The notes beneath the pieces are model-generated. The model did no database searches, was not told the origin of the DNA, and worked only from the letters and a program-made list of their open reading frames with translations. Made by a program: the position numbers and the translations under genes. Positions 1 to 64,000 of a stretch of DNA of 64,000 nt are shown here, in pieces; the stretch's first letter is position 1, and every line of letters begins with the position of its first letter. Origin of the DNA: Jingyaoa shaoxingensis (GTDB lineage: Bacteria > Bacillota > Clostridia > Lachnospirales > Lachnospiraceae); NCBI RefSeq assembly GCF_014385005.1, contig NZ_JACRSZ010000008.1:62001-126000 (forward strand), in the 5' to 3' direction.

Positions 1-182
1 AGTCCGTTGATCGATGCCAGTCTCAGTACATTTCGTATATTTAATGGACTGATAAATCTTGGTTTAATAATTGTAATGATGATACAGAGCACAACCAGTG
101 CAACTAATGATCCATATTTGGAGATAAAATTTTTCCGCGCCTGTGCCTTCATGGACGCGCTCATTTCTCCTGTATTTTTCAT
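1..182 (-). CDS. Sugar ABC transporter permease, N-terminal part (MglC/RbsC-like)
   Basis: This is the first 60 codons of a membrane permease; the rest lies outside the window. The start is ATG at 182, preceded on the minus strand by an AGGAGG site at about 190-200. The visible protein has a short polar N-terminus (residues 1-24), a first membrane helix (about 25-42, rich in Val, Leu and Ile) and then a PRFISPLNIRNVLR-like stretch typical of the permease partner of MglA/RbsA importers (BPD_transp_2 family). It lies 22 bases after the stop of the double-domain ATPase, so the two are almost certainly co-transcribed. The substrate is probably a monosaccharide such as galactose or ribose, by family inference only. 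It continues beyond base 1. Confidence 0.8.
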   Translation of the reverse strand, partial: MKNTGEMSASMKAQARKNFISKYGSLVALVVLCIIITIIKPRFISPLNIRNVLRLASING

Positions 183-204
183 CTTCCCTTACCTCCTCCT
201 TAGG

Positions 205-1689
205 TTACATATGCTGCATAGCTAATTTCATCAGAGACTTCTGATTAAATTCATTTTTGGATAATTCCCCGCTCATTTTGTGGTTACTCAATACCAGGAT
301 TCTGTCTGACATACCCATGGCTTCCGGCAGTTCCGATGAAATCATAATAATTGCTTTGCCTTCTGCAACAAATTCATTCATCAGTTTATAGATCTCTGCC
401 TTGGCACCGACGTCAATACCTCTGGTCGGTTCATCAAAAATAATCACATCCGGATTTTTCAGCATCCATTTGGCAAGGACTACTTTCTGCTGGTTTCCGC
501 CGGAAAGATTCTTTACTGCCAGATTCGGACTGGTTGTTTTTACTTTCAGATCTGTAATCTCTTTTCCAACTCTATCCTTTTCTTCTTTCTGTTTTATAAA
601 AATCTTTCGGCTCAGCTCTTTCATCGAAGGTAATGTAATATTATGAGCAATGCTCATAGGAAGTACTAATCCCTCACCCTTCCGGTCTTCTGTCACATAG
701 GCAAGTCCGTTTTTAATTGCATCAACCGGTTTTTTGAATTCTACTTTCTGACCTTTCAGATAAACTTCCCCACTGTCCGGCTTTGTGATTCCAAACAATG
801 CCTGCATCGTTTCCGTTCTTCCTGCTCCTACCAGACCCACCAGGCCGAGAATTTCGCCTCTGCGAAGTTTGAAACTGATATTTTCAAATACACCTTCCTG
901 TGTAAAATTTTTTAATTCCAGAATGGTATCTCCGATTTCTACCTTTCTTTTTGGATACTGTTCTGTCAGTTCACGACCAACCATTGCCTTTACTACCATG
1001 TCATTGGTTGCTTCTTTTGTGTTCCAGGTTGCAATGCTTGCTCCGTCACGCAGAACCGTAATCTGATCGGTAATGGTATAGACTTCTTCCATTTTATGGG
1101 AAATATAAATGATACCTGTTTTTCTCATTTTCAGATCCCGGATAATGCCATACAGGTTTTCTACCTCTCTGTCAGTAATGGAGGATGTTGGTTCATCCAT
1201 TATCAGGATTCGTGCATTTTGTGATACTGCTTTCGCAATTTCCACAAGCTGCTGATCTGCCACTCTTAATTTTCCCATCTTGGTTTTCGGATTCAGGTTA
1301 ATGTTCAGATTCTTAAGAAGCTCTTCTGTGTCTTTATACATTTTCCTGTAATCAATAAATCCGTTTTTTACAGGCTCTCTTCCAAGATATATATTTTCTG
1401 CCACTGACATTTCTACAACGGAAGACAATTCCTGATGGATCATGGCAATTCCCAGTTTCTGGGCATCATGTGGAGATTCTATATTGACCTCCTGGCCATC
1501 AATCCTGATTGTTCCGCCATCACGTTTGTGGATTCCAACGAGTATGTTCATCATTGTCGATTTTCCTGCACCATTTTCTCCCATCAGTGCAAGAACGGTT
1601 CCGGCTTCCAGCGTCAGATCAACGGAATGAAGCACTTCATTTCCGTAGAAACTTTTGCGGATCCCGCGCATTTCCAGTAACACACTCAT
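205..1689 (-). CDS. Sugar ABC transporter ATP-binding protein, double domain (MglA/RbsA-like)
   Basis: This 494-residue protein is the cytoplasmic ATPase of a monosaccharide importer, of normal length for MglA/RbsA. It has two fused ATPase domains. The first has Walker [10 protein letters not shown] (37-45), a signature-like LRVADQQ (141-147), Walker B ILIMDEP (161-167) and a switch His in YISH (about 195-198). The second has the degenerate Walker A usual for the family (LVGAGRTE), LSGGNQQ (395-401) and DEPTRG (419-424). The ATG at 1689 follows an AGGAGGTG site. The permease starts 22 bases downstream. Upstream is a 340-base gap with its own promoter and then a kinase-regulator operon that ends in a dead copy of the same ATPase. 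The transporter is probably controlled by that regulator. The substrate cannot be fixed from sequence. Confidence 0.92.
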   Translation of the reverse strand: MSVLLEMRGIRKSFYGNEVLHSVDLTLEAGTVLALMGENGAGKSTMMNILVGIHKRDGGTIRIDGQEVNIESPHDAQKLGIAMIHQELSSVVEMSVAENIYLGREPVKNGFIDYRKMYKDTEELLKNLNINLNPKTKMGKLRVADQQLVEIAKAVSQNARILIMDEPTSSITDREVENLYGIIRDLKMRKTGIIYISHKMEEVYTITDQITVLRDGASIATWNTKEATNDMVVKAMVGRELTEQYPKRKVEIGDTILELKNFTQEGVFENISFKLRRGEILGLVGLVGAGRTETMQALFGITKPDSGEVYLKGQKVEFKKPVDAIKNGLAYVTEDRKGEGLVLPMSIAHNITLPSMKELSRKIFIKQKEEKDRVGKEITDLKVKTTSPNLAVKNLSGGNQQKVVLAKWMLKNPDVIIFDEPTRGIDVGAKAEIYKLMNEFVAEGKAIIMISSELPEAMGMSDRILVLSNHKMSGELSKNEFNQKSLMKLAMQHM

Positions 1690-1768
1690 ATGTTCACCTC
1701 CTGTCTGATTTATGGTTCTGAATAGTTATGGTTCTTTTTCATTTCGTTTCTGTTCTTTTGATGATTGC

Positions 1769-1811
1769 ATTCTATCATGCGCCTGTTTTTTTCAAAAGGG
1801 GATTCCTTTTG
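1769..1811 (-). promoter_or_regulatory. Promoter and possible operator of the MglA-like transporter
   Basis: On the minus strand a -10 box TAGAAT (1769-1774) lies 15-17 bases from a TTTTGAAA -35 region. An inverted repeat CAAAAGG / CCTTTTG (1793-1799 and 1805-1811) overlaps and abuts the -35 box and could bind a regulator. The rest of the 1690-1968 gap is AT-rich, with no gene seen. Confidence 0.45.
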
Positions 1812-1967
1812 GACAGAGAGGGGGTATTTTTGGATTTTGTATAGTTATTATCTGTTTCGCCAATGTTTTTTGTCTATTTTTTCGTTCTTCCCGTATTGTA
1901 TATGGAATTATTGTTATATTTTTATCATTTTTATATGCTTATTTGTGCATTTTTGCTTCTGTAACTC

Positions 1968-2014
1968 AAAAAATGAACGGATGCATATCTCAACTTCAGA
2001 TCATACATCCGTTC
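1968..2014 (-). terminator. Intrinsic terminator of the regulator/kinase/dead-ATPase operon
   Basis: On the minus strand an inverted repeat with arms starting GAACGGATG (2014-1998 and 1990-1975) is followed by a T-rich run. It lies 15 bases after the dead-ATPase stop and separates that operon from the transporter genes. Confidence 0.8.
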
Positions 2015-2028
2015 TCTCTTATTCCATC

Positions 2029-3471
2029 TCAAGTCTCACTAAGCAAGTATTCAAATTCTTTTCTGTTTAAAATTCCGATATTTTTTCCATCTTTTACAAA
2101 AACAAGCCGGTCTGCCAGAAGAAGTACATTCTGATAATTCACTGTCACAATCACTACTGCAATTCCATGATCCAGCAATTCTTTCATCAATTGATAAATC
2201 AGTGTCCGCAATTTCAGATCTGTATTTAAAAACGGATGAATGCAGACGACGATATCAGGGTGTTGCAATAAAATACGTCCATATATCAATCGGTACTTCT
2301 GATAAATGGTCATGTTTTTCACTTCCGTGCCATTTTGAGGCATTTTTTCTCCCATTCGTTCTCTTGCAATTGCTTTTCTCGTCTCCTTACGATGCCACAG
2401 ACCTTTGAGCAGATGATCCGATGTAAGACACAGATTATCCTCATAACTCATATTTTTAAACAGCATATTCTCTGCCGGATTATCCAGAACCACAGCTATT
2501 TTTCTGGTATCTTTCTTTCTATACGGCTTTCCCCTGTATAAAAGCTGACCGGAATCTCCCCGTCCTTCAGTAAAAGCATATTCCAGATCATCATAGATCT
2601 GTTCCCCTCCATCATGGATGACCAGACATTCTCCCCTGCGAATGCTGAAAGATAACTCTTTTATTTTATTGTAGGAATAATCTTTGAATCGAAAGATCCT
2701 TTCCACATCAGGCGAATCTTCTACCTGCGCACTTCTTTTTATCATTCCCTGGTAAGACAGCATATAATTTCGCAATACCCGCTCTGTCAGGTTTCTTTTC
2801 TCCAGTATTTTCACAATCCTTCCGGTTTCCATAATGGCTGTTCTATCACACATTGCACATAATTCGTCCTGACGTGTACTTACATACAAAAATGTATTAC
2901 CTTTTCCTGCATAATACCGGACCACCTGATATAATCTGTCCATCTGATCCGGTGTGATTACAGAACTGGGATCTCTCAGAATAATCACATCTGCTCTGCT
3001 TACCACAGCTTTCAGTATTTCCAGTATATACCGTTCAAATACGGACATTTCTTCCAGTGATTTGTTGAACTGCACTCCTATTTTCAGTTCATCTGTCAGC
3101 ATCTGCATCTGACTTTTTATAATCCTGTTATTAATCCAGATCCCTTTATATCCTTTTCTCAAAATAAAAATATTTTCTTCCGGCGACAGATACTTTACCA
3201 GTATATTCTCATAAGATATCATCAGGACATTGTTCTCTGTTTCTGTTCCAATAGAAAAGGAATTTACCAGCTTCTCACGGATATAGATTTGACCATATAA
3301 TATAGGCAGATTCTTCTGCATCAGTTCCAGCATTTTATTCAGCCCAAAAGAATCCAGTGGCAAAAGCCCCATCACTTCACCCGCATAGATCTGCAGATTC
3401 AGATTATCCAATATGGTAATATCATTTTCTACATAAGTAACCCTCTGCATACGCAGCACTTCTTTTTTCAT
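2029..3471 (-). CDS. Catalytically dead MglA/RbsA-like ABC ATPase homologue
   Basis: This 480-residue protein aligns end to end with the active MglA-like ATPase next door, but every nucleotide motif is lost. The Walker A region (about 36-48) reads LLPLDSFGLNKML, with no GK[ST]. The signature position (141-147) is EMSVFER, Walker B is VIILRDPSS instead of MDEPTSS (162-170), and the switch His of YISH is Thr (YVST). In the second half LSGGNQQ is MTIYQKY (387-393) and the DEPTRG region is CIHPFLN (about 410-416). The frame is fully open, so selection has kept the fold without catalysis. ATG 3471 was chosen because it aligns with family starts; a GTG at 3507, three bases after the kinase stop, is also possible. 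It is the third gene of a regulator-kinase-dead ATPase operon. A role in signalling is inferred. Confidence 0.85.
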   Translation of the reverse strand: MKKEVLRMQRVTYVENDITILDNLNLQIYAGEVMGLLPLDSFGLNKMLELMQKNLPILYGQIYIREKLVNSFSIGTETENNVLMISYENILVKYLSPEENIFILRKGYKGIWINNRIIKSQMQMLTDELKIGVQFNKSLEEMSVFERYILEILKAVVSRADVIILRDPSSVITPDQMDRLYQVVRYYAGKGNTFLYVSTRQDELCAMCDRTAIMETGRIVKILEKRNLTERVLRNYMLSYQGMIKRSAQVEDSPDVERIFRFKDYSYNKIKELSFSIRRGECLVIHDGGEQIYDDLEYAFTEGRGDSGQLLYRGKPYRKKDTRKIAVVLDNPAENMLFKNMSYEDNLCLTSDHLLKGLWHRKETRKAIARERMGEKMPQNGTEVKNMTIYQKYRLIYGRILLQHPDIVVCIHPFLNTDLKLRTLIYQLMKELLDHGIAVVIVTVNYQNVLLLADRLVFVKDGKNIGILNRKEFEYLLSET

Positions 3472-3510
3472 GTACCATACCCTGTTTTTCAAGCGGAGTG
3501 CTGTCACGCC

Positions 3511-4554
3511 TCACACTTTATTAAAATCGACCTTTTTCAGTTCTCTCCGACTGGTTACAAGCGGCAGTTCAATCATTACATCGGTGCCCACTCCCGGTGT
3601 ACTGTATACTGTCATGCCATATTCTTCTCCAAAAATCAGATGAATACGGTTATTCACATTCACCAGCGCAATTCCACCTTTTTTCTTTTTGTTATGCAGG
3701 CTTTCAAACAGGGACTGATTCAGCTTGCGGTTCAGATCATCCAGTGCCTCTGGCTGCATTCCAATTCCGTCATCACTGACTTGAATAATCAGCCTCTTCT
3801 CTGTACATCTGAGAACAATCCGGACTGTACTAAAGCCCATTTTTCTTTCAATCCCATGAATAATACTGTTTTCCACCACCGGCTGAAGAGTCAGTTTTGG
3901 AAGCAGACAATGATTTAACAGATCATGCTCTTCTTCATCATATTCTATAGTGAGACCGATTCTTTCTTCAAACCGGTATTTCTGTATGAGGAAATAAGTA
4001 TTGATATTATCCAGTTCTTCCTCCAGTGTCACCATATTTTCCATGTTGCTGATGGTATACCGGAAAAAATGTGCCAGTGCCTCTGTCATGCAGACTACAC
4101 TTTCCATGCCCGCTTCCATTGCTTCACTTCGAATGCTCTCCAACGTATTATACAAAAAATGTGGATTAATCTGATTTTGAAGTGCCAGATACTGTGCCTG
4201 TCTTTTATTTTCATTCAGCATCTGTTCCGACTTCAGCAGCTGTATCAACTCTGAAAATATCCTGTCCACTTCTTTTGTCAATGCTATTTCACTGTCCTGA
4301 AGCCCATCTATGGTATATCCCTTCAGAAAAAGGGTCATATTATTCTCTATCTTCTTATATGGCAGTATCACCTGTCTGATAATCATCAGGCAGAGTATCA
4401 CCAGAAAGATTCCTATCACCAGAACCAATATCAGATCCATTCTGTTTCTGCGTTTGTCATACAGCAGCTTCAGCCAGAACATTCCACACAGAATCATTAA
4501 AAGTGATCCAAAAAATTTTACTCTGCTTATCAGATATTTCCAGTCTTCTCCCAT
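3511..4554 (-). CDS. LytS/YesM-type sensor histidine kinase with no extracellular sensor
   Basis: This 347-residue membrane kinase has two close helices (about 14-31 and 40-60) joined by a charged loop of roughly eight residues, so there is no room for a ligand-binding sensor domain; YesM-type kinases usually have 200 or more residues there. The catalytic part is intact: phospho-acceptor His132 in QINPHFLYNT, N-box QPVVENS with Asn229, and G-box SDDGIGM (Asp262, Gly263, Gly265). It starts nine bases after the response regulator gene (ATG 4554 behind AGGGG) and is followed after three to forty bases by the dead ATPase. The missing sensor suggests it reads the state of a partner protein, plausibly the dead ATPase or the transporter. 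That is an inference. Confidence 0.9.
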   Translation of the reverse strand: MGEDWKYLISRVKFFGSLLMILCGMFWLKLLYDKRRNRMDLILVLVIGIFLVILCLMIIRQVILPYKKIENNMTLFLKGYTIDGLQDSEIALTKEVDRIFSELIQLLKSEQMLNENKRQAQYLALQNQINPHFLYNTLESIRSEAMEAGMESVVCMTEALAHFFRYTISNMENMVTLEEELDNINTYFLIQKYRFEERIGLTIEYDEEEHDLLNHCLLPKLTLQPVVENSIIHGIERKMGFSTVRIVLRCTEKRLIIQVSDDGIGMQPEALDDLNRKLNQSLFESLHNKKKKGGIALVNVNNRIHLIFGEEYGMTVYSTPGVGTDVMIELPLVTSRRELKKVDFNKV

Positions 4555-4563
4555 GCTGTACCC

Positions 4564-6159
4564 CTAACCGTATAATTTTCTGTATTCTCCCGGCTTTAAC
4601 CCGGTATACTTGCGAAACATAGACGTAAAATGCTTTACATCACTGTAACCTACTTTTTCGCATACCTCTTTTACGGTGTCTTTCGTATCCTTCAACAGTT
4701 CCTTGGCTTTTTCCATCCTCAACTGTATCAGATAGTCTGCAAACCCTGCGCCTGTCTCTTTTTTAAAGAAACTGCTGAAATAACTGCTATTGAATCCCAC
4801 TTTATCTGCCACCAGTTCCAGTGTGATTGGCTCCATATAATGATTCTGCATATACTGTTTTGCGATACGAATTGGTTTGCGCTCTTCCTCCTCAAACTGC
4901 TGTTTCTTTTTCTGCAGAATCTGAACCAGTGTATTCTCCAGCACTCCAAATAACTGATCTGCCGAGCTGCAGTGCCCGCATTTTTTCCGGAACAGAATCA
5001 GCTGATCATGTGCCTCTTCGCTTTGCAGTGTATTCACTGCATGTGTACCGATCATCATAACTGCTTTTAACAGATCTTCACCTGTAATATTCTTTACTTT
5101 GAGAATGTCTGTTCCAAACTTTTCCACGCCTTCTGCAATAATCTTTTCATCACACAGATCGGAGGCCTTATCAAATATTCTGCAATATGGTTCCGTCAGT
5201 TCTCTGCAGTCAAACTGATTATTTACCGCCGGTGGATCCAGAAGCCGCTCACCGCCTTCCAGTAGTCTGTTATCCATGGCTCTCCTGCAGGAATCCAGAC
5301 TGTCATACAGTTTTTCCGTATTGTCTACATCAATTCCCATTGCCACTGAATATCTGGCATCCCACAGCCTGAACCTTTTTGCATTAATCTGATCTATAGC
5401 GTATCTTACCGACTTCCTGAAAATATGACTGTTTTCCTTTTCATAATTGCAGAGAATATAGCAATAACACTCTTCCTTATAGATCTCCATATCATTGCAG
5501 GTACTTTTCAGCTCTGCCTTTAGAATTTCTTCCAGTTCCAGCATAATAGAGCGTACTGACTGAATATCATGTTTCTCCGTATCATAATCCAGTTTTAGTA
5601 ATAATACCCGGAAGATTCCGTCTGAAAAATGATACAGATACTGTCTGTTCACTTCATCTCTGTCCGGTATTGGTCTGCGTGGCGATGCCAGAAGCAGATC
5701 ATAAAAAACGGCACATCTTTTTCGAATATTATCATCTTCCATATACTGCAAAAGCCTGTTGCTGGTATCAATCCGTTTCTTCTCCTGAATACATCTTGCT
5801 CCCAGTTTCTTTAAGGAAGCAGTCAGTTCATCCTGTTTAATAGGTTTCAGAAGATATTCACTTACGCCGTAATGAATGGCAGACTGTGCATATGCAAAAT
5901 CTGCATACCCGCTGATAATCAGAACCTCCATAGAAATTTTCTGTTCCCTTGCCTGCCGTATAATCTCTATTCCATCACATCCCGGCATGCAAATATCTGT
6001 GATCAATATATCCGGTTTTTCTTCATTCACCATCTTCAGTGCATCTATGCCATTATTTGCCACCCCCACAAGCTGCATATCCAGCTCATCCCAATTCACC
6101 AGCATTTGTATAAGACGGCATATCTTTTTCTCATCATCCGCAATCAGTACCTTCAGCAT
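4564..6159 (-). CDS. YesN-type response regulator with AraC DNA-binding domain
   Basis: This 531-residue regulator has an N-terminal receiver with acidic pair Asp8-Asp9, phospho-acceptor Asp55 in LITDICMPG and Lys105 in LLKPIK. A long middle region follows, then a C-terminal AraC/XylS-type double helix-turn-helix (about 430-531, ending near GLKPGEYRKLYG). ATG 6159 was chosen because a GGAGGGGG site precedes it and the protein then begins at the receiver strand MLKVLIADDE; the upstream ATG at 6219 lies inside the -10 box. It heads the operon and is expected to be phosphorylated by the next gene's kinase and to activate the MglA-like transporter downstream. Confidence 0.93.
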   Translation of the reverse strand: MLKVLIADDEKKICRLIQMLVNWDELDMQLVGVANNGIDALKMVNEEKPDILITDICMPGCDGIEIIRQAREQKISMEVLIISGYADFAYAQSAIHYGVSEYLLKPIKQDELTASLKKLGARCIQEKKRIDTSNRLLQYMEDDNIRKRCAVFYDLLLASPRRPIPDRDEVNRQYLYHFSDGIFRVLLLKLDYDTEKHDIQSVRSIMLELEEILKAELKSTCNDMEIYKEECYCYILCNYEKENSHIFRKSVRYAIDQINAKRFRLWDARYSVAMGIDVDNTEKLYDSLDSCRRAMDNRLLEGGERLLDPPAVNNQFDCRELTEPYCRIFDKASDLCDEKIIAEGVEKFGTDILKVKNITGEDLLKAVMMIGTHAVNTLQSEEAHDQLILFRKKCGHCSSADQLFGVLENTLVQILQKKKQQFEEEERKPIRIAKQYMQNHYMEPITLELVADKVGFNSSYFSSFFKKETGAGFADYLIQLRMEKAKELLKDTKDTVKEVCEKVGYSDVKHFTSMFRKYTGLKPGEYRKLYG

Positions 6160-6217
6160 GATATTTCCCCCTCCCAAAACCAGTTTTTGTATAATTTGTT
6201 TTTTATAGTCCTTTCCC

Positions 6218-6246
6218 ATTATATATGATTTATATAACTTTCACAA
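6218..6246 (-). promoter_or_regulatory. Sigma-A-type promoter of the regulator operon
   Basis: On the minus strand -35 TTGTGA (6241-6246) and -10 TATAAT (6218-6223) are separated by 17 bases. This fixes the translation start of the regulator at 6159. Confidence 0.75.
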
Positions 6247-6330
6247 GACATCAGCATGGCAAGAACATTTTCTTTCTATCTTATCTGACCTGTCTCTCAA
6301 AAGAAAGAATCCATTTTTTTCCGATAAGAC

Positions 6331-6369
6331 AAACCGGGACAGCTGCCATTTTGTCAACTGTCCCGGTTT
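6331..6369. terminator. Bidirectional terminator hairpin
   Basis: A perfect 12-base inverted repeat, AAACCGGGACAG / CTGTCCCGGTTT (6331-6342 and 6358-6369), has a 15-base loop and T-rich flanks. It lies between the tRNA transcript and the regulator promoter, so it probably stops read-through from the tRNA region. Confidence 0.75.
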
Positions 6370-6408
6370 TAAAAATAATATAATATTTCATATATGCCAA
6401 AACGCTAT

Positions 6409-6505
6409 TCCCGCAAGGTGAGAACCACGTCTGTATAACGCAAAAACACCGCCCCCGTAGCTCCTAAGTCTACAAAAGCAGTGCCTTCAGTGCGCGATCA
6501 GGGGT
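6409..6505 (-). repeat. Second copy of the tRNA-Lys 3' end plus downstream flank
   Basis: These 97 bases match 6621-6718 with three substitutions and one single-base gap. On the minus strand they contain the last 14 bases of the tRNA-Lys gene followed by the same downstream flank. The match ends abruptly inside the tRNA at 6505, so this copy holds only a tRNA tail. Confidence 0.85.
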
Positions 6506-6620
6506 GCGGTCGTCCAGTGGACGACTCTGCCGCAGGTAAAAGCACCGATCAGTTCACAAGATCCTGGGGATCTTGGTTTGAACCGGCCGAAGCGTAGCGT
6601 AGAACGACAGGCAAAATCGA
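6506..6620. other. Hairpin-rich non-coding spacer between the two repeat copies
   Basis: These 115 bases hold several short palindromes, for example CGTCCAGTGGACG (6511-6523) and an AAGATCC/GGATCTT pair (about 6559-6575). No open frame or RNA gene is recognised. Together with one repeat copy it forms a unit of 212 bases. Confidence 0.5.
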
Positions 6621-6718
6621 TCCCGCAAGGTGAGAACCCCGTCCATATAACGCAAAAAACACCGCCCCCGTAGCTCCTAAGTCTACAAAAGCAGTGCCTT
6701 CAGTGCGCGATCAGGGGT
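6621..6718 (-). repeat. First copy of the tRNA-Lys 3' end plus downstream flank
   Basis: These 98 bases belong to the intact tRNA-Lys: its last 14 bases and the sequence just downstream on the minus strand, including a GC-rich stretch followed by a run of T that may terminate the tRNA transcript. They are repeated at 6409-6505. Confidence 0.85.
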
Positions 6719-6776
6719 TCGAACCCTGGACACCCTGATTAAGAGTCAGGTGCTCTGCCAGCTGAGCTAATCGCGC
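6704..6776 (-). tRNA. tRNA-Lys (anticodon CTT)
   Basis: The minus strand folds into a full cloverleaf: acceptor GCGCGAT/ATCGCGC, D-arm GCTC/GAGC, anticodon stem CCTGA/TCAGG with loop CTCTTAA (anticodon CTT, Lys codon AAG), T-arm CAGGG/CCCTG with TTCGAAC, and discriminator A at 6704. CCA is not encoded. The last 14 bases recur at 6492-6505 as part of a duplicated flank. Confidence 0.95.
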
Positions 6777-6809
6777 TTATTTAATTGCTGTTCGCTTCGA
6801 ACAAATGAT

Positions 6810-6838
6810 ATTATATGCTATGTCTTTCTATTTTGCAA
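6810..6838 (-). promoter_or_regulatory. Promoter of tRNA-Lys
   Basis: On the minus strand -35 TTGCAA (6833-6838) and -10 TATAAT (6810-6815) are 17 bases apart, about 33 bases before the mature tRNA 5' end. Confidence 0.75.
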
Positions 6839-6902
6839 GTGTTTTTTTCAATTTTTTCAAAAAAAATTTATATTTCTTTTAGAAGTCCTTTAAAATCCCC
6901 GC

Positions 6903-6931
6903 TTGTATGTATTTCGAAAAGCGGTTATACT
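6903..6931 (+). promoter_or_regulatory. Promoter of the AI-2E-family gene
   Basis: -35 TTGTAT (6903-6908) and -10 TATACT (6926-6931) have a 17-base spacer. It rules out any translation start of the downstream gene before about 6940. Confidence 0.65.
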
Positions 6932-7004
6932 CAGATATAAGGTAGTCTCTGGCCGAACTGCCAGAATATTCTGCCCTCACAATAAGCGTTTGAGAGGTAT
7001 AAAA

Positions 7005-8213
7005 ATGAGTTTGCATAGGAACACAATACCCGAAGACCCATCCAGACCGGATAAGCGTCAGAAGTTCCTGCCGAATAACCGTTATTTTACTATCTGTATC
7101 TATGCGGTAACGGTGATTTTGCTGGGTTCCCTGATTGTCAGAGTTGTTATGACTCCGTTTGCTGTTACAAATGGAATCCGACGTGTGCTGAATGTGCTTA
7201 TGCCATTCCTGATGGGTATCCTGATTGCCATGATTATGAACCCGATTATCAATCGATTGTGTCAGCTCATGGAAAAGTATTTGAAAATTAAGAAGAAAAA
7301 GGTCTGCCGGATACTGGCTTCCATTCTTGCCTATATGCTGGTGCTGGGATTGATCCTGATCTGTATCATCTTTATCGTACCACAGGTATTTACCAGTATT
7401 ACAGAGCTGGTGAATTCCCTGCCGAAAATGTACCGCCTGACCACAAACTTTTTCAATAATCTTCAGCAGCATTTTCCAAATACGGATATGTCTGAGATTC
7501 AGAAGGCTGTGAATGACATGCTGCCGAATCTGATCTCTACAATCCGTAAATTTGCCAGCGATATTGTTCCGGCTATTTACAGTGCATCTGTATCGATTGT
7601 GCAATGGATACTGAATGCCATTGTTGCATTGATTGTATCCATTTACATTCTGGGGGACAAGAAGAGTCTGAAAAAGCTGATCAAGATTATCTTATACAGT
7701 TTCGTCCCAGAGGACTATATCTCCGGTTCCATCGAGATCTTAAGAGAGTGTAATAACATATTCACCAATTTTATGGTCAGCAAAGCGCTGGATTCTCTGA
7801 TTATCGGATGTCTGTGTTTCATATTTATGACTATCTTTAATCTGGATTATGCCGTGTTGATCAGTATGGTGGTAGGTATTACCAATATGATTCCTTACTT
7901 CGGTCCGTTCATCGGTGCCATTCCAGGGTTCCTGATTCTGCTCATTGTGAATCCCTGGAAGTCTCTTGGATTTCTGGTTATGATTCTCATTCTTCAGCAG
8001 TTTGACGGTCTCTACCTTGGTCCGAAGCTGATGGGAAGTTCCGTAGGCATGAAGCCATTGTGGATCATCGTATCCATTACTTTAGGCGGGAAGATTGCCG
8101 GTGTCCTTGGCATGTTTCTCAGTGTCCCGATTGGTGCCATTCTGGTCTATCTGTTTAATCTGCTGATTGACCGTGTTTTAAGCCGGAAGAATATTGACCG
8201 TGATCAAATCTGA
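7005..8213 (+). CDS. AI-2E family transporter (membrane permease)
   Basis: This 402-residue polytopic membrane protein belongs to the AI-2E exporter family (PF01594). It has paired N-terminal helices (about 25-85), a long amphipathic middle segment and a C-terminal cluster of helices carrying NMIPYFGPFIGAIPG and DGLYLGPKLMG, both typical of the family. ATG 7005 follows GAGAGG and fits the promoter at 6903-6931. Members carry out poorly defined export: AI-2 in a few cases, and cation or proton antiport in others. The gene is alone on the plus strand and ends in a hairpin. The transported compound cannot be told from sequence. Confidence 0.9.
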   Translation: MSLHRNTIPEDPSRPDKRQKFLPNNRYFTICIYAVTVILLGSLIVRVVMTPFAVTNGIRRVLNVLMPFLMGILIAMIMNPIINRLCQLMEKYLKIKKKKVCRILASILAYMLVLGLILICIIFIVPQVFTSITELVNSLPKMYRLTTNFFNNLQQHFPNTDMSEIQKAVNDMLPNLISTIRKFASDIVPAIYSASVSIVQWILNAIVALIVSIYILGDKKSLKKLIKIILYSFVPEDYISGSIEILRECNNIFTNFMVSKALDSLIIGCLCFIFMTIFNLDYAVLISMVVGITNMIPYFGPFIGAIPGFLILLIVNPWKSLGFLVMILILQQFDGLYLGPKLMGSSVGMKPLWIIVSITLGGKIAGVLGMFLSVPIGAILVYLFNLLIDRVLSRKNIDRDQI

Positions 8214-8226
8214 TATTTTTCATGAC

Positions 8227-8268
8227 AAAATGCAGCTAACCATTTTCGGTCGGCTGCATTTTCATTTT
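8227..8268. terminator. Terminator of the AI-2E gene
   Basis: An inverted repeat AAAATGCAGC / GCTGCATTTT (8227-8236 and 8253-8262) is followed by a T-rich tail. It is symmetric enough to act from both sides and overlaps the stop of the small minus-strand gene. Confidence 0.8.
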
Positions 8269-8413
8269 AGTTTTTCTTCTTCTTTTTCTGTTCACCCTGT
8301 AAGATACCGGACACTTCCTGAAAAGACTTTTTCATCTGCCCCAGTTTCTTACCTCCAAGCTGACGGTCATACAGAAAAAAGGCAATCTGGTTTTTCCATC
8401 CACGATTTCTCAT
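8267..8413 (-). CDS. Small basic hypothetical protein (48 aa)
   Basis: This is a 48-codon frame with ATG 8413 preceded by GGGAG at a normal distance. The protein starts MRNRGWKNQIAFFLYD and ends in a run of lysines (EQKKKKKN), giving a strongly basic C-terminus. It lies 93 bases after trmB on the same strand and ends within the terminator shared with the AI-2E gene, so it may be the last gene of the trmB transcript. No family is recognised. The start signal and position argue for a real gene, but chance is not excluded. Confidence 0.45.
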   Translation of the reverse strand: MRNRGWKNQIAFFLYDRQLGGKKLGQMKKSFQEVSGILQGEQKKKKKN

Positions 8414-8505
8414 AGCCACTCCCGATTGTCTTCTTTCTGTTATACTATGTTATGCTTTTCAAGACGTCTCTCACAGACATCTTTTTACCATTCCCAGATC
8501 TGTCC

Positions 8506-9201
8506 TCATCTGCGCTCTCTGTCTATGATCAGCTTACAGATGGGATTACCCCTGGATGCAAACTTTTCTTCATATTCTGTCATAATATTATCTTTCATCA
8601 GCTCCGTGTCTGCATGAAGATCAAAGGTATGCATCAACAGTCTCCATCCTGCAGGTTCAATCTCCTCCAGCGCAAAGTCAAATAATCCCCGGTTATCCGT
8701 CTTAAACTCTATGGTTCCATTTTTATCCAGAATCTGATCATAACGTGCCAGAAACTGTCTGGACGGCAGGCGTCGCTTTGCATGACGGTCTTTCGGCCAT
8801 GGATCTGAAAAATTCAGATAGATCCGGTCTACTTCTTCCGGTGCAAACACTTCCGGAAGTTCTGTGGCGTCCATACAGATAAAATACAGGTTTTCCGGAA
8901 TATCCTGTCTGGTGTTTTCCTGCTGCTCTGCACCATCCTCTGGCTGTTCTTTTCCCTGCAGCTTCTCCACTGCACGAAGTAATACACTGGTGTAACGCTC
9001 AATTCCGATATAATTGATCTCCGGATGTTTCTTTGCCAGATCTGTAATGAATCTTCCCTTTCCCATTCCTACCTCAATATGGATTGGATGGTCATTTCCA
9101 AATACATTCTGCCACAGCCCACGCTGAGTCTTCGGATCCTGAATTACCAGGGGACTGGCTGCTATCACATCATTTGCTCTTGGTATATTTCTCAGTCTCA
9201 T
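8506..9201 (-). CDS. trmB: tRNA (guanine-N7-)-methyltransferase
   Basis: This cytoplasmic enzyme methylates G46 of tRNA at N7 using S-adenosylmethionine. The 231-residue protein shows the SAM-binding EVGMGKGRF (about 43-51), an acidic CMDATELP stretch, and the family hallmark NFSDPWPKDRHAKRRL (about 130-145) with the catalytic Asp. A Glu/Gln-rich insertion (about 83-97) is unusual but not disruptive. ATG 9201 follows GGAG at seven bases. The promoter is at 9279-9307. A small basic frame follows downstream. Confidence 0.95.
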   Translation of the reverse strand: MRLRNIPRANDVIAASPLVIQDPKTQRGLWQNVFGNDHPIHIEVGMGKGRFITDLAKKHPEINYIGIERYTSVLLRAVEKLQGKEQPEDGAEQQENTRQDIPENLYFICMDATELPEVFAPEEVDRIYLNFSDPWPKDRHAKRRLPSRQFLARYDQILDKNGTIEFKTDNRGLFDFALEEIEPAGWRLLMHTFDLHADTELMKDNIMTEYEEKFASRGNPICKLIIDRERR

Positions 9202-9278
9202 TTCTGTTCTCCATAATCACAGCAGATCCGGCTTATCTATACTGCCCGATCCGCCATATTCCTTACTTTCCAGGGTTC

Positions 9279-9307
9279 ATGGTATCTGAGAATATGCAAA
9301 AAGTCAA
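9279..9307 (-). promoter_or_regulatory. Promoter of trmB
   Basis: On the minus strand -35 TTGACT (9302-9307) and -10 TACCAT (9279-9284) have a 17-base spacer. Confidence 0.65.
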
Positions 9308-9367
9308 GCAGTTTTGCCCTTGCAGTTTTACTGAAATAAATATCCTGCAATTTTCAAGAATGCCTCG

Positions 9368-9391
9368 GCCTTTTTTCTGTCGAAAAAAGGC
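9368..9391. other. Perfect hairpin between trmB and the DnaA-box cluster
   Basis: A 10-base perfect inverted repeat GCCTTTTTTC / GAAAAAAGGC has a 4-base loop, followed on the plus strand by TGTTTTTG. It could be a terminator remnant. The preceding 17 bases (9353-9369) recur in the multi-hairpin element at 30137-30153. Confidence 0.5.
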
Positions 9392-9465
9392 TGTTTTTGT
9401 GAAACACATCCAAAACAGGCGTTCTGAAAAATACCTATGTAAACCACTTTTGTTGTTCACAAAAA

Positions 9466-9563
9466 TGTGGATAATGTGGATAACTTGGTGTATAACTGCA
9501 CATTTAGTGGGTTTGTGGTTAATTTTTGTGTGGATATCAAAGTTTATAATAGAATGTGTATAA
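9466..9563 (-). promoter_or_regulatory. Cluster of six DnaA-box-like sites
   Basis: Six sites match TTATNCACA on the minus strand. Two perfect tandem copies of TTATCCACA are at 9466-9474 and 9475-9483. A perfect TTATACACA is at 9555-9563. Single-mismatch copies are at 9487-9495, 9514-9522 and 9529-9537. All point the same way within 98 bases of a gap with no gene (9308-9635). Neither dnaA nor dnaN is nearby. Confidence 0.6.
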
Positions 9564-9635
9564 GTCGTAATTTTGTTAATTGTGTCATTTTTTTGTACAA
9601 TTTGTCGAGTGACATAATTCCAGTTATGACAACTG

Positions 9636-10508
9636 TTATTTTTTTCCAAAAAAGATCACAGCTACCAGGCCAGGACCCGTATGGGATCCGATGATCGGGC
9701 ACAGCATCATTTTAGTGATCTCCGCATTCGGATTTTCTTTTTTTATCATTTTTTCCATTTCATTTGCGTATTCTTCACAATCTCCGTGGACAATGTACAC
9801 ACGGTTGCCATAGGCATCATTTCTCTGTGTTTTATACTTATTCTCCAACGCTTTCAGTCCCATTTTCGGACCACGTTTTTTCTCAATGGTAATCAGCTTG
9901 CCTTCTGCGTCCACTTCCAGTATTGGCTTAATATTCAGCGCAGAGCCAATAATCGCTGTGGTTGCCGGGATTCTTCCGCCACGCTTCAGATACATCAGGT
10001 CATCTACCATGAACCACAGTGTCATATTCCCCTTATTGTCATTTAGCCATTTCGCATTTTCCTCAAGACTCATTCCATTTTTCTGATTCTGAACAGCACA
10101 TTCTATCAGAAGGCCCATTCCACCGGTTGCGCATAAGGAATCCACCGGAAGTACTTTTGCCTCTCTATAAGTCTCTGCCAGTTCCTTTGCTGCCATGCAG
10201 ACAGAATCAAAGGTCTTGGTCAGTCCGCTGGATAAAGACAGGTACAGAATCGATTTTCCTTCTTTTAAGACTGGTTCAAAGGTTTCCACATAAGTGTGTG
10301 GGGTAATCTGGCTGGTCTGCGTCACTTTACCCGCTCTCTGAGCATCGTAAAATTTTTTCAAAAATACTTCTTCTTCCAGATTTTCACAGAGACGTTCCTC
10401 GTCACCTACCATATACCGCATCGGCACAAAACGAATGTTTTCATTTTTCATAAACTCCGGATCAATATCCGCAGATGCATCTGTATAGATCAAATATTCT
10501 GTTGTCAT
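9636..10508 (-). CDS. DegV family protein (fatty-acid-binding FakB type)
   Basis: This 290-residue DegV-family protein is of normal length. The family binds a fatty acid so that the FakA kinase can phosphorylate it for phospholipid synthesis; no fakA is seen in the window. Family marks are LIYTDASADI at the N-terminus, SSGLTKTFDS (near 95) and YLKRGGRIPATTAIIG followed by LNIKPIL (about 185-207). ATG 10508 follows CGGGAGG and replaces an upstream ATG with no ribosome site. It is transcribed away from the tetR-type gene; the 300-base gap between them carries promoter elements. Confidence 0.9.
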   Translation of the reverse strand: MTTEYLIYTDASADIDPEFMKNENIRFVPMRYMVGDEERLCENLEEEVFLKKFYDAQRAGKVTQTSQITPHTYVETFEPVLKEGKSILYLSLSSGLTKTFDSVCMAAKELAETYREAKVLPVDSLCATGGMGLLIECAVQNQKNGMSLEENAKWLNDNKGNMTLWFMVDDLMYLKRGGRIPATTAIIGSALNIKPILEVDAEGKLITIEKKRGPKMGLKALENKYKTQRNDAYGNRVYIVHGDCEEYANEMEKMIKKENPNAEITKMMLCPIIGSHTGPGLVAVIFFGKK

Positions 10509-10598
10509 AGGTTCCTCCCGAATTTGAGAACCAACGATTATGCTTTGTAAATTGCAACATTGCATTTCCATCGTCAGCTCTTAATTTTGTAACATGTG

Positions 10599-10627
10599 TT
10601 GCTTTTGTAATATATGTGGATTATAAT
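10599..10627 (+). promoter_or_regulatory. Promoter in the degV-tetR gap
   Basis: -35 TTGCTT (10599-10604) and -10 TATAAT (10622-10627) have a 17-base spacer and point towards the TetR-type gene, leaving a leader of about 175 bases. Two similar segments, TTTTGTAACATGTG (10585-10598) and TTTTGTAATATATGTG (10603-10618), overlap it and may be regulator sites. Confidence 0.5.
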
Positions 10628-10809
10628 AGGCGCATACTACAGATACAATGGTCAATGTACCCGCATCTGTTACTTTTGAAACATATTGCACAGTACTGTT
10701 ACCCAAATTGGGAGTTGTTTACAAATATCGACACCGAATGCAGACCTGTTGTTACGGATTTACTCTGTGATTTGCAGCATGCTTTTCCATACATAGAAAG
10801 GAATTTTCC

Positions 10810-11397
10810 ATGACATCTCAGCCAAAAGCAACCGACCGTCGTGTCTTAAGAACCAAAAAAAATATCCGTCAGACTTTTCTTCAGCTATTATCTGAAAAAT
10901 CCCTGACACAGCTTACAGTAAAAGAACTGTCTGAACAGGCGGATATCAACCGCAAAACTTTTTATATGTATTATTCTAATATAGAAGAGATTCTGTCCGA
11001 ACTGGAAGATGAACTGGTTCAAAAGTTAGTTCTGGTCTTTGAAAAAGAACTGTTTGACCGTGAGGTTTTTGATTCCTATTCTTTTTTCGAGAATCTAAAT
11101 CTTGCCATTCATGGAGATATCGAACTGTATCGAACACTGAACCACGCAGACCTCCTGCCCCATCTGATCCTCCGGGCAAAAAATGCATTGATCGATGTCT
11201 TTTTCCGTAAATACAATATCCCGGCTGACTCAGACAGCGAACGCTACATTCTTTATGCAGAGTACGCAGCCTCCGGCATCCTGTCCATGTATACCAAATG
11301 GTTCAGCAATGATTTCCATATGTCTCTGGAAGAACTGACAAAGACTGCTGCTGAAATCACACTGTACGGATTCCAGCATCTGATTCCAGAAAATTAA
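10810..11397 (+). CDS. TetR/AcrR family transcriptional regulator
   Basis: This 195-residue regulator has an N-terminal TetR helix-turn-helix (about 14-60: LRTKKNIRQTFLQLL, LTVKELSEQADINRKTFYMYYSNIEEIL) and an all-helical ligand-binding part that could be the TetR_C_8-like type. ATG 10810 follows AAAGGA. It is divergent from degV, which suggests it may control degV or itself; repeated AT-rich motifs lie in the shared gap. The ligand is unknown. It ends in an intrinsic terminator. Confidence 0.9.
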   Translation: MTSQPKATDRRVLRTKKNIRQTFLQLLSEKSLTQLTVKELSEQADINRKTFYMYYSNIEEILSELEDELVQKLVLVFEKELFDREVFDSYSFFENLNLAIHGDIELYRTLNHADLLPHLILRAKNALIDVFFRKYNIPADSDSERYILYAEYAASGILSMYTKWFSNDFHMSLEELTKTAAEITLYGFQHLIPEN

Positions 11398-11403
11398 AAA
11401 TTC

Positions 11404-11441
11404 GGAGAAGCCATGTTTTTCCGACAGACTTCTCCACGTTT
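11404..11441 (+). terminator. Terminator of the TetR-type gene
   Basis: GGAGAAG / CTTCTCC (11404-11410 and 11429-11435) is followed by ACGTTTTATT, just downstream of the stop. Confidence 0.7.
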
Positions 11442-11495
11442 TATTACTTTCTGGTATTTTTTCTATCATATAGCTGTTTGACTCTTTCTATAGAT

Positions 11496-11670
11496 GTAAG
11501 TTCCCCTCATCAAACCGTGCGTGAGTTTTTTTATCAGGGTTACTTTATCCACTCGCTTAGCCCCCTGTATTACTACAGCGCACCAAGTTTAACTACACGG
11601 CTCACTGGTGATTACCGTGACCGGACTTGCACCGTCAAGTGTGATCCAGCTTGCCGGACACACCACAGCG
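11496..11670 (-). mobile_element. Group II intron remnant (domain V/VI-like, no ORF)
   Basis: On the minus strand the sequence contains both halves of a group II intron domain V: GAGCCGTGT (near 11596-11604) and CTCACGCACGGTTTGATGAG (11507-11526). They are separated by about 70 bases where an intact domain V has a four-base loop. A domain I-like GACGGTGCAAGTCCGGTCA lies upstream (about 11617-11635). There is no reverse transcriptase frame, so it is a broken, inactive piece. It lies between two terminators, a setting favoured by class C introns. Confidence 0.5.
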
Positions 11671-11698
11671 AAAAAGCACCTTGGACGAGGTGCTTTTC
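11671..11698 (-). terminator. Terminator of glnN
   Basis: A perfect 10-base inverted repeat AAAAGCACCT / AGGTGCTTTT (11672-11681 and 11688-11697) is followed on the minus strand by a T run. It lies about 50 bases after the glnN stop. Confidence 0.8.
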
Positions 11699-11747
11699 CT
11701 GATTTAAGGATATATGAACATTGTGTTACAATGAAGTAACCTTATCA

Positions 11748-13859
11748 TTAGACCTCAAAAAGAAGGTCTCCATAAGATGGCATTGGCCATGCTTCTTTAT
11801 CTACGATCATTTCCAGTTTATCTACAGGAGCACGAAGTGCTGCCATTGCCGGAACAATGCTGTCATGGAAGAATCTTGCCTGTTTTTCAATATCTTCGAT
11901 GGTAGCAGCTTCTGCTGTCAGTTCTGTCAGTTTGCCAAGTGCTGCCTCGGTTTTTTCCAGAAGATCAGATGTCTGATTTAACAGTCCCACCTGTACGGTT
12001 GCTTTTGCACCGGCCGCTGTTACGGCATTGATTGTATCTGCCAGGTTCTTGGTATAGCCAATCACTGCAGGAATAATCTGCTTGCTGGCCACATCAATCA
12101 TGGTCTTTGCTTCAATATTAATTGCTTTTGCATATGCTTCATACTGAATCTCTACGCGTGCTTCCAGTTCTACCTTGCTGTATACATGGAATTTCTCGAA
12201 CATGGAAACTGTTTTTTCTGTAACCAGAGCAGGAATGGCATCTACCATAGATTTCAGGTTCGGCAGACCTCTTCTTTCTGCTTCTGCCACCCATTCATCA
12301 GAATAACCATTGCCGTTGAAGACAATTCTCTGATGTTCGGTTGCGTATTTCTTAATCAGATCATGTGCACACTGTTCAAAGTCTTCTGCTTTTTCCAGTT
12401 CATCGCAGGCTTCGCAGAACGCCTCTGCTACAATGGTGTTCAGCACGATATTCGGTGATGCAATAGAATCCTTGGAACCAACCATACGGAACTCGAATTT
12501 GTTTCCGGTAAATGCAAACGGTGAGGTTCTGTTACGGTCTGTAGCATCTTTGGAAAATACCGGAAGGGTCTTAACACCCGTATCCAGCTTATCACCTGTG
12601 ATACTGTGTGTAGCGCTTCCTGTACTGATTAACTGTGCAACTACATCATCCAGCTGGTCTCCAAGGAAGATGGAAATAATTGCCGGAGGTGCCTCGTTAG
12701 CGCCCAGTCTGTGGTCATTTCCTACGTCTGCAGCCGCTTCACGGAGCAGATCTGCATGTTCATCCACTGCCTTTAAGATACAGGTCAGTACCAGCAGGAA
12801 CTGAATGTTCTCATGTGGTGTTTTGCCCGGATCCAGAAGATTGATACCATCATCTGTAGTGATGGACCAGTTGTTATGTTTACCGGAACCATTGACACCA
12901 TCGAATGGTTTTTCATGAAGCAGGCAGTGCAGACCATGTTCGCATGCTGTCTTTTTCAGAATCTTCATAACCAGCTGGTTCTGGTCTACTGCTACGTTGG
13001 CTTCCGAATAAATCGGAGCCAGTTCATGCTGTGCAGGAGCTACTTCGTTGTGCTGTGTCTTGGCGGTTACACCCAGCTTCCACAACTGCTCGTTTACATC
13101 TTTCATATAAGCAGCAATTCTCTGACGGATGGTACCGAAGTAATGGTCATCCATTTCCTGTCCTTTTGGAGGCATCGCACCAAATAAAGTACGTCCTGTA
13201 AAGATCAGGTCTTTTCTCTGTAAATATTTCTTCTTGTCAACCAGGAAGTATTCCTGTTCCGGTCCTACAGAAGGAGTTACTTTCTTGGATGTGGTATTTC
13301 CAAATAAACGAAGGAGTCTTAAGGACTGTTCGTTGATTGCCTGCATGGAGCGAAGCAGCGGAGTCTTCTTATCCAGTGCCTCTCCTGTGTAGGAGCAGAA
13401 TGCTGTCGGGATACAGAGAATAGCTCCTGCGGCATCTTTTCTCACATAAGCCGGTGAAGTACAATCCCATGCTGTATAACCTCTTGCCATGAATGTGGCA
13501 CGCAGACCACCTGATGGGAAGGATGATGCATCCGGTTCGCCCTGAATCAGTTCCTTGCCTGACAGCTCCATGAGAATGCTTCCGTCCTCTTTCGGAGCAG
13601 TAATGAAAGAATCGTGTTTTTCAGCAGTTACACCAGTCAGTGGCTGGAAAATATGAGTATAATGAGTTGCGCCTTTTTCCACTGCCCAGTTCTTCATAGC
13701 TTCTGCAACTACATCTGCTACAGAAAGATCCAGTGGTGTGCCCTCATCAATTGTCTTTTTTAATTCTTTGTACACCTTCTTCGGAAGACGTTCACGCATT
13801 ACCTTGTCATTAAAGACGTCTTCTCCGAAGATCTTTGCTACGTTAAATGCCTCGCTCAT
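11748..13859 (-). CDS. glnN: Glutamine synthetase, type III
   Basis: This is an ATP-dependent glutamine synthetase (glutamate plus ammonia) of the large type III family. The 703 residues match the usual length of about 700. Family marks include [28 protein letters not shown], the conserved [19 protein letters not shown] and the [19 protein letters not shown] stretch near the active site. ATG 13859 lies behind an AGGAGG; an upstream in-frame ATG (13937) lies in the leader hairpin and is not used. It is monocistronic, with its promoter at 13960-13988 and a terminator hairpin inside the leader. This suggests that expression is set by transcription attenuation. Confidence 0.96.
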
Positions 13860-13882
13860 AATTATCCTCCTCATCAATTGTT

Positions 13883-13918
13883 GAAAAAAAGGCGCTCCGC
13901 ATATTTGCGGAACGCCTT
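13883..13918 (-). terminator. Leader terminator (attenuator) upstream of glnN
   Basis: On the minus strand a 13-base stem with one mismatch (arms 13906-13918 and 13889-13901) is followed by a run of T. Only about 12 bases separate the T run from the ribosome site, leaving no room for another promoter. Transcripts from the promoter at 13960-13988 must pass it. Confidence 0.75.
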
Positions 13919-13959
13919 CGTTCTCTAAAAATCTCATCTCTGTTTTTCAAGATACCCAT

Positions 13960-13988
13960 ACATTACTACGGTTGTTTTGAAAATGCAA
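13960..13988 (-). promoter_or_regulatory. Promoter of glnN
   Basis: On the minus strand -35 TTGCAT (13983-13988) and -10 TAATGT (13960-13965) have a 17-base spacer. This gives a leader of roughly 95 bases. Confidence 0.65.
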
Positions 13989-14081
13989 GAGCTTTTTTGT
14001 GATTTGTTTATCAGAATATTTGTTGTTTTTAATTTATTTTTTGAATCATAGTATCTGTAATGCAATTCATGCTTCCGGTTT

Positions 14082-16217
14082 TTATTTGGCTGTTGCCGCC
14101 TGTTTCATCTCGGTAATCACAATTTTTGAACCATTCTTCCATCGTGTCTTGCTGTACGGTCTTACCCAGATCTGGATCTTATTCACAGATCCACGATAAG
14201 CCCATTTGGACAGATTCACGCTCACAGCTCTGGTTCCTCCTCCTTTTACCTTCGCTGAACTTTCGTACACACTGTTCCCATGGAAAAAGCGTATGCGCAC
14301 ATGGGCATATTTTTCCTTCATACCAGTGATGTTCAACTTACAGGTAAAATACTTTCTGGATGTAAAATTCAGTTTTGAAGAAAATCTCCAGTCCGCACCT
14401 ACATACAGATTCGGATTAATAGAAGTATGCACCTTTACGGTCGTTTTTCTTCCGCTCTTCTTTACCGTTGCATTATAACCATTCTTCACCGAGTTTGTAA
14501 TATTCTTTGGCTTGGTAACTGTCTTAAAGACTGTACCCTTTCCAGAGGTATAGCTTCCCATGGAAGAGAACTTCTTCCAGTTGAATCCCGGAATCACAGA
14601 ACTCCAACTCTTGATGCCAATACTCTTTAGTGCAAACTGGGATACTTTCTGGGAGCCTGCAGAATCAATATATTTGAATACATTCCAGATCTGCTTCTTC
14701 TTATCTGCATACTCCAGATTGCCTTTTTTGTTGGTCCATACACCCAGGTACAATCCCTGAGATGTTTCCTGCTTGTGATCCACATGCCGGTTCATAATAA
14801 AAGCATCTACTTTGTCATTAAACTCTGTAATATAATAAGCATACGCCCATGCAGCCGCCTGAAGCGTCTCATTGGTCGTTCCGTAAGAGACGGATGTGAA
14901 TCCCTGCTCAGACAATAGTATGCGCACATCTCTCCTGAAATGTGTGGACACATAATTCGTCAGGTAGCTCAGATTCTTCATCGTTACCTGTTTGGTACTG
15001 TCAGAATTCGTCACATTATCATTCCAGAAGTTCGGATCTGTCAATGGAGACGGATATGGATGGAATGCAAGATTCCAGTTAATGTCTCCCTCCTGCTTCA
15101 GACGTTTTGCAAATGCATCCAGTGTAGACTTGGATGTATAGCATTTTCCATGAGGCTGCAGGATATTCCACAAATGATCCAGAGAAATATAAACTCTTGC
15201 CTTGCTGTAAACACTGCGCAGTGCCATAGATACTACACGGAAGCTTCTGGTATAAGCATCAATATACTCATTAAATGATAGCTTACCAAGATAATTGTAA
15301 TCATTATAATTATTGACCTCGTTACCAACAATCCAGTTCACAATCGTTCCATACTTGCCGTTACTATTCATGTAACGGTCTCCCAGAAAATGCATCAGTG
15401 CTTCCAGTGTCTCCAGACCTTCCTGATCCATGGTATTAATTCCATAGTAATTCTTGCCCGTATTACGTGCATTTGGCGGTACCAGAACTTTACCGCCCCC
15501 ATACTGCCGAAGCAGAAGTATGCCAGATACAATCACATTGCTGCGTGCCAGTTCCCTGGTCTGCCGGTCTACCTCATTGCAGCCGGACTTCAGGAACCAG
15601 TACTGCCTGCCCTGATATGTATATGGATATGCAGAAGAAGAATTCTTCTGTCCACTGGTTGCAATAAAAGTGTCCAGACAAATGTTGACCGCCGCATGCT
15701 TGATCCCCAGATCTTCTGCATCCGAGATCATAGTAGGCTTAATATGCAGTCCCTTTTTGGACGCTGCTTTTGGGAAAGCCTTCCGCACAGACGCCAGACA
15801 TTCCGGATTGGTAATGTACTGGAAATTGCTTACAATCTGATATTTATTGTTCTTCTTTACTGCAATGGCAAACTTCCGGTATAGAATACTGGATCTGCTT
15901 TTCAGATTCAAATTCACGCTGTAAGTTACCAGACTTTTCTGTGCTTTTGATCCTGCTACAATAGACTTCTTGCTCATCTGTTTTTCGTATGGAAACAAAG
16001 CCACCAGATAATATTTTCTGTCTGTTCCTGCAATCATAGCCGGTCCGGATGCTTTGACTTCTACTTTACCATGATTCGATGAACTGATCTTACAACTCTC
16101 TATTCTAACATTTCCTGCTGCCTGTGACTGTATTCTCATTCCCAGAATCAGACACAGGAATATTCCTGCTACTGCCAGGCATCTCCATACACTGACTCTC
16201 TTTTCCTCATAACTCAC
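14082..16217 (-). CDS. Secreted glycoside hydrolase-like protein (DUF5722 type)
   Basis: This 711-residue exported protein has a signal peptide (about 12-34, ending near SQAAG), a beta-rich N-terminal domain (about 36-140), a central TIM-barrel-like domain (about 155-500) and a C-terminal beta-sandwich that could bind carbohydrate. The barrel has the two glutamates expected of a clan GH-A retaining glycosidase: Glu300 in NWIVGNEVNN and Glu437 in LLSEQGF. This fits the DUF5722 family. The start is GTG 16217 behind an AGGAGAGGAAG site, 15 bases after the lipid kinase stop, so it is probably co-transcribed with it. There is no LPXTG or membrane tail, so it is probably released. The substrate is unknown. 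Confidence 0.8.
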   Translation of the reverse strand: MSYEEKRVSVWRCLAVAGIFLCLILGMRIQSQAAGNVRIESCKISSSNHGKVEVKASGPAMIAGTDRKYYLVALFPYEKQMSKKSIVAGSKAQKSLVTYSVNLNLKSRSSILYRKFAIAVKKNNKYQIVSNFQYITNPECLASVRKAFPKAASKKGLHIKPTMISDAEDLGIKHAAVNICLDTFIATSGQKNSSSAYPYTYQGRQYWFLKSGCNEVDRQTRELARSNVIVSGILLLRQYGGGKVLVPPNARNTGKNYYGINTMDQEGLETLEALMHFLGDRYMNSNGKYGTIVNWIVGNEVNNYNDYNYLGKLSFNEYIDAYTRSFRVVSMALRSVYSKARVYISLDHLWNILQPHGKCYTSKSTLDAFAKRLKQEGDINWNLAFHPYPSPLTDPNFWNDNVTNSDSTKQVTMKNLSYLTNYVSTHFRRDVRILLSEQGFTSVSYGTTNETLQAAAWAYAYYITEFNDKVDAFIMNRHVDHKQETSQGLYLGVWTNKKGNLEYADKKKQIWNVFKYIDSAGSQKVSQFALKSIGIKSWSSVIPGFNWKKFSSMGSYTSGKGTVFKTVTKPKNITNSVKNGYNATVKKSGRKTTVKVHTSINPNLYVGADWRFSSKLNFTSRKYFTCKLNITGMKEKYAHVRIRFFHGNSVYESSAKVKGGGTRAVSVNLSKWAYRGSVNKIQIWVRPYSKTRWKNGSKIVITEMKQAATAK

Positions 16218-16232
16218 GTTCTCTTCCTCTCC

Positions 16233-17120
16233 TTATACCAGCAGTCTCAGCGCCTGTCTGTCATTCTTCACATCTACCACTTCATGATAACCGCCAAATT
16301 CTCCATCCTGAGTCCATGCAACCGGTACCTCTGAAATAAACTTCACAGCCCTGCTGCGGAACTGGTAAAAGTACTTGTTATTATCAGATTTTCCGGCAAG
16401 TACCGCCTGAATAATCTCATTCAGTTCCAGAATATTCTGTGGTGTCTTAATCAGCGTCACTTCAAATACCCCATCGTCCAGATGAACATGTTTGCCTGTG
16501 ATGTTGCGGAATCCCCCAACAGAAGTAGAATTTGTCACCATACCGAAGATAAAATCTCCCTCTACCGTCATCTCTTCAGACTCCACCCTCATCGGATAAG
16601 TCTTAATATCTGTCAGCTTCTTGATGCCTTCCAGAATGTATGCCAGATGCCCAAGAACATTTTTCACATCCTGGCTGGTCTCATAGGATACATCGGTAAA
16701 GAGTCCGAATGCTGCAATATACACAAAATAATCGTCATTAAATCTTCCAATATCGCACGGGAATTCATTCCACGCTGCAATATGCTCTGCAGCCTTCGTC
16801 ATGCTGGTAGGTATCTTCAGGCTGTGGGCAAAATCATTGGTGCTTCCACATGGAATATAGCCGATGGCACTGCGGTGCTCACACTCCATCACTCCACTGA
16901 TGACTTCGTCCAGTGTCCCGTCTCCTCCGCTGCAGATAATCAGCTCATATTTTCCTTCCACCTCTTTTGCCTTGACTCTGGCATCCCCGGCAGACTGGGA
17001 AATATAAAGTGTCAGGTCAAAATCCGCTTTGATAAAAATATCTACAATATCCAGCAGTTTATTGCGGATTGATCCTTTTCCTGACTTCGGATTCACTATA
17101 AATAATACTTTTTTCTTCAT
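16233..17120 (-). CDS. Diacylglycerol kinase-family lipid kinase (YegS/BmrU type)
   Basis: This 295-residue lipid kinase belongs to the DAGK catalytic family, with the phosphate-binding NPKSGKGS near the N-terminus, SGGDGTLDEVISG (about 64-76) and the IPCGSTNDFAHSL motif. It probably phosphorylates diacylglycerol or a related lipid at the inner membrane face. ATG 17120 was chosen because GGGAG lies about ten bases upstream, inside the end of the preceding gene; an ATG at 17138 overlaps that gene and has no site. It lies between the beta-CASP nuclease and the secreted hydrolase in a three-gene minus-strand operon. Confidence 0.9.
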   Translation of the reverse strand: MKKKVLFIVNPKSGKGSIRNKLLDIVDIFIKADFDLTLYISQSAGDARVKAKEVEGKYELIICSGGDGTLDEVISGVMECEHRSAIGYIPCGSTNDFAHSLKIPTSMTKAAEHIAAWNEFPCDIGRFNDDYFVYIAAFGLFTDVSYETSQDVKNVLGHLAYILEGIKKLTDIKTYPMRVESEEMTVEGDFIFGMVTNSTSVGGFRNITGKHVHLDDGVFEVTLIKTPQNILELNEIIQAVLAGKSDNNKYFYQFRSRAVKFISEVPVAWTQDGEFGGYHEVVDVKNDRQALRLLV

Positions 17121-17125
17121 GTTAC

Positions 17126-18727
17126 TTATCGCTCCCATTTATCACATAATGCATCTATCTGATCAGCAAATTTTGCCAGATCTTTATTGGCTCCACCCTC
17201 ATTGCGGTGGATCACTGCAAGCAGTCTCTGTCCTGCTGCCAACAGTCTGTCAAATACCGTATTCCTGCGGCTTCCTGCTGTGTATTCCTTCTTCGGTACC
17301 GGAATACCTGTGGTAGCCTTAATATACCGGTTCTCTGCCAGATCATAAATGGTTCCGCTGTACGGTGCCTCTGCATCCAGCCCAAGCTCTGCCCGGATCC
17401 GGCTTGCAAAAGCCACACAGGCATCATCATCTCCATGATTGACAAATACCTTCTCCGGCTTCTTCTGGAAAGATGCGATCCAGCGATACAGACCATCCTT
17501 ATCTGCATGACCGCTGATACCGGTCAGTACACGGATCTCTGCCTTTACTTCAATATCTTCACCGAACAGTTTCACATGCTTCGCACCTTCTACAATGGCG
17601 CGGCCCAGTGTTCCGTTAGACTGGTATCCAACAAACAGAATGGTAGATTCCTTTCTCCACAGATTATGCTTCAGATGATGCTTGATACGTCCGGCATCAC
17701 ACATACCACTGGCAGAAATGATAACCTTCGGTTTCTCGTTAAAGTTGATCATCTTGGATTCATCTCCGGTAACTGCTGTCTTCAGTCCCGGGAAACCGAT
17801 TGGATTGATACCTCGATTCACCAGATCAAGCGCATCTTCGTCAAAGTCTTCCATCTGCTCCATAAAAATACGGGTAGCCTCAATTGCCAACGGACTGTCC
17901 ACGTATACCTCAAAATTATCGTGTCCGTGGATCAGCTTATCTTCCTTGATCTTACGGATAAAATACAGCATCTCCTGCGTTCTGCCCACTGCAAATGCCG
18001 GAATAACCACGTTACCGCCCCGGTCAAAGGTCTTCTGGATCACATCCGTCAGATCCTTAATATAGTCCGGTCTCGGTCCATGGCTGCGATTACCATAGGT
18101 CGACTCCATCACCACATAATCTGCATCCTGAATATACTGCGGATCCCGGATCAGTGGCTGATGTTCATTACCGATGTCACCGGAAAATACGATCTTTTTC
18201 TTCACGCCGTCTTCTTCTATCCAGACTTCAATAGAAGAGGATCCCAGGAGATGTCCCGCATCTACAAACCGAATCGTAATCCCTTCTGCAATCCGCTGTT
18301 CTTCCATGTAACGGCATCCTATAAAGCACTTCATGACTCCCTGTGCATCCTCTACGGTGTACATCGGTACATATTCTTCCCTGCCTGCACGTCTTCCCTT
18401 ACGATTACGCCATTCTGCCTCGAACATCTGAATGTGTGCACTGTCTCGAAGCATGATATCACACAGCTTCTCCGTCGCTTCCGTGGCAAAAATCTGTCCA
18501 CGAAAACCGTTCTTGTATAACAGAGGCAGCTTACCGGAATGGTCAATATGTGCATGTGTCAGTAATACCATATCCACTTCACCCGGTGCAATCGGCAGTT
18601 CTTCATTCACAAACGTATCAACACCCTGCTCCATACCACAGTCAATCAGAATCTTCTGTCCACACGCCTCCAGATACGTACAGCTTCCGGTTACTTCATG
18701 AGTGGCACCTAAAAATGTAAGCTTCAT
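17126..18727 (-). CDS. Beta-CASP metallo-beta-lactamase-fold nuclease (CPSF-like)
   Basis: This 533-residue metallo-beta-lactamase-fold protein has an RNA-specificity domain. The N-terminal metal site shows HTHAHIDHSGKLP and later DAGHLLGS and FSGDIG. The middle beta-CASP domain carries VIPAFAVGRTQEML and ASGMCDAGRIKHHL, and the C-terminal RMMBL part has SGHADKDGL and VNHGDDDA. Relatives are RNases of the RNase J/CPSF superfamily. ATG 18727 follows AGGAGGGAG. It is the first gene of an operon with the lipid kinase and the DUF5722-type protein. The cellular RNA target is unknown. Confidence 0.9.
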   Translation of the reverse strand: MKLTFLGATHEVTGSCTYLEACGQKILIDCGMEQGVDTFVNEELPIAPGEVDMVLLTHAHIDHSGKLPLLYKNGFRGQIFATEATEKLCDIMLRDSAHIQMFEAEWRNRKGRRAGREEYVPMYTVEDAQGVMKCFIGCRYMEEQRIAEGITIRFVDAGHLLGSSSIEVWIEEDGVKKKIVFSGDIGNEHQPLIRDPQYIQDADYVVMESTYGNRSHGPRPDYIKDLTDVIQKTFDRGGNVVIPAFAVGRTQEMLYFIRKIKEDKLIHGHDNFEVYVDSPLAIEATRIFMEQMEDFDEDALDLVNRGINPIGFPGLKTAVTGDESKMINFNEKPKVIISASGMCDAGRIKHHLKHNLWRKESTILFVGYQSNGTLGRAIVEGAKHVKLFGEDIEVKAEIRVLTGISGHADKDGLYRWIASFQKKPEKVFVNHGDDDACVAFASRIRAELGLDAEAPYSGTIYDLAENRYIKATTGIPVPKKEYTAGSRRNTVFDRLLAAGQRLLAVIHRNEGGANKDLAKFADQIDALCDKWER

Positions 18728-18891
18728 ATGACTCCCTCCTTGCTCGTTCTGCGTCTCCTGCCGGGAAGAAAACCTCTGTTTTCGTTCCTGTTTTCCACCC
18801 TGCTGCTTTCTTTTCCAATAACGCAAAACGGGATATACTTTACATAAAGTATACCCCATTCTCTTTCAATTCGGTAGCCATTTTTGGGTAT

Positions 18892-19158
18892 TTATAAACT
18901 TTTAATGATTACATTTTTTCTCCTCTCACTCAGAATCTTCTCCAACATATCGGGCGAAGGCTCCGCGCCTTCCAGTTCGGGATGTTCCTTCAACATAGCT
19001 TCTTCTTTATCGGCACTGTCCATGATCTCCTGGCGGATGTGCTCCGTCAGGCGCCGATCCTCTTCTGATTCCGGCGGCCAGTCTTTTCCCGAGAGAAACT
19101 TTTCGAAGAATTCCTCGTCCGACAGAATCTCTTCTCTTGTCATGCTCATAATCCTCAT
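18892..19158 (-). CDS. Small acidic hypothetical protein (88 aa)
   Basis: This is an acidic protein rich in Glu, predicted mostly helical, with no signal peptide, membrane segment or recognised domain. Starts at 19158 (behind AAGGGA) or 19143 (behind GAGG) are both possible. It is divergent from murG and about 165 bases upstream of the nuclease gene on the same strand. The composition and start signals support a real gene; the function is unknown. Confidence 0.6.
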   Translation of the reverse strand: MRIMSMTREEILSDEEFFEKFLSGKDWPPESEEDRRLTEHIRQEIMDSADKEEAMLKEHPELEGAEPSPDMLEKILSERRKNVIIKSL

Positions 19159-19173
19159 AATCTAAGTCCCTTC

Positions 19174-19203
19174 TTGACTTTTCCCCCATATAGTATATAA
19201 GAT
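19174..19203 (+). promoter_or_regulatory. Promoter of murG
   Basis: -35 TTGACT (19174-19179) pairs with a -10 of TATAAG (19196-19201, spacer 16) or TAAGAT (19198-19203, spacer 18). Confidence 0.6.
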
Positions 19204-19263
19204 AAATATGCAGCAGATGGAACGATACCGTCTGCAAATAACTTCTCTATATGGAGGTTCGTC

Positions 19264-20340
19264 ATGAAACGAATTATCTTAACCGGCGGTGGAACAGCCG
19301 GTCATGTTACACCTAATATTGCCCTGCTTCCCCGACTGAAGGAGCTGGGGTATGACATCCATTACATAGGATCTTACGAGGGGATTGAGAAAAAATTAAT
19401 TGAAGAAATGCAGATCCCCTACTATGGCATTTCTTCCGGTAAGCTCAGACGCTACTTTGATTTAAAGAACTTCAGTGATCCGTTCAAAGTACTCAAGGGC
19501 TATGCCGAAGCTCGCAGATTAATGAAAAAGTTAAAACCGGATATTGTTTTTTCCAAGGGTGGTTTTGTCGCTGTTCCTGTCGTCATGGCAGCCAACCGTG
19601 CACACATCCCGGTCATCTGTCATGAATCTGACATGACGCCTGGACTTGCCAACAAGCTGACCGCTCCTTTTGCTACCAGAATCTGCTGCAATTTTCCGGA
19701 GACTGTCAAGTATCTTCCGGCAGAAAAAGCAGTGCTTACCGGGTCTCCAATCCGGCAGGAACTGAAAAGTGGCAATAAGGACGTAGCCCGTGTATTCTGT
19801 GGATTCACCTCTGATAAACCGGTACTTCTGATCATCGGTGGAAGTCTCGGTTCAGCTAATGTGAACGCTGCCATCCGTGGTATCCTTCCTCAGTTACTTC
19901 CTGATTTTCAGGTCATCCACCTGTGTGGAAAGGGAAAGCTGGATCCATCCTTAAATGGCACAGAAGGCTATGTACAGTTTGAATATATCAAAAAGGAGCT
20001 GGCAGATCTGTTTGCGCTCTCGGATATCGTAGTCTCCAGAGCCGGTGCAAATGCCATCTGCGAACTTCTGGAGCTGCGTAAGCCGGCACTGCTGATTCCG
20101 CTTGGATCCAATGCCAGCCGTGGTGACCAGATCCTGAATGCAGAATCTTTCCGCAGCCAGGGCTTCTGTGAAGTTCTGACGGAAGATGATCTCACACCGG
20201 ACCGTCTTCTTTCCACGATCCACAGTCTCTACGACAACCGTGATACCTATATTCAGTCTATGGAAAAGAGTCAGCTCAGCAATGCGATCTCTTCCATCAC
20301 AGATCTGATTGAATCCTGCGTAAACAAGTCACCAAAATAA
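19264..20340 (+). CDS. murG: UDP-GlcNAc:lipid I N-acetylglucosaminyltransferase (MurG)
   Basis: This 358-residue GT28 enzyme makes lipid II at the cytoplasmic membrane face. The first G-loop [11 protein letters not shown] (8-18) and second G-loop [10 protein letters not shown] are present, as are [14 protein letters not shown] and [14 protein letters not shown], which help bind UDP-GlcNAc. The usual HEQN motif is HESD here, followed by GLANKL, a variation that may mark a paralogue. ATG 19264 follows GGAGG. It is alone on the plus strand, outside a division and cell wall cluster, and ends in a strong terminator. Confidence 0.9.
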
Positions 20341-20368
20341 TATTTCTTGTTTACAGAACCTTATTTTT

Positions 20369-20396
20369 GTGTCGGTCATTGCGACCGACACTTTTT
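20369..20396 (+). terminator. Terminator of murG
   Basis: GTGTCGGTC / GACCGACAC (20369-20377 and 20383-20391) is followed by five T. Confidence 0.9.
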
Positions 20397-20438
20397 GTAA
20401 CAGGCTCTGCCGGCTATATCTGGTATTATCTCTGTTTG

Positions 20439-20951
20439 TTACAGATCCCTATATTCTTCACCAAACAGCTTCTTCAGGTACTGTCTGCCACGATAGATCC
20501 GCGTACGCAGCAGATCTATGGAAATATTCAATTTTTCTGCCACGTCCTTTTCTGGCAGATTCAAGATACAGACCTGATACAGTGCCTCGTACCAGTCCTT
20601 GTTTTTCTGTTCCAGTTCATACAATATCTGACTCAGGAAATACTTTGCAGCAAATTCCTTTGCCGGATCTGCTTTATAACATTTTTCTTGACATGCCTCA
20701 CTAATCTGCGCTTCATCCACGGAAAGCCTTTTCTTTCTTCTGTAATAATCAGTCAGCAGATTTTTAGATACAGATAACAGCCAGCCTTTCTCAAATCCCG
20801 GCTCTACTGTATGTAAATATTCAAAATACCTTAAAAAGGTCTGCTGACAGATATCATTTGCAAGCTCTTCATTCTGCGTCCGAACCAACACCGACCAGTA
20901 TATCAGTCGCTGATACGCATGATATACCGTAAGGAAGGTATTGTCATTCAT
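20439..20951 (-). CDS. ECF-type RNA polymerase sigma factor
   Basis: This 170-residue sigma-70 family protein has region 2 (about 20-75, with ANDICQQTFLRYFEYL and WLLSVSKNLLTDYYRRKKR) and region 4 (about 110-165, with LNLPEKDVAEKLNISIDLLRTRIYRGRQ). ATG 20951 behind GAGGAA was chosen. It starts 20 bases after the HIT gene and is probably co-transcribed with it. No anti-sigma factor is adjacent, so the signal is unknown. Confidence 0.85.
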   Translation of the reverse strand: MNDNTFLTVYHAYQRLIYWSVLVRTQNEELANDICQQTFLRYFEYLHTVEPGFEKGWLLSVSKNLLTDYYRRKKRLSVDEAQISEACQEKCYKADPAKEFAAKYFLSQILYELEQKNKDWYEALYQVCILNLPEKDVAEKLNISIDLLRTRIYRGRQYLKKLFGEEYRDL

Positions 20952-20971
20952 AAAAATGTTCCTCTTTCGTT

Positions 20972-21382
20972 TTATCTGCTGAATTTCTCTAACAGGTCCT
21001 TTCTGTCTGCATCTGACAGTGTGCCTGGTTTCCAAGTCACACCGATCTTATCGTGCTTCATTCGCGGAATCAGGTGGATATGGAAATGAAATACCGTCTG
21101 ACCGGCTGCCTCATGATTATTCTGTACTACATTGATACCATCGCAGCCCAGAACAGATTCCATCTTAGCTGCCATCTTCTTTGCCAGAATAAATGCTTTG
21201 GCAACCAGTTCTTCCGGCATTGTGAGTATATCACTGTAATGTTCCTTTGGAAGAATCAGCATGTGTCCTTTTGCCGCAGGTCCCACATCCAGGATAATTT
21301 TAAATTCCTCGTCTTCATATACAACTGCGGATGGAATATCCCCAGCTAAAATTTTGCAAAAAATACAGTTCTTATCTGTCAT
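20972..21382 (-). CDS. HIT family protein (nucleotide hydrolase/transferase)
   Basis: This is a 136-residue histidine-triad protein. The triad is HFHIHLIP (His99, His101, His103), and CIFCKI at the N-terminus is typical of the Hint-like branch that hydrolyses purine nucleoside phosphoramidates. ATG 21382 follows AGGAGG. It is first of a two-gene unit with the sigma factor. Confidence 0.93.
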   Translation of the reverse strand: MTDKNCIFCKILAGDIPSAVVYEDEEFKIILDVGPAAKGHMLILPKEHYSDILTMPEELVAKAFILAKKMAAKMESVLGCDGINVVQNNHEAAGQTVFHFHIHLIPRMKHDKIGVTWKPGTLSDADRKDLLEKFSR

Positions 21383-21563
21383 TTTTCTCTTCCTCCTGCG
21401 TATATATTTATATAGTTATCTTTCTTTGATAACATATTACGGCGTAAAGTTCGGAAATGTCAACAGTAATATGTGTCTAAAACGTTGATTTTACAAGGTT
21501 TTTTTGGCGGCAGAATGAGATTTGAAGCCGTCTGTTTTCCATGCTTTTGAAGGAGGATCTGTT

Positions 21564-22265
21564 ATGAATACAGCCGAAAAATATGAAGTTCTTTTATCTA
21601 CGATTTCACATGAAATCCGTAACCCTGTCACATTGATCAACAGCTATCTACAGCTCATCTCTGCCGCACACCCGGAAGTAGGAAAGTTCGAATACTGGGA
21701 CACTGTCGGAGAAGAGATGCAGCATCTGAAAGTTCTGCTGACAGAACTTTCCCACTTTAACAACAGCATGCGTATCCATCCTATATCTCTGGATATGAAC
21801 ACATGGCTCCCAGCCTATACCCTGCACGCCAGAGCATTACTGCATACTCTCTTCCATACTGGCGATGCATCGGTTCCTTTTTATGTAACTCTGGCACCTG
21901 ACCTACCCGTTATCCCTGCAGATCCGGACAAGCTTCAGCAGGTACTGGATAATCTGATCCGCAATGCAGCAGAAGCCATTGCAGAAGGCTCCATCACTTC
22001 CAATACACCATTGGTGTCTGGTCAGATTACGCTCTCTGCAAAAGCGGATGAATCTGTTTTACTTCTCTCTGTGGCAGACAATGGCTGTGGTATAACTCCA
22101 GAACAGCTTCCTCATCTGTTTGAGCCATTTATCTCCTACAAAAGAACCGGATCCGGACTGGGACTTTCCATTGCAGAGCGTATTCTGCGCGCCCATCACG
22201 GAACTATTTCCGTACAAAGCGATGATTCCGGAACCAGATTTCTCATCTGCCTGCCGGTTCTGTAA
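21564..22265 (+). CDS. Soluble orphan histidine kinase
   Basis: This 233-residue cytoplasmic kinase has no membrane segment and no sensor domain. HisKA has His in STISHEIRNPV (near 15). The ATPase part has N-box LDNLIRNAAEAI, G1 ADNGCGI, an F-box-like LFEPF and G2 GSGLGLS. ATG 21564 follows GGAGG. No response regulator is adjacent. The layout resembles sporulation-type kinases that phosphorylate Spo0F or Spo0A, but that role is inference. Confidence 0.85.
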   Translation: MNTAEKYEVLLSTISHEIRNPVTLINSYLQLISAAHPEVGKFEYWDTVGEEMQHLKVLLTELSHFNNSMRIHPISLDMNTWLPAYTLHARALLHTLFHTGDASVPFYVTLAPDLPVIPADPDKLQQVLDNLIRNAAEAIAEGSITSNTPLVSGQITLSAKADESVLLLSVADNGCGITPEQLPHLFEPFISYKRTGSGLGLSIAERILRAHHGTISVQSDDSGTRFLICLPVL

Positions 22266-22281
22266 AGACAGTATATAAAGG

Positions 22282-22328
22282 AACCGTAACATGGCTGTGA
22301 CTTTAAAAAAGTCCGGCCCGTTACGGTT
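22282..22328. terminator. Terminator hairpin between the soluble kinase and rhomboid genes
   Basis: AACCGTAAC / GTTACGGTT (22282-22290 and 22320-22328) is followed by TCTTTG. It lies between converging genes and can serve both. Confidence 0.65.
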
Positions 22329-22334
22329 TCTTTG

Positions 22335-22976
22335 CTATCTCTTATATGTTATTTTTTTATTCTTTCTGTGACAGACGACAATGCAGATCAGAATTCCGCC
22401 TAAGAATCCTCCCAGATGCGCCATGTTATCTGTCCCTGTCTGTGTAAATCCCTGTATCAGTGAAAGCAGTGCCATAACAATCATTCTCCGCCTCAGTTCT
22501 TCCGGAACCCGGTCACGGTTACGCACGACCAGATAAAGCAATGCTCCTACTACTGCAAAAATAGCTCCGGATGCTCCCGCAGAAACTGCAAAATTCCCGG
22601 TCCTTTCTGCCACAACCATGGACAGTACATTTCCCATCAGTCCTCCTCCCAGATAAATGAGCAGGTATCGTACCTTTCCTGCCACTTTTTCCAGCATATC
22701 CCCCACAAAAATCAACAGCAGCATATTATAAAACAGGTGCTGTACTCCAAAATGAAGAAACATACAGGTGAACAGCCGATAATACTCTCCCTGCTGTGTT
22801 ACCAGTGGTTCATACATGGCACCATGGCGTACCATGAACAGCGTGTCTGTGGTACTTCCCATAATCTCCAGCACGATAAATACCACAATATTTATCACTA
22901 CCATCAGCAGGTTGCATTTTTCCCTGCTCCGTAAGAATTCCTGTATTTCCTGTAATGTGCCCTTGTTATTTTCCAA
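22335..22976 (-). CDS. Rhomboid family intramembrane serine protease
   Basis: This roughly 213-residue polytopic membrane protease has six predicted helices. It has catalytic Ser in VSAGASGAIFA and catalytic His in DNMAHLGGFLGG; the HxxxN-like region is MFLHFGVQHLFYNM. The likely start is TTG 22976, because GGAGGAGG lies eight bases upstream; an ATG at 23054 has no ribosome site. It converges on the soluble kinase. The substrate is unknown. Confidence 0.88.
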   Translation of the reverse strand: MENNKGTLQEIQEFLRSREKCNLLMVVINIVVFIVLEIMGSTTDTLFMVRHGAMYEPLVTQQGEYYRLFTCMFLHFGVQHLFYNMLLLIFVGDMLEKVAGKVRYLLIYLGGGLMGNVLSMVVAERTGNFAVSAGASGAIFAVVGALLYLVVRNRDRVPEELRRRMIVMALLSLIQGFTQTGTDNMAHLGGFLGGILICIVVCHRKNKKITYKR

Positions 22977-23107
22977 AGTCTGTCCTCCTCCTGTTTTGGA
23001 TGAAATAATAAATAAAACTTTTCCGGTATTACCAAAAACAGTAGTTTGTTGCAACCTTTATTAGTCCTACCGATCTTACCGTTTCAAATAAAGTACAATC
23101 AAAACTC

Positions 23108-23136
23108 TTGTATTAATACTCTTTCTGTATTAGAAT
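23108..23136 (+). promoter_or_regulatory. Promoter of the ferredoxin gene
   Basis: -35 TTGTAT (23108-23113) and -10 TAGAAT (23131-23136) have a 17-base spacer. Confidence 0.7.
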
Positions 23137-23208
23137 TAAAGCAGAAAAAAGCAGGAATGTCCAGTTCCTGTGAAAATTTAATCAAAATGTACAAGGAGGA
23201 TTTTTATT

Positions 23209-23379
23209 ATGGCATACGTAATTTCTGACGAATGTGTAAGCTGCGGAACATGTGCAGAAGCATGTCCTGCTGAAGCTATCAGCGAAGGTGATGGAAAATA
23301 TGTAATCGACGCAGATGCATGTCTGGAATGTGGAACATGTGAAGCAGAATGCCCAACAGGTGCTATCTCTGCTGAATAA
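23209..23379 (+). CDS. 2[4Fe-4S] ferredoxin
   Basis: This 56-residue clostridial-type ferredoxin is a soluble low-potential electron carrier for anaerobic metabolism. Two CxxCxxCxxxC sets are complete: Cys9, 12, 15, 19 and Cys38, 41, 44, 48. ATG 23209 follows AAGGAGG. It has its own promoter and terminator, so it is monocistronic, as is usual for this highly expressed protein. Confidence 0.97.
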   Translation: MAYVISDECVSCGTCAEACPAEAISEGDGKYVIDADACLECGTCEAECPTGAISAE

Positions 23380-23410
23380 TCTGACTGTTTACAGATCCAT
23401 ATAAGAATGT

Positions 23411-23442
23411 AAAAGAGTTCCGAATTTTCGGAACTCTTTTTT
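23411..23442 (+). terminator. Terminator of the ferredoxin gene
   Basis: AAAAGAGTTCCGA / TCGGAACTCTTTT (23411-23423 and 23428-23440) is followed by further T. It can also serve the converging MerR-type gene. Confidence 0.9.
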
Positions 23443-23450
23443 ATTACTTT

Positions 23451-24089
23451 CTACTTCTGCTTTCCGTATTTTCGCAGCCGTCCTAGCCAGCCGCTCTCTT
23501 TTGCAGCCGCGACCATCTGTCGGTTCTGATGCTGTCTTATGGACTCGTCCAGTTTGCGGTAACGCTCTTCTTCACGCTGTTCCTGCATATGCACCAGATA
23601 ATCCATCTCCCTGGAAAATGTCACCTCAATATGCTTCTCCAGCGTCTCATTATTCTCCTTCACTACGCGTTCCACAATGCCTTCCACCAGGTTCTCAAAA
23701 TGTTTTAATTTCTCTGTGTTCTCCTGCAAAACCTGTAATTCCTGCGTGTTCTCCTGCCCTGATGCAGTGTCTTTTCCTGTATCTTTTACCGATTCTGTAT
23801 CCGGGTTTTCTTCCTGTACCGAATCCGGCCGGGCATCTCCTGCCTGATGCAGTGTCTCATACTTTTCCAGTCCCTTTAGAATTGTCTTGATTGCTTTTAA
23901 CTGAAGTCCTTTTTCCTTGAGATCTTTCACCTTCTGAAATGTCTCAATATTTTCCCGGGTGTAGTATCGGTGTCCCAGCTCAGTTCTGCCAATAGGAAGT
24001 TCCAGTTCCTCTTCCCAATAACGAAGAACATGCGCCTCCACTTTTACGATTCTGGCTGCATCTGAGATCAGATATTTCTGTTCCTCCAC
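23451..24089 (-). CDS. MerR-type DNA-binding protein with coiled coil
   Basis: This 212-residue protein has an N-terminal MerR winged helix-turn-helix (about 5-75: YLISDAARIVKVEAHVLRYWEEEL, then GHRYYTRENIETF), a charged linker rich in Glu, Asp and Thr (about 80-120) and a long coiled coil (about 120-200). There is no ligand-binding domain. The layout recalls RacA-like chromosome anchors rather than metal sensors. GTG 24089 is preferred because GGAGGG lies seven bases upstream; ATG 24104 has no site. It is monocistronic. Confidence 0.75.
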   Translation of the reverse strand: MEEQKYLISDAARIVKVEAHVLRYWEEELELPIGRTELGHRYYTRENIETFQKVKDLKEKGLQLKAIKTILKGLEKYETLHQAGDARPDSVQEENPDTESVKDTGKDTASGQENTQELQVLQENTEKLKHFENLVEGIVERVVKENNETLEKHIEVTFSREMDYLVHMQEQREEERYRKLDESIRQHQNRQMVAAAKESGWLGRLRKYGKQK

Positions 24090-24250
24090 CCTGCTTCCCT
24101 CCATATTCTGCTTTTGCGCCGCTTACGCATAATTACCGTTTTCCTCCGGTTCCCTTAAATTATAACATAACCGACCTTTTATCTGGTAAAAAACTCATCG
24201 CAAAATTTGGCAGGAATATATATAATCTGTGTTTGTATCAACATTTTCCG

Positions 24251-25873
24251 CTATAATATCACGGTCTCCGAGATCGCCAGTCTTGTCATATCTACTCTTG
24301 ACCTGCTCACGCTGACAATCCGCAGTCCATTTCGTATCAGATGCTTCAAATATTCCGGTTCACCGCCTGCTTCTCCACAGACACTGACCTCTACGCCATA
24401 TTCATTACAAACCTGTATCACATGTTGTATTACACGCATGACTGCAGGCTGCCACGGGCTGAGCAGATGGTCCAGTTCCACATTTTCCCGGTCTGCCGCC
24501 ATCAGATACTGTGCCAGATCATTGGAACCGATGCTGACAAAATCTATTTCTTTTACAAACTGGTCTACACAAATAGCTGCTGCCGGTGTCTCGATTGTGA
24601 TTCCAAGCCGGATATCCGGATGCACTTCACAACCATCCGCTTTCACACGGCTACATACTCGCTTCCAGATTTCTCTGGCCTGCTGCACCTCTTCCACTGT
24701 ATCCACCATAGGAAACATCATGGAAAATGCCCGCCCCCTGGCCGACCTCAGAAGTGCTTCCATCTGAGTCTCCAGCACCTCTGGCTTCTTCAGAGTAAGT
24801 CTGATACCACGTACCCCAAGAAATGGATTTTCCTCTTTATTCGCAGCCAGATAAGGTACACGTTTGTCGCCTCCCACATCCAGGGTACGTACGATCAGCG
24901 TTTTCCCATCCAGAAGATCAAATACTTTCTCATATTCTTCCTGTTGTTCCCGGATATCCGGCATTTCTTTGCGCTCAAAGAACAGGTATTCCGTGCGGTA
25001 CAGTCCCACCCCCTGCAAAGCAGAAAGATCCAGATTCTTCAAATCTGACGGACCGCTGATGTTCACTCTCAGTTGAATCTCCGTACCGTCTGCCGTTACA
25101 TTTTTACCGGTCGGCAGATTTTTCAGTACCTCTTCCCGTTCCACTTTCTTCCGGAATTTCTTTTTCCATATAGCCAGAATATGCTGATCCTTCGGTGCGA
25201 TACGTCCCCGCTCCCGCAGTTCGATCATCGCTATTTCTCCTGTATTTCCATCCACAAACAGTTCATCCCCGTCATGAATCTCTTCGATCTCTTTTAATCC
25301 TGTCACGGCCGGAATATTCAAGGATCTTGCCATAATCATAGCATGGGAAAAACGACCTCCCTGCCTGACTACCAGACCGCCCAGATGCTCTACATCAATC
25401 ATGGCAAAATCAATGGCCGTCACTTCCTCTGCCACCAGAATATAATTCCGTTCTCCTACATCCTGAAAAGTCGTTTTTTTACCATTCAACATATCCAGAT
25501 GCATCTTCTTTAGTCCCCGGATATCTTCTGCTCTCTGACGCATATATTCATTCGTCATTCCGTCAAATACCTGTGCCAGATCTTCAAATCCTTCCTCAAT
25601 GGCCTGTTCCAGCTCCCTGCCCTGTTCCAGACGCTGATTTACGCCTTTATACAGCTTGGGATCCAGCAGTAGCATCTGATATGCCGTAAACACCTCTGCC
25701 TGAGCCTCTCCCATTTTTTCTTTTGTACTTTCGTATAGTTCCGCAGTTCTTTTGATACAGGACTCCTTCACCTGCTCCAACGATGTCAGTCTCTTAGTCT
25801 GAACTTTCTGCATCCTGACTGCCCGGCCGACGATCAGTCCATCTGACACTCCAATACCATTCCAGTTTTTCAT
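24251..25873 (-). CDS. ptsI: PTS enzyme I (phosphoenolpyruvate-protein phosphotransferase)
   Basis: This 540-residue cytoplasmic enzyme starts the sugar phosphotransferase chain by moving phosphate from PEP to HPr. The active His177 lies in GGRFSHAMIMARS, where the usual Thr before Ser is Phe. The PEP-binding barrel shows GVGLYRTEYLFFER, TLDVGGDKRVPYL, GSNDLAQYLMAADR and the catalytic Cys in VCGEAGG. Some residues may be missing compared with the usual 570-580. ATG 25873 follows GGAGAG. It stands alone, without HPr or EII genes nearby. Confidence 0.92.
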   Translation of the reverse strand: MKNWNGIGVSDGLIVGRAVRMQKVQTKRLTSLEQVKESCIKRTAELYESTKEKMGEAQAEVFTAYQMLLLDPKLYKGVNQRLEQGRELEQAIEEGFEDLAQVFDGMTNEYMRQRAEDIRGLKKMHLDMLNGKKTTFQDVGERNYILVAEEVTAIDFAMIDVEHLGGLVVRQGGRFSHAMIMARSLNIPAVTGLKEIEEIHDGDELFVDGNTGEIAMIELRERGRIAPKDQHILAIWKKKFRKKVEREEVLKNLPTGKNVTADGTEIQLRVNISGPSDLKNLDLSALQGVGLYRTEYLFFERKEMPDIREQQEEYEKVFDLLDGKTLIVRTLDVGGDKRVPYLAANKEENPFLGVRGIRLTLKKPEVLETQMEALLRSARGRAFSMMFPMVDTVEEVQQAREIWKRVCSRVKADGCEVHPDIRLGITIETPAAAICVDQFVKEIDFVSIGSNDLAQYLMAADRENVELDHLLSPWQPAVMRVIQHVIQVCNEYGVEVSVCGEAGGEPEYLKHLIRNGLRIVSVSRSRVDMTRLAISETVIL

Positions 25874-25981
25874 TTTATACACTCTCCGCAAATCGGCCTG
25901 ACTGGTCAGACCGTTTCATGTGTTTATCATACTACAAAACTGTTTCGTAAACAAGAATCATTCCCGGGAATTATTTCGACA

Positions 25982-26019
25982 AAAAACTGCCCGGCCTTTT
26001 TCAAGGCCGAACAGTTTTT
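25982..26019 (-). terminator. Terminator of the mmsAB importer operon
   Basis: Nested inverted repeats, AAAAACTG / CAGTTTTT outside and CGGCCTT / AAGGCCG inside, are placed 28 bases after the permease stop. Confidence 0.85.
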
Positions 26020-26046
26020 CAGGAATATTTTTGTATTTAGAACTTA

Positions 26047-27222
26047 TTATTCACTTCTCTTCTTAGATACTACGTCGAAGATAACGGCTGCCAGAAGTAC
26101 CAGACCTTTTACTACTTTCTGCATATTCTGGTCAGTTCCCATGATAGACATACCCTGGTTGATGATACCCATCAGTGTTGCACCGATGATAACTCCAGGT
26201 ACTGTACCGGTTCCACCGTAAGCAGATGCACCACCGATGAAGCAGGATCCGATGGCATCCATTTCGTAGTTCTGACCATATGTAGGCTGCGCACTGGTCA
26301 GACGTGCGATGGTCAGCATACCTGCCAGAGCAGACAGAAGACCCATGTTAGTGTAAGCCAGGAAGTAAACTCTTTCGGTATTGATACCGGAAAGTTTCGT
26401 TGCTTTTTCGTTACCACCTACTGCGTAGAAGTAACGTCCAATCGTTGTCTTACTTGTGATGTAGCCGTAGATCAATACTACGATCAGCACCCATACCAAT
26501 GAAGTCGGGATACCTTTGTATTTTGCCAGCTTATAAGTAATAAACAGGATGACTGCACATATCAGGATCATTTTAATATACATTGCAGCAACATTACCCG
26601 TTTCATAACCTTTTTTCTTACGGTTCAGATAACCTTTCATTGTTACCACTACGAAGATTACACATGCAACAACACCAACTACCAGAGCAAGACGGTTCAT
26701 TCCTTCTCCTCCGCCCAGAATATCCGGCACGTAACAGTTTGCGCCACCACCGAACAGAACAACGAATGCCTGATTCTTAATTGGAAGTGTCTGACCGCCA
26801 AGAACTACGTTTGATAAACCACGGAATACAAACATACCGGACAGTGTGGTAATGAATGGAGGTACATGTACGTATGCGATCCATACAGCCTGCCATGCAC
26901 CGATGACTGCACCAAGTAATAACATCAAAATCACTGCAATCGGCATTGGCATACCCATTTTTTCCATGAAGACGCCGCCTACAGCACCCACAAAACATAC
27001 AACGGATCCAACAGAAAGATCGATGTTACCTCCTGTTAAGATACAGAGCAGCATACCGGTTGCCAGTACGTATACATATGCGTTCTGTGAAATCAGGTTT
27101 GTGATGTTCTGAGGAAACAGGATCTTACCCTGTGTACCCCAGGTAAAAAACAGTGTTACCAAAACTAACACGATGATCATTGAATATTTTTGTATTCCTT
27201 CTCTTAACTTTGCCTTATCCAT
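26047..27222 (-). CDS. mmsB: Multiple-monosaccharide ABC transporter permease
   Basis: This 391-residue permease has about ten membrane helices. TGGNIDLSVGSVV (near 62-75), FITTLSGMFVFRGL and the AIGSCFIGGASAYGGTGTVPGV signature are typical of the GguB/MmsB and XylH branch. It works with the ATPase four bases upstream and the ChvE-type binding protein. ATG 27222 follows AAGGAGAG. It is last in the operon. The expected substrates are hexoses or pentoses such as glucose, galactose, xylose or arabinose. Confidence 0.93.
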   Translation of the reverse strand: MDKAKLREGIQKYSMIIVLVLVTLFFTWGTQGKILFPQNITNLISQNAYVYVLATGMLLCILTGGNIDLSVGSVVCFVGAVGGVFMEKMGMPMPIAVILMLLLGAVIGAWQAVWIAYVHVPPFITTLSGMFVFRGLSNVVLGGQTLPIKNQAFVVLFGGGANCYVPDILGGGEGMNRLALVVGVVACVIFVVVTMKGYLNRKKKGYETGNVAAMYIKMILICAVILFITYKLAKYKGIPTSLVWVLIVVLIYGYITSKTTIGRYFYAVGGNEKATKLSGINTERVYFLAYTNMGLLSALAGMLTIARLTSAQPTYGQNYEMDAIGSCFIGGASAYGGTGTVPGVIIGATLMGIINQGMSIMGTDQNMQKVVKGLVLLAAVIFDVVSKKRSE

Positions 27223-27225
27223 CGT

Positions 27226-28764
27226 TTACTCTCCTTTACTAGAACTCAGTATACAGGACATGATCTTCTCCTGAGAAGCTTCTTCCTGTGACAGCTCCCC
27301 AACGATTCGTCCTTCATTCATGACATAAATTCTGTCTGACATACCAAGGACTTCCGGAAGTTCTGAGGAAATCATGATAACAGATTTTCCTGCCGCAACC
27401 AGATCGTTGATGATGCAGTAAATTTCATATTTTGCACCTACGTCAATACCACGGGTAGGTTCATCCAGAATCAGTACATCCGGATCTGCAAACATCCATT
27501 TTGCCAGAAGCACCTTCTGCTGATTACCACCACTTAAGTTACCAACATTCTGCTCTACGGTAGGACATTTTGTTTTCAGCTTTTCTTTGTACTCTACTGC
27601 AACTGCATATTCTTTGTCTTTATCAATGACAATACCATTGCTTACGCCTGCCATATTGGCAAGTGTGGTATTGGTTTTGATCGGATTGCTGAGGATCAGG
27701 CCATCACCTTTACGGTCCTCGGTAACGTATGCCAGTTTATGTGCAATGGCATCTCTGGAAGACTTCAGATGTACTTCTTTTCCATTCAGGAGAAGCGTTC
27801 CGCTGATATTGCTTCCGTAGCTGCGTCCGAATACACTCTTGGCCAGCTCAGTACGACCGGCACCCATCAGTCCGGAGATACCAACTACTTCGCCTTTATG
27901 CACCTTGATGGATACGTTATCTACTACTTTTCGTTCTGTATAGATTGGATGGTATACGGTCCAGTTCTTAACTTCCATGCTGACATCACTGATCTGCACT
28001 CCGTGACGCTTCGGGAAACGGTCTGCGATTTCACGACCAACCATACCTTTAATAATACGGTCTTCTGAAAAATCATCCACGCCCTTTGTCAGAGTCTCGA
28101 TAGTAGAACCATCTCGAATAACTGTAATCTTGTCTGCTACATAAGATACTTCATTCAGCTTATGTGAGATAATAATACAGGTCATTCCGTCTTTTTTAAA
28201 TTTCAGAAGCAGATCCAGAAGTGCCTTGGAATCTGATTCGTTCAATGAAGATGTCGGCTCATCCAGAATCAGCAGTTTTGCATTTTTAGCCAATGCTTTT
28301 GCGATCTCAACCAGCTGCTGTTTACCGGTACCGATATCTTTAATTAATGTTCTGGAAGACTCGGATAATCCGACTTCCTTCATATATTTTTCTGCCTGAC
28401 CATATGTCTCATCCCAGTCAATGGCAGCTTTCTTTCCACGTTCATTTCCGAGGAACATGTTTTCACCAATGGACATATATGGCACAAGTGCCAGTTCCTG
28501 ATGAATAATTACAATTCCCTTTTCTTCACTCTGTTTAATATCATGGAATTTACATACTTCCCCGTTATAGATAATATCTCCCTCGTAGGATCCATATGGA
28601 TACACACCGGAGAGTACATTCATCAATGTAGATTTACCAGCTCCATTTTCACCAACCAGAGCATGGATTTCCCCCTCTTCTACCTGAAGATTTACGTTAT
28701 CGAGGGCCTTTACACCGGGGAAAGTTTTGGTGATATTTTTCATTTCCAACAGTATCTTAGCCAA
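27226..28764 (-). CDS. mmsA: Multiple-monosaccharide ABC transporter ATP-binding protein
   Basis: This 512-residue double-domain ATPase has Walker [10 protein letters not shown] (38-46), Walker [11 protein letters not shown] (first half), [14 protein letters not shown] and [12 protein letters not shown] (second half). It belongs to the GguA/MmsA/XylG branch. The start is TTG 28764 behind AGGAGGG. It lies 120 bases after the binding-protein gene, with a hairpin between them, and four bases before the permease. Confidence 0.94.
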
Positions 28765-28827
28765 AATTTGTTCCCTCCTAAAAATATAATTCTGTCTGTA
28801 AAACCAGAAGCTCCTCTTTCAGAATAA

Positions 28828-28852
28828 ACAGGCGGGCTGTTTACCCGCCTGT
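28828..28852 (-). terminator. Intercistronic hairpin between chvE and mmsA
   Basis: ACAGGCGGG / CCCGCCTGT (28828-28836 and 28844-28852) is followed by TTTATT on the minus strand. A partial terminator or an RNA-stabilising stem here would give more binding protein than membrane complex, a common arrangement. Confidence 0.7.
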
Positions 28853-28884
28853 ATGAAAATCATTCCGTCATTTACTGACTCTTC

Positions 28885-29934
28885 TTACTGGATCTGATCC
28901 TCTGTGTAGTATCCGGAATCGATCAGCATTTCTTTGTAGTTATCAATTGTTACAGCAACTGGCTCGCAAAGGTAAGATGGGATGATACCTGTTCCGTTGT
29001 CGTATGTTTCTGTATCGTTTACAGGAACTTCTTCGCCGGAGATGATTGCATCTACCATTTCAACTACCTGAGAAGCAAGTGCACGTGTATCTTTGAATAC
29101 GGACATAGCCTGTTTGCCAGCTACGATGTTAGCTACGTTAGCGATATCGCAGTCCTGACCGGTGATGATTGGATATTCACCTGTGTAGTTAGCTGCCAGA
29201 GCGTTTTCTACACCAAGTGCTGTAGAGTCATTAGAAGCAAGTACTGCATCCAGGTTTGTTCCATCTGCATAGTTGGAAGACAGAATGTTTTCGAATCTGG
29301 ACTGTGCAGCGTCTGTTGCCCAGTTTGCTGTAGCAACTTCTTCTTTTGCAATCTGTCCGGAAGGAACTACCAGTTTACCCGCATCAATGTATGGCTGAAG
29401 AACATCCATAGCACCGCCATAGAAGAAGTTTACGTTGTTGTCACCTGGGTCACCAGTGATGATTTCCAGATTGAATGGTCCATCAGCGTTTTCCAGATCC
29501 AGAGCATCTACCAGGTATTCACCCTGTGTCTTACCTACTAAGTAGTTATCGAATGTTGCATAGTAGGAAATAGCATCTGTATTCATGATCAGACGGTCAT
29601 ATGCGATTACAGGAATGTTAGCTTCTTTTGCCTGTGCAAGTACTGTTCCAAGGGAATCACCATCGATAGAAGCAACTACAAGGAGCTGGTCTCCGTTAGC
29701 GATCATATTTTCAATCTGAGAAGCCTGTGTAGCGGAATCATTTCCAGCGTACTGAAGGTCTACTTCGTAGCCTTTTGCTTCCAGTTCTGCTTTCATGTTA
29801 GAACCATCCTGATTCCATCTCTGAAGATCCTGTGTAGGCATTGCAACACCGATCTTTTCGCCTTCTGCATTTGCCATTGTTCCCATAGCAGCTACAGCAA
29901 GCATAGCAGTTAAAACAACTAATCTCTTTTTCAT
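28885..29934 (-). CDS. chvE: Multiple-monosaccharide-binding protein, ChvE-like, without lipobox
   Basis: This 349-residue sugar-binding protein belongs to the ChvE/XylF-related periplasmic-binding family. The mature part begins EKIGVAMPTQDLQRWNQDG, with YDRLIMNTDAISYYATFDN and GQDCDIANVANIVAGKQ lining the sugar cleft. The signal peptide (1-23) ends in ANA and has no cysteine, so the lipid anchor usual in Gram-positive importers is absent. ATG 29934 follows GGGAGG. It is first in the chvE-mmsA-mmsB operon. Likely ligands are glucose, galactose, xylose or arabinose. Confidence 0.93.
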   Translation of the reverse strand: MKKRLVVLTAMLAVAAMGTMANAEGEKIGVAMPTQDLQRWNQDGSNMKAELEAKGYEVDLQYAGNDSATQASQIENMIANGDQLLVVASIDGDSLGTVLAQAKEANIPVIAYDRLIMNTDAISYYATFDNYLVGKTQGEYLVDALDLENADGPFNLEIITGDPGDNNVNFFYGGAMDVLQPYIDAGKLVVPSGQIAKEEVATANWATDAAQSRFENILSSNYADGTNLDAVLASNDSTALGVENALAANYTGEYPIITGQDCDIANVANIVAGKQAMSVFKDTRALASQVVEMVDAIISGEEVPVNDTETYDNGTGIIPSYLCEPVAVTIDNYKEMLIDSGYYTEDQIQ

Positions 29935-30005
29935 TTTTCCAATCCTCCCGATTTAGGAATTCGGTAACTGCTCTTCACAGTTGCCATCCGTTTTTTGATG
30001 ATCTA

Positions 30006-30060
30006 AATATATCACAGATACTTCTGGACTAACTTGTCAGTTTCTTTAAATTCTTGACAA
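30006..30060 (-). promoter_or_regulatory. chvE promoter region with inverted repeat
   Basis: A -10-like TATATT (30006-30011 on the minus strand) has no good -35 partner, as expected for an activated promoter. An inverted repeat TTGTCA / TGACAA (30034-30039 and 30055-30060) is centred about 38 bases upstream of the -10 box, a suitable place for an activator. Confidence 0.4.
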
Positions 30061-30082
30061 TTCTTTTTTCCGACAAAAAAGG

Positions 30083-30316
30083 CTAGCACAATATTGTCAC
30101 TAAAATTGTGCTAGTCCAGACAGGTACTGCTATATATTCAAGAATGCCTCGGCATTCTTGCTACGAGATGCGCGTCATGCAATGCATGACATACTTCTTC
30201 TGCGCATCTCTGCAATCCTGCCGAAGGCTATATCAGATGGGAGATTGACTCCCACCACTGATACGGATTTGTTGCTCACCACCTACAGAGGTGGGAGTCA
30301 TTTCACATCTGATATA
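30083..30316. repeat. Multi-hairpin non-coding element (MITE- or IS200/IS605-end-like)
   Basis: Four hairpins lie in a row: CTAGCACAAT / ATTGTGCTAG (30083-30092 and 30105-30114); a near-perfect CAAGAATGCC / GGCATTCTTG (30139-30160); GAGATGCGC / GCGCATCTC (30165-30173 and 30202-30210), with an inner GTCATGCA palindrome; and a large stem TATATCAGATG / CATCTGATATA (30229-30239 and 30306-30316) enclosing GACTCCCACC / GGTGGGAGTC. The first hairpin is followed on the minus strand by TTTTTT. The 17 bases 30137-30153 recur at 9353-9369. The rest of the gap 30317-30514 shows nothing recognisable. Confidence 0.6.
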
Positions 30317-30523
30317 TACAAAAACACACTTTCATCCTGTTATAGCAAATTTTGACATATCTGCTATGACAATATTAGGATTTTCTTATTTTTTTGAAAA
30401 AACATTGCCAGTACGGATTGTTTTGTAGTAATCTTTATCCGTTCAGAATTATCAGAAACCTGCAGATCGGCGCTCTGCAGCATCACTGATTCTTGAATTC
30501 TATTTAAACTCGAGGTGATTTAT

Positions 30524-31318
30524 ATGTATCTTACGGATTATATTCGACATTATCTTTCTTTTCCGGGACTTCTGTTCTTTTTACTGGTGTCTCTGGCTGT
30601 TGTGATTCTGATTCACGTTATACTGCTGATCGCAGCCAAAAACAAAGCGATGCACTATCGTCAGTCCGACCGTGTCTTTGCCATGACTGACCTGTTTAAC
30701 CGTTATACTGAACGTTATTATGAACTGATGCTTTCCGCCAGCTCTACCCTGTTCTTCACCGGGATCTTCTTCCTGATTGACTTTGATTACTTCAGTGCCT
30801 CTGCAAGAACCTGGGCTTTCTGGGAGAATTACCGTGATTTTATCCTGCTGTCTTTTATTATTGTCAGCATTATCCTGATCAGCATCGTGGATCACTTTTT
30901 TATTCCGCTTCGTATTATCGAAAAAGAGGAAAAAAGCACCCTGCGTATGGCCGGCATGCTGTATATGCTGATCATTTTCGCTTATATTAAATTCATCTAT
31001 CTGGATGATAATTATGATGCAATCCTGTTTTATTTTATTACCATGATCATTGGAAGATTTGTCTACTTTGATGCATCCTTTAAAGATTTTTGTATCTCCA
31101 TGAAAGAACTGGTCAGTCAGTTTCCAATCCTGCTTCTGGTGCTGCTGTCCACAGCACTTCTGGCACTGTATGGATTCAAAAGTGGCTATCTGCTGACATC
31201 CAACGGCGTGGTAGTCAGCATGTTCCTGGCACACTTCTTTGTAATCTTTGAAATCTTTCTGATCACAAGAGTGCAGCTGCCGCAGAAAATTGCAGAACGA
31301 ATCGCAGGGAAATTATAG
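30524..31318 (+). CDS. Multi-pass membrane protein of unknown function
   Basis: This 264-residue protein has about seven hydrophobic helices (near 12-38, 65-85, 98-122, 140-160, 165-180, 196-215 and 228-250) and no recognised motif. Short charged loops such as IIEKEEKST lie between them. ATG 30524 follows GAGG at eight bases; the in-frame GTG at 30515 overlaps that site. It lies 80 bases upstream of the AAA ATPase and may or may not be related to it. I do not recognise the family. Confidence 0.75.
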   Translation: MYLTDYIRHYLSFPGLLFFLLVSLAVVILIHVILLIAAKNKAMHYRQSDRVFAMTDLFNRYTERYYELMLSASSTLFFTGIFFLIDFDYFSASARTWAFWENYRDFILLSFIIVSIILISIVDHFFIPLRIIEKEEKSTLRMAGMLYMLIIFAYIKFIYLDDNYDAILFYFITMIIGRFVYFDASFKDFCISMKELVSQFPILLLVLLSTALLALYGFKSGYLLTSNGVVVSMFLAHFFVIFEIFLITRVQLPQKIAERIAGKL

Positions 31319-31337
31319 GCTCATGCCGTTGACAGAA

Positions 31338-31384
31338 ACAGTAAAGGACAGTAAAATATAGTTATAACAGTAAAGAACAGTAAA
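31338..31384 (+). promoter_or_regulatory. Four direct ACAGTAAA repeats upstream of the AAA ATPase
   Basis: ACAGTAAA occurs at 31338, 31348, 31367 and 31377 (first bases): two pairs with a 10-base period, 29 bases apart, ending 13 bases before the ATPase start. This looks like a binding site for a protein that contacts one DNA face, possibly the ATPase itself or a partner. Confidence 0.55.
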
Positions 31385-31397
31385 AGAGGTGTGAACT

Positions 31398-32426
31398 ATG
31401 CAAAATCCATTTACGCTCACTTTTGGCAAAAGTCCTTTAGAATCTATCGAACGTCCTTTACAAATAAATGAAATTATAAATGCCTTTACTGCCGAACCAG
31501 TGAATCAGCAAATCTTTCTTCTTACAGGTATCAGAGGCTCTGGAAAAACAGTTATGATGACTGATATTTCCCACAAATTAAATGAACGGAATGATTGGAT
31601 TGTAATTGAACTGAATCCTTCTACCGATTTATTGAATGGAATGCTATCCAAATTATATAGTAACCAATTCTGTTCCGGTTTGATAGAATCTGCCAGAATA
31701 AATTTATCCTTTTTTGGATTTGGCATAGAAGTAGAAGGCACTCATCAGATAACAGACACAGAGACCGCAATTATTGCGATATTAGAACGAGTGAAAAAAG
31801 CAGGAAAACGCGTTTTAATCACTATTGATGAAGTAACTAATAATGAATACATGCAGATCTTTGCTGCATCATTTCAGATTTTTGTCCGCCAGGATTTACC
31901 AGTTTTTTTTCTGGGAACCGGATTATATGAAAATGTTGAAGAATTGCAGAATGAGAAAAACCTTACTTTTTTATACCGGGCACCAAAAGTATCATTAAAA
32001 CCTCTGAATAATCGTGCTATCATTTATAAGTATCAGACTATTTTTCATATAAACGAAAATCAAGCATCTGAAATGGCCCGTCTTACAATGGGGTATCCAT
32101 TCGCATTTCAGGTACTTGGTTATCTGACCTGGAATCAAAATGGTGATTACAAATCAATCATTCCACAGTATGAACAATATTTAAGTGAATTTGTATATGA
32201 TAAGCTCTGGTCTGAATTATCTGCAAAAGATAAAATCGTTGCCAGAGGAATTGCTCAGATAAAAAGTGGAAAAATCAGCGAGATTCGTGAATTCCTGCAC
32301 ATGGAAACAAATGAATTTAATCCTTATCGAAAGCGTCTGATCCGAAAAGGTCTGATCGATGGCGAAACACGAGGATATGTTAAATTTACACTGCCATTTT
32401 TTGAAGAGTATGTTCTAGAAAATTGA
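31398..32426 (+). CDS. AAA/STAND-like ATPase with C-terminal winged helix
   Basis: This 342-residue protein has Walker A GIRGSGKT (44-51) and Walker B VLITIDE (Asp144-Glu145). A sensor-like FFLGTGLYE follows, and a C-terminal region (about 265-342) resembles a winged helix. It matches the ATPase-archaeal/AAA_22-like families often found in mobile or defence contexts, with no effector domain attached. ATG 31398 follows GAGGTG. It is monocistronic at the edge of an AT-rich block. The function is unknown; a sensor or regulator role is plausible. Confidence 0.75.
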   Translation: MQNPFTLTFGKSPLESIERPLQINEIINAFTAEPVNQQIFLLTGIRGSGKTVMMTDISHKLNERNDWIVIELNPSTDLLNGMLSKLYSNQFCSGLIESARINLSFFGFGIEVEGTHQITDTETAIIAILERVKKAGKRVLITIDEVTNNEYMQIFAASFQIFVRQDLPVFFLGTGLYENVEELQNEKNLTFLYRAPKVSLKPLNNRAIIYKYQTIFHINENQASEMARLTMGYPFAFQVLGYLTWNQNGDYKSIIPQYEQYLSEFVYDKLWSELSAKDKIVARGIAQIKSGKISEIREFLHMETNEFNPYRKRLIRKGLIDGETRGYVKFTLPFFEEYVLEN

Positions 32427-32544
32427 CTTGCTTTTTGAATGAAAAATCACATGTGAATTATATTACTGATAATACTTGAATTAACTTGTTTCATAAACAT
32501 TTATATTCATACATTAAAAAACTTCTTTTAAATTAGATATCAAA

Positions 32545-32587
32545 AATCTCTCATAGAAGCCAGATTTTTCAACTTCTATAAGAGATT
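32545..32587. terminator. Terminator between the AAA ATPase and the sialidase-fold gene
   Basis: Fifteen-base arms (32545-32559 and 32573-32587) with one mismatch have T runs on both sides. It lies 30 bases after the converging sialidase-fold gene, so it ends that long operon. Confidence 0.8.
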
Positions 32588-32616
32588 CTTTTCTTACTAC
32601 ATTTTAAGCCACAAAA

Positions 32617-33687
32617 TCATATTTTATCTACCCACCAAGCAAGAATGTTTGTTTTATTATCTGCATATGCATGCGAACTGTGTATATATACTCTTTCTCG
32701 ATTCGGTTCATCAATAATGATGCTATTTGAATAAGCCCCATATCCAGCTTCGCATTTTGCCAATATCCGTCCATCATCCCACTCTATACCGTTTTCCGAA
32801 TAGTACAAGACAAAATTCCCAGCATCTGGCTCTGTATTTCCGCTTCTTCCATGCATCAAGTAACCATCCCCAAAAGCTATCATCTGTGGATTTCGCAGTT
32901 TCTTAGCAAAATAAGCTTTTTCAGGTTTTTCCCAGGTTCTTCCAGAGTCATGGCTAATTACATAATCAGCGTGATATTCATCTGCACTGTTGTAACAGTA
33001 TGCAATGAGATCTCCATTTTTCAGAAAGCAAAGCGTTCCATAGCCACGTCCATAAGTTGAAAAAGGAATTACACTTCTTTTATGGAAAGATGCTCCACTA
33101 TCATTACTTACATATATTTTATACTGATGTTCCGGCAAACATCCCGTCCAGTTTATTCGTGCGTCATTACAAAATTTCAAAACAAAAATTTCTTTTTCAT
33201 AATATACTGCATCATATATGCGCCCGCAATCCTTATCAATTTCTTCAGCTTTCGACCATGTAAGACCCTGATCAAAACTCCGACTATAAGTGGGTACTCT
33301 ATAAGGTTCCCACAATGGATTTTCTGAAATATCACACAACAAATGAAATATCACAATCGTTCCATCATTTGTAACAACTGCTTTTTCTGCCATTACAGAT
33401 GTATTGATGCCCAACTGAAAATATTGTTTTGAATAAGTATATATCATAGATGGCTCCCAGGTTTTTCCAAAATCTCTGGAACGTTTATATTCCATCCATC
33501 CCACTGCCGAATGACCTCCACCATCATCAGAACAATTAGGATAAAAAGCAAGAATATCTCCATTCTCGCATTGCACAAGCGCATGTCCCAAATGCCCACT
33601 ACGATTATTGGCTGTATGATCCATAAAAAGAATTCCTTTATTTGGTAAATTGGACGGTGTAATATAGTAGCCTTCCTCAAATTTCAT
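32617..33687 (-). CDS. Intracellular sialidase-fold (BNR repeat) protein
   Basis: This 356-residue six-bladed propeller protein has four Asp-box repeats of the S-x-D-x-G-x-T-W type: 70-77 (SRDFGKTW), 137-144 (SFDQGLTW), 194-201 (SNDSGASF) and 245-252 (SHDSGRTW). There is no signal peptide, so it acts in the cytoplasm, unlike secreted sialidases. The family covers exo-sialidases and other glycan-processing propellers, so sialic acid is not certain. ATG 33687 lies behind AAAGGA. It is last in the nine-gene operon and probably processes the oligosaccharide taken up by the upstream importer. Confidence 0.8.
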   Translation of the reverse strand: MKFEEGYYITPSNLPNKGILFMDHTANNRSGHLGHALVQCENGDILAFYPNCSDDGGGHSAVGWMEYKRSRDFGKTWEPSMIYTYSKQYFQLGINTSVMAEKAVVTNDGTIVIFHLLCDISENPLWEPYRVPTYSRSFDQGLTWSKAEEIDKDCGRIYDAVYYEKEIFVLKFCNDARINWTGCLPEHQYKIYVSNDSGASFHKRSVIPFSTYGRGYGTLCFLKNGDLIAYCYNSADEYHADYVISHDSGRTWEKPEKAYFAKKLRNPQMIAFGDGYLMHGRSGNTEPDAGNFVLYYSENGIEWDDGRILAKCEAGYGAYSNSIIIDEPNRERVYIHSSHAYADNKTNILAWWVDKI

Positions 33688-33737
33688 AACAACATTTCAT
33701 CCTTTCTTATTTCAACACATCTCTATTTTCCATGTTT

Positions 33738-34589
33738 TTATCCTTTAATTCCGCTTGTTACAACTCCTTCAATAAAATATTTCTGACAGGAAATATACAA
33801 AATCAAGATAGGAACGATAGCCAACATTGCCACTGCCATCATCGGTCCTACATCAATCATACTTCCATACATGCTCTTGAAAAAACTGATTCCAAGAGAT
33901 ACCGTATATTTCTCTGGTTGCTGCAAATAGATCATCGGTGCAAAATAATCATTCCAGGAATATACAAATTGATTAATCACCACAACAATTAATGCCGGTT
34001 TTGCATTTGGAAATACTACTTTCCAAAATACTCCAAACCAAGAACAACCATCTACAATTGCAGCCTCTGACAGCTCATTCGGAATTGCCGCAAAAAACTG
34101 GCGGAGTAAAAAAATATAAAACGCACCCCCACCAAAAAGGCTAGGAATAATTAACGGCCAATAAGTATTTACCAAACCAAACTTACTGAAAATCGTGTAA
34201 GTTGGAAGTAACGTTACTGATGATGGTATCATCATTGTACTAAGCAATATAAAAAATAAAATATTCTTAAATCTTGATTTCAGCTTTGCAAATCCAAAAG
34301 CTGTCAATGATGCTGTTATCAGCGTTCCCACTACACAAATAACAGTAAGTAAAAATGTATTTAAAAAATATCTTGGAATGCGTTTATCACTAAATACATA
34401 TAGATAGCTTCGAAGACTTATCGGATCTGGAAACAACCTCGGTGGATACTGTGAAGCCTGTGTTGTATCATAAAACGAAGCACAAAACATCCACAACAGC
34501 GGAAATAGAAACATAATTGCCACAATAATCAAAATTATTTCAACCAATATTTTGCTGGTTTTATATTTAAAAAAAGCTTTCTGTTTCAT
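33738..34589 (-). CDS. Carbohydrate ABC transporter permease (MalG/UgpE-like)
   Basis: This 283-residue inner permease has six helices and the EAA-type loop AAIPNELSEAAIVDGCSWFGVFWKVVFPNAKPAL (about 185-218), which docks to the ATPase. ATG 34589 overlaps the stop of the upstream permease by one base (TGATG) and has GAGAGGA before it. It pairs with the next gene and the binding protein. There is no ATPase in the operon; the MsmX-type protein at 59433-60545 is a candidate. Confidence 0.92.
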   Translation of the reverse strand: MKQKAFFKYKTSKILVEIILIIVAIMFLFPLLWMFCASFYDTTQASQYPPRLFPDPISLRSYLYVFSDKRIPRYFLNTFLLTVICVVGTLITASLTAFGFAKLKSRFKNILFFILLSTMMIPSSVTLLPTYTIFSKFGLVNTYWPLIIPSLFGGGAFYIFLLRQFFAAIPNELSEAAIVDGCSWFGVFWKVVFPNAKPALIVVVINQFVYSWNDYFAPMIYLQQPEKYTVSLGISFFKSMYGSMIDVGPMMAVAMLAIVPILILYISCQKYFIEGVVTSGIKG

Positions 34590-35497
34590 CAATCCACATC
34601 CTCTCTGTAAAATACCCAAAGTTTGGAAGACTTAAAAATCACAATACTAATCGACATAATTACTGCAAATAGTACCCAAGCCAAAGCACAGGAATATCCA
34701 AAGTCATAGTAACGAAATGCTTGATTGTATAAATGCAACCCGAATGTATACGTAGAGAACATTGGTCCACCCTGGGTCATAATATACGGCTGAGTAAAAA
34801 TTTGGAGTGCGCCAATCACCTGCATAATTAATACATAAAACAAGACCGGTGACAACATAGGCATCGTTATCTTTATAAACATTTTGAATGGTGATGCACC
34901 ATCCAACTTCGCAGCTTCATAATATATAGCAGGTACATCTTGTAAGCCTGCCAGAATAATCAACATAACACTTCCACAGGTAAAAACATTCATGATAATC
35001 AGTGCTGTCATAGCCCAATTCGCATCCTGGAGCCAGTTAGGTCCAATGATATGAAAGATCTTATATAACAAATGATTTATCATTCCTGTATCATTTCCAT
35101 AAAGATAAGTCCACCCCATGTAAACCGCTACACCTGCTAAAACCGACGGTGCATAAATAATTCCTCTGAAAATATTGGTTCCTGGTAATCTTTTGTTAAG
35201 TAAAATAGCAAGAAGTAGTGCAATCCCAATATTCAATGGAACAGAAACTACCGTATAGTACAATGTATTTTTCAAACTTCCCCAGAATCGTTCATCTTGC
35301 ACAAACATTCTTATATAGTTCTGCACCCCATTAAACTGAGGTGCAGAAACGCCATCCCACTTAGTAAAAGATGCATATAATGAATACCCCATCGGAATCA
35401 ATGTAAATGCAATGAATCCGATAATCCAGAGTCCTACAAATATATAAAAATCTTTCTCTCTGTAAATGCCATTTCTCTTTCTATTTTTCTTCATCAT
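34589..35497 (-). CDS. Carbohydrate ABC transporter permease (MalF/UgpA-like)
   Basis: This 302-residue permease has six helices and an EAA loop (DVPAIYYEAAKLDGASPFKMFIKITMPML, about 190-220). It is the MalF-type partner of the MalG-type permease that overlaps its stop. ATG 35497 lies behind GAGAGAA; the next codon is also ATG. It is preceded by the binding-protein gene. Confidence 0.92.
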   Translation of the reverse strand: MMKKNRKRNGIYREKDFYIFVGLWIIGFIAFTLIPMGYSLYASFTKWDGVSAPQFNGVQNYIRMFVQDERFWGSLKNTLYYTVVSVPLNIGIALLLAILLNKRLPGTNIFRGIIYAPSVLAGVAVYMGWTYLYGNDTGMINHLLYKIFHIIGPNWLQDANWAMTALIIMNVFTCGSVMLIILAGLQDVPAIYYEAAKLDGASPFKMFIKITMPMLSPVLFYVLIMQVIGALQIFTQPYIMTQGGPMFSTYTFGLHLYNQAFRYYDFGYSCALAWVLFAVIMSISIVIFKSSKLWVFYREDVD

Positions 35498-35529
35498 TTC
35501 TCTCTTTCATAATCTGGGATGTGTTTTTG

Positions 35530-36828
35530 TCAGGATTTAGCCGCTTCAATAACAGCCTCACCTTTTTTCTGCAAGTTATCAAGTGCTGTATCAATATCGG
35601 TTGCACCTGTAATGTAAGCATTGAACTCACTGGTCAAAGTATCATTAATATCTGCCCAAATTCCTGCATACTCCCATGAAGTGCCTACTTTTGCCATGTT
35701 TACAAAGGCTTCTTTATTGTAAGCTACACCGCCTCCATAGTTGGTCTTAAACTCCTCACTTTCCAGATACTCGGTAAGTGCCGGAATGCCTACGCCATCC
35801 TCATCCACTGCTTTCTGAACTTCATAATTGGTTGTCATATATTCTATAAGATCATATGCCAATTCCGGATGCTCTGTTGTTTTAGACATACCAAAACCCT
35901 GAAGCCGCATATTCGTATTCCAACGCGTGTCATACGTTTCACTAATTGGAAGTTCCACAATATCCCATTTAAAATTGTCACCAATCTGTTTCTGATAACT
36001 TGCAATATCACCCGTCATTGCTATAGCCATGGCATATTTTCCAGTAACAAATCCACCTGTTGTCGTTGTTTTTGTTACTTCATTAGAACAATATCCATCT
36101 TTATGAAGATCCCCAAGAAGCTGGAATGCTGCTTTGAACTTTTCATTATTTGTTGCCTGCATAACCATATTTTCTGTATCATACATTTTCGGTTCTCCAT
36201 AGAGTGCTCGTACAAGTTCACACACCCAACCGCCAAACCACATACCATATGTTTTCTCAGGTCCCTCACCAGAAGTTAGTGTTTTGGCAAGTTCTACAAA
36301 TTCTGTTTCTGTCCAATCCGCAGTAGGATATTCCAGATTTGCTTCATCAAAAATGTCTTTATTGTATGCAATTACATAATTAGAATACATATAAGGAAGA
36401 GAAAGCAGTTCTCCATCAAAATCAAAAATATCCAACAAACTTTCGTCCCAGCAACCTGCTGATCCACTTGCCTCCAAATACGGTGTCAAATCAGCAAATA
36501 AATCCTCAGATGCAAATGGGGAAAAAATATCACGCGACATACGGATAACATCCGGTGCCTTCCCAGAGGAAAACCACACTTGTAACTTGGTAGGATAATC
36601 TGGACCTGCACAATATGTATAATCCAATGTTACATTAGGATGATCTGCTTTCCAAATTTCCAGGAGCTGATCCAATCGATCAATCTCCGACTGTTCTGCC
36701 CAGAATGCCATTGATAAATGTACATTTTCTTCCGTATCCGCTGCCCAGACGTTTGCTGTCCCAGACATTGCCATAAGCGAAGCCAATACTCCTGCAACCA
36801 TTCTTTTTAATTTCTTTGTTGTTTTCAT
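35530..36828 (-). CDS. Extracellular carbohydrate-binding protein without lipobox
   Basis: This 432-residue ABC binding protein belongs to family 1 (PF01547/PF13416 type). The mature part has DYTYCAGPDYPTKLQVWFSSGKAPDVIRMSRD and SLPYMYSNYVIAYNKDIFDEANL, as in oligosaccharide binders. The signal peptide (1-29) ends ANVWA with no cysteine, so it is not an obvious lipoprotein. ATG 36828 follows GGAGGG. It supplies substrate to the two permeases downstream. Confidence 0.9.
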   Translation of the reverse strand: MKTTKKLKRMVAGVLASLMAMSGTANVWAADTEENVHLSMAFWAEQSEIDRLDQLLEIWKADHPNVTLDYTYCAGPDYPTKLQVWFSSGKAPDVIRMSRDIFSPFASEDLFADLTPYLEASGSAGCWDESLLDIFDFDGELLSLPYMYSNYVIAYNKDIFDEANLEYPTADWTETEFVELAKTLTSGEGPEKTYGMWFGGWVCELVRALYGEPKMYDTENMVMQATNNEKFKAAFQLLGDLHKDGYCSNEVTKTTTTGGFVTGKYAMAIAMTGDIASYQKQIGDNFKWDIVELPISETYDTRWNTNMRLQGFGMSKTTEHPELAYDLIEYMTTNYEVQKAVDEDGVGIPALTEYLESEEFKTNYGGGVAYNKEAFVNMAKVGTSWEYAGIWADINDTLTSEFNAYITGATDIDTALDNLQKKGEAVIEAAKS

Positions 36829-36888
36829 AAGCGCCCTCCATATCATTTATCTTATTTTTTACACTCATTTTTATATATAAGTATCTCG

Positions 36889-37920
36889 TTACATTGCACA
36901 AAATGAATATGCAAAAATACATCGTCTGTTTGAGACTGCCTGTTCTGGCATACCACCGTTCATAGAAAATGCCTCCAGCTCTCCAATTGAATCTGCATAT
37001 TCTTCATTTAGAGCAAAAAATATTTCCTCTTTTTCCGAAAGTTCAATTGCTCTGGTCCAACCCTTAGTCGAAACACTTTTGCAAAAATGCAACAGACCTG
37101 TATCCTGCTCAATCTTAAAAACAGACACATTGTTACATCCCCTGTTACTTGCATATAAATATTTTCCGTCTTTAGAAACCAATATATCTGCCGCCAGATT
37201 TTCTCCAACAAAACTCTCTGGAAGAGCTGAAATCTTCTGTATGTTTTTCCAAGATTCTTCATACGTAAAAACATAGATTTCCGATGATAATTCTGTCAAC
37301 AGATAACACCATTTCCCATCAGGGTGAAAAGCTATATGCCGCGGTCCGCAACCAGGAGTTGCTTTCCATTCAAATTCAAATTTTACAGTTTTGCTTTTTT
37401 GCTCTATTGAAAGCATGTATAGTCTATCTGCTCCAAGATCTGACACAATTGCCAGTCGTTCCTCTGGAGACAGATACACAGAATGTGGATGTGAACTTTC
37501 TTGTCTTTTTACATTTGGTCCACTACCTTCAAACATAAAGGACTTAACCATTTCTAATTTGGGCAATTCTGCTACAACAGAAAATATCAATACTTCTCCC
37601 GTTCCATAACAACTTGCAAATAAAAGCCTTCCATCTTTACTGCTCTGTAAATGACTGAATGTTCCTTTTTTATAAATATAAGAAGTCAAAAGCTGTAGCT
37701 CGCCTTCCGAGATTATTCTGTACACAGCAATCATCCCCTGTCCATCATATTCACCTGCTGCAAACAGATAAGGAGCATCAGTACTTTTACAGAGATAAGT
37801 AATATTCTGTACCTCACTTTTCTCAAACAGGATGGAAAATAATTTATTTTCCCAATTATATTCCCATGCAATAATTCCATTATTCTTCTGATGAATTCCT
37901 GTATACAGAATCGTTCTCAT
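36889..37920 (-). CDS. Lactonase-family beta-propeller protein
   Basis: This 343-residue seven-bladed propeller belongs to the 6-phosphogluconolactonase/lactonase family (PF10282). Repeats include HPHSVYLSPEERLAIVSDLG, GPRHIAFHPDGKWCYLLTEL and LVSKDGKYLYASNRG, the usual family landmarks. It has no signal peptide. ATG 37920 follows AGGAG, nine bases after the dehydrogenase. It could open a sugar lactone made by the short-chain dehydrogenase, giving an oxidative sugar route; that step is inference. Confidence 0.85.
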   Translation of the reverse strand: MRTILYTGIHQKNNGIIAWEYNWENKLFSILFEKSEVQNITYLCKSTDAPYLFAAGEYDGQGMIAVYRIISEGELQLLTSYIYKKGTFSHLQSSKDGRLLFASCYGTGEVLIFSVVAELPKLEMVKSFMFEGSGPNVKRQESSHPHSVYLSPEERLAIVSDLGADRLYMLSIEQKSKTVKFEFEWKATPGCGPRHIAFHPDGKWCYLLTELSSEIYVFTYEESWKNIQKISALPESFVGENLAADILVSKDGKYLYASNRGCNNVSVFKIEQDTGLLHFCKSVSTKGWTRAIELSEKEEIFFALNEEYADSIGELEAFSMNGGMPEQAVSNRRCIFAYSFCAM

Positions 37921-37929
37921 CCCAATCTC

Positions 37930-38739
37930 CTACTTTACAATATAAGTTCCTCTTCCATGAATACCGTCGTAATCTTCCGTCTCATCCATAGAATTTACCC
38001 CGCATGCCTGTCCACCATCAACTAAGAAATCCGCACCGGTGATAAATCCTGCCTCTTCAGAACAAAGGAACGCCGCCATGTATCCTATATCTTCTCCTGT
38101 TCCTGTTCTTCCAATCGGAATACGATCTGCATCCCCTTCATAAGTCTTATCTTCGTATCCCTTTGGATTAATAGCAATACAACCTGGTGATACAGTATTT
38201 GCTCTGATTCCAAATGGACCAAACTCTCTGGCAATAGATTGTACAGAACGTTTCAAGCCTGCTTTCATACCACCATAAATACAATCAATAGGGGTCGGCT
38301 GTATAGATTTTATAGATGCAGTAAAAACCATACTGCCTTTGATTTTATTATCAATCATATGCTGCCCAACCAAAGTTGCCAAAAGAATGCCAGCTCTGTA
38401 ATTCACCATATACACATGATCAATTTCCTCTACTTTTGCATAACGCAGATATTTTTCGTATCCTACCCCTGCATTGCTCATAAGTACGTCAATTTTTCCA
38501 TAAATGCCAACTGCTGTATCAACCAGCTTATAAATATCCTCCACTTTACTTAAATCGCAATCAAATAATTCACATCGAACACCATATTTTTCGGTTACAT
38601 GTTGCTGCACTTCTTTTGCCTTTTCTGTCTCACCATTGTATGCAAGAAAAAGATCATATCCTTTTTCTGCAAATACATTAGCAACTCCTCTGCCAACCCC
38701 TCTGTTGGCACCTGTAATAATTGCTGTTTTTCTACCCAT
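37930..38739 (-). CDS. Short-chain dehydrogenase/reductase
   Basis: This 269-residue Rossmann-fold oxidoreductase has TGANRGVG (9-16), which binds NAD(P), then NAG in LMSNAGVG and the catalytic Ser in FTASIKS, with Tyr and Lys in YGGMK (YxxxK). The C-terminal FLVDGGQAC is typical. ATG 38739 follows GGGAGG. It lies between the anchored binding protein and the lactonase. A sugar or sugar-lactone redox step is plausible; the substrate is unknown. Confidence 0.9.
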   Translation of the reverse strand: MGRKTAIITGANRGVGRGVANVFAEKGYDLFLAYNGETEKAKEVQQHVTEKYGVRCELFDCDLSKVEDIYKLVDTAVGIYGKIDVLMSNAGVGYEKYLRYAKVEEIDHVYMVNYRAGILLATLVGQHMIDNKIKGSMVFTASIKSIQPTPIDCIYGGMKAGLKRSVQSIAREFGPFGIRANTVSPGCIAINPKGYEDKTYEGDADRIPIGRTGTGEDIGYMAAFLCSEEAGFITGADFLVDGGQACGVNSMDETEDYDGIHGRGTYIVK

Positions 38740-38765
38740 TTTTCGACCTCCCTATTATTTTTTAT

Positions 38766-40034
38766 TTATGGTACATATATATATGTCGGTATCGTTAGAC
38801 TCTCAAACAGTTCTTCTGTGCTCGCAATTACATCCTCAATTTTCTGATCTGAGAGCAGTCTGGCTGTCATATCCTTGAAAGGTTCTTTGATCCACCAGGC
38901 ACATTTATCCATATATACTTCATAATCATACTCTTTTTTATATGATGAATTTTCATCTGCTTCCGTATTGAGTAAATGCATCCCTTCTGGCATTTCTATA
39001 TCATTTTCGTCCACATCTGTTGATAAAAATTCTATAAGAAGATTTGCATTTTCTTTTGCATCAGATTTTGAATCGATTCCAAGAATAAAGCTCAGAGAAT
39101 TGATTTCATTTACCTCACCTTCCTCGACAATCAAAGAACCCGGCATATAATTTTTTTCGAAATCATTTCCCAACTGCTGATATAATGACCATATATCACT
39201 CATTATCACAACTGCTTTATCTGACTCAAACGCATCCATAGCCTCTGCTATATTAAGCAGCAAATTTTTATTCGTAAAATAACCTTTTTGGCTCAAATTA
39301 TAAATTAATTCCATGTATTCCAACAAAACCGGATCATCTGCCCTGACTTTTCCATTCTGAAGATCATTTGCAAAAGAGCTTGTCTGATTAAAATTCCTCA
39401 GTACCAACATCAACCATTGTATGTACATTTCATAAAAGCCTTTTTCATCTTCACCTCCAAAAATAATTGGCGTGATTCCTCTTCTTAATGCCTCTCGGAA
39501 AATCTTTTCCAAGTCTTGCGCATTTTTCGGAATTTCGTAATTCAGTTTTTCCAAAACTGAAAGATTATAGCAGGCAACCAGTTTATTTGATATAAAGGGA
39601 ATTGCATACTGACATTTATTCACTTCATAAATTTTTAGGTTTTCTGACTGATAATTATCAAGATATGTTTCTCCTGTCAAATCAGTCAGACGTCCTCTGG
39701 TTTCCAGTGATAAAAACGTGTCATACTTCGGTTTCATAAATATTACATCTGCTATTTTTTTCTCACTGCTGATCTGCTCCCGCATAAAATCTTCATAATA
39801 GCTTTCTGAAACAAAAGACACTTGCATCTTTATAGACGGATATTTTGCCTCAAACTTCTGAAATATATGGTCAAACAGATCTGTTTTTTCTCCCCAGATT
39901 AGCACATCCAGAAGTTCTTTTTCTTTTGCAGATGTTTTATTTTTCCCCAACAGTGAAAAAACAAATGCGCTTCCTAAAACTATCGTCAAAAGAACGGTTA
40001 TTACAATTTTTTTATTTTTCTTGTTTGTAATCAT
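38766..40034 (-). CDS. Membrane-anchored solute-binding protein, likely co-sensor
   Basis: This 422-residue protein of the ABC solute-binding family has an uncleaved N-terminal membrane helix (about 9-29, KKIVITVLLTIVLGSAFVFSLL) and no lipobox. The binding fold then starts (LLDVLIWGEKTDLFDHIFQKFE). The C-terminus contains SLSFILGIDS and a charged helical end. ATG 40034 follows AGGGTG. It is next to the regulator gene. A sugar-binding protein fixed in the membrane beside a kinase recalls co-sensors of LytS-type kinases, so I infer it presents ligand to the kinase. Confidence 0.8.
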   Translation of the reverse strand: MITNKKNKKIVITVLLTIVLGSAFVFSLLGKNKTSAKEKELLDVLIWGEKTDLFDHIFQKFEAKYPSIKMQVSFVSESYYEDFMREQISSEKKIADVIFMKPKYDTFLSLETRGRLTDLTGETYLDNYQSENLKIYEVNKCQYAIPFISNKLVACYNLSVLEKLNYEIPKNAQDLEKIFREALRRGITPIIFGGEDEKGFYEMYIQWLMLVLRNFNQTSSFANDLQNGKVRADDPVLLEYMELIYNLSQKGYFTNKNLLLNIAEAMDAFESDKAVVIMSDIWSLYQQLGNDFEKNYMPGSLIVEEGEVNEINSLSFILGIDSKSDAKENANLLIEFLSTDVDENDIEMPEGMHLLNTEADENSSYKKEYDYEVYMDKCAWWIKEPFKDMTARLLSDQKIEDVIASTEELFESLTIPTYIYVP

Positions 40035-40090
40035 ATTCTATCACCCTGTTTATTTTGGTTATATATCGCAGATTTCAGATTTTGTTTTCT

Positions 40091-41602
40091 TTATTCGTAT
40101 TTATCGCATCTTTTTTGGAACTCTTTTGGCGTCATACCTGTACATCGTTTAAATAACTGACTGAAATAACGTCCATCATGATACCCTAACTTCACTGCTA
40201 CTTCGTATACACGTGCATCTGGTTCATTCAACATATTCTTTGCTTTATCCATCTTAATATCCGTGACTATATCTGAAAAAGTTTTCCCACATTCTTTCAC
40301 GAATAATTCACTCAAATATGTAGCATTAATATTATATTTCTTTGCATAATCTTTCAAAAGTTTTACTTCTGAATAATTATCACGAATATCTTTTTGGATA
40401 TTGTAAATAACAGGATGTAGTATTTTCTTCTCCATTTTTTCCATTTTTTCTGTAAGCTTTTTTAATGTTTCGGTTGTTCTTACAGCAATTTCCATTTCAG
40501 AAAATTCCCGTTTTATTTTTGGAAATGAATCATAAAATTCTTTAAAGAGCAGTTGTTTCTCGCCTTTTTCTTCATTCATGGCTATATAAAGATAATACGA
40601 AAGTCGAATCATAAGATTTTGTCTTTCCTGAATGCTGTTTGTTTTATTGAAATATAACACCAGTTTTTCAGCAACTTGATCAAATTTTTTGTCTTTCCAT
40701 AATGCATAAATTATTCTTTCCTCTTCAAGTTTTGCATCTTTCATCTGTATGATCATATGTTGATTTGTTCTGTCATTTTCCATGCACTGTTCCACTTCCA
40801 GATATTTGGAATATAAATCTCTTCCATCGAAAAATCCTGTCTCAATATGAGCAATAGGAAGGAATAAATTATTTTCCAGCACATCCACCATTTCTTCACA
40901 TAATTTTTTTATCTGATATTCTATTTGTTGTGTCTGCATTGTAGAATGAAAATATTCTGTATAAAAAATCAGATAGAACATGTTATATGATTCACTGATC
41001 AGGCAATACTGAATTTTCTGCTGCTTCACTTCCAACAATTCTTCTATGATATTTTTTACTGCGTACAAAATAAGACCTGAATCAGATGGCGTAAACCCTC
41101 CTATTTTCTGATATTCCTGGATCCTACATCCAGATAAAATGACCTGTTTTTTCCAAAATAAAGATTCTGACGAAATCAACCCATGAAGCATATCGGAAAT
41201 TTGTATCTGTAATTTATTATCACGATCCATATTTTTGACTTTAACCATTTCTATCAATTCACAAACCGTTTCCTGTACTGATTTTATTGTAATGGGTTTA
41301 ATTAAAAAATCATGTACCTGATACTGAAGTGCAGTTCTGGCATATTCAAAATCTGCATAAGCGGTAACTATGACAATTATCGTATCCTGAGACAATTCCC
41401 GTATCTGGCGAGTCATTTCTAATCCATCGCATACAGGCATTCGAATATCTGTTAAAACAATTTCTGGTTTATATTTTTTAAAAAGTTCTAACCCCTCTTC
41501 TCCATGACAAGCTGTAAATACTTCCAGTGGAAACATTTTCTGTATCTGTTTGGCCACACTTTCTCGGATTAGTCGTTCATCTTCTACATATAATAATCTC
41601 AT
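40091..41602 (-). CDS. YesN-type response regulator with AraC domain
   Basis: This 503-residue regulator has a receiver domain with the acidic pair in YVEDERL, phospho-acceptor Asp in IVLTDIRMPV (near 52) and Lys in LIKPIT. A helical linker follows, then an AraC double helix-turn-helix (about 400-503, ending PKEFQKRCDKYE). Its ATG overlaps the kinase stop by four bases (ATGA), so the pair is translationally coupled. It is expected to activate its own operon through the direct repeats at 43379-43410. Confidence 0.93.
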   Translation of the reverse strand: MRLLYVEDERLIRESVAKQIQKMFPLEVFTACHGEEGLELFKKYKPEIVLTDIRMPVCDGLEMTRQIRELSQDTIIVIVTAYADFEYARTALQYQVHDFLIKPITIKSVQETVCELIEMVKVKNMDRDNKLQIQISDMLHGLISSESLFWKKQVILSGCRIQEYQKIGGFTPSDSGLILYAVKNIIEELLEVKQQKIQYCLISESYNMFYLIFYTEYFHSTMQTQQIEYQIKKLCEEMVDVLENNLFLPIAHIETGFFDGRDLYSKYLEVEQCMENDRTNQHMIIQMKDAKLEEERIIYALWKDKKFDQVAEKLVLYFNKTNSIQERQNLMIRLSYYLYIAMNEEKGEKQLLFKEFYDSFPKIKREFSEMEIAVRTTETLKKLTEKMEKMEKKILHPVIYNIQKDIRDNYSEVKLLKDYAKKYNINATYLSELFVKECGKTFSDIVTDIKMDKAKNMLNEPDARVYEVAVKLGYHDGRYFSQLFKRCTGMTPKEFQKRCDKYE

Positions 41603-43296
41603 GTCTCTTTCCTGCCTTTCGCCTCTGTTTTTATATTAATTACCAACATAAACATATGATTTTCATAATGTACCTGTAGCTCCGCATTACTGCCATACAT
41701 TAATTTTAATCTTCGGTAAACATTATATAGTCCTATTCCTAATGATTTCACTTCGGTTTCATTCGGTCGATAATCTTCTGTAAATTTTCTTTTCAAATTT
41801 TCCAATTCTATTGGTTTTAATTCTGCATAATTATTACTAAAACAAAAGGATATGATTCCATTTTCTTTTTTAGCTGTAAGTTTAATTTCTACTGTTTCCA
41901 TATGAAATTCCACACTATGCTTAATCGCATTTTCAACAATGGGTTGAAATGTTAGTTTGGGAATTTCCAGAGACTGTAATTCCTTTGGAACATCTGCGAA
42001 ATAGCAAAATCGATCTTCATATCTCTTGGACTGTAATAACAAATATTGCTCTACATGCTCTAATTCCTGTCCTACTGTAGATGGTGCATCAATTTCATAT
42101 AAGCCATACCGCAAAAGATTTGACAGTGCATCCACCATTTCACATGCCTCTATAGCTCTTTCTTCATCTAAAATCATCCAATAGATAGAATTTAGTGTAT
42201 TATATAAAAAATGGGGATTTAACTGTGATAGAAGAAAACGCATTTCCAATTTTCGATTCTGTTCTTTTTCAATAGAAAGCTCTGTTAACATCCTAGAAAA
42301 CTGTACACTCAAAGCATTGATTTCTTCCACCTGACTGTGTGGAAGCTGAATGCAAAAATCTCCCTGCTCAATTTGTTTCATAACTCCAGTTAATTCTAAC
42401 GTTGGACGCTTGATCCACTTTATCCATATACTGCTGCAAAACAAACTGAGCAGCATGACAGGACTCATACAAATCAATACAATAATGATACTCTTACAGG
42501 ATTCCTCAAGCAAATAGGAACGCGCATAATGCCCCACGACTTTCAGATTATTGTTAATTAATGATTCTTCTGTAAAATATCCTTCTCTTTCTGATAACTG
42601 AAACTTCTTTTTTTCCTGTTCTCTTAACAAAAGAGGAATATTTTTATTATCACAAACATAATACTGCATAACCGCTTTTTCATTTTGACTTATCGTTTCA
42701 ATCCATTTAGTGTTAACAACCAGAAATTGATAACCTATAATTTTTCGACTACTTGACGCATATATTGTTCTACCAAATACACTATACGGTTTTTCAATTC
42801 CTTTTATAATCAGTCCATTTTCTTCTGGCAAAAGTGTAAACCCACTTTCAAGTTTGGAAATTTGCTTAAACCACTTCTTCTCCCTGAGTTCATAGCAGTT
42901 CTGAATTCCAACAATATCATTTTGAATATGATATGGTTCTCCAATTAAAGGATAAATAATCATATCGCTAATGGCTGGATGACTTGTGCTCAAAGATTCC
43001 AACAGCTGATGCGTACAATATTTTTCATAAACTGAAGATTCCTGAGCATTATCTCTTTGTAATGCCTGTTGTACTGAAATATTCAAATAAGAATTATCCG
43101 CAATGGTATATATACTATTTAAATCCTTTCCGAGTAATTCAGCCACTTGGTTAGTGTTTGCTTTTAGCATTTCTGAAATACTGTCTCTTTTTGAATAAAA
43201 ACTGGTAATTCCTATAATACAAGATGAAATCAACAATATTACGCATTGTGCAATAACAATAAAAGTGATCCATGATAAATTCACTTTTGCTTTCAT
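41599..43296 (-). CDS. LytS/YesM-type sensor kinase with altered G1 box
   Basis: This 565-residue kinase has a membrane helix (about 9-33), an extracellular region of about 235 residues, a second helix (about 268-292), a HAMP-like linker, His362 in QLNPHFLYNT, and N-box QPIVENAIKHS with Asn456. The G1 box, normally DxGxG, reads SNNYA (about 487-491), so the adenine-binding Asp and glycines are missing; G2 SLGIGL is kept (518-523). Activity may be reduced or use another geometry. ATG 43296 lies behind GGAAGG; an ATG at 43305 is too close to it. It is first in the operon. Confidence 0.88.
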   Translation of the reverse strand: MKAKVNLSWITFIVIAQCVILLISSCIIGITSFYSKRDSISEMLKANTNQVAELLGKDLNSIYTIADNSYLNISVQQALQRDNAQESSVYEKYCTHQLLESLSTSHPAISDMIIYPLIGEPYHIQNDIVGIQNCYELREKKWFKQISKLESGFTLLPEENGLIIKGIEKPYSVFGRTIYASSSRKIIGYQFLVVNTKWIETISQNEKAVMQYYVCDNKNIPLLLREQEKKKFQLSEREGYFTEESLINNNLKVVGHYARSYLLEESCKSIIIVLICMSPVMLLSLFCSSIWIKWIKRPTLELTGVMKQIEQGDFCIQLPHSQVEEINALSVQFSRMLTELSIEKEQNRKLEMRFLLSQLNPHFLYNTLNSIYWMILDEERAIEACEMVDALSNLLRYGLYEIDAPSTVGQELEHVEQYLLLQSKRYEDRFCYFADVPKELQSLEIPKLTFQPIVENAIKHSVEFHMETVEIKLTAKKENGIISFCFSNNYAELKPIELENLKRKFTEDYRPNETEVKSLGIGLYNVYRRLKLMYGSNAELQVHYENHMFMLVINIKTEAKGRKET

Positions 43297-43378
43297 AAAA
43301 CACATCCTTCCTATAAACCATTTTCACTCTATTTAATATATACCATATCAAGAGCTAGCACAAAATATAATGCATTTC

Positions 43379-43410
43379 ATATTTTGTTTGCTATTCTAAT
43401 ATTTTGTTTG
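43379..43410 (-). promoter_or_regulatory. Direct repeats upstream of the kinase operon (candidate regulator site)
   Basis: ATATTTTGTTTG occurs at 43379-43390 and 43399-43410, exactly 20 bases apart (two helical turns). An inverted CAAAATAT half-site lies at 43361-43368. Paired direct repeats like this are typical of AraC-type regulator sites. Confidence 0.5.
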
Positions 43411-43477
43411 TTAATGTTAGTAAAGCAATTTATTTTACGCTTATCGTTATTATAAATCCCAAACACCCTTACGCATA

Positions 43478-43510
43478 AAAAAGCTCATGGTATTTCTCCA
43501 TGAGCTTTTT
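43478..43510 (-). terminator. Terminator of the pentose (xylB) operon
   Basis: A perfect 13-base inverted repeat AAAAAGCTCATGG / CCATGAGCTTTTT lies 40 bases after the Gfo/Idh gene. Confidence 0.9.
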
Positions 43511-43549
43511 CAACAGTCTTATAATATCTATCATTATATGCTATAAATT

Positions 43550-44551
43550 TTAATCCTGTGGATATTTTAATCCCCACTGTTTTCTTAACATATCACACTG
43601 TTTTAATATTGATGCAGTCTCTTCCCAGGTCATGACCGGTGATTCTTTGATTCCATTTCGGATACACTGATTCACATGTGCGATCTCGAATTGATATCCT
43701 TCATCTTCAATTCCTGCAATCTTCTGTGGTGCCGGACATTCAATAGTTTCTGTTTTGTCTCCCACTGTCAGTTGTAGCTGCCATGGTTTCCAGAACTGCG
43801 GGATCACCATATGTCCTTTTGTACCATAGATATAAGCCGTATCAATCATATCAGTACGTATGGCACTGCACATCAGACCCAATTCACCTTTATCATACTG
43901 GGCAATCCATGCTGCCTGTTCATCCACCTGCAGATGATGTTCATCTGTATCCATAGATGCCACACCGCTGATGGATATCGGTTCTTTTTTCAGTATCATC
44001 TTGGTAAAATGCAGATCGTATACTCCTACGTCCAGAAGACTTCCTCCTGCACGGTTCGGATCCATTAATCTGGATGTCATATCTTCATTGCGGAAAGAAA
44101 AATTGGTGCTTACTACACGCACATCTCCGATGTCCTTTAAATGTGCCTCGATCTCTTTGATCAATGGGAAGAATCTGGTCCATACTGCTTCCATCAGGAA
44201 TACCTGATTCTTCTTCGCACACTCTGTCATTTTCTCCCACTGATGCACATTGATACCTGCTGGTTTTTCCACCAGTACAGACTTTCCAGCTTCCATAGCT
44301 TTGATTGCCAGCTCCATATGTGCGGTATGCGGTACCGGGATATAGACAATGTCAATATCTTCTCTTGCCAGCATCTCTTCATATGTCATCACTTCCGGTA
44401 TCTGAAACTTTTCCGCGGTCTTTGCAGCACTTTCTCTGGTTCTGGATGCTACTGCCACGATCTCCATATCATCAATCTGACGTGCCCCTTTCATCCAACG
44501 GTCCAAAATCTTTCCGGCTCCAAGAAGTCCCCAGCGTATTTTCTTGCTCAT
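43550..44551 (-). CDS. Gfo/Idh/MocA family oxidoreductase
   Basis: This 333-residue NAD(P)-dependent sugar oxidoreductase has N-terminal GLLGAGK (about 8-14) for the dinucleotide, EKP in VLVEKPAG (near 93) and a C-terminal alpha/beta domain with GSLLDVGVYDLHF. The family acts on inositols, glucose, xylose or anhydro-sugars. ATG 44551 follows GGGGG. It is the last gene of the xylB operon, so a pentose or sugar-lactone role is likely but unproven. Confidence 0.9.
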   Translation of the reverse strand: MSKKIRWGLLGAGKILDRWMKGARQIDDMEIVAVASRTRESAAKTAEKFQIPEVMTYEEMLAREDIDIVYIPVPHTAHMELAIKAMEAGKSVLVEKPAGINVHQWEKMTECAKKNQVFLMEAVWTRFFPLIKEIEAHLKDIGDVRVVSTNFSFRNEDMTSRLMDPNRAGGSLLDVGVYDLHFTKMILKKEPISISGVASMDTDEHHLQVDEQAAWIAQYDKGELGLMCSAIRTDMIDTAYIYGTKGHMVIPQFWKPWQLQLTVGDKTETIECPAPQKIAGIEDEGYQFEIAHVNQCIRNGIKESPVMTWEETASILKQCDMLRKQWGLKYPQD

Positions 44552-44578
44552 GATTTTCGCCCCCATTTTAAACAGAAA

Positions 44579-44598
44579 GGGACCAACAGCGTGGTCCC
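44579..44598 (-). other. Intercistronic hairpin between xylB and the Gfo/Idh gene
   Basis: GGGACCA / TGGTCCC (44579-44585 and 44592-44598) lies between the two genes and may reduce read-through or stabilise the upstream mRNA. Confidence 0.5.
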
Positions 44599-44610
44599 CT
44601 TATCTCTTTT

Positions 44611-46083
44611 TTAGATTGTCACCTCATCAAACAGTCCTTTTACTGTCGGATAGATCTTTGCAAATTTTGCATATCTGTCATTGTATTTTTCTACCAGTTC
44701 CGGATCTGGTTCGATGGTATCGATTACTTTGACCAGCTTTTCTGCTGCTTCTTCTACGGATGCAAATTCTCCGCATGCTACTGCAGCCAGCATAGCTCCG
44801 CCATATCCAGGGCCTTCTTCGCTTTCGATTACATCAACTTTAATTCCCAGTACATTGGCAATGATCTTTTTCCACAGTGGACTCTTTGCTCCACCTCCAC
44901 AGATCTTGGTTCTCTCGATCTTAATACCAAGTGACTTGGCTACTTCAAAGGAATCACGGATAGCAAATGCTACACCTTCCAGAACAGCCTGTGTCATATC
45001 GGCTCTTGTGGTATCCATGGTCATACCGATGAAAGTTCCTCTTGCATTCGGATTGTTGTGAGGAGAACGTTCTCCCATCAGGTATGGCAGGAAGAATACA
45101 TGGTTTTCTCCAAGTTTTTTGATCTTTTCCTGCTCTGCTGCGTAATCTTTGGTTCCGATGATCTCATCCATCCACCACTTGTTGCAGGAAGCTGCGGAAA
45201 GCATGCAGCCCATCAGATGATAATATCCGTCTGCATGAGCAAAGGAATGTAATGCATTGTGCTCGTCTACGCCAAATGTCTTACTGGAAATAAAGATGGT
45301 TCCGCTGGTTCCAAGGGAGATGTTACATCTTCCATCACCTACGGTTCCGGTTCCTACTGCTGCCGCTGCGTTATCACCGGCACCTGCTACAATCTTTACA
45401 GTCTCTGGAAATCCCAGTTCTTTTGCTACTTCCGGTAAAATGGTTCCTACCGTCTCATAGCTTTCAAAGATCTTTGGTACCTGTTCTTCTGTGATACCGC
45501 AGATATCCAGCATTTCTTTTGACCAGCATTTATTCTTTACATCAAAAATCAGCATACCGGATGCATCTGATACATCTGTGCTGTATACGCCAGACAATTT
45601 AAATGCAATATAATCCTTTGGCAGCATGATCATTTTGGTTCTTGCAAAATTCTCCGGTTCTTCTTCCTTCATCCAGAGGATCTTCGGAGCGGTAAATCCT
45701 GCAAATGCAATATTTGCAGTATACTTGGACAGTGTTTCTTTTCCGATCACGTTGTTCAGATAATCTGTCTGCTTCTGGGTACGTCCATCATTCCACAAAA
45801 TTGCCGGACGGATAACGTCATCATTTTCATCCAACGCAACCATTCCATGCATCTGTCCACCAAAACTGATACCTGCAATCTGGCTCTTATCACAATTTTC
45901 AGTCAGTTCCTTTAATCCTTCTAACACTGCACTCCACCAGTCTTCCGGATTCTGTTCAGACCAACCCGGATGTGGAAAATACAATGGATATTCCTTAGAT
46001 ACTACACTTTCGATTTTACCTTCTGCATTCATCAGTAATAATTTCACTGCAGAAGTACCTAAATCTACGCCAATATAAAGCAT
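44611..46083 (-). CDS. xylB: Xylulokinase
   Basis: This 490-residue FGGY kinase phosphorylates D-xylulose to enter the pentose phosphate pathway. It has N-terminal YIGVDLGTSAVKLLL, the xylulokinase-type ISFGGQMHGMV, and WNDGRTQKQ. The catalytic Asp lies in GAGDNAAAAVGTG, with later NISLGTSGT and GGGAKSPLW. ATG 46083 behind GGAGGG was chosen over an in-frame ATG at 46170. It follows the isomerase gene after 180 bases containing a hairpin. The neighbours (isomerase, XylR-type repressor, XylF) support xylose as the substrate route. Confidence 0.93.
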   Translation of the reverse strand: MLYIGVDLGTSAVKLLLMNAEGKIESVVSKEYPLYFPHPGWSEQNPEDWWSAVLEGLKELTENCDKSQIAGISFGGQMHGMVALDENDDVIRPAILWNDGRTQKQTDYLNNVIGKETLSKYTANIAFAGFTAPKILWMKEEEPENFARTKMIMLPKDYIAFKLSGVYSTDVSDASGMLIFDVKNKCWSKEMLDICGITEEQVPKIFESYETVGTILPEVAKELGFPETVKIVAGAGDNAAAAVGTGTVGDGRCNISLGTSGTIFISSKTFGVDEHNALHSFAHADGYYHLMGCMLSAASCNKWWMDEIIGTKDYAAEQEKIKKLGENHVFFLPYLMGERSPHNNPNARGTFIGMTMDTTRADMTQAVLEGVAFAIRDSFEVAKSLGIKIERTKICGGGAKSPLWKKIIANVLGIKVDVIESEEGPGYGGAMLAAVACGEFASVEEAAEKLVKVIDTIEPDPELVEKYNDRYAKFAKIYPTVKGLFDEVTI

Positions 46084-46200
46084 GTTACCCTCCTTTTCCC
46101 ACATATTCCAGTAAAAGCATTCACCGAAGGCATGCTCAAACACCTTCTTATGAATTGTTTTTGTTGTCATATGCTGATAAAACTACTAAAATTTTAATAT

Positions 46201-46231
46201 AGCCGCCTGCAGTTACACGCCGCAGGCGGCT
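46201..46231 (-). other. Strong hairpin between the isomerase and xylB genes
   Basis: AGCCGCCTGC / GCAGGCGGCT (46201-46210 and 46222-46231) is a perfect 10-base GC-rich stem. The T-rich tail is on the plus strand only, so on the minus-strand transcript it is more likely a stabilising or attenuating stem than a full terminator. Confidence 0.65.
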
Positions 46232-46263
46232 TTTCTTTTTGTTACAATCTTATTGGATTAATT

Positions 46264-47751
46264 CTAGCCCCATGGATTCTCTGTTGGGTAAAGTACACCT
46301 GCCGGCTGGTTGTATCCGATTTCGTCTACATCCAGACCAAGGATCTTGAATACTTCAAACAGAGCTTTTCCGTGATGTCCGAATGCTACTGCTCCGTGAT
46401 GTGGGAATCCTTTTTCGATCAGTACGTGACGATAGAATCTTCCCATTTCTGGAATAGCGAATACACCGATACCACCGAAGGATCTGGTTGCTACCGGAAG
46501 AATTTCCCCCTCTGCAATGTAAGCACGAAGCTTGTTATCTGCTGTACTCTGGATACGGTAGAATGTGATTTCTCCAGGTACGATATCGCCTTCCAGGGTT
46601 CCCTGTGTAACTTCCTCCGGCAGATTTCTTGCCATGATCATCTGATACTTCATAGTACCCTTTGTCAGCTTCTGTGAGCAGGTATTTCCACAGTGGAATC
46701 CCATGAATGTATCTTTGTGTGTATAGTTGTATTTACCTTCGATAGACTCTTTGTACATATCCTTTGGTACAGAGTTGTTGATATCCAGCAGAGTTACGAT
46801 ATCATCACTGACTGCCTGTCCGATGAATTCAGAAAGTGTTCCGTAGATATCTACTTCACAGGATACAGGGATTCCGCGTCCTGTCAGACGGCTGTTTACA
46901 TAGCAAGGAACGAATCCGAACTGTGTCTGGAATGCAGGCCAGCATTTTGTGGTAAGTGTAACGTATTTTTTGTATCCTCTGTGAGCTTCGATCCAGTCAA
47001 GAAGAGTAATCTCGTACTGAGCCAGCTTAGGAAGTACTTCTGGTTTGCAGTTGCCATCACCAAGTTCTTTTGCCATATCTGCTGCAACTTCTGCGATACG
47101 TGGATCACCTTCATGTTTCTTGAAAGATTCAAACAGATCCAGTTCGGAGTTCTCTTCGATCTCGATACCCAGGTTGTAAAGCTGTTTAATTGGTGCATTA
47201 CATGCCAGGAAGTTATTTGGACGAGGACCAAAGCTGATGATCTTCAGGTCTTTTACTGCCACATATGCACGTGCGATTGGCAGGAAGTCATGAATCATAT
47301 CTGCACAGTCATCTGCATCTCCTACAGGATATTCTGGAATATAGTATCCGCCAACATTTCTCAGCTGCAGGTTATAGCTTGCATTCAGCATACCACAGTA
47401 AGCATCACCACGTCCCTGAACCAGGTCATTCTGTGATTCTTCTTCTGCTGCGATGATCATCTTAGGACCTTCGAAATGTTTCGCAAGGAGAGATTCGGAG
47501 ATCTCCGGTCCGAAGTTTCCAAGGTAAACAACCAGTGCGTTACATCCTGCTGCTTTGATATCTTCCAGAGCCTGAACCATGTGGATCTCGCTCTCTACGA
47601 TACAGACCGGACATTCGTAGATGTTCTTTGCATCATATTTTTTTGTGTAAGCTTCTACAAGTGCTTTTCTTCTGTTAACGGACAGAGATTCCGGGAAACA
47701 GTCACGGCTGACTGCTACGATTCCAATTTTTACTTCTGGTAAATTGTTCAT
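46264..47751 (-). CDS. L-fucose/L-arabinose isomerase family protein
   Basis: This 495-residue aldose-ketose isomerase-like enzyme belongs to the FucI/AraA superfamily (COG2407 type). Landmarks are VVYLGNFGPEIS, IISFGPRPNNFLACNAPIKQLYNLGIEIEE, CEVDIYGTLSEF and FYRHVLIEKGFPHHGAVAFGHHG, where the His cluster suits a metal site. ATG 47751 follows AGGAGG. It lies between the DUF4867 gene and xylulokinase, so the likely product is xylulose or ribulose. No classical XylA is in the window; this enzyme may replace it. Confidence 0.88.
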   Translation of the reverse strand: MNNLPEVKIGIVAVSRDCFPESLSVNRRKALVEAYTKKYDAKNIYECPVCIVESEIHMVQALEDIKAAGCNALVVYLGNFGPEISESLLAKHFEGPKMIIAAEEESQNDLVQGRGDAYCGMLNASYNLQLRNVGGYYIPEYPVGDADDCADMIHDFLPIARAYVAVKDLKIISFGPRPNNFLACNAPIKQLYNLGIEIEENSELDLFESFKKHEGDPRIAEVAADMAKELGDGNCKPEVLPKLAQYEITLLDWIEAHRGYKKYVTLTTKCWPAFQTQFGFVPCYVNSRLTGRGIPVSCEVDIYGTLSEFIGQAVSDDIVTLLDINNSVPKDMYKESIEGKYNYTHKDTFMGFHCGNTCSQKLTKGTMKYQMIMARNLPEEVTQGTLEGDIVPGEITFYRIQSTADNKLRAYIAEGEILPVATRSFGGIGVFAIPEMGRFYRHVLIEKGFPHHGAVAFGHHGKALFEVFKILGLDVDEIGYNQPAGVLYPTENPWG

Positions 47752-47774
47752 GATATTGCTCCTCCTGTTTTTTA

Positions 47775-48395
47775 TTATATGGTAAGGTTTTCTCCTTTTA
47801 ATCCCACAAATGCTCCACCTTTGCCCTCATTAGACTCTGCATGGGCGATGAGCCATTTATTCTTTGCGGTCATCAGCTTGTCTTCCGGGAATACTCCTGA
47901 AAGTACAGGTGGTTCTGTGTTAGTTCCTTCCGGAAGAATAATAACTACGCGGAAGTTCTCTTTGCCTTCTGCGTTGATCGGTGCATAGTGAAGTGTGGTA
48001 GCGTAAAGCTCTACCACTGCACCGGCCGGTGCTGCAAAGGCTTCCATCTTTGCTGTATCATATGTAAAATCATCTTCTACATCCTGTTCTGAGCCAATCA
48101 GTAAAATGGCTCCGTCAAGGGCAATATCAATCTCAGAGTCGCGATGGTATTCCACTGCATTCAGAGTATGATTGGTTCCGTTGCAATATCCAATCTGGAT
48201 CGGCATACCACCGTAAACACTGTTCTGAATGGCTTCGCGCTCTGAACAGGCTTCCAGCTCCGGTGCGGATGCTACATACTCTACGCCATCTGTCACAGGT
48301 GTCTTAGCCAGACGGTCTAACAGATCCGGTACTTCTATCTTGAGTACTCTGCCGTACTTTTTAAATGCCTCATCGGTAATGCTTTTGATCTGCAT
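47775..48395 (-). CDS. DUF4867 family cupin-like protein
   Basis: This 206-residue protein resembles DUF4867 members next to fucose-isomerase-like genes. A cupin-type core is visible: His and Glu in NHTLNAVEYHRDSEIDIA (near 75-92), DGAILLIG, and then PAGAVVELYATTLHYAPI (about 120-140) with Glu and His that could bind a metal. No signal peptide is present. ATG 48395 follows AAAGGGG. It is first in the operon. It may be a sugar mutarotase, epimerase or lyxose-type isomerase; that is a guess from context. Confidence 0.75.
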   Translation of the reverse strand: MQIKSITDEAFKKYGRVLKIEVPDLLDRLAKTPVTDGVEYVASAPELEACSEREAIQNSVYGGMPIQIGYCNGTNHTLNAVEYHRDSEIDIALDGAILLIGSEQDVEDDFTYDTAKMEAFAAPAGAVVELYATTLHYAPINAEGKENFRVVIILPEGTNTEPPVLSGVFPEDKLMTAKNKWLIAHAESNEGKGGAFVGLKGENLTI

Positions 48396-48430
48396 GGTTC
48401 TGTCCCCTTTCTGTGTTTCGGTAATTTTCT

Positions 48431-48457
48431 CAATTAGTTTACTTTCTGAACTAATTG
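48431..48457. promoter_or_regulatory. XylR-like operator palindrome
   Basis: A perfect 9-base inverted repeat CAATTAGTT / AACTAATTG (48431-48439 and 48449-48457) has a 9-base spacer. It contains the TTAGTT ... AACTAA half-sites typical of ROK-family XylR operators. It lies in the 117-base gap between the divergent DUF4867 operon and the ROK operon, so one repressor could control both. Confidence 0.75.
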
Positions 48458-48466
48458 TGTTATAGT
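48438..48466 (+). promoter_or_regulatory. Promoter of the ROK operon
   Basis: -35 TTTACT (48438-48443) and -10 TATAGT (48461-48466) have a 17-base spacer. The operator covers the spacer, so a bound repressor would block it. Confidence 0.6.
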
Positions 48467-48512
48467 AATAATAACTCTAATCACTCAATTTTGCAAGAGG
48501 ATTTTGATAATT

Positions 48513-49658
48513 ATGGCGAAAACAATTTTAACCGGTAATCCGGAACTTATTCGAGATATTAATACCCAGTCTGTTATCCGTACCATCCTGGAGCATGGAT
48601 CCATATCCAGAGCCGCCATCGCAGGGCATCTGGGACTGACAAAAGCCACCGTCTCTGCCATTGTACAGGTATTGCTGGACCGTGGACTGATTGAAGAAAT
48701 CGGCAGTGATGACACAAAAAAGGGAAGAAAACCGATTCTCCTGAGGCTGGATCCCACCTGCGGATATATCATTTCTCTGGATCTGGCGTCTGAGACCATC
48801 ACACTGATGACAGCCAATCTGTTGGGTGGAAACTGTCACATTTACCAGTATTCCGCTCCGGAAAACTCTGCGAATCTCATACCAACACTGGTCACTGCAA
48901 TACAGGCTGCCATTGACACGCTTCCTGAAAGCCGTTACGGTCTTCTGGGAATTGCTCTTGGCATTCACGGCGTAGTACATCATAACCAGATCATTTTCCT
49001 TCCATATTCTTCTTATGCAGATCTGGATCTGGTTACACCGCTGTCAGAAGCCTTTCACGTTCCCGTTTTGATGGAAAACGAAGCGAACCTTTCTGTTCTT
49101 GGAGAATGGTCCTTCTGTCATCAGACTAATGAGATGCTGTACATCAGCGTCCATTCCGGTATCGGTGTGGGTATTATTATGAAAAATCAGCTGGTCAAAG
49201 GAAAAAACGGCTATGCCGGAGAATTTGGCCATTCTATTATTCAGATTGGGGGACGTCCCTGTCCCTGCGGCAATCAAGGCTGTCTGGAACAGTACGCTTC
49301 TGAACGTGCTCTGTTTGCGGAACTGTCTGAATTAAAGCATATGCCGATTCATGCAGATATTTTTGAAGATCTTTACCGCCGGGGCGATCCGGACGCCCGA
49401 CGTCTGGTGAAGAACTTTATTACTTATATGTCCATCGGCATTAACAATTTGCTGAATACTTTTAATCCTGATATTATTATTCTGAACAGTGTTCTGCACC
49501 GATGCCGCCCCACCATTTGTGAAGATATCACCAATTCTCTTCACAATACCATGAAACAATACTGTCATCTGATTCCATCCACGCTACAGGATTCCGCTAC
49601 ACTTCTGGGCGGTGTGTATCTGATCCAGCATCAGTTTCTTTACCCGAATCAGATCTGA
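48513..49658 (+). CDS. ROK family repressor (XylR-like)
   Basis: This 381-residue protein has an N-terminal winged helix-turn-helix (about 15-65: VIRTILEHGSISRAAIAGHLGLTKATVSAIVQVLLDRGLIEE) and a C-terminal sugar-kinase-like ROK domain with the zinc motif CPCGNQGCLE (about 247-256). It follows the operator palindrome at 48431-48457. ATG 48513 was chosen; a TTG at 48504 is too close to GAGG. It heads a plus-strand operon of xylose-sensing genes and probably represses both divergent operons until a pentose binds. Confidence 0.9.
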   Translation: MAKTILTGNPELIRDINTQSVIRTILEHGSISRAAIAGHLGLTKATVSAIVQVLLDRGLIEEIGSDDTKKGRKPILLRLDPTCGYIISLDLASETITLMTANLLGGNCHIYQYSAPENSANLIPTLVTAIQAAIDTLPESRYGLLGIALGIHGVVHHNQIIFLPYSSYADLDLVTPLSEAFHVPVLMENEANLSVLGEWSFCHQTNEMLYISVHSGIGVGIIMKNQLVKGKNGYAGEFGHSIIQIGGRPCPCGNQGCLEQYASERALFAELSELKHMPIHADIFEDLYRRGDPDARRLVKNFITYMSIGINNLLNTFNPDIIILNSVLHRCRPTICEDITNSLHNTMKQYCHLIPSTLQDSATLLGGVYLIQHQFLYPNQI

Positions 49659-49675
49659 CCAGAAGGACTTTATCT

Positions 49676-50728
49676 ATGGAAAAGAAGAAAAAAACAAATT
49701 ATCTCACGGTTATTGCCGGACTGGTTCTGATCTCACTGGTCTGTCTGGTTCTGTATATTGTAAGAGAATACTATGCCATCTCTTCTCTTCAGAAGCAGTA
49801 TACACAGACTACAGAAGCCTCCGGATACAAGTATCACTGCGCCTTTATCACCAACTCCGTGACTGCTTTCTGGGACTCAACTTTTGAAGCTGCCAGAGAA
49901 GAGGGCATTCCGGAAAATATTTACGTGGAGGATTTTGGAAAAAACCTGGATCTCTCCTATACAACCAATGAACTGTTGAAGATGGCCACTGCTGCCAGAG
50001 TTGATGCCATTATTATGGAAGCAAACGATGACTATTCCACCACCCAGCTTATGAACAAAGCAGTGGATGCCGGAATTGCCGTCAGTACCATTTACCGGGA
50101 TAACATGAACAGTGAACGTTACAGCTACACCGGCGTCAATAACGTCACCATTGGTTACGATTATGGATCACTTGCCCTGAAGTATGCCGATGCCAGTGAC
50201 TCCAATGTCATGGTCATTCTGGATTCCCAGGAACAAGACACGGAAAGTCGTCTTCTGGTCTCCGGTATCGGCAAAGCACTGGAGGAACAGCGCAGTGATA
50301 TGAAACTGGATACTATGAAGCTGAATAACTCCAATACTTTTGAAGTAGAAGAATCTATCCGTAAATATTTGAAAAATCATCTCAACGAGACTGATATCGT
50401 AATCTGCACCACGCTGCAGCAAACTCAGTCCATCAGCCAGATTGCGGTAGATATGAACTATGTGGGAGATTTTAAGATCATTGGTTCCTACCAAAATGAC
50501 TCTGTACTGGAATACCTCTCCAGCGGTGTTATCAGTGCCAATATCGTCATTGATGCGGCACAGATGGGAAAACGTGCTGTTGATAACCTTGCCGAATACT
50601 TGGAATATGGTTACACCAGCGACTATTCCCAGGTGGATGTGCACACTCTGGAGAAGGAAGATGCCATTCGTCTGTTAAATGCCAGACAGGCAGAAGCTGA
50701 ATCAGAAACAGGAAAGGAGGCTGAATAA
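49676..50728 (+). CDS. Membrane-anchored sugar-binding sensor (XylFII-like)
   Basis: This 350-residue periplasmic-binding-fold protein (Peripla_BP_4 type) is tethered by an uncleaved N-terminal helix (about 10-29). The fold begins at YHCAFITNSVTAFWDSTFEAA and includes DAIIMEANDD and GSYQNDSVLEYL. It matches the arrangement of the clostridial XylFII co-sensor, which binds D-xylose and docks to a LytS-type kinase. The kinase ATG overlaps its TAA stop by one base (TAATG). It lies 17 bases after the ROK gene. Xylose as ligand is inferred from context. Confidence 0.82.
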   Translation: MEKKKKTNYLTVIAGLVLISLVCLVLYIVREYYAISSLQKQYTQTTEASGYKYHCAFITNSVTAFWDSTFEAAREEGIPENIYVEDFGKNLDLSYTTNELLKMATAARVDAIIMEANDDYSTTQLMNKAVDAGIAVSTIYRDNMNSERYSYTGVNNVTIGYDYGSLALKYADASDSNVMVILDSQEQDTESRLLVSGIGKALEEQRSDMKLDTMKLNNSNTFEVEESIRKYLKNHLNETDIVICTTLQQTQSISQIAVDMNYVGDFKIIGSYQNDSVLEYLSSGVISANIVIDAAQMGKRAVDNLAEYLEYGYTSDYSQVDVHTLEKEDAIRLLNARQAEAESETGKEAE

Positions 50729-52227
50729 TGTCAAAAAAACAGGTAAGTTCCTTTTCCCATGTACCGTTTCCATTACGACTGATTTTCATTTTTCTGCTGA
50801 CTTCCCTGTTATCTCTGGCGATGTCTCTGTATCTGAATACCAATATTAACCGTTCCCTGGAGCAGATCAATACGATCTACACCAGCAACAATAACTTAAA
50901 TACCATGACAAAGACTCTAAACAGCCTTCATGATAATATTCTGGAATATCTGGAGATTAAGAGCACAGATTCTTTAAATAACTACTATTATTATGAACAG
51001 CAGTACCGCAATCTCCTGTCTGATCTGAACAATCAGACCACTGACTCCACTGCAGGTTCCATGGAAAAAAATATCTACAATATTTCCCAGAGCTATCTGG
51101 ATATTGCCGATGTGGCCATTGAAGCCAAACGTGCCCGCAACACTGGTAAATACCGTACAGCCTACAACGAAGCCACCGAATATTTCAACTTTCTGACTTC
51201 GTATATATATAGTCTGAATAACCAGCAGTTTCTGACCAACTCCATCAACTATCAGTCTCTGGAAGTATCCCTGCGGCTGATTGAGCGGATGAACACCCTG
51301 GTCACCATTGCTATGGCATTGTTCAATATCTTTCTGGTCATTGTTATGGTCAACCAGATTACAAGACCTCTTCTGGTTCTGGCCTCTGCTTCCAATCAGG
51401 TGGCTGCCGGTAACTTTGATGTGGAATTGCCGCCGGTTGTCTCAGATGATGAACTGGGCGTGGTAACCCGCGCTTTCAGCAAAATGGTTGTCAGCATTCA
51501 GGAATACATTGAAAAAGTCAGAAGCAGCATGAAAGCAGAAAAAGAGGCTCAAGAAAGAGAGCTTCTGATGGAAACCCATTTAAAAGAAGCCCAGCTTCGC
51601 TATTATCAGGCACAGATTAACCCACATTTTCTGTTTAATTCTCTGAATGCCGGTGCGCAGATGGCTATGATGGAGGATGCCGAAAAGACCTATTCCTTTA
51701 TTCAGAATATGGCAGACTTTTTCCGTTACAGTATGAAGTCCCTGAACACAGATGTGGATCTGAAAGAAGAGATTGAACTGGTGGATAATTATGTTTCTAT
51801 TATGAATGTCCGTTTTTCCGGTGACATTCACTACGAAAAATCTATTAACTGTGACATCACCGGCGTCCGGGTTCCCTGCATGATTATCCAGCCTGTCGTG
51901 GAAAATGCTATCAGTTATGGTATCCGTAATATTTCCTGGGAAGGAAAAATCTTTCTGGAAGTCCTGAGGGAAGACAATGAATTTCTGATCCATGTCCGTG
52001 ACAACGGCATTGGCATTTCTCCTGAGCGCCTGTCTGATATTCGAAATGGAAAAGCATCCCATGCACCTTCCGATAAGAATTCTAATGGTGTAGGTCTGGG
52101 AAATGTACAGAAACGACTGAATCTGTATTATAATAAAGAAAATCTCTTCTCCATAGACAGTGAAGGAGAAAATAAGGGTACGCTTGTCACTATCCGTATC
52201 CCCGCTGAGGAGGAACTCTATGTATAA
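50728..52227 (+). CDS. LytS-type sensor histidine kinase of the xylose system
   Basis: This 499-residue kinase has a membrane helix (about 16-36), an all-helical extracellular region (about 37-188) and a second helix (189-209). HAMP spans about 210-262. His300 is in QINPHFLFNS, with an intact N-box QPVVENAISYG and G1 DNGIGI, plus GVGLGNV. The extracellular helices fit the docking region described for LytS partners of XylFII. ATG 50728 lies behind AGGAGG and overlaps the sensor gene. It phosphorylates the next gene's regulator. Confidence 0.93.
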   Translation: MSKKQVSSFSHVPFPLRLIFIFLLTSLLSLAMSLYLNTNINRSLEQINTIYTSNNNLNTMTKTLNSLHDNILEYLEIKSTDSLNNYYYYEQQYRNLLSDLNNQTTDSTAGSMEKNIYNISQSYLDIADVAIEAKRARNTGKYRTAYNEATEYFNFLTSYIYSLNNQQFLTNSINYQSLEVSLRLIERMNTLVTIAMALFNIFLVIVMVNQITRPLLVLASASNQVAAGNFDVELPPVVSDDELGVVTRAFSKMVVSIQEYIEKVRSSMKAEKEAQERELLMETHLKEAQLRYYQAQINPHFLFNSLNAGAQMAMMEDAEKTYSFIQNMADFFRYSMKSLNTDVDLKEEIELVDNYVSIMNVRFSGDIHYEKSINCDITGVRVPCMIIQPVVENAISYGIRNISWEGKIFLEVLREDNEFLIHVRDNGIGISPERLSDIRNGKASHAPSDKNSNGVGLGNVQKRLNLYYNKENLFSIDSEGENKGTLVTIRIPAEEELYV

Positions 52228-53815
52228 AGTTTTACTGGTAGACGATGAGGGAATTGTTCTCGACTCCCTGAAATTTATTATCAACAAGAACTTTGGCGAA
52301 TCCTGTGATATTCGTACTGCCAAGACCGGCAGGCAGGCCATCGAGATTGCCCAGGAATTCGTACCGGATATCGCATTCATGGATATTCAGATGCCGGGGA
52401 TTAAGGGTATTGATGCCATTCGGGAAATTCGAACATTTAACAAAAAATGTCAATTTATCATTATGTCAGCTTACGACAAATTCACCTTTGCCCAGGAAGC
52501 GATCAATCTTGGTGTTATTGAATACCTGACTAAGCCAGCCAACCGGGATAAGATCGTAGCTGCTCTTGAAAAAGCTATGGCGGTCATTGACCAGGAACGC
52601 TCCAGCCGCAGTCAGAATCTGCTGATCCGTGAAAAACTGGAAGCTGTCGTTCCGATTATCGAGAATGGATTCATTAACCTGATTCTGTTTCAGGATGACC
52701 CGACGCCTTCTTTGAGCCGATACCGTGATCTGTTAAATATCCATACGAATTATGGCTGGATCATGGTTCTGGAATTTGGAGAAGACGGTGATAACGGTGA
52801 TCTGGCAAACCCGGTAGGAACCACTGTGAAACTCCAGAATCACCAGCTTGCTTTCCGGGAAATCATCAAAGAATTTTTACCAGCCTGTATCATTGGTCCG
52901 ATTATGGCAGGAACTGTGGCAATCTTCATTCCTCACGAATCTCAGGAACTTCCTTATGAGGAACGTATTGCCATTATTGAAAATACCCGTAATATGATCC
53001 GTAAGCTGCGCAGACAGATTGATATGCATTTTCGTGCCGGTATCGGCAATATCTGGAGCATTACAGAGCAGAGCAAGTCCTATGAAGAATCCAAGAAATC
53101 TCTTCGCATAGACAAAAGCAGTGTTGTACATCTTCGTGATATTAAGATGGAACTGGAATATGAGCGGGACTATCCGGATGATTTGGAACGTTATCTGTTC
53201 TCCTGCCTGATTCGTGGTGAGACAGAAAATGTCATCCGTGCCTCCAACCAGTTTTTCGACTGGATGATCGAGAATTACCCGGACTACGTACAGTGTATCC
53301 GTATTAAGATCCTGGAATTTGTGATGACTGCAGAAAAAGAAGTATTCCTGAAAGGTGGTATTCCATACGGTTTCCTGTACCGGAAGGATTATCTGGACAA
53401 TGTACTTGCCTGTCAGACACCGGAAGAACAGCGCCGCTGGTTTGTCAGCAAAATGACAGAGGCTTGCCGCAATATCAACAATGTAAAAGAACAGAAAGAA
53501 ACTACCATCGTAGGAAAAGCCCGGCAATACATTGATCAGAACTTTTCCAAGGAGCTTTCTCTGGAAGAAGTTTCCAAGTATGTGGATATCAGTCCATATT
53601 ACTTCAGTAAGCTATTTAAAGAAGAGACCGATCAGACCTTTGTAGAATACCTGACCAGCCTGCGTGTGGAAAAGGCAAAAGAAATGCTGGCTTCTCCATC
53701 TGCCAGCATCAAAGAAGTCTGTATGGCGGTAGGCTACAGTGATCCGAATTATTTCAGCCGTATTTTTAAGAAAGTAACCGGAAAGACCCCGACTGAGTAC
53801 CGTGACCGTATCTGA
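52220..53815 (+). CDS. YesN-type response regulator of the xylose system
   Basis: This 531-residue regulator has a receiver with Asp8-Asp9, phospho-acceptor Asp55 in AFMDIQMPG and Lys105 in YLTKPA. The middle region runs to about 425 and a C-terminal AraC domain (about 430-531) ends GKTPTEYRDRI. The ATG at 52220 follows GAGGAGG inside the kinase end (8-base overlap), giving tight coupling. It probably activates a xylose transporter gene. A shorter paralogue lies downstream after xylF. Confidence 0.94.
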   Translation: MYKVLLVDDEGIVLDSLKFIINKNFGESCDIRTAKTGRQAIEIAQEFVPDIAFMDIQMPGIKGIDAIREIRTFNKKCQFIIMSAYDKFTFAQEAINLGVIEYLTKPANRDKIVAALEKAMAVIDQERSSRSQNLLIREKLEAVVPIIENGFINLILFQDDPTPSLSRYRDLLNIHTNYGWIMVLEFGEDGDNGDLANPVGTTVKLQNHQLAFREIIKEFLPACIIGPIMAGTVAIFIPHESQELPYEERIAIIENTRNMIRKLRRQIDMHFRAGIGNIWSITEQSKSYEESKKSLRIDKSSVVHLRDIKMELEYERDYPDDLERYLFSCLIRGETENVIRASNQFFDWMIENYPDYVQCIRIKILEFVMTAEKEVFLKGGIPYGFLYRKDYLDNVLACQTPEEQRRWFVSKMTEACRNINNVKEQKETTIVGKARQYIDQNFSKELSLEEVSKYVDISPYYFSKLFKEETDQTFVEYLTSLRVEKAKEMLASPSASIKEVCMAVGYSDPNYFSRIFKKVTGKTPTEYRDRI

Positions 53816-53831
53816 AAAGAGGATTGATTAC

Positions 53832-54899
53832 ATGAATCATTTATCATCTGTCGTAAAAAAATATATGTTATACACCACGATTGCTGCCATGGCAGTCAGC
53901 ACCGCCGGCTGTTCTCCTGTCAAAGAAGAGACACAGTCTGAGAAGTCCGACGAGAATACACCTCTTCAGATCGGAATGTCTTTTGATACCTTTGTATTGG
54001 AGCGCTGGATCCGTGACCGGGACATCTTCGTCTCCACTGCATCTGAACTGGGCGCAGAAGTCAATGTACAGAATGCCAACGGAGATGCTGATGAGCAGGC
54101 ATCCCAGATCGAATATCTGATCGATAAAGGCATGGATGTTCTGGTAATTGTAGCAGTAGACGGCACAGACGCTGCTCTTGCTTCTGCCATTAAACGGGCA
54201 CACAGCAAAGGTATTAAAGTTCTCGCTTACGATCGTATCATCCAAAATTCTGATGTAGATCTCTATGCCTCCTTCGATAATGAAGAGGTCGGTCAGCTTA
54301 TGGCAGAAAATGTTATTTCACAGATTCCGGCCAACGGCAAAATTGCTGCTTTGTACGGATCCCCTGCCGATTATAATGTGGTACTGGTTGAAAAAGGCAT
54401 TAAAAAAGTGCTTGCTGACACAAATATTGAACTGGTTTATGAGAATTATGCTGATAACTGGAAGGCAGAATATGCCTATGATCAGATGAATGAATGTATC
54501 GATACCGTTGGAAAAGTAGATGCAGTGATCTGTGGCAATGACGGTCTAGCTGCTATGGCTTTCAAGTCTCTGTCTGAACACCGCATGGCAGATGACGTCT
54601 GTCTGGTGGGGCAGGATGCAGACATTGATGCCTGCCAGCGTATCGTGGAAGGCAACCAGTATATGACTGTCTATAAGTCCATCGATCAGCTGGCTAAGCA
54701 AAGCGCACAGTACGCCGTCATGCTGGCAGAAGGTACCGATCTGGATATGACAGAGACATTTAACGACGGTACTTACGATGTTCCTTACCTGAAACTGGAA
54801 CCGGTCGCCGTCACCAGAGAAAACATGGATGCAGAGATTATCTCTTCCCGTTTTCACCTGAAAAATGAAGTATATCTTAACGTAGACACAGAGGAGTAA
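53832..54899 (+). CDS. xylF: D-xylose-binding lipoprotein XylF
   Basis: This 355-residue exported protein has a signal peptide and lipobox STAGC (Cys near residue 27), so it is a lipoprotein. The mature sequence follows XylF closely: IGMSFDTFVLERWIRDRDIF, SQIEYLIDKGMDVLVIVA, KVLAYDRIIQNSDVDLYASFDNEEVGQL and GQDADIDACQRIVEGNQYMTVYK. It lacks the usual XylG and XylH genes beside it and may use the MmsA-MmsB complex at 26-29 kb. ATG 53832 lies behind GAGG. It is followed after four bases by the pseudo-receiver. Confidence 0.9.
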   Translation: MNHLSSVVKKYMLYTTIAAMAVSTAGCSPVKEETQSEKSDENTPLQIGMSFDTFVLERWIRDRDIFVSTASELGAEVNVQNANGDADEQASQIEYLIDKGMDVLVIVAVDGTDAALASAIKRAHSKGIKVLAYDRIIQNSDVDLYASFDNEEVGQLMAENVISQIPANGKIAALYGSPADYNVVLVEKGIKKVLADTNIELVYENYADNWKAEYAYDQMNECIDTVGKVDAVICGNDGLAAMAFKSLSEHRMADDVCLVGQDADIDACQRIVEGNQYMTVYKSIDQLAKQSAQYAVMLAEGTDLDMTETFNDGTYDVPYLKLEPVAVTRENMDAEIISSRFHLKNEVYLNVDTEE

Positions 54900-54903
54900 C
54901 TAT

Positions 54904-55806
54904 ATGTATAAAATTATGCTTGCTGATGATGAGGGGGTTGCCCTGGATGCCCTGCGTATCATGATCACCACTCATTTTCATGAAATGGAAGAAAACATTG
55001 ATATCCGTATTGCACAGAATTCCGGCCAGCTGTCTGATATTTATCAGAAGTATCATCCTGATATTCTTTTCCTGAATATTCAAATGGCAGGTCTGCATGG
55101 TATTTTTTCTATTCGTGAACTTCATGCATTTTACGAAAACTGTCTTTTCATTGTGGTTTCCTATTCCCGCAAAACCGACTATAAACGGGAGGGCTTCAAC
55201 ATGGGAATCCGTGACTACCTTACCAAACCGTTAAAGCGTGAAAAAGTCATCTCCAGTCTAAGCCTTGCTTTTCGTGAACTGAATTATCACAAAAAACATC
55301 AGATTCAGGAACAATTAAACAAAGAATCCTTTGATACCGTTATCCCAGTCATAGAAAACGGTTTTATCAGTGAATTGCTTTTCCCGGAACAGCTTCATCA
55401 AAATCTGTCTCTGTATACTTCCCTACTGGACATCCATGCACCATACGGATGGATCATGGCCCTGAAGTTCAGTCAGATTACCGCTCACGGTACTATGTGC
55501 AATCCGATTGGTTCCATTGTTCAGCTTCAGGGCCAAATCTCCTATTTCCGTACCATTATTAAGGCATTCTTTCCTTCTGCAATCATTGGTCCGGTACTGG
55601 CAAACCGTATTTTTATTCTGATTCCAAGCAACTCCATGCCATTATCCGAAAGCGAAGCGGCATTCCGCCAAAAACGTTCCATGGATATGGAAACACAGTT
55701 GCACCGTAAGCTAAACCTGCGATTCAAGATCGGGCTGGGCGAGGCACAGCCAATGATGAATCTGGCACAGTCACTGAAAGAAGCACACGAGGCAGTGGAA
55801 CAATAA
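54904..55806 (+). CDS. Truncated YesN paralogue: pseudo-receiver without DNA-binding domain
   Basis: This 300-residue protein matches the receiver and middle region of the response regulator at 52220-53815 (for example VIPVIENGFI and YGWIMAL), but it stops near residue 300 of 531, so the AraC domain is absent. The phospho-acceptor is Asn58 (LFLNIQMAG versus AFMDIQMPG). The acidic pair Asp8-Asp9 and Lys108 are kept. The frame is clean, with ATG 54904 and a strong terminator right after the stop, so it does not look like a simple frameshift. It may interfere with, or sense the state of, its full-length partner. This is inference. Confidence 0.85.
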   Translation: MYKIMLADDEGVALDALRIMITTHFHEMEENIDIRIAQNSGQLSDIYQKYHPDILFLNIQMAGLHGIFSIRELHAFYENCLFIVVSYSRKTDYKREGFNMGIRDYLTKPLKREKVISSLSLAFRELNYHKKHQIQEQLNKESFDTVIPVIENGFISELLFPEQLHQNLSLYTSLLDIHAPYGWIMALKFSQITAHGTMCNPIGSIVQLQGQISYFRTIIKAFFPSAIIGPVLANRIFILIPSNSMPLSESEAAFRQKRSMDMETQLHRKLNLRFKIGLGEAQPMMNLAQSLKEAHEAVEQ

Positions 55807-55814
55807 AAAAATAA

Positions 55815-55864
55815 TTCCCCAAGGCAGTGATTCCATGTTTACACAAAATCACTGCCTTGGGGAA
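55815..55864. terminator. Terminator between the xylose operon and the hydratase gene
   Basis: A perfect 18-base inverted repeat (55815-55832 and 55847-55864; central arms CCCCAAGGCAGTGAT / ATCACTGCCTTGGGG) has a 14-base loop and lies between converging genes. It is one of the strongest hairpins in the window. Confidence 0.9.
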
Positions 55865-55868
55865 ATTT

Positions 55869-58157
55869 CTATCCTCTGTAATAATTAATCAGGCATCCTT
55901 TCAGTATGATGGTTCTCTCATCATCTGTCAGTTCTCCCATTTTCAAAGTAAATTCTTTCATTTCGCTCTCGCTTACTACGTAAGCTTTGATCTCGGTTGC
56001 TTTTTCTTCGATCGCCTTGCGGATCTCCGGTACGAAGATGTAGTCGCCTTTGGTAAATGGCAAGTCGCCTTCTTCGATCAGGAATGGAAGCATGCCCCAG
56101 TTGATCAGGTTGGAGCGATATCTCTTGGTTGCATAGCTGTTGGCTATGTTCGCCCAGCCGCCCAGTACTTTCTGGCAGGATGCTGCCTGTTCGCGGGCGG
56201 ATCCGTCACCTGGTTTTACTGCAAAGATGGTGCTTCCCACACCTACGGTATCTTTACATACATCCGGATACAGTTCTTTTACTTTATGCATAATCGGGCG
56301 AAGCTCCGGAAGTGCCTCTCCCATACATTCATTGGCTTCTCTTGCTTTTTCTGCCTTCTGTACTTCTTTTGCCAGTCCCACATAAGCCGGATCTTTTCTG
56401 GATAAGGTGAACTCAGCCAGTCCCAGCGGATTGGAGCGGTAAGAGGATGTCTCACCGGATGGAATCAATTCATCGGTTGTAGTTACTGGATCATGGATCT
56501 CGGAAACCACCTTCAACATCAGGTGTTTTGTCAGTGCCGGCATCTCTGGCCAGTCCTTGATGTTCGGACCAAACTTGATCTCTACAGACGGATCTGCCAC
56601 ACCCTTACTGTCAAAGACACGGTTTGCATAAATGCTGCTGTCAAAGAAATACTTCGGATTAGTAAAGTGTGTATCCACATCGGTTGCTGCCGTCAGATAT
56701 CCCTTGTTGGCTGCGGTTGCTGCAATAGAACGTGCATCCATCAGTGCTACGGAAGCGATCTGTCCGCTCTGCAGCTTGCTTCCCTCACGGTTCGGGAAGT
56801 TTCTGGTAGAATGACGGATGGAAAATGCATTATTGGCAGGTGTATCGCCTGCACCAAAACATGGTCCGCAGAATGCAGTCTTCACAATGGCACCTGTCTT
56901 AATCAGGTCTGCCAGACGTCCGTTTTTCGCCAGTTCCATATAGATTGGAGTACTTGCCGGATAAATGCTTAATGTAAATTCATCTGCTCCGATGTAGGCA
57001 TCTTTCAGTATATCTGCTGCCGCACAGATATTTTCAAATCCACCGCCGGCACATCCTGCAATAATTCCCTGATCTACATACATTCTTCCGTCGCGTACTT
57101 TATCTCTTAAAGTAAAGTCCACGGCTCCACCGAGACTGACCTTAGCGCGTTTTTCCACATCCAGAAGAATATCATCCAGATTGGCATTGAGTTCTTCAAT
57201 CGTGTAAGTATTGCTTGGATGGAATGGCATGGCAATCATCGGTTTTACCTGAGACAGGTCCACATATACCATACCATCATAGTATGTAACAGCGCCCGGA
57301 TTCAGTTCTTCGTAATCACCGCTTCTGCCGTGGATTTCATAAAATTCTTTGATCTGGTCATCTGTCTTCCAGATAGAAGAAAGACAGGTAGTTTCTGTTG
57401 TCATAACGTCAATGCCGATACGGAAGTCTGCGCTTAAGTTTTCCACACCAGGTCCTACGAATTCCATGACCTTGTTATTTACATAGCCATTTCCAAATAC
57501 GGCTCCGATAATAGCCAGCGCCACGTCCTGAGGACCTACACCCTTTTCCGGCTTGCCGGTCAGATAAACGCCAACCACCTTTGGCATGTTGATATCATAA
57601 GTCTTATTCAAAAGCTGTTTTACCAGTTCCGGTCCACCTTCACCCATAGCCATGGTACCCAGCGCGCCATAACGGGTATGAGAGTCTGAACCCAGAATCA
57701 TCTTTCCGCCGCCTGCCAGCATCTCTCTGGCAAACTGATGGATGACTGCCTGATGAGGTGGTACATAGACACCGCCATACTTCTTGGCACAGGTCAGGCC
57801 AAACATATGGTCATCTTCATTGATGGTTCCTCCCACAGCACAGAGACTGTTGTGACAGTTGGTCAGCACATAAGGAACAGGAAATTTCTCCAGTCCTGAT
57901 GCTCTGGCTGTCTGAATAATTCCTACAAAAGTTATATCATGGGAAGTCAGCTTATCGAACTTAATCTGTAACTTTTCCATGTTGCCTGAGGTATTGTGTG
58001 CCTGTAAAATACGGTACGCAATGGTATTCTTTGCAGCCTCTTCCCTGGATGCTGCATGTCCTGTTTTACTGGTTAACACTGCCTGTGCGTCTCTGTTATC
58101 TTCCACAATCTCGGTTCCATTTACCAGATAGACGCCGCCATCATATAATTTCACCAT
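55869..58157 (-). CDS. Aconitase-family hydratase (YbhJ type)
   Basis: This 762-residue protein has the full aconitase superfamily fold. Cluster cysteines lie in [14 protein letters not shown] and [22 protein letters not shown] and GGHGxxx-like regions line the active site; C-terminal [17 protein letters not shown] is typical of the swivel domain. The YbhJ-like branch is larger and separate from AcnA and AcnB, and its substrate is unknown. It starts behind GAGGAG at ATG 58157, 13 bases after the PucR-type regulator gene, in one operon. It is unlikely to be the citrate cycle aconitase in this anaerobe. Confidence 0.85.
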
Positions 58158-58170
58158 ATCTTATCTCCTC

Positions 58171-59259
58171 TTAGAATGTGTTTCGTTCCATATATTTCAT
58201 ATAATTTGAAACCATCAGTGCAATCCGGAATGTGAGCGCATCTTCAAAGACACGCACATCCAGTCCCGTACTCTTCTGGATCTTCTCCAGACGGTACACC
58301 AGTGTGTTTCTGTGAATATAGAGCTGTCTGGATGTCTCGGATACATTCAGACTGTTCTCGAAAAATTTATTGATTGTCATCAGTGTCTCATCATCCAGGG
58401 AATCCGGCAGTTCTCCGCCAAATACCTCATTCATGAACATCTCACACAGTGGGATCGGCAGCTGATAGATCAGACGTCCGATTCCAAGGGTACTGTATGC
58501 AATAATACTCTTCTCTTCATAGAAGATCTTTCCTACATCCAGCGCCATCTTTGCTTCTTTATAAGACTTGGAAAGGAAGCGAATCTCCTCGATCATGGTT
58601 CCATAGGCAATACGTACCTTGGACATTGCCTCGCTGTTCAGCATATCCAGAAGCATTTTCGCTGTCTGGTCTACTGCTTCATATCCTTCTTCTGGTTTTA
58701 ATTCCTTTACAAGAATGATGTTTTTCTCATCTACTGCGGTGATAAAGTCTCTGCTGCTTCCTGCAAACAGTGTCCTCACAAGCTCCAGTGCATTGCTGTC
58801 CTGTTCCTGCTTTGTCTCAATCAGATATACCACACGCTTGGCTTCAATATCGATATGAAGTTTCTTCGCACGATTATAGATATCCACAAGAAGCATGTTA
58901 TCCATCAACACATTCTGGATAAAACTATTGCGGTCCTGTTTTTCATGATAGGCAACCATCAGATTGTGCAGTTCGCTGACTGCAATCTTACCGATCATAT
59001 AACCGTCTTCTCCATTTCCCCTTGCTACCAGCACATATTCCGGTATCTGGTTATCCATAATCTTAAAGAAATGGCATCCCTGCATCACCTGGCTGTCTGC
59101 CGGTGACTGTACAAATAATTCTATACTGGAAACATCCAGCTCTTCATCAGAAAATGTAGTTGCCACTGTATTTCCGTCTGTATCCAGTACACATAAATCT
59201 ACTCTGGTAATTGCTTTCAACTCATCAATGGCATTCTGTATTACCTGTCCAGAAATCAT
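58171..59259 (-). CDS. PucR/CdaR-type transcriptional regulator
   Basis: This 362-residue regulator has an N-terminal sensor-like region (1-110, ITRVDLCVLDTDGN), a middle GAF/GGDEF-like part and a C-terminal PucR helix-turn-helix (about 310-360, FFENSLNVSETSRQLYIHRNTLVYRLEKI). ATG 59259 follows GGAGGAG. It precedes the hydratase gene by 13 bases. Such proteins often sense sugar diacids or purine products and control adjacent enzymes. The promoter is at 59356-59384, with a palindrome in the leader. Confidence 0.88.
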   Translation of the reverse strand: MISGQVIQNAIDELKAITRVDLCVLDTDGNTVATTFSDEELDVSSIELFVQSPADSQVMQGCHFFKIMDNQIPEYVLVARGNGEDGYMIGKIAVSELHNLMVAYHEKQDRNSFIQNVLMDNMLLVDIYNRAKKLHIDIEAKRVVYLIETKQEQDSNALELVRTLFAGSSRDFITAVDEKNIILVKELKPEEGYEAVDQTAKMLLDMLNSEAMSKVRIAYGTMIEEIRFLSKSYKEAKMALDVGKIFYEEKSIIAYSTLGIGRLIYQLPIPLCEMFMNEVFGGELPDSLDDETLMTINKFFENSLNVSETSRQLYIHRNTLVYRLEKIQKSTGLDVRVFEDALTFRIALMVSNYMKYMERNTF

Positions 59260-59299
59260 CTTCTCCTCCGTCCGTCACTGTTATTTACGGGTTATTATT

Positions 59300-59333
59300 G
59301 TTACTGTTCACTCCGTGAACAGTAACTTTTTTT
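59300..59333. promoter_or_regulatory. Palindrome in the leader of the PucR-hydratase operon
   Basis: An 11-base inverted repeat GTTACTGTTCA / TGAACAGTAAC (59300-59310 and 59316-59326) has a 5-base loop, with T on the plus strand (59327-59333). It lies in the leader, about 25-55 bases downstream of the expected transcription start. It could be the PucR-type operator. Confidence 0.5.
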
Positions 59334-59355
59334 CATCATTTCACGTATAGCTTTT

Positions 59356-59384
59356 ATCATAATGCATTTTTTCCAAATTCGCAA
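59356..59384 (-). promoter_or_regulatory. Promoter of the PucR-hydratase operon
   Basis: On the minus strand -35 TTGCGA (59379-59384) and -10 TATGAT (59356-59361) have a 17-base spacer. Confidence 0.65.
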
Positions 59385-59390
59385 GAACTA

Positions 59391-59417
59391 AAAAAGGAGA
59401 GACATCACTGTCTCTCC
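59391..59417 (-). terminator. Terminator of the MsmX-type ATPase gene
   Basis: GGAGAGAC / GTCTCTCC (59396-59403 and 59410-59417) is followed on the minus strand by a T run. Confidence 0.85.
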
Positions 59418-59432
59418 CTGATCTTTTCTGTA

Positions 59433-60545
59433 CTAGTTTGTGATTGTAAGTTCTGTTTCTTTGTCAAATACGTGAATCTTATCTGCATCCAGTGCAAACT
59501 TCACAGTGTCACCTGTTCTTGCTGTTGTGGTAGGATTTACACGTGCTGTCAGCGGATAATTCTCTACATCAAAGTAAAGGAATACTTCTGCACCCAGCAG
59601 CTCGTATACACGGATGGTAGATTCTACTACAGTATCAGGTGAATTCGCAATGAATTCTTCGGAATCATGTACATCTTCCGGACGAATACCCATAACTACA
59701 GTCTTACCAACATATCCACCATCGATCAGTGCTTTTGATTTTGCTTCTGGAAGCTTAATGCTGTACTGACCAACTTTTAATGCAACGTTCTTACCTGTTG
59801 CTTCTACAACTGCATCCATGAAGTTCATCTGTGGTGATCCGATGAATCCTGCTACGAACAGGTTGCCTGGCTTGTTGTACAGATTCTGCGGAGAATCTAC
59901 CTGCTGAACCACACCGTCTTTCATAACAACGATTCTGGTACCAAGTGTCATAGCTTCTGTCTGGTCATGTGTTACATAGATGATCGTAGCACCCAGTCTC
60001 TGATGAAGCTTGGAGATCTCAATACGCATCTGAACACGAAGTTTTGCATCCAGGTTTGACAGAGGTTCATCCATCAGGAATACCTTAGGATCACGCACGA
60101 TTGCACGTCCCATGGCAACTCGCTGTCTCTGACCACCTGACAGAGCCTTCGGCTTACGGTCAAGGAGCTTGTCCAGATCAAGGATCTTAGCTGCTTCTTT
60201 TACCATTTTGTCGATCTGATCCTTCGGAACTTTTCTCAGCTTCAGACCAAATGCCATGTTATCATATACTGTCATATGAGGATACAGAGCGTAGTTCTGG
60301 AATACCATTGCGATATCTCTGTCCTTTGGCTCTACATCGTTCATAACTTTGTCACCGATCTTCAATGTACCTTCGGAGATCTCTTCCAGACCTGCGATCA
60401 TACGAAGTGTAGTAGATTTACCACAACCTGAAGGTCCTACGAAAATGATGAATTCTTTATCTTCAATCTCAAGATTAAAATCTTTTACTGCTTCAAAACC
60501 ATTCGGATATCTTTTGTAAATATGCTCTAAGGATAAACTTGCCAT
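59433..60545 (-). CDS. ugpC: Carbohydrate ABC transporter ATP-binding protein (MsmX/UgpC type)
   Basis: This 370-residue cytoplasmic ATPase has Walker A GPSGCGKST (37-45), ALSGGQRQRVAMGRA, Walker B VFLMDEPLSNLD, and a C-terminal TOBE regulatory domain. This MsmX/UgpC branch is often shared by several importers, such as the oligosaccharide system at 33.7-36.8 kb, which lacks its own ATPase. ATG 60545 follows GGGAGG. It is monocistronic, with a palindrome GCCGTAAACGGC in its leader. Confidence 0.93.
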   Translation of the reverse strand: MASLSLEHIYKRYPNGFEAVKDFNLEIEDKEFIIFVGPSGCGKSTTLRMIAGLEEISEGTLKIGDKVMNDVEPKDRDIAMVFQNYALYPHMTVYDNMAFGLKLRKVPKDQIDKMVKEAAKILDLDKLLDRKPKALSGGQRQRVAMGRAIVRDPKVFLMDEPLSNLDAKLRVQMRIEISKLHQRLGATIIYVTHDQTEAMTLGTRIVVMKDGVVQQVDSPQNLYNKPGNLFVAGFIGSPQMNFMDAVVEATGKNVALKVGQYSIKLPEAKSKALIDGGYVGKTVVMGIRPEDVHDSEEFIANSPDTVVESTIRVYELLGAEVFLYFDVENYPLTARVNPTTTARTGDTVKFALDADKIHVFDKETELTITN

Positions 60546-60740
60546 TTTGATTTTCCTCCCGTTTATGCGCCGTTTACGGCTCTTCTTGACACGTACTCAG
60601 TATAACTGCTTTTCCCGTTTTCTGCCATGCCACTATTGCCCAAACTTTTTTCAAATCTCTTGTAACTTCTGCCACTCCTTTCCTTTTTCTTCGAAACCAA
60701 TTGGCAACCTGCCGAAAGAATCCTGTTTTTGCTATGCAAG

Positions 60741-60769
60741 TTGACGGAAAAACATTCTCTGTGTATACT
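60741..60769 (+). promoter_or_regulatory. Promoter of the exonuclease gene
   Basis: -35 TTGACG (60741-60746) and -10 TATACT (60764-60769) have a 17-base spacer, 28 bases before ATG 60798. Confidence 0.8.
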
Positions 60770-60797
60770 TATACCAGAAACGCAACAGGAGACTACC

Positions 60798-61751
60798 ATG
60801 AATTATATTATTTTTGATCTGGAATGGAATCAATGTCCGGATGGAAAATCCAAAGAAAATCCGGCTCTGCCTTTTGAGATTGTGGAGATCGGTGCCATAA
60901 AACTGAATAGTGGAAGACAGGAAATCAGCCGTTTCCATGAACTGGTGCAGCCTTCTGTCTATAAGCGGATGCACCCTATGACCCAGTCGATCATACGGAT
61001 TGCTTCCGGTGAACTGAAAAATGCTGACCAGTTCCCTGCTGTCTGTGAGCGCTTCCTTCAATGGTGCGGACCAGATGCTGTCTACTGTATCTGGGGTTCT
61101 CTGGATCTTCTGGAACTGCAGCGCAACATGCGCTTTCATCATATGGAAATCAAATTTCCATTTCCATTAAAATATCTGGATATCCAGAAGTTATACAGTA
61201 TCTGTTTCGATGACGGCAAAAGCCGCAAGTCACTGGAGACTGCCGTGGATGAGCTTCAGATGCCCAAGTCCCAGACTTTCCATGCTGCACTTTCAGACGC
61301 TTACTATACAGCTGAGGTTCTGAAGATTCTTCCATACGAACAGATTTTTGAATTTTATTCTATCGACTATTTTCGCACACCTTCCAACCGGAAGGAAGAG
61401 ATATCCGTTATCTTTGACGGATATTCCAAATTCGTTTCCAAAGAATTTGCATCCAAAAAAGAACTGATGAAGGACCGCAAGGTTACTTCCACCAAATGTT
61501 ATCTCTGCGGGAAAACTGCCAGGAAAAAAATCCGCTGGTTTGCCAGCGGCGGTAAGAACTTTAGTTGTCTTGCCTACTGCGAAGAACATGGCTATCTAAA
61601 GGGAAAAATACGATTAAAGAAATGCGAAAATTCCGATGGATTTTTCTGTGTGAAAACCATCAAACAAATCGATGTAGACCGGGCAGGTGATCTGTTGGAG
61701 CGTAAGCTGACTCTTCAGGAACGCCGGAGACAGAGAAGGCACCATGAATGA
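60798..61751 (+). CDS. DEDDh 3'-5' exonuclease-like protein
   Basis: This 317-residue protein has an exonuclease domain (about 1-180). The acidic residues lie in IIFDLEWNQ (first Asp and Glu), GSLDLLELQ and FHAALSDAYYT, the last giving the DEDDh His and Asp. A basic C-terminal part (about 240-317) has CYLCGK and CEEHG cysteine pairs that could bind zinc. It resembles KapD/ERI1-type exonucleases. ATG 60798 follows AGGAGA. Its RNA or DNA target is unknown. Confidence 0.85.
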   Translation: MNYIIFDLEWNQCPDGKSKENPALPFEIVEIGAIKLNSGRQEISRFHELVQPSVYKRMHPMTQSIIRIASGELKNADQFPAVCERFLQWCGPDAVYCIWGSLDLLELQRNMRFHHMEIKFPFPLKYLDIQKLYSICFDDGKSRKSLETAVDELQMPKSQTFHAALSDAYYTAEVLKILPYEQIFEFYSIDYFRTPSNRKEEISVIFDGYSKFVSKEFASKKELMKDRKVTSTKCYLCGKTARKKIRWFASGGKNFSCLAYCEEHGYLKGKIRLKKCENSDGFFCVKTIKQIDVDRAGDLLERKLTLQERRRQRRHHE

Positions 61752-61774
61752 TGATACATTCATGATGCCTTTTT
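61737..61774. terminator. Terminator between the exonuclease and recombinase-like genes
   Basis: An imperfect inverted repeat (61737-61750 and 61757-61770) is followed by T. It overlaps the exonuclease stop and lies just after the converging recombinase-like gene, so it may serve both. Confidence 0.7.
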
Positions 61775-61776
61775 CA

Positions 61777-62514
61777 TTAATCCAGATTGTTAAAATTATC
61801 AATCAGTTCCTCTACTTCTTCCAGCAGGCAGTCTACCTTTCCGTAGAATGCATCGTTGTTGGTCGGATTGTCCAGTTCAGACTTGAGATGCTGGAATAAT
61901 TTGATGATCTTATCCATTCTCTTCTTTCCTTTTCCATCCTTGTAGAGCTGATAACGGCTTCTCTCGTTCTCTTCCGGTGTCATCTTCTTGAGCACTACTT
62001 CTACGTTTGGCTTTTCACCGATATAACGATAAGTAATGGATGGTGATGCATGGTTTAACAGGTTCTGAAGATAATAAATATCATTGGTACTCTTATAATA
62101 TCTCCATGCAAATGTCTTTCTCATGGTCTGTGCACCGATGGAATTCAGTCCCAGCTCTTTTCCCACATTCTTAAATACACGGTATGCCTGTTCTCTGGAT
62201 AAGGAAGTAGTGGAACCTGTATGTCCTACGATCAGATATGCTTCCGGATCCTTGCCTTCTGTATAGTCCATGATGATCTTTTTCAGGTTCTTATTGATCT
62301 TGAAGGTTCTCTTGATATTCTTGGTTCCGATGCATGCTTCGATCTCATCTTTGTCACGAATATCTTTATTCTTGAATTTCAGGATCTCCTGAAGCTGAAG
62401 TCCGGTTCCTACTCCGATCTCAAACAAAATATAATATTTATCATCTACTTTACGCAGTGCTTTTTTGAAACGTTCCAGTGTTTCGTCATCTTTAATTGGT
62501 GATACCCAGTTCAT
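61777..62514 (-). CDS. Degenerate tyrosine recombinase-like protein
   Basis: This 245-residue protein has a phage-integrase catalytic-type fold, but two of the usual residues are changed. The first Arg is Gln40 in GVGTGLQLQEIL, and the usual HxxR His is Gln129 in QTMRKTF; Arg132, His155 in LLNHAS and Tyr164 are kept. There is no N-terminal core-binding arm, and the C-terminus has an added charged helical tail (about 195-245). ATG 62514 follows GGGAGG. It has no visible att sites or mobile genes beside it. It may be a DNA-binding relic or a host protein. Confidence 0.75.
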   Translation of the reverse strand: MNWVSPIKDDETLERFKKALRKVDDKYYILFEIGVGTGLQLQEILKFKNKDIRDKDEIEACIGTKNIKRTFKINKNLKKIIMDYTEGKDPEAYLIVGHTGSTTSLSREQAYRVFKNVGKELGLNSIGAQTMRKTFAWRYYKSTNDIYYLQNLLNHASPSITYRYIGEKPNVEVVLKKMTPEENERSRYQLYKDGKGKKRMDKIIKLFQHLKSELDNPTNNDAFYGKVDCLLEEVEELIDNFNNLD

Positions 62515-62619
62515 ATTAATTATTCCTCCCTGTTTTTTACAGCCGCATGCTTTTCCCCCCGCCGCTGTATACTCCTTTTGATTGTAAGCTTCCCCTGTCT
62601 CAGAATGCCACTGACATCC

Positions 62620-64000
62620 TTACGGTTCTTCCGGCGTTTCTTTTTCGCGGTTTTTCCTCCGCTCCTCTTCCAGCTGCATCTCCAGCTCGTGCGCCCTCAG
62701 TTCCGCTTCCACCTGTGCCGCAGATTTTTCTTCAATCTCTGCTTCCAGCTGCCTGCGCAGCGCTATCTCCTGCGTACGCAGTTCGATCATTTTTTTGTAT
62801 TTCTTATTTCTGCTGATCGATACCAGTAAAAGCGGTATGAAAATAATCAACAGGATCGCTCCTAATATAACAGCAAATATGGTATGTGTCTTAATAAAAA
62901 GATCTAACTTGTCATATACTCCTACAATTGCAGTCAGCACTTTATTATCCGCAAATGCTCCGTTCTGAATCATCTGACTCAATCCACCTGCTTCCGTCTC
63001 TGTCTCACTCTCCGTCTGTAATTCTGTCTGTGCACTGGTTTCCGTCTCCGGTTCCCATTCCCCTGTGTAAGAAAAAGAAGTACTTCCAAGAGCCTGATCT
63101 TCGTAGTAATACGTCATCTTATCCGTCGTGAAATCCATTTTCCTGATAAGGGATGATGTATCTACGCTGTTCGGCAAGGTAACCGTTGTTGTCTCCGCTA
63201 CTGTAAACGGATCCCTGGACAGATCTGCCTGTCTGATCTTTTCTGCCTCCTGTGCATCTTCTATTCCGATAACTTCAGTATCGGAAACGGTCTGATCCAG
63301 GTTGTTGATCTGCACCTCTTTGAAATTATTATATCCATAGTCCAGAACTGTCTTTGTATTACCGTATTCAATATCCTGTCCGTTGGCATGAAGTACCACG
63401 CTGATCAGAAGCATACCGTCTCTCTCTGCCGTGGATACCAGTGTATTCCATGCTTCATCCGTATATCCGGTTTTGCCTCCGATAAATCCGTCATACGCTC
63501 TGCTCTCATCCATCAGCATTCCGTGATGATTGGCAAAATATCTTTTTTCTTTTACCAGATTCGTCTCCGGATAGCTGTACTCCTGTGTATGGATAATCTC
63601 ACGGAACTTGTCATACTTCATAGCCGCCTGTGTGATCAGTGCCATATCATAAGCGCAGGTATAATGGTTATCATCATGCAGTCCATTCGGATTTACGAAA
63701 TGAGTATTCACACATCCCAGCTCTTCTGCCTTCTGGTTCATCATATCCGCAAACTTCTCAACGCTGCCGCCGATATGCTCTGCCACTGCATTGGAGATCT
63801 CATTCGCCGACGCCAGCATAATTCCGTACAGACACTGCTCCAGCGTCAGTTTCTCCCCTTCTGTCAGTCCCAGATGGGCGCTTCCATATTCAATACTGTA
63901 TACTGCATTCTCTGAAAATGTTACAGTATCATCCAGATTGCCATTTTCCAGTGCCAGCAGCACTGTCATAATCTTAGTAATACTGGCAGGATACTCCTGT
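62620..64000 (-). CDS. D-alanyl-D-alanine carboxypeptidase, partial (window edge)
   Basis: This is the C-terminal part of a low-molecular-weight penicillin-binding protein of the S11 family. The window edge cuts the N-terminus, just after the catalytic SxxK (SITK, bases about 63973-63984). The SAN motif is in MLASANEI and KTG in GGKTGYT. After a linker rich in Ser, Thr and Glu comes a membrane helix (IFAVILGAILLIIFIPLLLV) and then a charged coiled coil, an unusual cytoplasmic tail. It trims cell wall peptides. It is followed after 105 bases by the recombinase-like gene. Confidence 0.9.
   Translation of the reverse strand, partial: QEYPASITKIMTVLLALENGNLDDTVTFSENAVYSIEYGSAHLGLTEGEKLTLEQCLYGIMLASANEISNAVAEHIGGSVEKFADMMNQKAEELGCVNTHFVNPNGLHDDNHYTCAYDMALITQAAMKYDKFREIIHTQEYSYPETNLVKEKRYFANHHGMLMDESRAYDGFIGGKTGYTDEAWNTLVSTAERDGMLLISVVLHANGQDIEYGNTKTVLDYGYNNFKEVQINNLDQTVSDTEVIGIEDAQEAEKIRQADLSRDPFTVAETTTVTLPNSVDTSSLIRKMDFTTDKMTYYYEDQALGSTSFSYTGEWEPETETSAQTELQTESETETEAGGLSQMIQNGAFADNKVLTAIVGVYDKLDLFIKTHTIFAVILGAILLIIFIPLLLVSISRNKKYKKMIELRTQEIALRRQLEAEIEEKSAAQVEAELRAHELEMQLEEERRKNREKETPEEP

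What the first reader, a model, noticed from the sequence alone, without database searches (positions are those of the whole stretch)
2029..6159. Two-component operon with a sensorless kinase and a dead ABC ATPase
The operon order is response regulator, kinase and an RbsA/MglA-like protein that has lost Walker A, both signature motifs, Walker B and the switch His, while the reading frame is fully kept. The kinase has two close membrane helices and no extracellular sensor. Just downstream are the active MglA-like ATPase and its permease. The sequence facts are direct. The inference is that the dead ATPase joins the permease or kinase and turns transport state into a signal, a design reminiscent of intramembrane-sensing kinases that depend on ABC transporters. 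I know of no described system with a catalytically dead sugar-ABC ATPase as a dedicated kinase partner.
Basis: partly seen in the sequence, partly recalled or inferred. Interest (0 to 1): 0.85.

Follow-up and report, generated by a model that had tools for sequence, protein, structure and literature searches.

The report
Kinase partnered with dead transporter ATPase
Some gut bacteria pair a signalling kinase that has no outside sensor with a sugar-transporter motor protein that has lost its engine, which suggests a so far undescribed way for a cell to read what its sugar transporter is doing and switch that transporter's genes.

Summary
Window 2029-6159 (minus strand) encodes an AraC-type response regulator, a YesM/LytS-type kinase with only a two-helix membrane hairpin, and an open RbsA/MglA-like protein that keeps none of nine catalytic positions. 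An intact CUT2 sugar ATPase and the start of its permease follow. The dead protein belongs to a family under purifying selection; the kinase lies directly upstream in 71 of 71 loci. The pattern is wider: in six genomes 29 of 29 high-scoring sensorless kinases have a degenerate ATPase-like gene in the operon (27 directly 3'), against 0 of 20 sampled YesM kinases with an extracellular domain. In Oribacterium-type proteins the kinase is fused to one dead ATP-binding domain. Four such kinases have no membrane helix. A direct repeat at the transporter promoter (17 of 54 loci, 0.5 expected) links regulator to transporter. Best reading: the pseudo-ATPase is the kinase's dedicated input subunit and reports the state of a CUT2 sugar transporter. 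Binding partners and signal are untested. Nine searches of an open-access library listed no description.

The parts
4564..6159 (-). Response regulator, receiver plus AraC-type HTH (YesN-like), 531 aa
   Evidence: Open frame; PF00072, PF12833, PF00165
3511..4554 (-). Sensorless YesM/LytS-type histidine kinase, 347 aa: membrane hairpin (helices 8-36 and 41-77), then PF06580 and HATPase_c
   Evidence: belongs to a kinase group whose members mostly lack the extracellular domain
2029..3471 (-). Pseudo-ATPase: CUT2/RbsA-like double NBD with 0 of 9 catalytic positions kept, 480 aa; probable ATG at 3471, upstream GTG at 3507
   Evidence: both halves model as ABC NBDs
1798..1826 (-). Direct-repeat element TACCCC - 17 nt - ATCCCC, probable regulator-binding site of the transporter operon
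   Evidence: Paired element upstream of the ATPase gene in 17 of 54 loci against a shuffled mean of 0.52
1769..1797 (-). Candidate promoter: TTTTGA (1797-1792), 17 nt, TAGAAT (1774-1769), abutting the direct repeat
   Evidence: Read by eye from the sequence; similar layout by eye in other loci
205..1689 (-). Intact CUT2 sugar ATPase (RbsA/MglA/XylG-like), 494 aa
1..182 (-). N-terminal part of the CUT2 permease, cut by the window edge
   Evidence: Sequence; a permease follows the ATPase in related loci (cluster c3, PF02653 for its representative)

Best explanation
The operon encodes a three-protein sensing device. The pseudo-ATPase is a non-catalytic double NBD that acts as the input subunit of the sensorless kinase. 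It most likely docks, as ordinary CUT2 ATPases do, on the coupling surface of a CUT2 permease and also contacts the kinase dimer. The kinase is then switched when the transporter's state changes, for example when loaded binding protein and the true ATPase engage the permease and displace or reshape the pseudo-ATPase. The phosphorylated AraC-type regulator binds the direct repeat next to the promoter of the transporter operon and raises transport. Shown here: strict gene linkage, loss of catalytic residues with purifying selection, kept ABC fold (model), natural kinase::dead-NBD fusion, kinases with no membrane helix, and the shared promoter element. Inferred: physical binding, the permease as docking partner, the direction of signalling, regulator binding, and the sugar.
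For: (1) Linkage: kinase directly upstream (within 285 nt) of the family's pseudo-ATPase in 71 of 71 loci and beside it in 31 of 31 further loci, 9 of which repeat genomes of the first set. Stop and start overlap by 4 nt in 32 of 71. (3) Fusion: a 616-aa kinase with a short membrane hairpin and a C-terminal dead NBD (98.7 bits to the family profile); 237 relatives of that domain in the protein database, the 120 listed being 509-619-aa proteins with both kinase domains, one labelled Oribacterium parvum. (4) Four kinases have no TM helix (L155, L169, L229, L231), so their input must reach them from the cytosol. (5) The Asn of the segment after the Q-loop is kept in 72 of 72 NBD1 and 71 of 72 NBD2 of the family while catalytic residues are scrambled. 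(6) Five loci have a permease gene directly after the pseudo-ATPase gene. (7) dN/dS 0.04-0.16 in the 15 of 17 close pairs with a measurable dS. (8) Direct repeat at the transporter promoter, 17 of 54.
Against: No interaction, phosphorylation or expression was measured. The kept Asn may be structural; several fold glycines are kept as well. In the window clade the same trio goes with a different CUT2 ATPase (45-48% to the other family ATPases listed), so a tight fit to one permease is not obvious. 9 of 55 distant members keep an NBD1 Walker A and may bind ATP. One kinase with a true extracellular domain also has an ATPase-like gene 3' (L160). In a second kinase tree the long kinases are not one clean group (4 changes). 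37 of 54 loci lack the strict paired element. In some loci no intact CUT2 ATPase was seen in the stretch fetched (L166, L167, L169). The relative placement of the two NBDs in the model is uncertain (pTM 0.56).
Confidence: 0.6

Rival explanations
1. The pseudo-ATPase is a cytosolic ligand sensor: its old nucleotide site, or a new pocket, binds a sugar phosphate or nucleotide and sets the kinase, with no contact to the permease.
For: Kinases without any TM helix keep the partner. 9 of 55 distant members keep GxxxxGK[ST] (for instance GLSGAGKTL, GNNGAGKST) and could still bind ATP without hydrolysis. No contact to a permease is proved.
Against: In the window family the site is scrambled differently in different members (Walker A Lys in 21 of 72, never with more than 4 of 9 positions in all), which does not look like one conserved pocket. 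A CUT2 transporter lies beside most trios. A permease gene directly follows the pseudo-ATPase in five loci.
Confidence: 0.2
2. The pseudo-ATPase only scaffolds or stabilises the kinase; the real signal enters through the kinase membrane hairpin, as in Bce-type intramembrane sensing.
For: The window kinase has a hairpin of the intramembrane-sensing kind, and Bce kinases depend on an ABC transporter (PMC10314905, PMC8534201; passages seen).
Against: Four kinases of the group have no TM helix and six score one, yet the pseudo-ATPase stays in these loci.
Confidence: 0.1
3. The pseudo-ATPase is a brake on transport: it competes with the true ATPase for the permease, and its place beside the kinase only serves co-expression.
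For: It keeps the NBD fold and the segment after the Q-loop and mostly sits near a transporter.
Against: It is tied to the kinase type: 0 of 20 sampled sensor-bearing kinases, some of them also next to CUT2 genes, have one directly 3', and a form fused to the kinase exists.
Confidence: 0.07
4. A decaying duplicate ATPase gene without function.
For: Catalytic motifs are lost; two copies of 71 are split or truncated (L068, L070) and one kinase is split (L086).
Against: dN far below dS in the 15 pairs with a measurable dS, full-length frames and kept synteny across Bacillota and two spirochaete loci, fold kept in the model.
Confidence: 0.02

Closest known systems
BceAB-BceRS (intramembrane-sensing kinase controlled by an ABC transporter; PMC10314905, passages seen)
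   Same: A kinase without a sensor domain and with two TM helices, a partner from the ABC transporter world, and feedback on the transporter genes.
   Different: Bce needs a working ATPase and a BceB permease with a large outer domain. Here the partner is a catalytically dead CUT2-type double NBD, permeases in related loci are PF02653, the kinase is PF06580-type, some kinases lack TM helices, and a kinase::NBD fusion exists.
XylFII-LytS-YesN and CuaD-CuaS-CuaR three-component sugar systems (CuaDSR: PMC10384115, passages seen; XylFII recalled and as cited there)
   Same: Kinase and regulator beside a sugar ABC transporter, with a third protein derived from a transporter part.
   Different: There the third protein is an extracellular solute-binding protein that binds an extracellular kinase domain. 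Here it is a cytosolic-type NBD protein and the kinase has no such domain.
CUT2 sugar ATPases RbsA/MglA/XylG/AraG
   Same: Full-length double-NBD homology (NCBIfam E about 1e-39) and fold.
   Different: Catalytic motifs gone; best score 135.6 bits against a cut-off of 772.
UhpC-UhpB, MalK-MalT, SUR1 (transporter relatives turned signalling partners; recalled, not looked up)
   Same: A transporter component or relative serves as regulator.
   Different: As far as I recall, none is a dead sugar-ABC ATPase dedicated to a histidine kinase.

Membership tests
CUT2 (RbsA/MglA) ATPase, catalytic | Two tandem ABC NBD folds in about 500 aa | tested here: met
CUT2 (RbsA/MglA) ATPase, catalytic | Walker A Lys/Ser, Q, Walker B Asp-Glu and His in NBD1, LSGG in NBD2 | tested here: not met
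   Window 0 of 9 positions; 73 family rows and 31 further rows 0-4 of 9; 55 CUT2 ATPases of the same loci intact
YesM/LytS-type histidine kinases (PF06580) | His_kinase plus HATPase_c domains with intact boxes | tested here: met
YesM/LytS-type histidine kinases (PF06580) | Extracellular domain between two TM helices, as in the full-length YesM kinases sampled | tested here: not met
   4-residue turn in the model; in the 20 sampled full-length kinases 155-277 residues lie between the predicted TM segments
Intramembrane-sensing kinases (BceS-like) | Two TM helices with a very short outer loop | tested here: met
   Met for the window; in the wider group 40 of 55 kinases score two TM segments, 3 score three, 6 one and 6 none (two of the six with none, L159 and L235, were set aside)
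Bce-type sensing module | Active ATPase with a BceB-type permease bearing a large outer domain | tested here: not met
   Partner ATPase dead; permeases tested in related loci are PF02653; the window's own permease is cut off
Bce-type sensing module | Physical complex of kinase and transporter | not testable with these tools
   No complex prediction or binding assay available
XylFII/CuaD-type three-component sugar systems | Extra solute-binding protein bound to an extracellular kinase domain | tested here: not met
   Kinase has no such domain; the third gene is an NBD protein

The most novel reading that the evidence does not exclude
Pseudo-ATPases derived from sugar ABC transporters are a general class of kinase input subunits in Lachnospiraceae and other Bacillota. 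The group of sensorless YesM-type kinases has traded its extracellular sensor for a dead NBD that plugs the kinase into CUT2 permeases. The cell thus senses the transporter's conformational cycle or occupancy instead of the sugar, up to the point where kinase and NBD fuse and the kinase needs no membrane anchor of its own.
Probability: 0.45. Interest if true: 0.9.

Novelty: new variant of a known kind. Interest (0 to 1): 0.8.

Why it matters
If true, it adds a signalling architecture to two-component biology: a dead transporter motor as a kinase's sensor. It would explain how a large group of kinases without any outside domain hears about sugars, and it would make 'a transporter doubles as the sensor' testable in gut commensals, some of which carry several such cassettes per genome. 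It would also give proteins that look like sugar ABC ATPases by name a different job.

Tried and rejected
Pseudogene: rejected by dN/dS and synteny. An intact ATPase in the third position: sought in 55 third-position proteins outside the family; none keeps more than 5 of 9 catalytic positions, though 9 keep GxxxxGK[ST]. A new invariant Pro at the first Walker A position in the 71-locus set (72 of 72 rows with a letter there): rejected as a finding, because the pattern with which one search scanned requires that Pro; the pattern-free genome survey has C, S, L, A, T, G or F there in several rows. For the same reason the loss of the first Walker A residues in the 71-locus set is partly built in; the census does not have this bias. 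A conserved N-terminal LSxR motif in the kinase as a docking element: clear in the window family but a loose pattern for it was found in only 12 of 56 kinases (one of the 56, L133, is of the window family), so not general. L162 was first counted as a sensor-bearing exception; it proved to be a kinase::NBD fusion. L159's kinase N-terminus reads like a piece of another gene at a contig edge, so its TM count was ignored; L230 scores one TM but may have two. Three family matches flagged with one inner TAA (G005, G009 C4, G150) were checked against the frames: the TAA is the gene's own stop. The scan of genome contigs with the single dead-ATPase protein found nothing; the alignment did. Sequence searches of solved structures listed no CUT2-type ATPase at the cut-offs used (best 60 shown in the second). 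Foldseek against the PDB listed ABC proteins of other kinds (best 50). Whether the distant third-position proteins share one origin with the window family was not tested by a tree. No own genome is held, so the window's binding protein and full permease could not be read. Motif positions come from MAFFT alignments; the Walker A of a few distant members could be misaligned by a residue. ATPase-like frames under 33% identity or under 480 aa, or under about 485 aa or 38-40% identity, were left out of the sets of intact neighbours. The 20 full-length kinases were picked by hand from the listing.
Full report
WHAT IS THERE. On the minus strand the window reads: response regulator (6159-4564), kinase (4554-3511), dead ATPase (3471-2029), a 339-bp gap, intact CUT2 ATPase (1689-205), permease (182 to the edge). 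The regulator is a receiver with an AraC-type DNA-binding domain and the kinase is PF06580 plus HATPase_c, with its conserved boxes intact. The third protein matches CUT2 ATPase models over its full length, best D-allose AlsA at 135.6 bits against a cut-off of 772; its intact neighbour scores 600 bits on its best model, xylose (cut-off 699).

THE TRIO IS A UNIT. In all 71 loci the kinase gene lies directly upstream of the pseudo-ATPase gene on the same strand, at most 285 nt away. A regulator frame precedes the kinase within 110 nt in 69 of 71 (in L068 and L070 it is in pieces); L001 starts inside the kinase and in L057 the nearest regulator found is 2 kb away. Kinase stop and pseudo-ATPase start overlap by 4 nt in 32 of 71. 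The 31 loci of the genome survey all have the kinase beside it; 9 of them repeat genomes of the first set. The survey found the family in 23 of 397 genomes of the GTDB family of G001 (a genome titled Bacterium 0.1xD8-71; the family's name is not told), 7 of 398 of its phylum and 1 of 149 of a spirochaete's phylum, the centre genome being counted each time. Titles include Hespellia, Anaerocolumna, Butyrivibrio, Blautia schinkii, Mobilisporobacter, Natronincola, Anaerovirgula and Pleomorphochaeta. Two copies of the 71 are damaged (L068 split, L070 truncated), and in L086 the kinase is split.

IT IS NOT ONE FAMILY BUT A PATTERN. Searching the kinase profile in the same 397 genomes, without any use of the ATPase, gave 62 genomes with a match at E up to 1e-75 (at most five candidates scored per genome), more than have the pseudo-ATPase family. 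In six of these genomes the matches fall into two sets: the 29 at 253 bits or more have frames of 267-399 aa; below 235 bits all but two of those listed (317 and 342 aa) have 460-695 aa. I fetched neighbourhoods in three rounds by falling score and a hand-picked control of 20 long kinases from the same six genomes. Outside the window family 56 sensorless kinases were examined (L134-L152: 19; L153-L172 without L160: 19; L218-L235: 18). Fifty have a CUT2-like ATPase gene directly 3', one is fused to it (L162), two have a 238/251-aa single NBD upstream of the regulator (L222, L223), two have one elsewhere in the locus (L167, L169) and one has none (L235, 150 bits). Of the 20 long kinases none has one directly 3' (Fisher p = 2e-13, which does not allow for relatedness). 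L160 is a real exception: a kinase with an extracellular domain followed by a half-degenerate ATPase. In the six genomes all 29 high-scoring sensorless kinases have a degenerate NBD gene in the operon: 27 directly 3' (5 of the window family; 8; 14) and 2 upstream of the regulator. The 55 third-position proteins outside the family keep 0-5 of 9 catalytic positions; 9 of them keep GxxxxGK[ST] in NBD1, so the series runs from probably nucleotide-binding to fully scrambled. Of 39 CUT2-like neighbours in that alignment 37 keep 9 of 9; the other two are a row cut by the fetched stretch and a 282-aa protein of another kind; 16 more were read as intact. In a kinase-domain tree 70 of 71 sensorless kinases lie on one side of a branch (support 0.88) with only L160 and the fusion L162 of the long ones (the branch was chosen after the event). 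The split is not clean: the largest split with no long kinase at all holds 15 of 71, and in a second tree the label 'long' needs 4 changes where 1 would be a clean split.

A NATURAL FUSION. L162 is a 616-aa kinase with TM segments at 38-56 and 66-84. After the kinase domain, residues 401-614 match NBD1 of the pseudo-ATPase profile (98.7 bits for the C-terminal piece, 95.1 in the whole protein), with Walker A and B gone; Pfam sees no ABC domain there. The protein database holds 237 relatives of this domain at E up to 1e-5. The 120 listed are proteins of 509-619 aa with both kinase domains, one labelled Oribacterium parvum (three read in full). A fusion of kinase and dead NBD is strong evidence that the two act together. 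A kinase dimer with one NBD per chain would also give the two NBDs that the separate protein carries in one chain (inference).

KINASES WITHOUT MEMBRANE HELICES. By a hydropathy scan of 55 sensorless kinases, 40 score two TM segments, 3 three, 6 one and 6 none before the H-box; two of the six with none were set aside (L159 edge artefact, L235 outside the group), leaving L155, L169, L229 and L231. A pseudo-ATPase gene stays in these four loci (directly 3' in three; elsewhere in L169). So the input need not pass through kinase TM helices, unlike in Bce systems.

LINK TO THE TRANSPORTER. The segment after the Q-loop, which I recall as lining the cleft for the permease coupling helix, keeps its Asn in 72 of 72 NBD1 and 71 of 72 NBD2 of the family, in 44 of 55 and 52 of 52 of the others, and in 55 of 55 intact ATPases; this could be structural, as fold glycines are kept too. 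Five loci (L154, L156, L165, L229, L233) have a permease gene directly after the pseudo-ATPase gene; in all but L229 another permease with a CUT2 ATPase lies nearby (PF02653 for the two tested). A direct repeat [AT][ACT]CCC[CT] with 16-20 nt between the units lies upstream of the CUT2 ATPase gene in 17 of 54 loci (shuffled mean 0.52, maximum 3; random pieces of the same loci mean 0.84, maximum 3), by eye just before a -10-like box. I wrote the pattern after looking at 17 of these upstream regions, 6 of which match; the other 11 hits are among 37 regions not looked at before, though L062 and L069 are close kin. In the window it is at 1826-1798 and abuts TTTTGA-17-TAGAAT (read by eye). It occurs whether the transporter lies before or after the trio. 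Most family loci share one transporter lineage, but the window clade (six rows) has another: the window ATPase is 78-84% identical within the clade, 45-48% to the other family ATPases listed, and 51% to those of four loci outside the family. The trio can therefore change transporter.

MECHANISM. I think the pseudo-ATPase plugs the kinase into a CUT2 permease and reports whether the true ATPase and loaded binding protein are engaging it; the regulator then tunes the transporter genes. Linkage, fusion, modelled fold, selection and promoter element are shown. Binding, docking site and signal direction are inferred. Neighbour genes differ between clades (Dak1, Dak2 and an SDR in the window clade; lyxose isomerase, ROK, SIS, mannose-6-phosphate isomerase and DUF4432 families elsewhere; representatives tested), so the sugar probably differs.

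PRINT. Nine searches of the open library listed no paper on such a partner; subscription papers are not held. I saw passages of PMC10314905, PMC8534201, PMC10384115 and PMC7828314, none in full. UhpC, MalK-MalT and SUR1 are recalled.

Noticed in passing
window 6409-6721: A 67-nt direct repeat (copies 6442-6508 and 6655-6721, 99%) includes the 3' end of a tRNA-Lys gene (6703-6776, minus): a tandem duplication or a leftover attachment-site pair of a small element.
   Followed up: partly
window 11526-11638 (minus): Match to the group II intron D1-D4 Rfam family just above its cut-off (50.2 against 49 bits).
   Followed up: no
L024 5315-7141 and 19 other loci: About 608-aa binding protein; the representative has two Peripla_BP_4 domains in a row, encoded beside the CUT2 permease upstream of the trio.
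   Followed up: partly
L222 6684-7400, L223 6699-7454: Single 238/251-aa degenerate NBD upstream of the regulator, instead of a double NBD after the kinase.
   Followed up: partly
L160 7882-11139: Kinase of the same group with a real extracellular domain followed by an ATPase with intact Walker A but lost LSGG and catalytic Glu: a possible evolutionary intermediate.
   Followed up: partly
window 26047-29934; 40091-43305; 50728-53815: A second CUT2-type set (binding protein, 512-aa ATPase, permease) and two further kinase/regulator pairs with kinases of 568 and 499 aa in the same window.
   Followed up: no
L236 3449-7504 and the Blautia schinkii genome (G009): This genome holds two copies of the window-family cassette (519 and 494 bits).
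   Followed up: partly
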